30,607 bases of DNA, from positions 1 through 30,607 of the forward strand of contig JAICQE010000028.1 in NCBI GenBank assembly GCA_025938035.1. The letters are read 5' to 3'. The position numbers and the translations under genes are program-made. Position 1 is the first letter of the stretch. Each line of letters begins with the position of its first letter. Positions 1 to 30,607 of the stretch are shown here, one piece after another. The notes below the pieces were generated by a model, which saw nothing but the letters and a program-made list of their open reading frames with translations, had not been told where the DNA came from and did not search any database. This DNA comes from Vicinamibacteria bacterium (GTDB taxonomy: Bacteria > Acidobacteriota > Vicinamibacteria > Vicinamibacterales > UBA2999).

Positions 1-166
1 ATCGATGACGCCGCAGCAAAGGGATTCCGCGTTTTTGGCGCGAGCGGCGACGAGAATCGGAACGCTGCAGAAGGAGATCACCCAGGCGTCGAACGACGGC
101 TTCACGCTAATTGCGGTGGCCAGAACCGGCGAGCACATCGCGATTCTCGAACGCCGCGCACCGTGA
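1..166 (+). pseudogene. 3' end of an unknown gene, apparently frameshifted
   Basis: The first 166 bases show coding-like text in two frames. Frame 1 begins IDDAAAKGFRVFGAS up to about base 50. From about base 50 frame 2 reads IGTLQKEITQASNDGFTLIAVARTGEHIAILER and ends at a TGA at 164-166. The two stretches resemble repeats of one motif (acidic or helical start, then GF, then a hydrophobic strand), so they probably belong to one protein read across a frame change near bases 40-60. The upstream part lies outside the window. The change could be a true frameshift or an assembly error. Function unknown. Confidence 0.4.
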
Positions 167-197
167 TAGCGTGCGCCCTACCAGATATGATCGATCC

Positions 198-1124
198 ATG
201 AAGCCCTTTGGCGGAATTTTCACGCCGATTGTCACACCGTTTACGGCCGATGACGCCGTGGACGAGCGCGCGCTGCGGAGCAACGTCGATCGCTGGATGA
301 AGACGCCGCTGACCGGTCTTGTCGTGCTCGGGTCCAACGGCGAGGCGCCCCAGCTGGACGATACCGAGGCCGATCGGGTGGTGGAGCTCGTGCGGGAGCG
401 TGTCCCGTCGAATCGTCCGCTGATTGCGGGCACCGGCCGCGAATCGACGAAGGCGACGATTGCCGCCACCGCCCGTGCCGCGGCCGCCGGCGTGGATGCC
501 GTGCTCGTGCGCACGCCGTCGTTCTTCAAGGCGCAGATGACGGCGGAGATTTTCGTCCGGCACTACACCGAAGTAGCCGATGCATCGCGCGTCCCGGTGC
601 TCCTCTACAACGTGACGATGTTCACCGGCGTGACCATGCCGGTCGAGGCGGTCGAGCGTCTCGCCGCGCACCCGAACATCGTCGGCATGAAGGAATCGGG
701 CGGCGACATCGGCTACATCAGCGAGCTGGTGACAAGGACGCCGGACGACTTCACGGTGCTCGCCGGCTCGGCGACGACGTTCTTTCACGCCCTGTGCGCC
801 GGATGCGACGGGGCGATTCTCGCGCTGGCGGCGCTCCTGCCCGAGGCGTGCGTGCGCATGCAGGCGCTCGTCCGCGAGGAGCGGCTTGCCGAGGCGCGCG
901 TCCTGCAGCACACGATCACGCCGCTGGCGCGCTCGGTCGGCGGTACATATGGCGTGGCCGGACTGAAGGCCGCGCTCGACCTCTCTGGATATAACGGCGG
1001 CGTGCCCCGGCCGCCGCTGCGCCCGGCGCCGCCGCACGTCGTCGAGACGATCCGCGGTCAGCTGGCTGAGCTGGGCCCCGTCGGAACTGTTCGCGGAATC
1101 ACATTAGTAGCGGAGTCCCATTAA
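198..1124 (+). CDS. 4-hydroxy-2-oxoglutarate aldolase-like (DapA/HOGA family)
   Basis: A 308-residue class I aldolase of the dihydrodipicolinate synthase family. The Schiff-base lysine is K165 in GMKESGGD and the catalytic tyrosine is Y137 in LLYNV. The N-terminal substrate loop reads LGSNGEAPQL, close to that of mitochondrial 4-hydroxy-2-oxoglutarate aldolase, and the long stretch from ESTKAT through GMKESGGD also follows the HOGA pattern as I remember it. The ATG at 198 was chosen because the protein then starts MKPFGGIFTPIVTPF, a normal start for this family; longer upstream readings overlap the preceding gene. The next gene, three bases downstream, is a glyoxylate-type aminotransferase. 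An aldolase releasing glyoxylate and pyruvate, followed by conversion of glyoxylate to glycine, would fit. Substrate is inferred; another 2-keto-3-deoxy acid remains possible. Confidence 0.85.
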   Translation: MKPFGGIFTPIVTPFTADDAVDERALRSNVDRWMKTPLTGLVVLGSNGEAPQLDDTEADRVVELVRERVPSNRPLIAGTGRESTKATIAATARAAAAGVDAVLVRTPSFFKAQMTAEIFVRHYTEVADASRVPVLLYNVTMFTGVTMPVEAVERLAAHPNIVGMKESGGDIGYISELVTRTPDDFTVLAGSATTFFHALCAGCDGAILALAALLPEACVRMQALVREERLAEARVLQHTITPLARSVGGTYGVAGLKAALDLSGYNGGVPRPPLRPAPPHVVETIRGQLAELGPVGTVRGITLVAESH

Positions 1125-1127
1125 TAC

Positions 1128-2294
1128 ATGTCCCTTCCGGATACCGAACGCATTCTTCTGGGCCCCGGCCCAAGCCTCATTCCGCCGCGCGTGCTGCGCG
1201 CCATGGCCGCACCGGTGCTGAGCCATCTCGATCCCGATTTCGTGCCGCTGCTCAAGGAAGTCGGATCGTCGGTGCGCCGGCTGTTCCGCGCAGACGATCA
1301 GGCGCTCGCGCTGGCGACGTCGGGCACCGGCACGTCGGCGATGGAAGCGGCGGTAGCCAACTTCGTCTCCGAGGGCAAGCGCGGCATCGTCATCGTGACC
1401 GGCTATTTCGGCGACCGGCTGGCGCAGATCTTCGAGCGCTACGGCGCCAGCGTCCGGCGCATCGACGTGGAGTGGGGGCGGGCGGTCGATCCCCAGCGGC
1501 TTCGCGACGAGCTGCGCCGCGAGGGCGCCGACGTGGTCGGGATGGTGCACGCCGAGACGTCAACCGGCGTGCGGAATCCGATCGAGGAGCTGGCGGCGAT
1601 CGTCCGCGAGCACGGTGCCCTCTCGATCGTCGATACGGTCACGTCGCTTGGCGGCCATGACGTCGATCTGGCCGGCTGGGGAGTGGACGTGTCGTACTCG
1701 TGCGCGCAGAAGTGCGTCGGCGCGCCGTCGGGGATCGCGCCGTTGGCGGTCTCCGGTCCGGCGCGTCAGCGGATGGTGAAGTGCCGCAGCTTCTACCTCG
1801 ATCTGAAGCTGCTCGAGGATTACTGGGTCGGCGGGAAATATCACCACACGATGTGCTCGTCGCTGGTCTACGCGCTGCGGGAGGCGCTGCTGATGATCGA
1901 CGAGGAGGGCCTCGAGGCGCGGTGGGCGCGCCACGAGCGTCATCATCACGCGTTTGCCGCCGGCCTGGAAGCCATGGGTTTGTCACTCCTGCCGCCGGCC
2001 GGCGAGCGGCTGTGGACGCTGAACACCGTTCGCGTGCCGCCCGGCGTGGACGAAGCGGTGGTGCGGCGGACGCTGCTCAACTCGTTCAACATCGAAGTCG
2101 GAGCCGGCCTCGGTCCGCTGGCAGGGAAGATCTGGCGCGTCGGGCTGATGGGTGCGAGCTCGACGCATCAGACGCTCCTGCAGTTCCTGGCGGCGCTCGA
2201 GGAGGCGCTCGTGTTGAGCGGCCAGCGCGTGCCATCGGGTGCCGGCGTGGCGGCCGCCAGCGCGGCGCTGCGCCCGCAGCTTGCCAACGCGTGA
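1128..2294 (+). CDS. Class V aminotransferase, alanine-glyoxylate type
   Basis: A 388-residue PLP enzyme of fold type I, class V. The N-terminal LLGPGPSLIPPRVL, the SGTGTSAMEAA phosphate-binding turn (residues 65-75), aspartate D169 in IVDTVTSLGG and the PLP lysine K195 in SCAQKCVGAPSG are as in alanine-glyoxylate or serine-pyruvate aminotransferases. It starts three bases after the aldolase, so the two are surely co-transcribed. Together they could convert 4-hydroxy-2-oxoglutarate to pyruvate and glycine, for example in hydroxyproline breakdown. The amino donor cannot be read from the sequence. Its last codon and stop overlap the GTG start of the next gene by four bases. Confidence 0.88.
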   Translation: MSLPDTERILLGPGPSLIPPRVLRAMAAPVLSHLDPDFVPLLKEVGSSVRRLFRADDQALALATSGTGTSAMEAAVANFVSEGKRGIVIVTGYFGDRLAQIFERYGASVRRIDVEWGRAVDPQRLRDELRREGADVVGMVHAETSTGVRNPIEELAAIVREHGALSIVDTVTSLGGHDVDLAGWGVDVSYSCAQKCVGAPSGIAPLAVSGPARQRMVKCRSFYLDLKLLEDYWVGGKYHHTMCSSLVYALREALLMIDEEGLEARWARHERHHHAFAAGLEAMGLSLLPPAGERLWTLNTVRVPPGVDEAVVRRTLLNSFNIEVGAGLGPLAGKIWRVGLMGASSTHQTLLQFLAALEEALVLSGQRVPSGAGVAAASAALRPQLANA

Positions 2295-3145
2295 AACTCA
2301 GGAAGGCCCCGATCCTCCGCGGACTCATCGCTGCAGCGGCGGTGGCGTTTGCTGTCGTGGCCTACGTCTACCTGACCCTTCCCGACGTGCGCGTGCTGGC
2401 GACGACCAATCCCACCAGCACCGCGTTCATGAGGCTGCGCCAGGCCGAGGCCGAGCGCGAAGGCCGCAAGCTGCGCCATCGCCACCAGTGGGTCCGCTAC
2501 TCCCGCATCTCCAAGAACCTTCAGCGTGCGGTGCTCGTGGCGGAAGACAGCCGCTTCTTCCAGCACGAGGGCGTGGACCTGGAAGAAATCAAGAAGTCGA
2601 TCGAGATCAACATGGAGCGCGGCGGTGCCATCCGCGGCGCCAGCACGATCACGCAGCAGCTGGCGAAGAATCTGTACCTCTCGCCGTCGAAGGATCCGCT
2701 GCGGAAGCTGAAGGAGCTGATCATCGCGCGGCGGCTGGAAGCGGCGCTGCCGAAGGCGCGGATTCTGGAGATCTATCTGAACGTGATCGAGTGGGGCGAC
2801 GGTGTCTGGGGCGCGGAGGCCGCGGCGCGGACCTACTTCGGCGTGCCGGCCTCGGCATTGAGCCGCGAGCAGGCGGCGCTCTTGGCGGGCGCGATCATCA
2901 ATCCGCGCGTGCTGAATCCCGCGCGGCCGAACCGGCGCCTGCTGGCGCGGCAGCGGATCGTTCTCGGGCGGATGGGTGGCGTCGAGCCGCCCGCGCCCGT
3001 ACCCATTCCTGCACCGGCCGATGAGGGGACGACTGATGAGCTCGAACCGCCAGCCGACCCGGCCGTTCCGCCAACGGAAGAGGTGCCGCCGGCGCCGGAT
3101 GCGATTCCTTACACGCCGGTGCCCGCTCCTGCAGACGAAGCATAA
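2291..3145 (+). CDS. mtgA: Monofunctional peptidoglycan glycosyltransferase (GT51)
   Basis: A 284-residue membrane-anchored transglycosylase that polymerises lipid II into glycan strands in the periplasm. One transmembrane helix lies at residues 8-28. The GT51 domain follows: catalytic E85 in VAEDSRFFQHEGVD, the GASTITQQLAKN motif (116-127), and the RRLE and ILEIYLN region (148-164). There is no transpeptidase domain. The last 60 or so residues are a Pro/Ala/Glu-rich tail (PAPVPIPAPADE and similar), unusual for MtgA and probably disordered, perhaps spanning the cell wall. The GTG start overlaps the previous stop as GTGA, so translation is probably coupled. Confidence 0.88.
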   Translation: MKLRKAPILRGLIAAAAVAFAVVAYVYLTLPDVRVLATTNPTSTAFMRLRQAEAEREGRKLRHRHQWVRYSRISKNLQRAVLVAEDSRFFQHEGVDLEEIKKSIEINMERGGAIRGASTITQQLAKNLYLSPSKDPLRKLKELIIARRLEAALPKARILEIYLNVIEWGDGVWGAEAAARTYFGVPASALSREQAALLAGAIINPRVLNPARPNRRLLARQRIVLGRMGGVEPPAPVPIPAPADEGTTDELEPPADPAVPPTEEVPPAPDAIPYTPVPAPADEA

Positions 3146-3229
3146 AGAAATTCCTCTTACTGCCGAGTGCAGTCCGTCGAGCGTCGCGCCGAGATCAATT
3201 TTCTGAAGACTGACGCCGGCGCAAACGCG

Positions 3230-3235
3230 TATAAT
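3230..3235 (+). promoter_or_regulatory. Candidate -10 box
   Basis: A perfect TATAAT lies 82 bases before the ATG of the metallopeptidase-like gene, in the only AT-leaning patch of the 171-bp gap. No convincing -35 hexamer is seen at 16-18 bases upstream, so this is a weak call. Confidence 0.35.
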
Positions 3236-3316
3236 TTCGCTCGGCTCTCTCTCACAATTGAACGGCGGGCGAAGCACCAGCGATTGGCTCGGTCGCGGTG
3301 TCTTCGGCTGGTGTCG

Positions 3317-4138
3317 ATGCTCAACTATACCGAACAGATCTCTCTGCTCATGAGGGACGTGGTGCAGCGCGTCCCGACGCTGTCGTTCATCGACATGGAC
3401 AAGGTCCTCGTCTTCGCGCGTCAGGGACGCAGCGACGCGGAGGGAGCCTATGCGACGTGTCACTGCGTCTGTCTGCCGCCGAGCGAGCCTGGCTACTACT
3501 TCTGGAAAGATCGCCGCACGGGCAAGCTGACGCGCCGCTCCGAATGGTTCGTCACCAAGTCGCCGTCGGTCACCGTCGGCGGCGCGCCGATCGACTACAT
3601 GGTCTCGTTCTCGCTGCCGCGCTACTGCGACCAGAAGCTGTCGCGTTCGCGCAAGCGGGTGCACTACGCCGGGCAGCCGGACTGGATCGCGAAGCTCGAC
3701 ACGATCATCCACGAGCTGTATCACATCGATCCGCAGGGCCCCGGCATCCGGCGCATGGAGCGCGCCGATGGCACCTACTCGGCGAACTGCCACGGCCACC
3801 GCTTCTTCGAGAACGTCGTCGAGATGGTGAACCAGTACCTGGCGACGAAGCCGGATCCTGCCACCTACGAGTTTCTGAGCTACGACCTCGCCGGGCTCAC
3901 CGATCGCTTCGGCGGCGTCGTCGGCACGACGTTCAAGTCGTATCCGTCCTATCCGCAGCGCTATACACAGGTGCTCGACCCCCAGCCCGAGTCGGGGTCC
4001 GAAATGGAGTGCCGCGTGGAGCCGCTGAAGGTACCGCGCGTGCGGACCGAGTTCACCGACGCCGATATCGTGGTGCGGGAGTTCCGTCGCACCGTGTCCC
4101 GCCGCACCATCAGAGGCCCTCGCCGCCGCGCCGCTTGA
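3317..4138 (+). CDS. Putative zinc metallopeptidase-like protein
   Basis: A 273-residue protein with no signal peptide. Residues 129-138 read TIIHELYHID, an HExxH zinc motif (H132, E133, H136). About 23 residues later comes SANCHGHRFFENVV, whose H159 or H161 could be the third ligand. Cysteines at 48, 50 and 52 (ATCHCVC) form a tight cluster that may bind metal. The C-terminus is strongly basic (RRTIRGPRRRAA). I know similar proteins in soil bacterial genomes only as putative metallopeptidases, and the substrate is unknown. The ATG at 3317 was preferred over the reading from 3167 because the upstream residues look non-coding and contain the candidate promoter. Confidence 0.7.
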   Translation: MLNYTEQISLLMRDVVQRVPTLSFIDMDKVLVFARQGRSDAEGAYATCHCVCLPPSEPGYYFWKDRRTGKLTRRSEWFVTKSPSVTVGGAPIDYMVSFSLPRYCDQKLSRSRKRVHYAGQPDWIAKLDTIIHELYHIDPQGPGIRRMERADGTYSANCHGHRFFENVVEMVNQYLATKPDPATYEFLSYDLAGLTDRFGGVVGTTFKSYPSYPQRYTQVLDPQPESGSEMECRVEPLKVPRVRTEFTDADIVVREFRRTVSRRTIRGPRRRAA

Positions 4139-4145
4139 CTATGGA

Positions 4146-4228
4146 GTCCGGCTTCAGCCGGATTGATCACGTAGTGTCCGCCTTCAGGCGGACCGCCCCC
4201 GTTACGTAGTGTCCGCCTTCAGGCGGAC
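4146..4228. repeat. Three REP-like hairpins
   Basis: Three short palindromes lie between the converging genes at 4138 and 4240. The unit GTCCGCCTTCAGGCGGAC occurs at 4176-4193 and 4211-4228, each preceded by GTAGT. A variant, GTCCGGCTTCAGCCGGAT, is at 4146-4163. Each makes a 7-bp stem around TTCA. In the variant both arms changed together, so pairing is kept. This is the form of REP or repeat-hairpin elements scattered by RAYT-type transposases. They may also act as a bidirectional terminator. No transposase is seen in the window. Confidence 0.8.
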
Positions 4229-4239
4229 CTGCCGCTCAC

Positions 4240-4956
4240 TTATCTCAGAGGATACTGACTCGCGATAATCTCTCTTGTCGCGATATTCCACTGCAGATCT
4301 GGCCTCGCATCCGCGGTCTTGCGTGCCACGACGCTGATACCCATGAACGCGGGCTGGCCAAGAATTCCGACGGTCGACTGCTCCGTTCCCAGCGGCAGGA
4401 CGGTGCAGGGCAACCCGGAATTACAGCGCAGAATCTCGAAGCCCGTCGCCCGGTTCAGCAGTCCGTAGAATGCACCGTCCGCATACCGCCAAAAATCCCA
4501 CGGTAATTCGTGTGGAGGCCAGGTCGGGTGGGTGGCAATGAACAGGAGTCCGCCAGGCCTCATCACTTTGTTGATTTCAAGGACGGCCTTCCACGGCATC
4601 ACCAGGTGCTCGAACGTCGAGATCGTCGCCACCGCATCGAAACGGACGTCTAACGGGCTGAGAGCCGTGGCCAACTCATGGATGTCACAGGTCACGTCAA
4701 CGTCCGGCCCTGAATGAATATCGACGCCGACGTACCGTTTACACCCGACGAAGTGACTGCGGATCGTCGACTTGCGTGCTCCGAGTTCGAGAACGTTGCA
4801 CGGTCCGAGTTTCTTCACTTCTTCGACGAAGACGCGGAAATTGACGTGATACGGGTCGGAGCTCGTATCTTCGCAAAGAGGCCGACTTGCGACGTCGATG
4901 ACCTTCAGAAGGAATCGCCGCAGCCACGGCGGCGGAGGTTTCAGGGACGTCCTCAC
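4240..4956 (-). CDS. Class I SAM-dependent methyltransferase (type 11-like)
   Basis: A 238-residue Rossmann-fold methyltransferase. SAM motif I is NVLELGARKSTIR, the acidic ribose-binding residue is in YVGVDIHSG, and the later motifs are FDAVATISTFEHL and INKVMRPGGLLFIATHPTW. The GTG at 4956 is the best start: everything upstream in this frame is low-complexity shadow of the overlapping glycosyltransferase remnant. Methyltransferases of this type are common in polysaccharide or cell-surface gene clusters, which fits the truncated glycosyltransferase just upstream on the same strand. The acceptor is unknown. Confidence 0.75.
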   Translation of the reverse strand: MRTSLKPPPPWLRRFLLKVIDVASRPLCEDTSSDPYHVNFRVFVEEVKKLGPCNVLELGARKSTIRSHFVGCKRYVGVDIHSGPDVDVTCDIHELATALSPLDVRFDAVATISTFEHLVMPWKAVLEINKVMRPGGLLFIATHPTWPPHELPWDFWRYADGAFYGLLNRATGFEILRCNSGLPCTVLPLGTEQSTVGILGQPAFMGISVVARKTADARPDLQWNIATREIIASQYPLR

Positions 4957-4966
4957 GCCTCGGATC

Positions 4967-5611
4967 CTACGCGAACCGGCAAGTCGCCCACCACGAACTG
5001 CTCCTGCGATGCTCGAGCACGGCGAAGATGCCGAGCAGAGCGAAGAACAGGTGTGTTTCAGGGCCCCACAGGATGTTGTCGGCGAGCACGGCGACGAGCC
5101 CGACGCCGGCGCCGAGCGCAACCGACGGGTCGAACCGTTGCCAGAAGATCCAGCCGAATGCCAGAGCCGTGACCGACAGCCAGAGGCCGGCGAGCATGTG
5201 CGACGCGAACGGGATGTTCCAGGAGAAGAGTGGAGTTGCCAGCGCCACCACAATCGTGTTCAACACGGACGTGCTCGCGTTGTGCGCCTCACCGGCGTTG
5301 AACGCCCAGCCGTGGCCGCTCAGCAGATTCCTGACGATCCGGAAGACGATGTATGTGTCGTCGAAATTCCAGTACAGGAAGTGGTACGTATACGCGGCCC
5401 CCAGCAACAGCAGCGCGAGTGCACTCGTGCCGCCGACGATTCGTCGCGGCACAGCAGAGTTGATGGCAGCGATTGGACGTATGGTGAAGGGCAAGTTCGA
5501 TCCTGGGCAGCATATCGCCGATGGGTCGAGCAGGCGAGGTCCGGCCGATCGGGGGCCGAGTGCAACAGGCCGGCGCCACGCGCACGAAAGTACGGCACAT
5601 TTCACATCCAT
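4967..5611 (-). pseudogene. Truncated membrane glycosyltransferase (GT39/RgtA-like)
   Basis: The reading contains FDDTYIVFRIVRNLLSGHG followed by WAFNAGE and several hydrophobic segments. This is typical of the N-terminal third of multi-membrane-span, polyprenyl-phosphate-sugar-using glycosyltransferases, which usually have 450-600 residues. Here the protein stops after LGIFAVLEHRR plus a short tail, giving at most 214 residues. The next gene starts 11 bases further on, so the missing part is deleted, not merely out of frame. The start is uncertain: ATG 5611 gives an odd N-terminus, and a GTG giving VPRRIVGG fits better. Probably non-functional. Confidence 0.6.
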
Positions 5612-5669
5612 CCCTGCTTGATCGTGTGAGCACCCGCCCGTAGTCTGGCGCGCGCAGCAGGGATACGAC

Positions 5670-6410
5670 GTGGCGCACTTGGCGGCGACGAACAGTTCGC
5701 TCGGACATTTCCCGACTGGAGAACGATGGACGTTCGATCAGTCGGTCACGGAGGTGTTCGACGACATGCTGCGGCGCTCGATTCCGCAGTACGACGTCAT
5801 GCGCCGCGCGGTGTTCGACGTCGGCTCCCACTTCGTACAGCCCGGCACGGACATTGTCGATCTCGGGTGTGCCCGCGGCGACGCGCTGGCGGCGTTTCTG
5901 CAGGTCTACGGCGGCGCCAATCGCTACGTTGCGACGGACACGTCCGGTCCGATGCTCGACGCGGCGCGGGTTCGGTTCGAGAGTGCCATCCGGAGCGGCA
6001 TCGTCGCGGTCATGCACGCGGACCTGCGTCACGAATATCCGGCCGTCTGGGCCAGCCTGACGCTCTGTGTGCTCACGCTGCAATTCACAGCGGTCGAATC
6101 GCGGCAGCGCATCGTCAACCGCATTTACGCCACCACGGCACCCGGCGGGGCGTTGATCCTGGTTGAGAAGCTCCGCGGAGGCACGCCTGGATCGGACCGA
6201 TTGCTTGTCGAGAACTACCACGCCATGAAGGCGGCAAACGGCTATACCGCGGAAGAGATCGAGCGAAAGCGTCTGGCGCTCGAGGGCGTACTCGTGCCGG
6301 AGACCGCGAGTGGGAACGAGCGGTTGCTCCGCAAGGCGGGGTTCTCGGACGTCGAATGTTTCTGGCGCTGGATGAATTTCGCCAGCTGGGTCGCGGTCAA
6401 GGCTGTCTGA
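5670..6410 (+). CDS. CmoA-like SAM methyltransferase / carboxy-SAM synthase homologue
   Basis: 246 residues, nearly the same length as E. coli CmoA (about 247). The order of motifs matches CmoA: FDQSVTEVFDDMLRRSIPQY near the start, VQPGTDIVDLGCARG (SAM motif I, about 56-70), YVATDTSGPML, LTLQFTAVESRQRIVNRIY, PGGALILVEK, NGYTAEEIERKRLALEGVLV and the closing WRWMNFASWVAVKAV. The arginine at about residue 201 (in ERKRLALE) aligns with the CmoA arginine that helps bind the carboxylate of carboxy-SAM. No CmoB is nearby. Its place at the head of a methyltransferase/transporter run suggests tailoring, not tRNA work, but this is inference. The start is GTG 5670 behind an AGGGA-like site. Confidence 0.75.
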   Translation: MAHLAATNSSLGHFPTGERWTFDQSVTEVFDDMLRRSIPQYDVMRRAVFDVGSHFVQPGTDIVDLGCARGDALAAFLQVYGGANRYVATDTSGPMLDAARVRFESAIRSGIVAVMHADLRHEYPAVWASLTLCVLTLQFTAVESRQRIVNRIYATTAPGGALILVEKLRGGTPGSDRLLVENYHAMKAANGYTAEEIERKRLALEGVLVPETASGNERLLRKAGFSDVECFWRWMNFASWVAVKAV

Positions 6411-6439
6411 CGCCTGTGGCTGCGACCGGGAGATGACCT

Positions 6440-7744
6440 GTGGGGAGCTACGCGCGCAGCGGAAGTCTCGACAACGCGACGGCGACACTCACGCGGCCAC
6501 ATGCCGCGCGCACGGACGTGTCGGTCACCTCGACCAGCTTGTCCGGCTGGCGCTGGGCCGCTGTCGCCGCATTCGTACTGTTCTCGGCCTTGAATTTCCT
6601 CGATCGACAGCTTCTCGCCGCCGTCGCGCCGATGTTGATGACGGAATTCGGTTTGACCAACGCCGGGTACGGCACCGTTCTGGCCGCCTTCTCGTTCACC
6701 TACATGTTCGTGGCGCCCGCGGCCGGCATGCTGATCGACCGGGTTGGGCTCACCAAGGGCGCGCTCTTCTCGATGGGGACGTGGTCCATTGTTGGCGCCA
6801 TGACCGGTCTGACGACCGGCTTTGCCAGCCTCGTCGCCTGCCGCATGGCGCTCGGCGCCACGGAGGCAGCAGGCATACCGTGCTCGAGCAAGGGAACCGC
6901 CGTGTACCTTCCGCCGAGGGAGCAGGGATTCGGCCTCGCGGTGCAGACGATTGGCGTCACGGTCGGCATCATGGCAGCCCCACTGCTGGTCGCCGTGATC
7001 GCCCCGCGGTACGGCTGGCGCGCGACGTTCGTGGTCTGCGGACTTCTGGGCCTGCTGTGGTTGCCGCTGTGGATCGTTCTCTCGCGCAAAGTGCCCGCGC
7101 ACGAAGCGGCGAACGTGAACAGAGCGGCGCTGACGGTGCGGCAGGTGCTGGCGGACCGGAGACTCTGGGCGATTCTTGGCGCGAACGTCCTCATCATGGT
7201 GGTCCACTCCATGTGGATGAACTGGACGACCGTCTATTTCGTTCAGGTGCACCAGCTCACGCAGACAGAGGCCAACCTCTACTTCGCGTGGATCCCGCCG
7301 CTGTTCGCGACGCTGGGCGGGCTTTTTGGCGCCTGGCTCACGCTGCGGTCGACGTCGGCCGGAATGACCGCCGCTGCCGCGCGGCTCCGTGTCTGCGCCC
7401 GCTTTGCGCCGCTGTTGCTGGTGACTGCCCTCGTGCCGCTGATGCCGACGCCGCTACTTGCCGCCGTCGCGATCAGTGCCAGCTTCTTTCTGGTCATGAC
7501 GGTCCTGAATAACCTGCACGTGCTGCCGATCGATCTGTTCGGCCCTGGCCGCGCGGCGCTGACCTCCGCACTCCTCGCCAGCTCCTACGCGATGATGCAG
7601 GTCTTTCTGTCGCCCGCGATGGGCGCCATCGTGGACAGCTTCGGCTTCTCCGTGCTGTGCGTGGCGGTATCCGTGCTTCCGGCGCTCGGCGTGCTGCTGT
7701 TGCGCTCGGCATGCGTCGCTGCCGACGCCGAACAACGAGCCTAG
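6440..7744 (+). CDS. MFS transporter
   Basis: A 434-residue protein with about 12 hydrophobic helices. The first helix reads FSALNFLDRQLLAAVAPM, the usual opening of the anion:cation symporter and related MFS branches. The cytoplasmic loop 2-3 carries LIDRVGLTKGALF, a variant of the conserved MFS signature. The N-terminal 35 residues are Thr/Ser-rich and polar. It starts at GTG 6440 behind GGGAG, 29 bases after the CmoA-like gene and 9 bases before the first O-methyltransferase start, so it is probably in one operon with them. It may export the methylated product or import its precursor. Confidence 0.85.
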   Translation: MGSYARSGSLDNATATLTRPHAARTDVSVTSTSLSGWRWAAVAAFVLFSALNFLDRQLLAAVAPMLMTEFGLTNAGYGTVLAAFSFTYMFVAPAAGMLIDRVGLTKGALFSMGTWSIVGAMTGLTTGFASLVACRMALGATEAAGIPCSSKGTAVYLPPREQGFGLAVQTIGVTVGIMAAPLLVAVIAPRYGWRATFVVCGLLGLLWLPLWIVLSRKVPAHEAANVNRAALTVRQVLADRRLWAILGANVLIMVVHSMWMNWTTVYFVQVHQLTQTEANLYFAWIPPLFATLGGLFGAWLTLRSTSAGMTAAAARLRVCARFAPLLLVTALVPLMPTPLLAAVAISASFFLVMTVLNNLHVLPIDLFGPGRAALTSALLASSYAMMQVFLSPAMGAIVDSFGFSVLCVAVSVLPALGVLLLRSACVAADAEQRA

Positions 7745-7752
7745 CCCGCCAG

Positions 7753-8847
7753 ATGCCCGTCGGAGCCATCGCTGTGCCGCCGGTAGGTGAACCGCAGACG
7801 CCTGAAACGCCGCTGGCGGCCTTGCGTCAGTTTCCGTCCCCATCGGCCGACGCCCTGCCGCTGTGGTCGCTGGGTGTGAATGGGGTCTCCATGCACCAAT
7901 ACCTGCGGTGGGCGGATGACCTTGGCCTGTTCACCACTATGGCCGACGTGGAGATGATCACGCGAGACGAGATCGTCGCCCGGACGTCCCTGACCGAACG
8001 CGGCGCCAACGCTATCCTGGGTATTCTCTGCAGCCTGGGGCTGGTGCATCGCCACGGTGACGTGTTTCAGCTCGCGTCGGTGGCCCGTGAGTTCCTCGAT
8101 CGACGCGCACCCTATTACCTGGGGCCATCGCTGTACGGGATGCTGCGTGCGCCGCTGCCGCCGCAGCTTTTGAAGGGACAGCCCGTCCGGCGGTATTCCA
8201 CGTTCACGGGCAGCGTTCGCGGCTGGATCCGATACGTACTCAAGCCCAACCAGTTCGGACGCCGCGCGGCGCTGCTCTCGCAGCACCGCCGGAATCTCCC
8301 GGTGAATCTCACCGCAGTACGAACCGGTCGCTTCGATGGTGTCCGTCACCTGGTCGACGTCGGAGGCGGGTCGGGCGCGTTCGCGATTCCTCTCGCCCTG
8401 GAATATCCGGCGCTTCGTATCAGTCTGATGGAGTTGCCGCGCGGGCTGAGGCACATTCGGCCGTTGCTCGACGCCTACCAGCTCGGCGACCGCGTGACGC
8501 TGGTGGGTTGGAACGCCCACCGTATGCCATGGCCGGTCGACAGGTGCGACGCCATCCTGTTCGGCAACATCCTGCATTTTTGCGACGACGACGAGTGCCT
8601 GCAGATGCTCGAGGAAAGCCGCCGGCTTCTGCCGCGGGAGGGGAAGCTCTTTGTTCACGAAATGCTCTGGAACACGACCATGACCGGACCACTCTCGACT
8701 GCGCTCTGGAATTTCTGGATGACGACGTTCAATGCAGGACGGCAGCGCACGCTGGCCGAGATCGGCGATTTATTGCGTCAGACGGGTTTCGAGGTCAGCA
8801 GCGTCGACCCGACGGCCAGCGGCTTTACGCTCATCGTGGCGGATTGA
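7753..8847 (+). CDS. SAM-dependent O-methyltransferase (hydroxyneurosporene/hydroxyindole type)
   Basis: A 364-residue member of the Methyltransf_2 family. The N-terminal half is a winged-helix dimerisation domain (LGLFTTMADVEMITRDEIVA, then LTERGANAILGILCSLGLV). The C-terminal half is the Rossmann domain with HLVDVGGGSGAFAIPL as motif I. In place of the common HDWxDE it has NILHFCDDDECLQML, so the likely catalytic histidine is kept but the next two residues are changed. It starts at ATG 7753, nine bases after the MFS stop. Phenols or polyketide-like hydroxyls are usual substrates of the family; here the substrate is unknown. Confidence 0.85.
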   Translation: MPVGAIAVPPVGEPQTPETPLAALRQFPSPSADALPLWSLGVNGVSMHQYLRWADDLGLFTTMADVEMITRDEIVARTSLTERGANAILGILCSLGLVHRHGDVFQLASVAREFLDRRAPYYLGPSLYGMLRAPLPPQLLKGQPVRRYSTFTGSVRGWIRYVLKPNQFGRRAALLSQHRRNLPVNLTAVRTGRFDGVRHLVDVGGGSGAFAIPLALEYPALRISLMELPRGLRHIRPLLDAYQLGDRVTLVGWNAHRMPWPVDRCDAILFGNILHFCDDDECLQMLEESRRLLPREGKLFVHEMLWNTTMTGPLSTALWNFWMTTFNAGRQRTLAEIGDLLRQTGFEVSSVDPTASGFTLIVAD

Positions 8848-8850
8848 CTC

Positions 8851-9912
8851 GTGAAGGCTTCCCGAGCGCCAGTCATGGACACTGTCGATCCCGTCACCGA
8901 CCGAACGCCTGAACTCCTGAATCTGATCGCCGGCAGCTGGACATCCGATGCGCTTGCAGCGGCGCTTGCGCTGGAACTGCCGCGGCTGCTCACCGAGAAG
9001 CCCCGAGACGCTACCGAACTGGCGACGGTAACGCGCTGCGAACCGGCCGCGCTCGCGCGCCTGCTGCGAGCGCTGGCGACGATCGACATCTGCGCCGAGG
9101 GCCCCGATGGGTGCTTCGCGATGACCCCGATGGGGGCTCGGCTGCATGAGGACCATCCGCAGTCGCTGCACTTCTGGTCGATCTCCTGGACGCGTGCGAT
9201 GCGGCCGCTCTGGAGCCATCTGCTCGAGAGCGTGCGAACGGGCCAGAGCGTGACGAAGGCGGTGACCGGCTTCGAAAGCTTCGAGCGCCAGGAGCGGGAT
9301 CCCGCCGCTGCCGCGAGCTTCAACAAGACGATGGCCGAGCTGACGCGGCTCGTCGCCGGTGACGTCGTCCGGGCGTACGACTTCACTCCTGTGCGTACCG
9401 TCGTCGATGTGGGCGGCGGCTATGGCGAACTGCTCCTCGAAATCCTGCGTCAGGCGCCGCACCTGACGGGCGTCCTCTTCGACTTGCCGCACGCAATCGA
9501 TGGTGCGCGGCAGCGAGTCGCCGAGGCCCGGTTCTCCTCACGGTGCCGGTGTCTTGCCGGCGACTTCTTCGATGGCGTTCCGCCGGGAGCCGATCTCTAT
9601 GTTCTCAAGAGCATCATTCACGACTGGCCGGACGAGCGGGCCCAACTGATCCTGGAGAACTGCCACCGGGCCATGCCGGCGAGGGGACGTCTCCTGCTCG
9701 TCGAGCGGGTACGTCCGGACCGCTCGCAGAGTTGCGAGACCCATCGGCAAATTGCCCGCAGCGATCTGACGATGCTGCTCGGACTCGGGTCGCAGGAGCG
9801 CAGCGAGGGTGAGTTCCGCACACTGCTGACATCCGCAGGCTTCCGCCTGACACGCATCGATCCGGGGCCGTTGACGTTCAGCCTGATCGAAGCGGTTCCA
9901 CTGGTTCGCTGA
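8851..9912 (+). CDS. SAM-dependent O-methyltransferase with HDWPDE motif
   Basis: A 353-residue Methyltransf_2 protein and a distant paralogue of its upstream neighbour. The dimerisation domain covers about residues 15-120 (LLNLIAGSWTSDALAAALAL, CEPAALARLLRALATI). The catalytic domain has VVDVGGGYGELLLEIL and SIIHDWPDERAQLIL, with the catalytic-base histidine followed by the Asp of the family. It resembles antibiotic-pathway O-methyltransferases. GTG 8851 lies three bases after the previous stop; ATG 8875, giving MDTVDPVTDR, is an equally possible start. Two tandem O-methyltransferases suggest two methylation steps or two hydroxyl positions on one product. Confidence 0.87.
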   Translation: MKASRAPVMDTVDPVTDRTPELLNLIAGSWTSDALAAALALELPRLLTEKPRDATELATVTRCEPAALARLLRALATIDICAEGPDGCFAMTPMGARLHEDHPQSLHFWSISWTRAMRPLWSHLLESVRTGQSVTKAVTGFESFERQERDPAAAASFNKTMAELTRLVAGDVVRAYDFTPVRTVVDVGGGYGELLLEILRQAPHLTGVLFDLPHAIDGARQRVAEARFSSRCRCLAGDFFDGVPPGADLYVLKSIIHDWPDERAQLILENCHRAMPARGRLLLVERVRPDRSQSCETHRQIARSDLTMLLGLGSQERSEGEFRTLLTSAGFRLTRIDPGPLTFSLIEAVPLVR

Positions 9913-9919
9913 TTCCCCG

Positions 9920-10171
9920 TCACCCCGCCGAGGCATCTGTTCGGTCGGTGGCCGAGCCGCGCTCGTCGAGCATCTGCCGCATTCGTTGCATCCGCTGCTG
10001 CAGACGCTCGTAGACGAGCTGCTGTGCCTCGCGGAAGCGCTCGAGGGCTGCCTCGCGCTCGGGTAGCGCGGATGACTCAGGTTGTGCTTGAGTAAGGCAC
10101 GCGTGCGCGGCGGCCAGCGCGCTCTCGGGGAGCGATTGAACCAGCCGCAGCAGGTCCTCGCGCGTGACCAT
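9920..10171 (-). CDS. Small helical protein of unknown function
   Basis: An 83-residue reading beginning MVTREDLLRLVQSLPESALAAA and continuing as a charged, coiled-coil-like helix (REAALERFREAQQLVYERLQ) rich in Glu, Arg and Gln. There is no signal peptide. It converges with the O-methyltransferase, leaving 7 bases between stops. I see no clear ribosome site for ATG 10171; ATG 10180 is an alternative and the longest reading begins at 10246. The amphipathic pattern argues that it is real. Function unknown. Confidence 0.55.
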   Translation of the reverse strand: MVTREDLLRLVQSLPESALAAAHACLTQAQPESSALPEREAALERFREAQQLVYERLQQRMQRMRQMLDERGSATDRTDASAG

Positions 10172-10202
10172 GGGGCGCATTATTGCACCGCACCGATAAC
10201 GC

Positions 10203-10265
10203 ATGAACCAGCTGATTCCCGACTTCCAGCGCGGGCCGTTCTCCACCGTTCATCCCGATTCCTCG
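10203..10265 (+). pseudogene. 5' fragment related to the unknown gene at 13970
   Basis: The reading starts ATG and gives MNQLIPDFQRGPFSTVHP. The intact gene at 13970 starts MNGLVPPDFQRGLIYTVHP. At DNA level the block GACTTCCAGCGCGGG and the following ACCGTTCATCC are shared. Similarity stops after about 60 bases, where the reading runs into the next fragment. This is a gene stump, not a gene. Confidence 0.7.
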
Positions 10266-10286
10266 TCGGAATACGCACGTACCGCT

Positions 10287-10382
10287 ATTTACGGCGGTCC
10301 GTGCGTTGCGCCTGTCCGTTCCGCGGAGGCATCCTTCACGCTGCCGTGATCGGCGAGGAGGCGCTGATGAAGCACGCGTGTG
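10287..10382 (+). pseudogene. Leader and first codons of a lost copy of the 19970 gene
   Basis: These bases align without gaps to 19883-19985, with roughly 70 of 99 positions identical by hand count. ATTTACGGC, GTGCGTTGC, GCATCCTTC, a GAGGAGG ribosome site and ATGAAG.ACGCGTGTG all match. In each copy the ACGGC element is 76 bases before the ATG (10291 to 10367). After about five codons the sequence switches abruptly to a different homology (the ligase fragment), in another frame. The signal-peptide gene is therefore lost and only its control region and start survive. Confidence 0.75.
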
Positions 10383-10500
10383 CGCGTCATCGCCGAGCTC
10401 GAACCAATGCAGGACTGCGCGGTGGAGCAGTGGCCGGAGCTGCCGCGATCGCCGGCGGGCAGGATCGACAAACTGCGAATACGCGCGACCTTCTGGCAGA
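10383..10500 (+). pseudogene. 3' fragment of a second adenylation-enzyme gene
   Basis: Read from 10383 it encodes RVIAELEPMQDCAV, matching RVIRELEAIHDCAV of the intact adenylation enzyme (24136-24177). It is then fused in frame to EQWPELPRSPAGRIDKLRIR, matching codons from 24316. The 138 bases between (46 codons) are deleted. Most differences in the second block are at third codon positions, so the two copies diverged while both were working genes and this one decayed later. It still carries the lysine-bearing PAGRIDK region of the enzyme C-terminus but no catalytic body. Confidence 0.8.
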
Positions 10501-10565
10501 ACACAGCGGCGGCGGTTGCCAGTCAGAGAACAGGGTGGCGCTAAAATTCGCTGCCGGAGGCGGCC

Positions 10566-11483
10566 ATGGTCGACAATACGAAGTTTGTCGGTTGGATCGG
10601 TAGGCGGAGGCGGATCAGCACCGCCGTCCTCGGCGCTGCGCTCGCCGCGCTCACCGTGGTATCCGGACCCTCTCTTCAGGCCCAGAAAACCGGCGGCGTG
10701 CGGTTCGAAGTCGCGTCGGTGAGGCCGAATAACTCTGAGACACCGGCAGGAATCGCCGGCGGAGCGGGTGGTCCGAACATTGGCGTCAGGGGCGGACGCC
10801 TTGTAGCCGTCAATCTTCCGCTCCGCGACATCATTCGGTACGCCTACCAGCTCGAACCGTTTCAGCAGATGCAGGGCAGTCCGCGATGGTTCGAGGATCG
10901 CTTCGACATCAACGCGGTGATACCGCCGTCCGTCTCCTCCGTCGAAGGACCGCGCCTGATGCTGCAAACGCTACTGGCCGAACGCTTCGCGCTCCGTGTT
11001 CGATGGGCGACGGAGGAGCAGCCGGTCTACGCGCTTGTCGTCGCTCGCCGCGACAAGCGGCTCGGGCCCGGGCTCAAGCCGTCGACCATGGATTGCGAGG
11101 CGTGGCGCGCCAAGCAGCCCGAGACGCCGCCGCTGGAGTCGGTGCTGTCGGGGCGCGCGACATGCGACATGATCTTTCAGCCGTTCCGCGCGCGCATTTT
11201 CGCAGGGGCGCGGACGATGACAGATCTCGCAAGCTTCCTCGCGCGGCTTCCGCCGGTGGGAGCGCCAGTGCAGGACCGCACGGGATTGACCGGGCCTTTC
11301 GATTTCGAGCTTGTTTTCGCCCCGGGCCGGCCCGGGGCGCCGGCGGATTCAGCTGCCGCTCGCGACGGCCGTCCGTCCGTTTTTGTCGCCCTCGACGAGC
11401 AATTGGGATTGCGGCTCGAGCGCACCCGCGGCCCAGTTCAGGTGCTGGTCATCGAACGCGCCGAACCACTGAGTCGACCCTGA
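10566..11483 (+). CDS. TIGR03435-family secreted protein
   Basis: 305 residues. An N-terminal basic and hydrophobic segment (residues 14-40, ending about SLQAQ) looks like a signal peptide. The mature part starts FEVASVRPNNSE and continues with LPLRDIIRYAYQL, GSPRWFEDRFDINA, LMLQTLLAERFALRV, VYALVVARRDKRLGP and DRTGLTGPFDFELVF. These are the hallmark blocks of the TIGR03435 family, which is expanded in soil Acidobacteria and has no known function. GGAGGCGG lies just before the ATG. A second member is at 29770. A weak TAAAAT -10-like box lies at 10542-10547. Confidence 0.88.
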   Translation: MVDNTKFVGWIGRRRRISTAVLGAALAALTVVSGPSLQAQKTGGVRFEVASVRPNNSETPAGIAGGAGGPNIGVRGGRLVAVNLPLRDIIRYAYQLEPFQQMQGSPRWFEDRFDINAVIPPSVSSVEGPRLMLQTLLAERFALRVRWATEEQPVYALVVARRDKRLGPGLKPSTMDCEAWRAKQPETPPLESVLSGRATCDMIFQPFRARIFAGARTMTDLASFLARLPPVGAPVQDRTGLTGPFDFELVFAPGRPGAPADSAAARDGRPSVFVALDEQLGLRLERTRGPVQVLVIERAEPLSRP

Positions 11484-11504
11484 AGAATTGAGCGCGCGGA
11501 TGGT

Positions 11505-11534
11505 GGGCAGGCGGGCGACTCCGCCCGCCTGTCC
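11505..11534. terminator. Bidirectional GC-rich hairpin terminator candidate
   Basis: A 12-bp inverted repeat (11505-11516 with 11523-11534, one G-T pair) with a 6-base loop lies between the converging TIGR03435 gene and the 10-Cys peptide gene. There is no T-run on either side, so termination would not be of the classical intrinsic type. Confidence 0.55.
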
Positions 11535-11556
11535 CGGCGTGATGCGCGCCGGCCGT

Positions 11557-11814
11557 TCAGGATACCCAGCAGGACGGGCACGACCAGTGACAGACGAAAT
11601 GGTCGTAGCACTCCTGATCGCCGCTGTCCCAGTAGATGGTGCAGTCGTTTGGATCGCCGGCGCTGCAGGACGAACACGACGTTCCGATCCAGCAACCACC
11701 GCCACAACTTTCGGCGCAGGCTGCCCAGGCGTTGGTCATGCCCACGGACATGCCTCCGGCCATGACGGCTCCAGCTCCGAGCCGCAGCAGCGCACCGTTT
11801 GCGATTCTCGTCAT
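11557..11814 (-). CDS. Secreted 10-cysteine mini-protein
   Basis: An 85-residue preprotein. Residues 1-31 form a signal peptide with MTR at the start, a Gly/Ala/Met-rich core and NAWA before the cut. The predicted mature part of about 54 residues has 10 cysteines: C-x3-C-x3-C-x5-C-x2-C-x7-C-x10-C-x5-C-x3-C-x2-C, with several Trp and Tyr and few charges. This is the make-up of a disulfide-knotted extracellular peptide. The start ATG 11814 is fixed by a strong GGAGG five bases away. It is the last gene of a minus-strand operon after two thioredoxin-fold proteins, which suggests it is their folding client. I recognise no named family. A toxin, bacteriocin or signalling role is possible but unproven. 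Confidence 0.75.
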   Translation of the reverse strand: MTRIANGALLRLGAGAVMAGGMSVGMTNAWAACAESCGGGCWIGTSCSSCSAGDPNDCTIYWDSGDQECYDHFVCHWSCPSCWVS

Positions 11815-11895
11815 ACGGTCCTCCAGTTGAATTCCAGACACGCGACCTTCGGCTGACACGGGATCCAGGTGGTCCGGAGCCGCAGCCGATTCCCA

Positions 11896-12579
11896 TCAAC
11901 CCGATATTTTCCGAACCAGAGCCTGAATGCCTGGCAGCGCCTCTCCTCCTGACAGCTGGCCGACAACCCGAATCCGTCCTGTCGCGTCGCGAGCACCGAC
12001 GAGGAACGCCGGCGTCGACAGAACCCGGAATCGATGCGCGATGGCGGCGTGGTCCGCGACGCGCACCAACGCTCTACCGGACGCCACACATTCCCGAACA
12101 CCGTCATGGCCGTCGAGACGTGCACCTGTCGCAGCGGCGATGTCCCACACCCGCCGTTCGTCAAGAGCGTTCTGCTTCGAAAAGTACGCGTCGTGAACCG
12201 GCCAGAACAGACCCTGCTCCGCAGCGCACTCCGCGATCTCGGCCGCGGCCAGCGAATGCTGTCGCAGCCGTGGCAGCGGATTGTGCATGAACGCGATCTG
12301 CAGCCGACCGCTCCGCACGTACGTTTCGTTCAGGGTGGGTAGATCCGTCGTCGCGAACCGCGCGCAGTACTGGCAGTTGAAGTCGGCAAAGACGACGAGA
12401 ACGGCCGGTGCGTCGGCACTGCCGACGACGTGGCCAGACTCGATGGACACGCTCGCGTCGGGACGTGCCGCGCCTCCACCCGACCGCTGCGAGGCGGAGG
12501 CCTCAAAGCGCGACGCGACAACGGCTGTGGTCGCCGCGAACACGAGATAGGCGATGGCGGTCAGATTGATGCGAGTCAT
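11896..12579 (-). CDS. DsbA-like thioredoxin (CQYC active site)
   Basis: A 227-residue secreted or membrane-anchored DsbA/DsbG-like oxidoreductase. A hydrophobic N-terminal segment (residues 5-23) is followed by a linker, then the thioredoxin fold beginning GSADAPAVLVVFADFNCQYC. The redox pair is C69-x-x-C72 and the cis-proline is P190 in RVLSTPAFLVG. Two further cysteines (C118 and C164) lie in the helical insert. It should form or reshuffle disulfides in exported proteins. It sits 16 bases downstream of the VKOR/DsbA-like gene and 81 bases before the 10-Cys peptide, all on one strand, so the peptide is its obvious candidate substrate. Confidence 0.85.
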   Translation of the reverse strand: MTRINLTAIAYLVFAATTAVVASRFEASASQRSGGGAARPDASVSIESGHVVGSADAPAVLVVFADFNCQYCARFATTDLPTLNETYVRSGRLQIAFMHNPLPRLRQHSLAAAEIAECAAEQGLFWPVHDAYFSKQNALDERRVWDIAAATGARLDGHDGVRECVASGRALVRVADHAAIAHRFRVLSTPAFLVGARDATGRIRVVGQLSGGEALPGIQALVRKISG

Positions 12580-12595
12580 GAAAGCCTCACCGTTG

Positions 12596-13735
12596 TCATC
12601 TCGCGTCCGTCGAGGTCATGCGCGAGTGAACGCGTTGGCGCCGCTCGGCCTCGAGCGACAGGATCGCCCTCATCGCGGTCTCCGTGGTTGGCACCCGCAG
12701 GCCATTGACGACGTAGGTGGGTGTACCGCCGACACCGAGTTGCCTGGCCGTCGCGATGTCCTCGGCGACAGCCCGCTTGAGGTCGCCATACGCGGCTCGA
12801 AAGCCGTCGAGGAGGCCGCGCCGCTCGAGATAACTGTGCACGAGACGCTGATCGAGCACCGTCGATCGCGCATAGAGCCACTCCTCGAAACGTGCGCTCT
12901 CCTCCTTGCCACGCTCGTTTCGGACGTGGCGGACGGCGTAGGCGGCCTCGCAGGCGCCGGGGCTGATGATTGTCATGCTCGCCATCTCCGGATTGCATGC
13001 GGGATCCAGCGGAAATGGCCGCGAGACGAACTCCACCTCGAGCCCTGCCTCCTGAAATTGCTGCACCAGCGCAAGCCGATCGAGCACGGTGTTGCGGAAC
13101 GGCTGCCATCCGTAGCTGGTGAATGCCGCGACCTGCACGGCGCCGTCGATGGACAGCGCGTGTTTCGTCCCTTCCGTCACCCCCGCGACGCGACTCTCAT
13201 ACCAGCGCCGCACGTTGCGCTCTGTCGACAGACTGTCCGGCAGGCGCGTCGTCAGAATCCGGATCGACGACGCCGTGACGACGAAACACGCGAGCGCACC
13301 CGCGAGCGACATCCTCGCTGTCTCGGAGCGGAAGAGCGCACGCAGGGACATCGGATCGGCGGCGCGCCGCGACGTGGCGGCAGCGACGAACACCACCACT
13401 GCAGACACGCCGCTGATGAACATCGCCAGCGGCAGTACACGCGTCCACAGCCACCCGCACGTGCCGACCACGATGGCAGCGCTCAACGACGTGAGGGTCG
13501 CGACCGCTGGCATCGTCGCAGCGCGAGTGCGGTAGACACAGGCGACCGCGATGAACCACGCTCCGACAAAGAACGGCAGCGGGACCGACCAGAGCGTGAC
13601 GTTGGTATCCCACAACCTCCGTGCCTCGAAGAGAGCCGGCGGGAGAAGACCGAGGGACTCCGACACACTTACGGCCGTTGCCACGATAGCTGTGACCGCA
13701 CCCACGGTAGCGAACGGAACGACTGGAATGTTCAT
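12596..13735 (-). CDS. Membrane VKOR/DsbA-like fusion lacking the redox cysteines
   Basis: 379 residues. About five hydrophobic helices (roughly 5-25, 46-66, 74-97, 100-120, 142-161) precede a DsbA-like domain (about 195-365). The layout, and the WSVPLPFFVGAW segment, resemble vitamin K epoxide reductase fused to DsbA. The cis-Pro loop VGGTPTYVVNG (P339) and the FPLDPACNPEM and GACEAA cysteines typical of such fusions are present. The thioredoxin active site, however, reads FTSYGWQPFRN: the usual Cys pair is replaced by W210 and F213. The membrane part lacks the VKOR loop cysteines and has only single scattered ones (C66, C93, C150). It is likely a non-catalytic partner, chaperone or anchor. 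ATG 13735 has TGAGGA upstream. Confidence 0.7.
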   Translation of the reverse strand: MNIPVVPFATVGAVTAIVATAVSVSESLGLLPPALFEARRLWDTNVTLWSVPLPFFVGAWFIAVACVYRTRAATMPAVATLTSLSAAIVVGTCGWLWTRVLPLAMFISGVSAVVVFVAAATSRRAADPMSLRALFRSETARMSLAGALACFVVTASSIRILTTRLPDSLSTERNVRRWYESRVAGVTEGTKHALSIDGAVQVAAFTSYGWQPFRNTVLDRLALVQQFQEAGLEVEFVSRPFPLDPACNPEMASMTIISPGACEAAYAVRHVRNERGKEESARFEEWLYARSTVLDQRLVHSYLERRGLLDGFRAAYGDLKRAVAEDIATARQLGVGGTPTYVVNGLRVPTTETAMRAILSLEAERRQRVHSRMTSTDAR

Positions 13736-13969
13736 CGCTGGGTCCTCACGACATCGCAAGCCGTGTCGGCGCTCGGTCAATGACCGGCGGCACTATACGC
13801 GCAACACGGACGCAGCGAGTGCCGTACGTCGTTCGGATTGGCGAGTCGAAGGTCAGAGGCGCACCAGACCGACTCGTCGGCAGTGTTGGCATTCGACAGA
13901 AGAACCACCGACACGCTGACTGGATGGTGCACCGACCCGTCCTTGAGATATTCGTGGTAAGACATCCGC

Positions 13970-14644
13970 GTGAACGGTCTCGTTCCACCTGACTTCCAGC
14001 GCGGGCTGATCTACACCGTTCATCCGCGCATCCTCGCAGCCCTGGCCCCCGGCGAGGTGTACCGAATTCTGGCGAGCACCCGGATTCGGCTCGCCCGGCA
14101 CGCGCAGTTGCCGTCCTACGAGCCGCTGTATCGGCGTGCCCGGCTGCTGGCGCGCCGGCGTGCGGACGAACTGACCTGTCAGGACGCGTCCCGTGCTCGC
14201 ATCTGGATCGCGTCACACGGCTGGTTCCGTATGGACATACCTGACGCGGCACTGGCCGGTGCGGTCGTTGTCCTTGGCGCGGCGTGCGGAACGACGTCGC
14301 CGCCGGGCCGCGACGAGCCAACGGCAGAAGCGCTCTGTTCGCCACACATAGCGGAGATGGCCGGCCTGCGTGATGTCGAGTGGGATGAGTTCTACAACGA
14401 TTTCGACATGCGGACGTCCGTCGACGAGGCATCGCAGCTTACGGTCTCGTACGGTGAATACGTCTCTACCCGCGACGGCCTCGATGTCGACGCGCTGGTG
14501 GCCCGCGCCTTGCGTCGAGCGCAGTGGTACTTCGACCTGACGGAGCCGAACGCTGTCATGACGCTCAGCCGTCAGGAGTGGGCATGCCTGGACACCGGCA
14601 AGACCGCGAAGCCGTTCCTTGCCCACGTCACTATGTACTTTTGA
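13970..14644 (+). CDS. Hypothetical protein
   Basis: 224 residues from GTG 13970. The N-terminal third is rich in Arg and Leu (YRRARLLARRRADEL). A short hydrophobic stretch in the middle (ALAGAVVVLGAACG) is followed by a more acidic half with DVEWDEFYNDFDM and YFDLTEPNAVM. Codon third positions are strongly G/C, supporting a real gene. It is transcribed divergently from the peptide-folding operon, sharing a 234-bp gap. Its first 19 codons recur, decayed, at 10203, so it belongs to a family duplicated in this region. Function not recognised. Confidence 0.55.
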   Translation: MNGLVPPDFQRGLIYTVHPRILAALAPGEVYRILASTRIRLARHAQLPSYEPLYRRARLLARRRADELTCQDASRARIWIASHGWFRMDIPDAALAGAVVVLGAACGTTSPPGRDEPTAEALCSPHIAEMAGLRDVEWDEFYNDFDMRTSVDEASQLTVSYGEYVSTRDGLDVDALVARALRRAQWYFDLTEPNAVMTLSRQEWACLDTGKTAKPFLAHVTMYF

Positions 14645-14704
14645 TGCGTGCTCTGACGCGCCGGAATCGCACGGCAGAGTTTAGTGTTCCGCGGAGGTTG
14701 TCCC

Positions 14705-15814
14705 TTGGCTGCTCGACGCACGACTCCCATTCGATACGCCATCGTGGGGCTCGGTCACATTGCCCAGGTGGCGGTGCTGCCAGCCTTCGCGCATGCGCGC
14801 CGGAACTCGCGTCTCGCGGCATTGGTCAGCGACGATGCGACCAAGCGCCGGCTGCTGGCGAAGAGGTACCGTGTGCCGGCGGTGTTCTCGTACGCGGAGT
14901 ATGAGAAATGCCTCGAACAGGTGGACGCCGTGTACATTGCGCTGCCGAATCATCTCCATGCCGAGTACACCATCAGGGCCGCGCGGGCCGGCGTCCACGT
15001 ACTGTGCGAGAAGCCGATGGCGGTGACGGCGACTGAGTGCCGGCGCATGATCGACGCGTGCCACAGGAATCGCGTCAAGCTGATGGTTGCCTACCGCCTG
15101 CACTTCGAGGAGATCAATCTGAAGGCTGTCGATCTCGTACGGCGCGGCCGGATCGGCGAACCGAAGTTCTTCAATTCCTCGTTCGCGATGACTGTTCGCG
15201 CCAACGACATCAGGACGAAGAAGGACATGGGCGGCGGAACGCTGTATGACATCGGCGTGTATTGCATCAACGCCGCGCGGTATCTCTTCAGGGCCGAACC
15301 CACTGAAGTCGTCGCCATCACCGTCAACAGCGGAACCGCGAGGCTGCGCGAGATCGACGAATCGACCGGTGCGCTGATGCGCTTCGGCGGCGAGCGCGTC
15401 GCGGCGTTCGTGACGAGTTTCAACTCGTCGGACGTGGCCTCCTACCGGATCGTCGGCACCAAAGGCCAACTGGTCGTCGACCCCGCATACGAATACGCGG
15501 AAGGCCTCTCCTACGAGCTGACGGTCAACGGCAGGACGACCCGCAAACGCCTGGGGAAGCGCGACCAGTTTGCGCCGGAGCTGCTCTACTTCTCCGACTG
15601 TATCCAGCGGAATCGTGAGCCTGAGCCGTCCGGGCACGAGGGGCTGCAGGACGTCCGTGTGGTCGAGGCCCTGTATCGCTCGGCGCGAAGCGGCAAGGCG
15701 GTACGGCTCCCGCCGTTCGAGCGCACGAAGCGGCCGACAGGCAGGCAGCGCATCCGCAGGCCCGGCGTGCGGAAGCCTGCGCTCGTCAAAGTGCAGAGCG
15801 CGAGCGTCGACTGA
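14705..15814 (+). CDS. Gfo/Idh/MocA-family NAD(P)-dependent dehydrogenase
   Basis: 369 residues. The N-terminal Rossmann fold opens IRYAIVGLGHIAQVAVLPAF. The conserved dehydrogenase motif is HVLCEKPMAVTATECRRMI (about 99-117). The C-terminal domain has EPKFFNSSFAM, GGGTLYDIGVYCINAARYL and GTKGQLVVDPAY, as in glucose-fructose oxidoreductase-like enzymes acting on sugars. TTG 14705 was chosen because GGAGG lies seven bases before it and the nucleotide motif then starts within ten residues of the N-terminus; GTG 14684 is the longer choice. The next gene is glgX, which fits sugar metabolism. The exact substrate is unknown. Confidence 0.88.
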   Translation: MAARRTTPIRYAIVGLGHIAQVAVLPAFAHARRNSRLAALVSDDATKRRLLAKRYRVPAVFSYAEYEKCLEQVDAVYIALPNHLHAEYTIRAARAGVHVLCEKPMAVTATECRRMIDACHRNRVKLMVAYRLHFEEINLKAVDLVRRGRIGEPKFFNSSFAMTVRANDIRTKKDMGGGTLYDIGVYCINAARYLFRAEPTEVVAITVNSGTARLREIDESTGALMRFGGERVAAFVTSFNSSDVASYRIVGTKGQLVVDPAYEYAEGLSYELTVNGRTTRKRLGKRDQFAPELLYFSDCIQRNREPEPSGHEGLQDVRVVEALYRSARSGKAVRLPPFERTKRPTGRQRIRRPGVRKPALVKVQSASVD

Positions 15815-15824
15815 TTCGATCGCG

Positions 15825-18002
15825 ATGGACGCTTCGGATTCCATCCTGATGGCCGATCGGCGGACCGCCTCGAAACGGCGGGGTCAGCCGGGGGAGCCAT
15901 TTCCGCTCGGCGCGACACCCGACGCGCGCGGTACGAACTTTTCCATCTTCTCGGAGGTCGCCGAACGCGTGGAGCTGTGTCTGTTCGACGCCGACGGACA
16001 CGAGACGCGCGTGGACCTGCCGGAACGGACGGCGTACTGCTGGCACGGGTACATCCGCGGGGTCGGGCCGGGCCAACGATACGGGTTCCGGGTCCACGGT
16101 CCCTGGGATCCGTCGCAAGGGCACCGCTGCAATCCGGCAAAGCTCCTCGTCGATCCCTATGCCCGCGCGATCGCTGGCGACATCACGTGGGACTCCTCGG
16201 TCTTTCCCTATCCGCCCGGCGCGGACGATCGCGAGCGTCACGACGCCGACAGTGGTCCGTTCATGCCGAAATCCGTCGTCGTCAACAACGAGTTCGACTG
16301 GGAAGGCGATCGACCGTTGCGCCGGAAGCTGCACGAGACCGTCGTGTACGAGGTGCACCTGAAAGGATTCACGATACGGCATCCGGCCGTACCCGAAGCG
16401 ATCCGTGGCACCTACGCGGGCCTCGCCCATCCGGCGGCGCTCGAGTATCTGCTCGCGCTCGGGGTCACCGCCGTGGAGTTACTGCCGGTTCACCAGTTCA
16501 TCCACGAGCAGCACCTGCTGGACAAAGGCCTGCGGAACTACTGGGGGTATCACTCCTACGGGTACTTCGCGCCGCACGGCGAGTACTCGTCCTCTGGTGA
16601 CACGGGCGGTCAGGTGCGGGAGTTCAAGCAGATGGTCAAGGCCCTCCATGCCGCGGGGCTGGAGGTGATCCTCGACGTCGTCTACAACCACACCGGCGAA
16701 GGGAATCATCTCGGCCCGGTGCTCTGCCTGAAAGGGATCGACAACCGCGCGTACTACCGCACTGTCGAATCCGATCCGCGGTACTACATGGACTACACCG
16801 GCACCGGCAACAGCCTGAACATGCGGCACCCGCATGTACTGATGCTGGTGATGGATTCACTGCGCTACTGGGTCCAGGAGATGCACGTCGACGGCTTCCG
16901 TTTCGACCTCGCCTCGACGCTCGCGCGCGAGCTGTTCGACGTTGACCGGCTGTCGGCGTTCTTCGACATCATTCACCAGGATCCGACGCTGAGCGGCGTC
17001 AAGTTGATCGCCGAACCGTGGGACATCGGGCCGGGCGGCTACCAGGTGGGCAATTTTCCCGTCCGTTGGTGTGAATGGAACGGGCGCTATCGCGACACCG
17101 TACGCGACTACTGGCGTGGGGAGGGTGGCACGCTCGGCGAATTCGCCAGCCGCTTCACCGGCAGCTCGGATCTCTATGAAGACGACGGCCGGCGGCCGTA
17201 CGCGAGCGTGAACTTCGTTACCGCGCACGACGGGTTCACCCTGCGCGATCTGGTGTCCTACAACGACAAGCACAACGACGCCAACGGCGAAGACAACAAC
17301 GACGGCGAATCACACAATCGATCGTGGAACAGCGGGGCGGAGGGGCCGACGGACGACGAATTCGTGAATGCCATCCGCAGCCGCCAGCAGCGAAATGTCC
17401 TGGCGACGCTGTTTTTCTCGCAGGGCATTCCGATGCTGCTCGGCGGCGACGAAATCGGCCGCACGCAGCAGGGCAACAACAACGCGTACTGTCAGGACAA
17501 CGAGATCTCGTGGTTCGACTGGCAGGCGATTGACGAGAACCTCCTGGCGTTCACCCGCCGCGTCATTGCGATCCACGCGGCGCATCCGGTCTTTCGCCGG
17601 CGCCGATGGTTCAAGGGACGTCCGGTGCGCGGCGCCGGCGTCACCGACATTGGCTGGTTCCGTCCCGACGGCGCGGAGATGAGCGACAGCGACTGGCAGC
17701 AGGATCATGCCCGGTCGTTTGCCGTCTTTCTGAACGGCGATGCACTCCGCGATGTCGACGACAGCGGCGATCCGGTTCGTGACGACAGTTTTCTGCTGTT
17801 CTTCAACGCCCATCATGAACCTGTGTCGTTTACGGCGCCGGCGGAGGAATATGGCGCCGCCTGGCATGCTCTGCTCGACACGTCGTCCGCTACCGGAGAG
17901 GGAGCGGGCGATCTGGTTGCCGCGCAAACCCTCAAGCTACCCGGGCGCACGGTCGTCGTCCTGACGCGTCCCAGTCACGGTGTGCCGGGTCGCTTCCGCT
18001 GA
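15825..18002 (+). CDS. glgX: Glycogen debranching enzyme (GH13 isoamylase type)
   Basis: A 725-residue cytoplasmic enzyme that cleaves alpha-1,6 branches of limit glycogen. The N-terminal CBM48-like domain has PLGATPDARGTNFSIFSE and GYIRGVGPGQRYGFRVHGPW. The four GH13 regions are all present: LDVVYNH (D284), DGFRFDLAST (nucleophile D361), LIAEPWD (acid E397) and TAHDGF. The GlgX-typical NDKHNDANGEDNNDGESHN insert follows. It starts ten bases after the dehydrogenase stop, so the two may be co-transcribed. Length is normal for the family. Confidence 0.95.
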   Translation: MDASDSILMADRRTASKRRGQPGEPFPLGATPDARGTNFSIFSEVAERVELCLFDADGHETRVDLPERTAYCWHGYIRGVGPGQRYGFRVHGPWDPSQGHRCNPAKLLVDPYARAIAGDITWDSSVFPYPPGADDRERHDADSGPFMPKSVVVNNEFDWEGDRPLRRKLHETVVYEVHLKGFTIRHPAVPEAIRGTYAGLAHPAALEYLLALGVTAVELLPVHQFIHEQHLLDKGLRNYWGYHSYGYFAPHGEYSSSGDTGGQVREFKQMVKALHAAGLEVILDVVYNHTGEGNHLGPVLCLKGIDNRAYYRTVESDPRYYMDYTGTGNSLNMRHPHVLMLVMDSLRYWVQEMHVDGFRFDLASTLARELFDVDRLSAFFDIIHQDPTLSGVKLIAEPWDIGPGGYQVGNFPVRWCEWNGRYRDTVRDYWRGEGGTLGEFASRFTGSSDLYEDDGRRPYASVNFVTAHDGFTLRDLVSYNDKHNDANGEDNNDGESHNRSWNSGAEGPTDDEFVNAIRSRQQRNVLATLFFSQGIPMLLGGDEIGRTQQGNNNAYCQDNEISWFDWQAIDENLLAFTRRVIAIHAAHPVFRRRRWFKGRPVRGAGVTDIGWFRPDGAEMSDSDWQQDHARSFAVFLNGDALRDVDDSGDPVRDDSFLLFFNAHHEPVSFTAPAEEYGAAWHALLDTSSATGEGAGDLVAAQTLKLPGRTVVVLTRPSHGVPGRFR

Positions 18003-18056
18003 CACCCCACCACCCTTCGAGGAACTGACCAGTCGCATGCCCGCTGCGGATCACCG

Positions 18057-18136
18057 CTTTACGGCACTCCTTGCATTGCGCAGCCCCATTGCACGGGCGC
18101 ATTCTTCCGCCGCCCGACACGGCAAGGAGGCGTCTC
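18057..18136 (+). promoter_or_regulatory. Conserved leader, copy 1
   Basis: Aligns without gaps to the leader of the paralogue at 19970 and to the fossil leader at 10287. TTTACGGC, TTGC and GCATTCTTC are kept, then an AAGGAGG ribosome site. ACGGC starts at 18061, exactly 76 bases before the ATG, as in the other two copies. It probably contains the promoter or 5' UTR control element of this gene family. Confidence 0.6.
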
Positions 18137-18673
18137 ATGAAACAGTCTTTCGTCATCGTCGTGTTGCTCACCGTATTCGTGGCTTCGAAGAGCACCTCGG
18201 CTCGTCAGGCGGACGGTGCCTCGCTGACCGACCGGTCGGCGCCGAACTTCAGCGGCACGTACGTCGATAGTGTGCGGCCGGCCTCCTGTGCGGTGGCATT
18301 GAAGATCAGCGCCGGTCGCGCTCTGGCGCTGTATGTCGCCCACGTGAGGAACAAGATATCGCTCCGCGTCGCGCCGAGCGGAGCGTTCCGCGTCGTACCG
18401 ATTGAAAAACGCGATTCCGCTCTGCGTCATTCCACGAGACGGAACGGACTGGCGCGATGGGAAGGCGACGCGCTCGTTGTCGACACGTCCGCTCCATCGT
18501 TCCCGCTCTTGGGCCACCACGGCGAGGTCCACGGAGGCACACTGACCGAGTCATTCGCACGCACCGGTGACGGCTTGGTCTATCGCGCCGCGTACGTTTC
18601 CGCGGATGACGAGGGACCGCATGCACCGTTCGAGATTCGCCTGGCGAAATGCGACGGTCGCGCATCGTTGTAG
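18137..18673 (+). CDS. Secreted protein, paralogue of the 19970 product
   Basis: 178 residues with a signal peptide (about 1-22, ending STSA). The mature domain contains FSGTYV, two short beta-like repeats, RVVPIEKRDSALRH, RRNGLARWEGDALVVDT, GGTLTESFARTGDGLVYR and a final IRLAKCDG. One cysteine near residue 54 and one near the C-terminus are shared with the paralogue and may pair. The alternating pattern suggests a small beta-barrel or lipocalin-like fold of the kind annotated as hypothetical in Acidobacteria; this is only an impression. AAGGAGG precedes the ATG. Function unknown. Confidence 0.75.
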   Translation: MKQSFVIVVLLTVFVASKSTSARQADGASLTDRSAPNFSGTYVDSVRPASCAVALKISAGRALALYVAHVRNKISLRVAPSGAFRVVPIEKRDSALRHSTRRNGLARWEGDALVVDTSAPSFPLLGHHGEVHGGTLTESFARTGDGLVYRAAYVSADDEGPHAPFEIRLAKCDGRASL

Positions 18674-18957
18674 GGGGCGCATCCTTCACCGGTTCGCCAG
18701 GTCTGCCGTATCGCGAGCCTCGGGCGGCGAACGAGCATTCTTGCTGACTCGAAAGGACTCCAACGACACGCACGGCACCGGCGGCTGCAGAAGTCGCGCT
18801 CAGCATTTACATCGCGAGCACGAATTGCCGTACCGTCGCCCGCGTGTTTTTCAGACCGCACTTTGCGCGCACAGCCGTTGAAAAACGAGGTTAGACTCAC
18901 GCACCTTTTTGCAGCGCGGGGCCGGAAGGTGGTCTGTCACGAGAAAGGAGAGCGATT

Positions 18958-19842
18958 GTGGCGCGCATCCTGCTCATCGACGACGACGAGATTTGCCTCG
19001 ACATCACAGGTCGGCTGTTGCAACTCCACGGATACGAATTCACCGGCGCCCGGACGGGGGGCGATGGTGTCCGCCTCGCGCGCGAATGGAAACCGGATGT
19101 CGCGCTGGTAGATCTTCGGCTGCCGGATCGATCTGGCATCGACGTCCTCGCACAGTTGAAGGCGGAGTGCCCTGACACGTCGCGCGTCATGTTCAGCGGC
19201 TTCGCCACGCTTGACGTCGCCGTCGATGCGATGCGCCTCGGCGTGTGCGACTGTCTGACGAAGCCGGCCTTCGAGGAGGACATCGTGGCGGCGGTGGAGC
19301 GTGCGCTCGCGCAGCACCCGCACGTGGACGACTGCGATCGGGCGGAATCGGCGCTGATCCCCTCCGAGGCCCACGCGGCGGCGCGGTGGGCGCAGCCGAT
19401 CGTGCGCGTCATCGACGCGCGTCAGGATCCGCGCACGCTGCGCGAGTTCGGCCGGGCGGTGTTCGTCTCCGTCGGCTGCTTCAGGAACTGGTGCCGCACG
19501 ACCCGAGTCAGCTCGCGCGCGTCGTTGTCGTTCGCCCGCGCCCTTCGCGCGGTCTACCGCTTCGAGCACGATCGCTCGACCAGGCCGGAGAACCTGCTCA
19601 GCATCGTCGACCAGCGGACGATAGCGAAGTTCGTGAAGAAATGCGGCGGCGCGGGAGACCACCTGCCGGATTCGGTCGCCGAGTTCTTCGAACGTCAGCA
19701 GTTCATCTCCAACCCCGAAGCCTTAGAGGCCGTACGCGCCGCGCTCCGCAGCCGCCAGGCGCGCGCGGTCAAGGGATTCACGGCGGCAGCGGCACGCACA
19801 GCGGCTGCGGATCGTTCCGGATCGACCCGCGACCAGCCGTGA
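18958..19842 (+). CDS. Response regulator with AraC-like output region
   Basis: 294 residues. The receiver domain (1-115) is complete: acidic pocket IDDDE (D8-D10), phospho-acceptor D52 in LVDLRLPDRSG, S80 in MFSGFAT and K102 in CLTKPAF. After a variable linker, residues about 155-260 include VSVGCFRNWCRTT, LSFARALRAVYRF and IVDQRTIAKFVKKCGG, which look like a degenerate AraC-type helix-turn-helix seen in acidobacterial regulators. No sensor kinase is adjacent. It sits between the two paralogous secreted-protein genes and could control them. The GTG start has AGGAG. The 284-bp gap before it shows no further gene. Confidence 0.82.
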   Translation: MARILLIDDDEICLDITGRLLQLHGYEFTGARTGGDGVRLAREWKPDVALVDLRLPDRSGIDVLAQLKAECPDTSRVMFSGFATLDVAVDAMRLGVCDCLTKPAFEEDIVAAVERALAQHPHVDDCDRAESALIPSEAHAAARWAQPIVRVIDARQDPRTLREFGRAVFVSVGCFRNWCRTTRVSSRASLSFARALRAVYRFEHDRSTRPENLLSIVDQRTIAKFVKKCGGAGDHLPDSVAEFFERQQFISNPEALEAVRAALRSRQARAVKGFTAAAARTAAADRSGSTRDQP

Positions 19843-19889
19843 CGCAACCGTTCCTCGACTGATTTCTCTTCGCCACACCGTGCGCCGTT

Positions 19890-19969
19890 ATTTACGGCAG
19901 TCTGTGCGTTGCACGACCGCTACGCGCCGGCGCATCCTTCCCGCGGCGTTGACGGGTGAGGAGGGCATC
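19890..19969 (+). promoter_or_regulatory. Conserved leader, copy 2
   Basis: ATTTACGGCAGTCTGTGCG followed by TTGC, GCATCCTTC and GTGAGGAGGG, with ACGGC at 19894, 76 bases before the ATG. It is the best-matching partner of the fossil leader at 10287 and a clear relative of the one at 18057. Conservation is concentrated in three islands separated by a freely varying 19-base stretch, as expected for binding sites or promoter boxes, not coding sequence. Confidence 0.6.
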
Positions 19970-20500
19970 ATGAAGTACGCGTGTGTTGCGGTCGTTCTGC
20001 TGTCGGCTCTGATCACACTTCCGAGCGCGCTGTCGGCCACGGCAGTCAATGACACCGACGCGGCGGCAGGCTGGCGGCCACCCGATCTCAGCGGAACCTA
20101 CGTGCTCGCCCGTTCGGCCGCGCCGTGCTCGACAGCGTCGCGGGCTGCCAGCGCGCTGCAGGTCGTCCAGTCGAGCGCGAACCTGAAACTGCGTGTACTG
20201 GCCACGCAGTCGATCCGGGTGCTGCCGATCGAGCGGTTCGAGTCGGCGATCCGGAATCCGCACAAACGCAATGGCCTTGCCCGCTGGCAGGGTGAGGAGC
20301 TGGTGGTCGAAACGATCGCGCCGGCGTTCTCTCTGTGGGGCCGCCCGCACGCCGTGGTGCAGGGCAGCACGCTGACGGAATCGTTCTCTCGTACGCCGGA
20401 CGACGTGCTGCTGTACCGCACGTGGTACAGGCTGCCCGGAAACGGCGTCGCGCAAGGCCCGCACGAGGTGCAGCTGACGAAATGCCGGAGCGGTCTGTAG
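19970..20500 (+). CDS. Secreted protein, paralogue of the 18137 product
   Basis: 176 residues. The signal peptide is MKYACVAVVLLSALITLPSA to about residue 23. The mature part shares DLSGTYV, RVLPIERFESAIR, KRNGLARWQGEELVVET, GSTLTESFSRTPDDVLLYR and GPHEVQLTKC with the 18137 protein, so the two are duplicates along with their leaders. A cysteine near residue 50 and one five residues from the C-terminus are conserved. The 3' end overlaps the sulfotransferase start by 19 bases, which couples it to the downstream biosynthetic-type genes. Function unknown; binding of a small molecule would suit a barrel fold but is not shown. Confidence 0.78.
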   Translation: MKYACVAVVLLSALITLPSALSATAVNDTDAAAGWRPPDLSGTYVLARSAAPCSTASRAASALQVVQSSANLKLRVLATQSIRVLPIERFESAIRNPHKRNGLARWQGEELVVETIAPAFSLWGRPHAVVQGSTLTESFSRTPDDVLLYRTWYRLPGNGVAQGPHEVQLTKCRSGL

Positions 20501-21411
20501 CTGCGCTGCGGCCGATCGTTACGCGCGTCTACCAGAACCATTCGATCGACAGCACCCGTTGGGGGCAGTTTGACGTCCGCGAGGGTGACGTCGTCGTCGC
20601 CAGCGGCTACAAGGCCGGGACGACCTGGGTGCAGCTGATCGTGCTGCAGCTGCTGCTCCCGGCCGAACCGCTGCCGCCGATCGACCAGCGCTCGCCGTGG
20701 CTCGACTCGCCGTTGCTGCCGCTGGACGATGTGCTCGCCATGCTTGCGGCTCACCCGGGACGACGAGTCATCAAGACTCATCTCCCACTGGATGGACTGC
20801 CGTACGACGCAGACGCCCGCTACGTGGTCGTGTGCCGCGACGCTCGCGATGTCGCCATGTCGCTCTGGAACCATTATCAGAAGCTCGTGCGGTACCCCTT
20901 TCTGCGCGATCCGCAGCATGCCGGCAGAGTGGGCGGCCCGCTGCCGCGCTGCCCAAGCGATCTGCGCGAGTTCTGGCGGAGCTGGATCACACGCGGCTGG
21001 TTCCGGTGGGAGCGCGAAGGTTACCCGTTCTGGGCGAATTTGCGGCACACGCAGACGTGGTGGGCGTGGAAGCATCTGCCGAATCTGCTGTTCGTCCACT
21101 ACGGCGACTTGCTTGCCGATCTCCCTGGCCAGGTGCGCCGCATCGCCTCACACATCGGCGTGAGGGTCACGCCGCCCGATATCGCGCGTGTCGCCGGCGC
21201 CGCCGCTTTCGACCGCATGCGCGCCAACGCCGACGTGCTGGTGCCGATGGCGCGAACGGCGTTTCGCGGGGGAGGCGGCAGCTTCATTCACGCCGGAACC
21301 AACGGACGTTGGCGCGGCGCGCTGACCGACGAGGACCTGGCCTTGTACGACGCGGCGGCCGGCCGCGAGCTGTCCATCGACTGCCGGCACTGGCTTGAAG
21401 GAGGTCGTTGA
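20482..21411 (+). CDS. PAPS-dependent sulfotransferase
   Basis: 309 residues, a Sulfotransfer_1-type enzyme that moves sulfate from PAPS to a hydroxyl or amine. The 5'-phosphosulfate loop is SGYKAGTTWVQLIV (K44), the catalytic histidine is in IKTHLPL (H100), and the 3'-phosphate site is YVVVCRDARDVAMSLWNHY (R119 and S127). The C-terminal loop FRGGGGSFIHAGTNGRWRGA is the family's PAPS-binding GxxGxxK-like region. ATG 20482 overlaps the upstream gene and has GAGGTG before it. A sulfotransferase beside carrier and condensation enzymes suggests sulfation of a small metabolite, an inference from context. Confidence 0.88.
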   Translation: MPERSVAALRPIVTRVYQNHSIDSTRWGQFDVREGDVVVASGYKAGTTWVQLIVLQLLLPAEPLPPIDQRSPWLDSPLLPLDDVLAMLAAHPGRRVIKTHLPLDGLPYDADARYVVVCRDARDVAMSLWNHYQKLVRYPFLRDPQHAGRVGGPLPRCPSDLREFWRSWITRGWFRWEREGYPFWANLRHTQTWWAWKHLPNLLFVHYGDLLADLPGQVRRIASHIGVRVTPPDIARVAGAAAFDRMRANADVLVPMARTAFRGGGGSFIHAGTNGRWRGALTDEDLALYDAAAGRELSIDCRHWLEGGR

Positions 21412-21510
21412 TGCGCCGCGCACCATCTGCCGTACGTTGTGCGCAGCACCCATCTTGTCGTTGCGGCCGTCGATGGCTCGTGTAATCTCCCGTTCCGCTC
21501 GCGTCCGACG

Positions 21511-21548
21511 CGACGTGTGAACGCTTCGCACGTCGAGGAGATACCTCG
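21511..21548 (+). promoter_or_regulatory. Two adjoining hairpins, the second covering the ribosome site
   Basis: Hairpin 1 pairs 21511-21521 with 21525-21535 (11 pairs, one wobble, loop CGC). Hairpin 2 is CGAGGAGATACCTCG at 21534-21548, a 5-bp stem whose loop and 5' arm contain the GGAG ribosome site of the transporter gene starting at 21549. The two share bases 21534-21535, so they compete at their boundary. This could set translation of the transporter. Confidence 0.4.
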
Positions 21549-22871
21549 ATGACACCTGCATCGTCCTCCGAGCAGCTCGCCGATTCGATCGCCGCCAAAG
21601 TCAACCGCCGTGTGCTCCCGCTGCTGATGGCGGGGTGGTTCATGGCGTACATCGACCGGTTCAACGTGAGCTACGCCGCGCTGCAGATGAATCAGGCGCT
21701 GGGACTATCCGCAGCGGCCTTCGGACTCGGCGGCGGCCTGTTCTTTCTCGGTTATGCGCTGTTCGAAGTGCCCAGCAACATCGCGCTCGTCCGTGTCGGC
21801 GCGCGCCGCTGGCTGGGCCGCATCATGGTCACCTGGGGTCTGGTGACCGTCGCGACGATGTTCACGCAGGGACCAGCGAGCTTCTATGGTCTGCGGCTGC
21901 TGCTCGGGATTGCGGAAGCGGGCTGCTTTCCGGGGATGGCGTATTGCCTGAGCCGGTGGCTTGCGCCGCGCCATCGCGCCGCGGCCCTGGGCGCGCTCGC
22001 GGGTGTGGCGATGCTGTCCGGAATTGCCGCCGGGCCGCTCGCTGCAGGGCTCCTCGCCCTCGATGGCGTCTGGGGACTCGCCGGGTGGCAATGGCTGTTT
22101 CTCATCGAGGGAATTCCGGCGGTGCTGGTTGGCGTCTGCCTGTGGCGGTATCTCCCCGATGATCCCGCGTCGGTGCGATGGCTGACCTCCGACGAGCGCG
22201 CCTTCCTGCAGCGTGAGGTGGTCGCCGACGTTCGCTCGCACACGCGCGACAGTCTGCTCGTCGTGGTGCGCGACCGCCGCTACTGGACGTGGGGTCTCGC
22301 CTTCTTCTGCGCCGCTGCGGCCGGTTCCGCGATCGTCCTCTTCCGCCCGGTGATGATGCGTCAGATGGCCGGTCTGAGCGATACGGCGACGGCGTTGCTC
22401 ACCGCCATTCCAGCCGTCGTCGGCGCGGCGGCCGCCATCTGGGTCGGGCGGCGTTCGACGCGGCGCGACGAGCGTCGCTGGCATTCCGCAGTGCCGATGC
22501 TCATCGGATCAATCGGCGTCGGCCTGGCCGGCGTCGTCTACGGAGTGACCGGTGTCCTGCTGGTTGCCGCGGTGACGGCGATCGCTGCCGCCGGACAGCC
22601 GGCGCTGTTTGCGTCGGTCAGCAGCGCCGCCAAGGGCGAGGTGAATGCGGTCGGCATCGCCTTCGTCAACTCCATCGCCTCGCTTGGCGGCTTCGCCGGT
22701 CCGTACGTCCTGGGGTCGATGATTGACGCCGGAGGCCTGGCAGTCGCATGCGCGGTGGCCGCAGCCGTCATCGTGCTCGGCGCGTGTCTGGTGCTCTCGG
22801 TCCGAACGAGGAGGGAAGCCGCTCCAATGACGGCAACGGTCGCGGCAGCCTATAGCCATGGTTCCAATTGA
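21549..22871 (+). CDS. MFS transporter, anion:cation symporter type
   Basis: 440 residues with about 12 membrane helices. The opening WFMAYIDRFNVSYAALQMN, then GYALFEVPSNIALVRVGAR, RLLLGIAEAGCFPGMAYCLS and WQWLFLIEGIPAVLVG, are signature blocks of the ACS family (tartrate, phthalate or glucarate-like organic-anion transporters). Its 3' end overlaps the adenylation gene start by 14 bases, so the two are translated together. In this setting it may take up a carboxylic-acid precursor or release the product. Confidence 0.9.
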   Translation: MTPASSSEQLADSIAAKVNRRVLPLLMAGWFMAYIDRFNVSYAALQMNQALGLSAAAFGLGGGLFFLGYALFEVPSNIALVRVGARRWLGRIMVTWGLVTVATMFTQGPASFYGLRLLLGIAEAGCFPGMAYCLSRWLAPRHRAAALGALAGVAMLSGIAAGPLAAGLLALDGVWGLAGWQWLFLIEGIPAVLVGVCLWRYLPDDPASVRWLTSDERAFLQREVVADVRSHTRDSLLVVVRDRRYWTWGLAFFCAAAAGSAIVLFRPVMMRQMAGLSDTATALLTAIPAVVGAAAAIWVGRRSTRRDERRWHSAVPMLIGSIGVGLAGVVYGVTGVLLVAAVTAIAAAGQPALFASVSSAAKGEVNAVGIAFVNSIASLGGFAGPYVLGSMIDAGGLAVACAVAAAVIVLGACLVLSVRTRREAAPMTATVAAAYSHGSN

Positions 22872-24429
22872 TTACTTCGACGTCGCGGCCGAACGGGCCA
22901 CCTCACGGATTGCCATCATCGATGGCGATCGTCAGGTCACCTACGGGGAACTGACGCGCATCAGCCATCACATCGGCGGGCTGGTGTCGTCGCTGGCGGA
23001 GGGCGGCGAGGCAGTACCCGCCGTGCTCTTTTCGCCGAACGACTGGCGTGTTCTTGCCGCGATGGTGGGCATCATGCGGGCGGGTGGAGCGATCGTTCCG
23101 CTTCACGCCGAGAGCAACGTCGAGACGGCCGTGGATTTTCTCAATCAGGTCGCCGCGCGGTGCCTGTTCTATCACGGCAGCTTGTCGCCGCAGGTTCGGA
23201 AGCTGCGGGATGCCGTGCCGACGCTGCGCACGTGCGTTCGACTCGATGGCGGTGCGCAAGACGAGCTCTCTCTCGACACCCTGCTCGACGGGCCTCCCGC
23301 CCCGATCGCCGACTGGATCGAGCCATCCGGGAATCGATCACGACCGGTGTTCTACTGGTCCACCAGCGGCAGCACCGGCCGGCCGAAAGTGGTCATCGAG
23401 GACTGTGGCTGCTTCGACGCGGTCCTGAAGGTGACACGCGGGATCGACGTCTCCGCGTCGAGCCACGTATCGCTCGGACTCGCGCCGCTGTCGCACGGTG
23501 CCGGCCCTGCCGCATTCGGGACCCTCACCTTCGGTGGCACCGTCGTCGTCATGCGCTCGTTCGATGCGCGCGACGTGCTGCAGAAGATCCAGCAACACCG
23601 TGTCTCGGAAGTCTGGTTGTCGCCCACCGCACTGTATCTCCTGCTCGATTGCCCGGACCGGGCCACATACGACGTCTCGAGCCTGCGGCGAGTCCGCCTG
23701 GGAATGGCGGGCGTGTCGGCGGAGCGTGTGAAGGAGGCGGTCGAGGCCTTCGGGCCGTGCCTGCATCACAGCTACGGCCAGATCGAGACCAGTTTCGTCA
23801 CGATGCTCGACGCGCAGACGATTGCGGAGGCGGTTCGCGGGCAGCACCCCGAGCGGCTGTCCAGCAGCGGCGTGTCGGCCGGCGTCAACCGGTTCGCCGT
23901 AATGGACGAGAACGATGATCTCGTGCCGGTCGGCTCCCCGGGCGAGATTGTCGTCCGCGGTGCATGCGTCAAGAGGTACCTGGATCCCTCCTTGACGGCG
24001 GACGCCCAGCGCTCCGGCTGGCATCGCACCGGCGATGTCGGCTACGTCGACCGCGACGGCTTTCTCTATGTCACCGGCCGGGTCAAGGACGTCGTCAACA
24101 TCAGCGGCTTCAAGGTCAGCGCGGCGGAGGTCGAACGCGTCATCCGCGAGCTCGAAGCCATTCACGATTGTGCGGTGGTGGCCGCGCCGGATCGCCTCCG
24201 CGGCGAGTCGGTGAAGGCGGTGGTCACGCTCCGTCCGGGCCGGACCATCACTGACGACGCGATTCTCACCCATTGCCGGGAGCGGCTGGGCAACCGGAAA
24301 GCGCCCACATCCGTCGAGCAATGGCCCGAGCTGCCACGTTCGCCGGCTGGGAAGATCGACAAAGTTCGGATTCGCGCGATGTTTTGGACGAGTGCGCCGG
24401 TTCATCCGCAGCCTGTTCCACACCCGTAG
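22858..24429 (+). CDS. Stand-alone adenylation enzyme (acyl-CoA ligase / NRPS A-domain type)
   Basis: 523 residues of the ANL superfamily. The ATP loop YWSTSGSTGRPK is at 167-178, A5-like SYGQIET follows, then TGDVGYVDRDG (A7), GRVKDVVNISGFKVSAAEVE (A8 hinge) and PRSPAGKIDK with K499 as the C-terminal catalytic lysine. It activates a carboxylic or amino acid as the adenylate and should load the carrier protein encoded eight bases downstream. The substrate cannot be read safely by eye. Residues before the ATP loop are typical of free-standing ligases, not of NRPS modules. A decayed second copy of its 3' end lies at 10383. Confidence 0.9.
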   Translation: MVPIDYFDVAAERATSRIAIIDGDRQVTYGELTRISHHIGGLVSSLAEGGEAVPAVLFSPNDWRVLAAMVGIMRAGGAIVPLHAESNVETAVDFLNQVAARCLFYHGSLSPQVRKLRDAVPTLRTCVRLDGGAQDELSLDTLLDGPPAPIADWIEPSGNRSRPVFYWSTSGSTGRPKVVIEDCGCFDAVLKVTRGIDVSASSHVSLGLAPLSHGAGPAAFGTLTFGGTVVVMRSFDARDVLQKIQQHRVSEVWLSPTALYLLLDCPDRATYDVSSLRRVRLGMAGVSAERVKEAVEAFGPCLHHSYGQIETSFVTMLDAQTIAEAVRGQHPERLSSSGVSAGVNRFAVMDENDDLVPVGSPGEIVVRGACVKRYLDPSLTADAQRSGWHRTGDVGYVDRDGFLYVTGRVKDVVNISGFKVSAAEVERVIRELEAIHDCAVVAAPDRLRGESVKAVVTLRPGRTITDDAILTHCRERLGNRKAPTSVEQWPELPRSPAGKIDKVRIRAMFWTSAPVHPQPVPHP

Positions 24430-24437
24430 GAGCGTCT

Positions 24438-24701
24438 ATGTCACCCACCGATCGCGTCACACGTCTGCGTGCGCTCTGGGCAGAGGTTCTGAACGTGAAG
24501 ACCGTTCCGGACGGCAGCCACTTCCTCGAACTCGGCGGCGATTCGATCGCCGCGACGTTGTGCCTGAATGCTGTTGCCGACGAATTCGACATCGTCCTGC
24601 CGATGGGACTGCTCCTCGAGGACAACGTCAGCTTCGGGGCGTTTGCCGCCGCCGTCCACGAGGCGCTGCAGCCGGCTGAACCGGAAGCCTCGGCTGTGTA
24701 A
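24438..24701 (+). CDS. Peptidyl/acyl carrier protein
   Basis: An 87-residue carrier. FLELGGDSIAATL contains the phosphopantetheine serine S36, and the preceding RLRALWAEVLNVKTVPDGSHF is the usual first helix and loop of peptidyl carrier proteins. The GGDSI form is NRPS-like, not fatty-acid-synthase-like. AGGAG precedes ATG 24438. It lies between the adenylation and condensation genes, so it most likely carries the activated unit from one to the other. No phosphopantetheinyl transferase is in the window. Confidence 0.93.
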   Translation: MSPTDRVTRLRALWAEVLNVKTVPDGSHFLELGGDSIAATLCLNAVADEFDIVLPMGLLLEDNVSFGAFAAAVHEALQPAEPEASAV

Positions 24702-24726
24702 GCGAAACGGAACGGGTGAAGATCGT

Positions 24727-26208
24727 ATGGCACTGGCGCTTGCCTTCAATCAGGAACGGCATCTGGTCGCGGAAGAGGTGATGGCGCTCCACGGAGTCGT
24801 GCCGTCCGGTGCGAGGTCGCCCCTGGTGTTCCGGATCAACGCTCCGATTGCGCATGGTCCGATCGAGCGGGCGCTGAATGAGGTCATCCGGCGGCACAGT
24901 GCCCTCAGAACCGCCTACGGACCGAACGAACGCTACAGCCGCGACGATCGGTGGCTACAGCTCCAGGTCTTTGCCCGCAGTGGAGTCTTCGTTCCCGGCC
25001 TGTACGTGCAACGGGTGCTGTCCGATGTGCAGCTGACCGTCCCCGTGCGTACGGTGGCAGGCACGGACGAGCTCACCGAATTGCTCCGGCAGGAGCTGGC
25101 CACGCCGCTCGATACGACCAGTGGGCCTCCGATTCGCGCCACCCTTGTCGATACGGGGTCCGCCGGTACCTACCTCGTGCTCGTGCTGACGCATCACACG
25201 GTGGACGGCTGGTCGCTGGGCGTGCTCGCCCGCGAGTTTGCGGCGATCATCGAGGCCGGGGCCGACGGAACGGCGCTTCCGCGTGTTCCGATGCAGTATC
25301 ACGACTTCGCGGCGTGGCAGCTCCAGCAGTTCCGGGACGGGCGTTTCGTCCGCGAAGAACGGTTCTGGCACGAACAGTGGGATCGACTGGGCGACGCACA
25401 GATCGCCTTCACGGACCTGCCGTTCCGCCGGCGAACCCCCGTGGCGACGGTCACGGCCGGCACGTCCTATGAGCGTCTCTTTTTTACGCCGCAGGAGAGC
25501 AGCCAAGTCTCTCTGCTCGTGTCGCAGCTGACGCTGACCCCGTATGCGTTGTTCCGAACGGCGATGACGATCGCGCTGCACTACTACACCGGCAAGCAGC
25601 GCCTGGCCGTCTGGGCGAATTTCGCCAACCGGCGGTATCCAGAGTTCATGCCGACGCTCGGCTGGTATTCGAACACGCATATCGTCTCCGTGGAGCTCGA
25701 GCCGGACATGTCGTGCGCGTCATTGTGCCGACGCGTCGCCGCCGGCGTCGCCCAGGCGCAGGCCCACGAGGCGCTGCCGCTGCCGGCGTTGTGGCAAAGG
25801 CTCGGGCGGTCGCTCGACAGGCACAACACACGAGTGAATTTCGATGTGCTGCCCAGGCGTCCACAGCGGACGAGTCCCCCCCCGGTCGAGGTCGTCGTCC
25901 TTCCCGTCGCTCCGCGAAACATGGACTTCGACATCCGGCTGCGGGAGGACGGCGGAGTGTTCGCCCTGGTCGCGACGTTCAGCGTCGGACGGTATGAGCC
26001 GGCGGCCGTTCAGGCGTTTCTCGCCAGCATGCGCCGCATCGTCACCGCGCTGGCCGAGACGCCGGATCTGCTGGTATCGGACTGCCGAGGGCTCGTGGCG
26101 CTGGAGGACGACCTGGCGTTCGCCGAATGCGGGTCGGGGTGCGCCACATGCGCGGATCCACCCGACGACTCCGCGGCGAATGTCGGCGCCACCTCGTTTG
26201 TCGAATAG
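24727..26208 (+). CDS. Stand-alone NRPS condensation-domain protein
   Basis: 493 residues, the size of a single condensation domain. The active-site motif HHTVDGW is intact (H156, H157, D160, G161). Other C-domain blocks are RRHSALRTAY (55-64), PMQYHDFAAWQLQQF, the latch region around PTLGWYSNTHIVSVEL, and NFDVLP. It should join a carrier-bound unit to an amine or hydroxyl acceptor. The C-terminal 30 residues go beyond the usual domain end and contain three cysteines (CGSGCATC), possibly a metal or disulfide site. No thioesterase or second module follows, so the acceptor that releases the unit is unknown. Confidence 0.9.
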   Translation: MALALAFNQERHLVAEEVMALHGVVPSGARSPLVFRINAPIAHGPIERALNEVIRRHSALRTAYGPNERYSRDDRWLQLQVFARSGVFVPGLYVQRVLSDVQLTVPVRTVAGTDELTELLRQELATPLDTTSGPPIRATLVDTGSAGTYLVLVLTHHTVDGWSLGVLAREFAAIIEAGADGTALPRVPMQYHDFAAWQLQQFRDGRFVREERFWHEQWDRLGDAQIAFTDLPFRRRTPVATVTAGTSYERLFFTPQESSQVSLLVSQLTLTPYALFRTAMTIALHYYTGKQRLAVWANFANRRYPEFMPTLGWYSNTHIVSVELEPDMSCASLCRRVAAGVAQAQAHEALPLPALWQRLGRSLDRHNTRVNFDVLPRRPQRTSPPPVEVVVLPVAPRNMDFDIRLREDGGVFALVATFSVGRYEPAAVQAFLASMRRIVTALAETPDLLVSDCRGLVALEDDLAFAECGSGCATCADPPDDSAANVGATSFVE

Positions 26209-26386
26209 CGTTGCGGATTGGGAACGCCGGCGTCTCGACCGAACCGCCAGTCGTAATCGGTGTACGGCGGTCTGTGGCTTTTCTTGATCACCTGCGCTCG
26301 CGTATACGCATTCGTCGGGGCGTTCCGATGTGGCGCCGCGATCGGGTCTCGCCGCAACGGTGAGGCTGAGAGTCTGGAGGTACGAA

Positions 26387-26584
26387 ATGAGCATCACACG
26401 GGCTATTTCACCGCTGTTCGCATTGCTTGGCATCGTGCTCGGGATGCATCAGCGTCCAGTTGACGCGGACATTCGCTTTTGTAGTCAGGAAGGATGCAAG
26501 GGGAAGGACGGCTGTATCTTCTACGGAATGGACGGATGCACTATGTGGTGCATCGACGCCTCGAAGATCGAGTGTGCGACGTAA
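26387..26584 (+). CDS. Secreted six-cysteine peptide A
   Basis: A 65-residue preprotein. The signal peptide is MSITRAISPLFALLGIVLG and continues to about residue 27, ending PVDA. The mature peptide of about 38 residues has six cysteines spaced C-x4-C-x5-C-x7-C-x3-C-x7-C, with mixed charge. GGAGG sits six bases before ATG 26387. The peptide at 26942 has the same length, signal and cysteine order, so they are paralogues. This is a defensin- or knottin-like layout, but I know no named bacterial family with this spacing. It lies 178 bases after the condensation gene and is followed at once by strong hairpins, suggesting it is made in excess as the end product of a transcript. Confidence 0.8.
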   Translation: MSITRAISPLFALLGIVLGMHQRPVDADIRFCSQEGCKGKDGCIFYGMDGCTMWCIDASKIECAT

Positions 26585-26594
26585 CGCACCGGCA

Positions 26595-26671
26595 TGGGAT
26601 CGGCACGCGCACCGGCGATCCGGCGAGCCGATCCCACACTGCAACCGCGCGCGCGGAGCAGCCGCGCGCGC
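26595..26671 (+). terminator. Tandem strong hairpins after peptide A
   Basis: Ten bases after the stop, TGGGATCGGC (26595-26604) pairs perfectly with GCCGATCCCA (26627-26636). Next, GCGCGCGCGG (26647-26656) pairs perfectly with CCGCGCGCGC (26662-26671) around a 5-base loop. There is no T-run. They may stop transcription with Rho or protect the 3' end of the peptide A message. Confidence 0.6.
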
Positions 26672-26863
26672 ACGCCCCGCAGCCGGAGCCCGGCTGCCAG
26701 TTTGACGCCTCAGTGCTTTCGCAATCCGGTACGGCGCGCCAAAACTCTCTTGCCAGACGATCGATCGCGCGCGACGCACGCTGTGCTTGTTGTCAGAAAC
26801 TACTTCGCGTAGCGAATTGTCGGGCCGCTCGGATCGTACGGCGACACGTGCATGGAATTGCCG
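26672..26863. other. Gap between the peptide genes with no gene seen
   Basis: This part of the 357-base gap between the two peptide genes holds no reading with a ribosome site, cysteine pattern or other sign of a gene. It is less GC-biased than the hairpins before it. No repeat of other parts of the window was recognised. Confidence 0.5.
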
Positions 26864-26893
26864 TTGACGTCGCATTGCCTGCCGCCCTATAAG
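26864..26893 (+). promoter_or_regulatory. Sigma-70-like promoter of peptide B
   Basis: TTGACG (26864-26869) and TATAAG (26888-26893) are separated by 18 bases. Transcription would begin near 26900, about 40 bases before the ATG at 26942. A small GACGCA/TGCGTC stem (26899-26904 with 26911-26916) lies at the expected 5' end. This is the best housekeeping-type promoter seen in the window. Confidence 0.6.
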
Positions 26894-26941
26894 CGACTGA
26901 CGCATCGGGTTGCGTCGTCTGCGTGCAGGAGCCAGTGAGAT

Positions 26942-27148
26942 ATGAGAATCAGAACCAAAGTCACTACCTCATTGCTGGGACTGCTCGGCCTGGTGATGGG
27001 TCTACGAACAAACCCATTGGCTGATGGCTATGTCCTCTGCGCCGAAATCAATGGCTGTGATGGCCTCGCCGCCTGCCATCAACTGGATCATGTGGAGGAA
27101 TGCGTCATGTACTGCGTCAGTGGCTCGAAAGCGTACTGTTTGAGCTAG
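26942..27148 (+). CDS. Secreted six-cysteine peptide B
   Basis: A 68-residue preprotein. The signal peptide LLGLLGLVMGLRTNPLA parallels that of peptide A (FALLGIVLGMHQRPVDA). The mature part has C-x5-C-x5-C-x8-C-x3-C-x7-C, the same six-cysteine frame with one residue added in two loops. Of the residues between cysteines, few are shared, so the fold is kept while the surface has diverged. It is more acidic than peptide A (EEC and DHVEE). AGGAG precedes ATG 26942. It has its own promoter and is followed 96 bases later by a signal-peptidase gene that could process it. Confidence 0.82.
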   Translation: MRIRTKVTTSLLGLLGLVMGLRTNPLADGYVLCAEINGCDGLAACHQLDHVEECVMYCVSGSKAYCLS

Positions 27149-27199
27149 ATGCAGTCAGACTTGGCGACGGGCCTTCGTGCTCGCCGTCATGACGGAACA

Positions 27200-27226
27200 A
27201 ACGCCAGCCTTCACGTGGCTGGCGTT
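27200..27226 (+). promoter_or_regulatory. Intercistronic hairpin between peptide B and the peptidase
   Basis: AACGCCAGCC (27200-27209) pairs perfectly with GGCTGGCGTT (27217-27226) around a 7-base loop. Only two T follow, so it is a poor intrinsic terminator. It more likely slows or stabilises the transcript so that the peptide is made in excess over the genes behind it. Confidence 0.5.
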
Positions 27227-27244
27227 AATACCCGGAGCTCTGGA

Positions 27245-27688
27245 ATGAAATCGCTTCGACAACTCCGCGGGCCATTGTGCGTGCTGATCGTGGCATTTCT
27301 CTTTTCGCGATCGTCTCTGTTCTTCGTCCGAGGACCGAGTATGGCCCCGACGATCGAAAATCCGAGCCTTGTCGTCGTGGTCCCGACCATTCTGCGTCAG
27401 CCGCGTAACGGGAGCGTCGCGGTATTCCGAGATCCCTGGCAACAGAATACCGTCGTTGTAAAGCGAATCAAAGGTGTGCCCGGAGACTGCATCCCCACGT
27501 TCGCGACGTTGCGGCCGGACACGGCGACGGACAGTCACTGCAAGCGTATACCAGAGGGATATGTCTTCATCGTTGGTGACAACGAACCCTTTTCCGCTGA
27601 CAGCCGGACGCGGGGGCTGGTAAAAGCATCCGCCGCGATCGGGACGGTCCTGCTGGCCATCCCACTGCGAGCGCTCGTCAGCGCGTGA
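27245..27688 (+). CDS. Short S26 signal peptidase (type I, Ser/Lys)
   Basis: 147 residues with one N-terminal membrane helix (about 11-28). The nucleophile is S32 in RGPSMAPTI and the general-base lysine is K73 in VVVKRIKGVPGD. The later GYVFIVGDNEPFSADSR is the family's box E. Housekeeping LepB proteins are larger, usually over 200 residues, so this is a dedicated, TraF-like or SipW-like short form. ATG 27245 gives a clean membrane helix and has GGAG upstream; the longer reading from 27149 starts right after the peptide stop and runs through the hairpin. A role in cutting the neighbouring six-Cys peptides is the natural guess. Confidence 0.85.
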   Translation: MKSLRQLRGPLCVLIVAFLFSRSSLFFVRGPSMAPTIENPSLVVVVPTILRQPRNGSVAVFRDPWQQNTVVVKRIKGVPGDCIPTFATLRPDTATDSHCKRIPEGYVFIVGDNEPFSADSRTRGLVKASAAIGTVLLAIPLRALVSA

Positions 27689-27700
27689 GGTCAAGACACA

Positions 27701-28612
27701 GTGTCTGGCAATAAAGCGTGGTCGGCGTTCGCCGTTGTGACGCTTGTGGTCTTAAACGTGACGTTGATTCGATCGGTGCTGTCGTTCGATGCGCCGACGG
27801 AACATCGGCACGCGGCGGAAGCGGCACTCATCGCCGAGTTGGTTCCCACAGCTGTCCTCACGCCTGACGGTGTCGTCGCGATTGCGATTGTCAACCCGTA
27901 CGAACCGTTGATGTTGGCGCGGTTCGTTCGAGATATCGGCGACGCGGCGTTGAAAGGCCGCTTTCGGGCCGTCTCTATTGCCGCGACGGACCGTCCTGGC
28001 GGTGACGTCCCGGCCTTCGCGTGGCGTCATTTCGCTCTGGAACCGGCTGTGATCAGCGACGCACTACGGCGTACTGGCCTGGGGGCGAGTCGGTGGGCCG
28101 TCTTTCGCGACGGTCGCCTGATGGAAGCCGGCTTGGTTCGGAATGGTGGTATGCGGGCGGCGCTCGAGGAGATGTTATTTCCCGCACAGCCTTTGGACAG
28201 CCGACTCGCGAGAGAAATAGCGCCGCTCGTGCACGCCGGAGACATTCCCGTTCGACCCGCGGATGCGACGCAATTCGTGCTGCTGACGCGTCGCCTGAAT
28301 GCGACGTGTCCCGCATCCAGGGTGGTGAAGGACATGGAGGCGCATCTGGTGAAGCTCCGAGGACGGCTACAGGTTGTAGTGACGTCGGACTGGACGATTG
28401 ATGACGTCGCGGCGCTTCGCGACACGCTCAACCTGACGCTTCCGCTGGACCGTCTGTCCGACCGGGGGACGTCGGCGCTGCTCGATCTAGAAGGCAAATA
28501 CGGCCGCTTCATGGGCGGCGGAATTCTCGTCGTGGTATCGCGCGGCTCGGTGGCAGTCGTTTCGGATCTCCCTGATATTACTTCGCGGCTGCGGGCGGAG
28601 GTTGGTGGGTGA
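27701..28612 (+). CDS. Membrane-anchored protein of unknown function
   Basis: 303 residues from GTG 27701. One N-terminal helix (about 8-25) anchors an extracytoplasmic domain. Around residues 190-215, QFVLLTRRLNATCPASRVVK looks like the strand-Cys-helix start of a thioredoxin-like fold but with a single cysteine, so no redox pair. The first half (AVLTPDGVVAIAIVNPYEP, FRAVSIAATDRPGGD) could be another alpha/beta domain. It is 13 bases after the peptidase and overlaps the next gene by four bases (GTGA), so it is firmly in the same operon. No function recognised. Confidence 0.7.
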   Translation: MSGNKAWSAFAVVTLVVLNVTLIRSVLSFDAPTEHRHAAEAALIAELVPTAVLTPDGVVAIAIVNPYEPLMLARFVRDIGDAALKGRFRAVSIAATDRPGGDVPAFAWRHFALEPAVISDALRRTGLGASRWAVFRDGRLMEAGLVRNGGMRAALEEMLFPAQPLDSRLAREIAPLVHAGDIPVRPADATQFVLLTRRLNATCPASRVVKDMEAHLVKLRGRLQVVVTSDWTIDDVAALRDTLNLTLPLDRLSDRGTSALLDLEGKYGRFMGGGILVVVSRGSVAVVSDLPDITSRLRAEVGG

Positions 28613-29682
28613 ACGGTGCTCAGGCTGGAGCCGTCGCGCTGACCGTCTCCCTGATCGGCGCGTGCGGTCCGTCATCGGTATCACCGCCGGTGTCGTTGGA
28701 CGACGCGCGTGTGATGAATCTGGAACATTCGATTAAGGACAAAGGTGAGTGGCCCAAAGAGGTCACCGCCGTGCGCCCGCTGCGAGACGTGAAGTCGGTC
28801 ATCGTGGGTGAACTGCAGACCGCAGGTGGAATTGCGCGCGCGGCAGATGGCTTTATTCGTCTTCTTGACAATTCGTCGGGTGCCTTGTTCACGCTTGACA
28901 CGGGGCTCGCGCTGGGAGGGCCAGACGCAATTCATGAGACTGGTCTTGAACATCCCACCGTCATGCGAACCTTCGGTGGGATAACCTACGCGGCTGATGA
29001 CATTGGCATCAGAACGTTGGCTCCTTCTGGTACTCCGACGGCGACAGTGCGTTCATACAATATCGTTCATGATTTCGCCGCGCTGGACGACGGTACGTTT
29101 CTCATCTCGGCCACGTCGCCTGCGGTACGGGCGCCTGTCGTCCAGCAGATCGACCGCACGGGGCGCGTACGTCGCGTCTGGGGCGTTGAAACCTCGCCGG
29201 GCGCCGCGGGGGCGTTCTTGTGGCGGGATGGTGCCCTCGCCGTTTGTCACGACAGAGTTTATGTCGCGCGCCGGCATCGACCTGTGATGAACGTCTTTTC
29301 TCTAACGGGCGAGCCCGACAAGGAACTGGCCCTGCCGATGCGCGGGCGAGACGAGCTACTACGGCTCTACGACTCGAGCGACGTCGTGAATCCCGAGCCG
29401 GGACGTTATCGATTGCCGCGATTTGCCGACGCCTGTAAGTGCGTTGGTGAAACGCCGTACGTGCTGCTCGCCTTCCAGACACGGCTGGCACTGGCACGAG
29501 TTCATCGCGATGGATCGTCGCAGGTGTACGAGTCGCCGCTCGGCGATGGCGTTCAGATGGTGTGGAGAGACATGCTGCTCGAAACCGATGACACGGCGCC
29601 CGGCCGGCTTCGTGTGCACGCGTTGGGACTTGACGCAAAAAGCTACCGCTGGAGAATTGTGCACGCGGTTGTCGAGAGTTGA
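28609..29682 (+). CDS. Lipoprotein with beta-propeller-like repeats
   Basis: 357 residues. The N-terminus has a hydrophobic stretch ending LIGACG, a plausible lipobox with the cysteine near residue 19. The mature part contains repeated short strands with Gly and Asp turns (ARAADGFIRLLDNSSGALFTL, FAALDDGTFLISA, QQIDRTGRVRRVWG, NVFSLTGEPDKELALP, ARVHRDGSSQVYES). These suggest a six-bladed beta-propeller of the kind found beside small secreted peptides in Bacteroides. A DACKC pair lies near residue 279. Translation is coupled to the upstream gene. It may bind or display the peptides, but this rests on context. Confidence 0.68.
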   Translation: MNGAQAGAVALTVSLIGACGPSSVSPPVSLDDARVMNLEHSIKDKGEWPKEVTAVRPLRDVKSVIVGELQTAGGIARAADGFIRLLDNSSGALFTLDTGLALGGPDAIHETGLEHPTVMRTFGGITYAADDIGIRTLAPSGTPTATVRSYNIVHDFAALDDGTFLISATSPAVRAPVVQQIDRTGRVRRVWGVETSPGAAGAFLWRDGALAVCHDRVYVARRHRPVMNVFSLTGEPDKELALPMRGRDELLRLYDSSDVVNPEPGRYRLPRFADACKCVGETPYVLLAFQTRLALARVHRDGSSQVYESPLGDGVQMVWRDMLLETDDTAPGRLRVHALGLDAKSYRWRIVHAVVES

Positions 29683-29769
29683 TCAAGGCGGCGATCTGAG
29701 GCCTCGTCAGACTGACCCAGACGTGTCGTAGAGTTATCAGCGCATGAGCGAGTGAACTGGAGGACAGGT

Positions 29770-30607
29770 ATGCGCTCCATGTCGATTTCCGCGATCTTGG
29801 TCACCATCGGACTGTCGGCCACCGTGGCGCAGACCCCGAACCCACCGGCGTTCGAGGTCGTTTCGGTGAAGCCAAATACCTCAGTCGGTGAAAGTGGAAT
29901 GATTTCGTCTCCGAATGCACCCGGCCAGCTCCGGGTGACCAACATTCCGCTGCGAGCGATTCTCGTGCACGCCTACCAACTGCGCGACTACCAGATCGTC
30001 GGTGCGCCGGACTGGACCCGTACCGCACGATTCGACATTACGGCGAAGTTCCCCGACGGGATCGATCAGGCGATGCATTACTTCCCCATGATGCAGCGAC
30101 TGCTCGTTGATCGCTTTCAGCTGAAGGCGCGACGGGAGACTCGTGAGCAGCCGATTTACCGCCTGGTTCGTGCTCGCGGCGACGGCCGCCTGGGCGCTCA
30201 GCTGATCCCTTCGACCGTTGATTGTGAGAAGTGGCTTGCAGAAGGCCGTCCGCAACTCGGCGCCGGCGGCCCCAGCGCTGTTGCGCCGGACGGCAAGCGC
30301 CCTGCCTGCGCGTTCATCGCGCAGCGCAATTTCTTAACGGCCGGTACTCAGGCCATCGGCCGGCTTGCGCAGCTGCTCGAGAGCCGTGTCGGTCGGCCTG
30401 TTGTCGATGCGACCGAACTACAAGGAAAATTCGACATTGACTTGAAATGGGACGCCCTGACAAACGCGGATCTGCAGTCCGCTGGTCAGCCAGCGGGCGT
30501 TGCGCCGCCAGCTCTCGGTGTATCAATTTTTGCGGCACTCGAAGAACAGCTTGGGCTGAAGCTTGAATCGGCCCGCGGCCCCGTTGAAGTGCTGGCGATT
30601 GAATCGA
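29770..30607 (+). CDS. TIGR03435-family secreted protein (cut by window end)
   Basis: At least 279 residues, running off the right edge in frame. The signal peptide is MRSMSISAILVTIGLSATVA. The family blocks are all present: FEVVSVKPNTS, IPLRAILVHAYQLRDYQI, GAPDWTRTARFDITAKFPD, MMQRLLVDRFQLKARRE, QPIYRLVRA, VVDATELQGKFDIDLKW and EEQLGLKLESARGPVEVL. It is a paralogue of the 10566 protein, whose end reads DEQLGLRLERTRGPVQVL, so only a few C-terminal residues are missing here. GGAGG precedes ATG 29770. Function unknown. Confidence 0.88.
   Translation, partial: MRSMSISAILVTIGLSATVAQTPNPPAFEVVSVKPNTSVGESGMISSPNAPGQLRVTNIPLRAILVHAYQLRDYQIVGAPDWTRTARFDITAKFPDGIDQAMHYFPMMQRLLVDRFQLKARRETREQPIYRLVRARGDGRLGAQLIPSTVDCEKWLAEGRPQLGAGGPSAVAPDGKRPACAFIAQRNFLTAGTQAIGRLAQLLESRVGRPVVDATELQGKFDIDLKWDALTNADLQSAGQPAGVAPPALGVSIFAALEEQLGLKLESARGPVEVLAIES

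Follow-up and report, generated by a model that had tools for sequence, protein, structure and literature searches.

Paralogous six-cysteine peptides with export-type starts encoded beside an S26 signal peptidase and a lipoprotein in a Vicinamibacteria bacterium

Two short neighboring genes on a contig from a Vicinamibacteria bacterium raise the question of what a pair of small, cysteine-rich, probably exported peptides might do for the cell that makes them. The stretch analyzed here (hereafter the window) comprises 30,607 nucleotides. Exported disulfide-rich bacterial peptides are hardly charted because short ORFs escape both annotation and homology searches, and if this pair proved to be antimicrobial or to serve as a surface ligand, it would represent a new scaffold. 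An initial annotation of the same DNA presented the two as paralogous secreted peptides whose differing loops recall toxins and whose neighbors include a nonribosomal peptide synthetase (NRPS) trio. The first half of that interpretation survives, in that the peptides are paralogous, have export-type starts and six cysteines, and belong to no named family in the libraries searched. The toxin-like loops do not, and the tie to the NRPS genes proves to be positional only, with the pair sharing a cassette with a signal peptidase and a lipoprotein (Table 1). Nothing shows a toxin role for the pair. Tentatively, we favor a disulfide-locked peptide pair that acts at the cell envelope, is made with its own S26 peptidase, and works with the co-encoded lipoprotein.

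Table 1. Positions of the peptide genes, their neighbors, and a second cysteine-rich locus in the window
Feature	Position	Strand	Remarks
Third Cys-rich peptide	11557-11814	-	85 aa, ten Cys; export-type start; good GGAGG ribosome-binding site
DsbA-like protein	11896-12579	-	CxxC present, PF13462; directly upstream of the 11557-11814 peptide
Membrane protein with fused DsbA-like domain	12596-13735	-	PF01323, 23.0 bits vs cut-off 25.6 bits
Stand-alone AMP-binding (A) enzyme	22858..24429	+	Upstream neighbor, probably a separate unit
Stand-alone condensation-domain protein	24568..26208	+	True start likely inside the ORF
Peptide 1 precursor	26387..26584	+	65 aa, six Cys, spacing 4-5-7-3-7 (C-x4-C-x5-C-x7-C-x3-C-x7-C)
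Three predicted RNA hairpins	26592..26697	+	Directly after peptide 1; no T-run
Peptide 2 precursor	26942..27148	+	68 aa, six Cys, spacing 5-5-8-3-7 (C-x5-C-x5-C-x8-C-x3-C-x7-C)
Predicted hairpin with 10-bp stem	27200..27226	+	Between peptide 2 and the S26 gene
S26 signal peptidase	27245..27688	+	147 aa; N-terminal hydrophobic segment; Ser (GPSMAPTI), Lys (VVKRI)
Orphan protein	27701..28612	+	303 aa; N-terminal hydrophobic segment; no family found
Lipoprotein	28609..29682	+	357 aa; lipobox-like LIGAC near start; 83% relative in second species
TIGR03435/DUF3738 gene	29752-30606	+	After the lipoprotein

Both preproteins described in the initial annotation were confirmed as ORFs, exactly at the lengths, place, and cysteine spacing given there. 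Each precursor begins with a charged stretch followed by a hydrophobic core and carries its six cysteines in the later part, which agrees with the shared signal-peptide layout noted originally. With cleavage sites read by eye, the mature parts comprise approximately 38 residues each. Peptide 1 would likely be cut between VDA and DIRFC, and the site in peptide 2 is uncertain, with either ADG followed by YVLC or PLA followed by DGYVLC as candidates. Net charges of -2 and -4 make the peptides anionic, and the single Trp of peptide 1 is replaced by Tyr in peptide 2. A clear Shine-Dalgarno sequence, GGAGG, lies 6 nt ahead of the ATG of the peptide 1 gene, and an AGGAG precedes the peptide 2 gene at a greater distance from its start.

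That these reading frames arose by chance rather than as genes seems extremely unlikely. Filtering all six frames for short ORFs that open like a signal peptide and carry six or more cysteines toward their end left just the two peptides in the whole window, with the peptide 1 frame opened at a codon farther upstream (26360). The export-type starts are judged by the filter itself and not by a dedicated signal-peptide predictor. When the filter was applied to 8948 dinucleotide shuffles, a mean of 0.022 ORFs passed in each, at least two passed in 4, and a matched pair appeared in none, figures that serve as a guide because the thresholds were set after the pair had been seen. The low codon-usage scores (0.01 and 0.11 per codon) would favor chance frames, though such values might be expected for Cys-rich peptides, and the true frame is the best-scoring of the six for both genes. 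Peptide 1 gains independent support as a coding sequence because a relative with 78% identity exists (P0004, see below), and peptide 2 is supported by its homology to peptide 1. This homology was part of the original claim and is borne out by 31% identity over 62 aa (pairwise E 0.002), with a global alignment score that was matched by none of 5000 free shuffles. When cysteines were held fixed, the mature-part alignment score was reached in 17 of 5000 shuffles. Judged by their sequences, peptides 1 and 2 are homologous, old paralogues, the age of the duplication being suggested by the fact that only 5 of the 31 non-Cys mature positions agree.

Relatives of the cassette are few. A search of approximately 5.8 billion proteins found a single relative for peptide 1 outside its own cluster, P0004; the search requires shared five-residue words, so that distant relatives would escape it, and its queries were peptide 1, the lipoprotein, and the S26 protein. 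At 90% clustering, peptide 1 falls in a cluster with 2 member sequences spread over 37 contigs, and P0004 is present on 3 contigs. The S26 protein has a relative with 76% identity over 78% of the query (P0008) and a second with 52% identity on a 1,176-bp contig (P0009), and the lipoprotein has one with 83% identity (P0006, with the 7994 best candidates scored). Because the longest contig is given as 12,436 bp for each of P0004, P0008, and P0006, these three are very probably located together in one second species. Thus, parts of the cassette (peptide 1, S26, and lipoprotein) apparently reside on one 12.4-kb contig in that species.

The comparison with this second species bears directly on the proposal that the loops change quickly, as is typical of toxins. 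The loops do differ widely between the two paralogues, but 26 of the 31 non-Cys mature positions are kept between species. Peptide 1 and P0004 are identical at 32 of 37 positions of the mature part and at 19 of 28 positions of the signal part, a difference that is not significant (Fisher p 0.13), and conservation of the mature part is no lower than that of S26 and the lipoprotein. These values against the only orthologue found, the anionic character of the peptides, and the failure of the bacterial-defensin pattern all speak against the toxin-like proposal. Conservation of this kind shows no pattern expected of diversifying selection and would weaken the toxin reading, with the reservation that one species pair is thin evidence.

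Searches of other collections yielded little more. A scan of genome contigs with the peptide 1 alignment gave no match, and viral contigs gave none for peptide 1, peptide 2, the S26 alignment, the 27701 protein, or the lipoprotein. With the S26 alignment, the genome contigs returned 8 loci with 25-68% identity over the matched segments, none of which is titled Acidobacteria; the short Cys-rich ORFs listed in 6 of these 8 loci were judged by eye to be chance frames. Use of tblastn with peptide 1 against plasmids and phages, and with peptide 2 and the lipoprotein against plasmids, produced only matches with E of at least 0.3, which we took as chance. The top match (E 0.3) falls in a phage portal gene, and a hypothetical protein of a Bacteroides phage aligns with 83% of peptide 1 (28.8% identity, E 1). 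With two species known, the distribution is under-sampled, and absence beyond these two does not follow.

The original statement that no named bacterial family is known to have this cysteine spacing holds for the libraries searched. Pfam, PHROG, and PADLOC returned no family for either peptide. NCBIfam gives a single match, of peptide 1 to TIGR04117 at 19.9 bits against a cut-off of 50 bits, and does not list peptide 2. Against PDB sequences, a three-sequence profile found no match and peptide 2 hit one uncharacterized protein at chance level (E 0.3), and general literature searches found no paper on this peptide pair or its cassette. An AlphaFold2 model of peptide 1 (pLDDT 51.8, pTM 0.22) is too poor for use, also for a comparison with the CS-alpha-beta fold of cis-defensins, and the best Foldseek match to it (E 2.3) is meaningless.

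The initial annotation had placed a signal peptidase right behind the pair, and indeed an S26 gene lies directly downstream. Its product scores 72.4 bits against PF10502 and 70.6 bits against TIGR02227 (cut-off 47 bits), values obtained with a 179-aa reading that includes 32 extra upstream codons. Aligned to 4me8, it places GPSM opposite GSSM and VKRI opposite AKRL. Like signal peptidase I, it has a Ser-Lys dyad within an S26 domain that follows a membrane segment (the segment assigned by eye). The orphan protein that follows is possibly, judging by eye and with no search support, a tandem thioredoxin-like protein lacking CxxC. The lipoprotein model is poor (pLDDT 39.5) and is all-beta apart from short helices. 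Foldseek lists 8 PDB matches for it with E up to 0.001, an NHL domain first, with query TM-scores of 0.15-0.25 (0.24 for the first match) and target-normalized values of at most 0.30, to which we give little weight. The model would thus at best suggest that the lipoprotein is possibly a beta-propeller. Another DUF3738 gene, in addition to the one after the lipoprotein, is found at 10566-11483 (+), and these two genes hint at an acidobacterial origin.

RNA structure might also contribute to expression of the cassette. The region after peptide 1 folds at -28.3 kcal/mol (26582-26645, z -3.2) and -39.3 kcal/mol (26645-26705, z -3.5), and the whole gap of 27146-27244 after peptide 2 folds at -41.3 kcal/mol (z -2.9), all of these stretches having been picked after the sequence had been read. 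The hairpins are absent from the results of a terminator scan, and all of them lack the terminal T-run that marks a standard terminator; the same scan reports two sites elsewhere between the peptide genes, with 0.9 expected. A promoter scan around the peptides found none (0.4 expected), and Rfam gave no match in the window. Possibly, the hairpins serve as RNA-stabilizing or attenuating elements.

Taken together, these features can be assembled into a working model for the envelope peptide pair. Two ancient paralogous genes would yield precursors that leave the cytoplasm through the Sec pathway, and their signal peptides would be removed, possibly by the S26 peptidase encoded right behind them. 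Folding in the periplasm would then produce compact, anionic peptides of approximately 38 residues with three disulfides each. The hairpins after each peptide gene might, through attenuation, leave the peptides in excess over the products of the downstream genes. At the envelope, the peptides might act as a pair, perhaps by binding to the co-encoded lipoprotein as small ligands or by forming subunits of it. Consistent with this model are the export-type starts and six mature cysteines of both peptides, the relatives of peptide 1, S26, and the lipoprotein in a second species (78%, 76%, and 83% identity), the conservation of the mature part (32/37), the anionic charge, an S26 protein that retains Ser and Lys and exceeds the NCBI cut-off, and the presence of hairpins after both peptide genes. 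Small envelope ligands or subunits are more likely than freely diversifying toxins because the pair is conserved, anionic, and encoded with a lipoprotein. Several points count against the model. A house-keeping signal peptidase could cleave the precursors in place of a dedicated S26 enzyme, co-residence in the second species is derived from equal 12,436-bp figures with only two species known, the lipoprotein model is poor, and the hairpins are not recognized as terminators. A more specific proposal, in which a heteromeric, anionic, knottin-like pair has its own signal peptidase and a propeller lipoprotein anchors it to the cell surface, strikes us as unlikely. If true, however, it would amount to a novel type of surface system, built from peptides and a lipoprotein, in a lineage that has been poorly sampled.

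The main rival is a two-peptide antimicrobial resembling a bacteriocin, whose halves would together kill related bacteria and whose producer would gain immunity from the lipoprotein or the 27701 protein. We regard this as a real possibility, albeit one we would bet against. The two peptides are unequal, adjacent, and have approximately 38 mature residues, and their size and six cysteines recall defensin-like bacteriocins such as actifensin as described in PMC6989792. However, they are anionic, their mature part is conserved between species, and they do not fit the cis-defensin pattern as it is given in PMC11561630. Moreover, no ABC exporter is present among the 10 ORFs scanned (20335-30606), and PADLOC, PHROG, and Pfam offer no match. 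Charge and pattern failure speak against a defensin-like bacteriocin but leave room for other antimicrobials. Alternatively, the peptides might be exported signals sensed by the producer or its neighbors, given that they are small, conserved, and encoded beside a peptidase, and that a response-regulator gene is present in the window (18958-19842). This idea appears improbable because that regulator is more than 6 kb away, the 10 ORFs scanned in the vicinity of the peptides include no histidine kinase or receptor family, and short processed signals do not usually contain six cysteines.

Two further proposals fare less well. Methylamine dehydrogenase combines a small disulfide-rich subunit with a beta-propeller subunit and is assisted by a thioredoxin-like helper. 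The peptides might serve a redox or quinone-type enzyme complex of this sort as its small subunits, given that small Cys-rich proteins here adjoin a possible propeller and a protein that looks thioredoxin-like by eye, and peptide 1 has its sub-cut-off match to TIGR04117. However, peptide 2 has Tyr in place of the sole Trp of peptide 1, the 30 ORFs scanned include no radical SAM, MauE, or MauG family, and the thioredoxin reading of the 27701 protein has no search support, which makes this proposal more doubtful than a signaling role. Finally, the peptides might belong to the upstream NRPS cluster as substrate, product carrier, or resistance factor. The stand-alone trio noted in the initial annotation is present, in the form of an AMP-ligase gene, a condensation gene, and, in another frame just upstream of the condensation ORF, a PCP with LELGGDS. 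The condensation motif reads T-H-H-T-V-D-G; compared with Txo2, the second His and the DG are kept and the first His is Thr. A sulfotransferase and an MFS transporter are encoded upstream of the A, PCP, and C proteins, and the free-standing A, PCP, and C proteins (22858-26208, +) together with these two genes possibly form a small natural-product cluster. Only 178 bases separate the condensation gene from the start of peptide 1 on the same strand, but the peptides have their own ribosome-binding sites, and third-position GC, which is 0.81-0.82 in the A and C genes, drops to 0.62-0.69 in the genes running from peptide 1 through the lipoprotein, as fits two separate units. In addition, no NRPS chemistry in which exported ribosomal peptides take part is known to us. 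Membership in the NRPS cluster is therefore very unlikely, and the link between the two is one of position only.

A second cysteine-rich locus in the window gives some context for the envelope peptide pair. The 11557-11814 peptide has a net charge of -7 in its presumed mature part, has no family match, and was missed by the short-ORF filter. The neighboring 11896-12579 protein reaches 86.8 of the 190 bits needed for the Rcas_1661 (seleno)lipoprotein family, and the DsbA-like domain of the 12596-13735 protein seems to lack CxxC, so that the latter is perhaps, judging by eye, a degenerate VKOR-DsbA fusion. Because two loci for Cys-rich peptides lie beside envelope maturation genes within 16 kb, export of a repertoire of such peptides by this lineage becomes more plausible, and the lineage may run several peptide-plus-maturation cassettes. 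The present cassette of peptides, peptidase, and lipoprotein, parts of which occur in two species, offers a testable handle for finding more.

Other genes in the window are recorded here as separate observations. The response-regulator gene is flanked by two paralogues with export-type starts, at 18071-18673 (+) and 19880-20500 (+), which by eye share the motifs RNGLARW and TLTESF and match no Pfam or NCBIfam family. Tandem O-methyltransferases (PF00891) are encoded at 7657-8847 (+) and 8851-9912 (+).

Small exported disulfide-rich peptides are a known kind in bacteria, and the family described here fits no named one in the libraries searched. In knottins, the loops between cysteines have lengths of 3-7, 3-8, 0-7, 1-4, and 4-13, and the knot arises from disulfides that join cysteines 1-4, 2-5, and 3-6. 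Peptide 1 and P0004 fit this pattern of the inhibitor cystine knot, and peptide 2 is off by one residue (loop 3 = 8), but the predicted peptides cannot be called a knot on the basis of the six-Cys frame alone. Another comparison concerns the NVEALA peptides of Bacteroides (PF14055), which are found near beta-propeller lipoproteins and which, as short, exported, Cys-containing peptides encoded beside a lipoprotein, may resemble the present pair. Neither peptide matches PF14055 at E up to 10, in searches whose HMMER filters drop most weak matches, and a comparison of NVEALA genomes (0/4, and 1/118 at E 1.8e-4, below cut-off) was uninformative. The weak match to TIGR04117 recalls targets of radical SAM enzymes with Cys-Xaa-Xaa-Xaa repeats, but the peptides lack a CxxxC repeat and the score is far under the cut-off. 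No radical SAM family was found among 30 ORFs scanned in the window, which stops at 30607 and holds further ORFs.

Two-peptide bacteriocins are encoded by neighboring genes for unequal peptides that are active only in combination, together with a single immunity gene. The present genes encode adjacent, unequal paralogues, for which activity and immunity would be predictions at most. PMC11561630 distinguishes five classes of bacterial cis-defensins, reports one from Acidobacteria, and gives the search pattern CX(2,18)CX(3)CX(2,12)CX(4,17)CXC. The mature part of actifensin has 37 aa and six cysteines according to PMC6989792. Like the cis-defensins and actifensin of these accounts, the peptides are made as small precursors with an N-terminal leader or signal and have at least three disulfides, which here are predicted. 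They differ in that C-x3-C falls between Cys4 and Cys5, the final CxC is missing, and the charge is negative; membership was rejected, as peptide 1, peptide 2, and P0004 all fall outside the pattern as published there. The neighboring enzyme, for its part, keeps the Ser and Lys of signal peptidase I, matches TIGR02227 over its cut-off, and aligns with solved signal peptidases. It differs from them in being small (147 aa) and encoded directly behind the peptide pair, in the maturation of which it may have a dedicated role.
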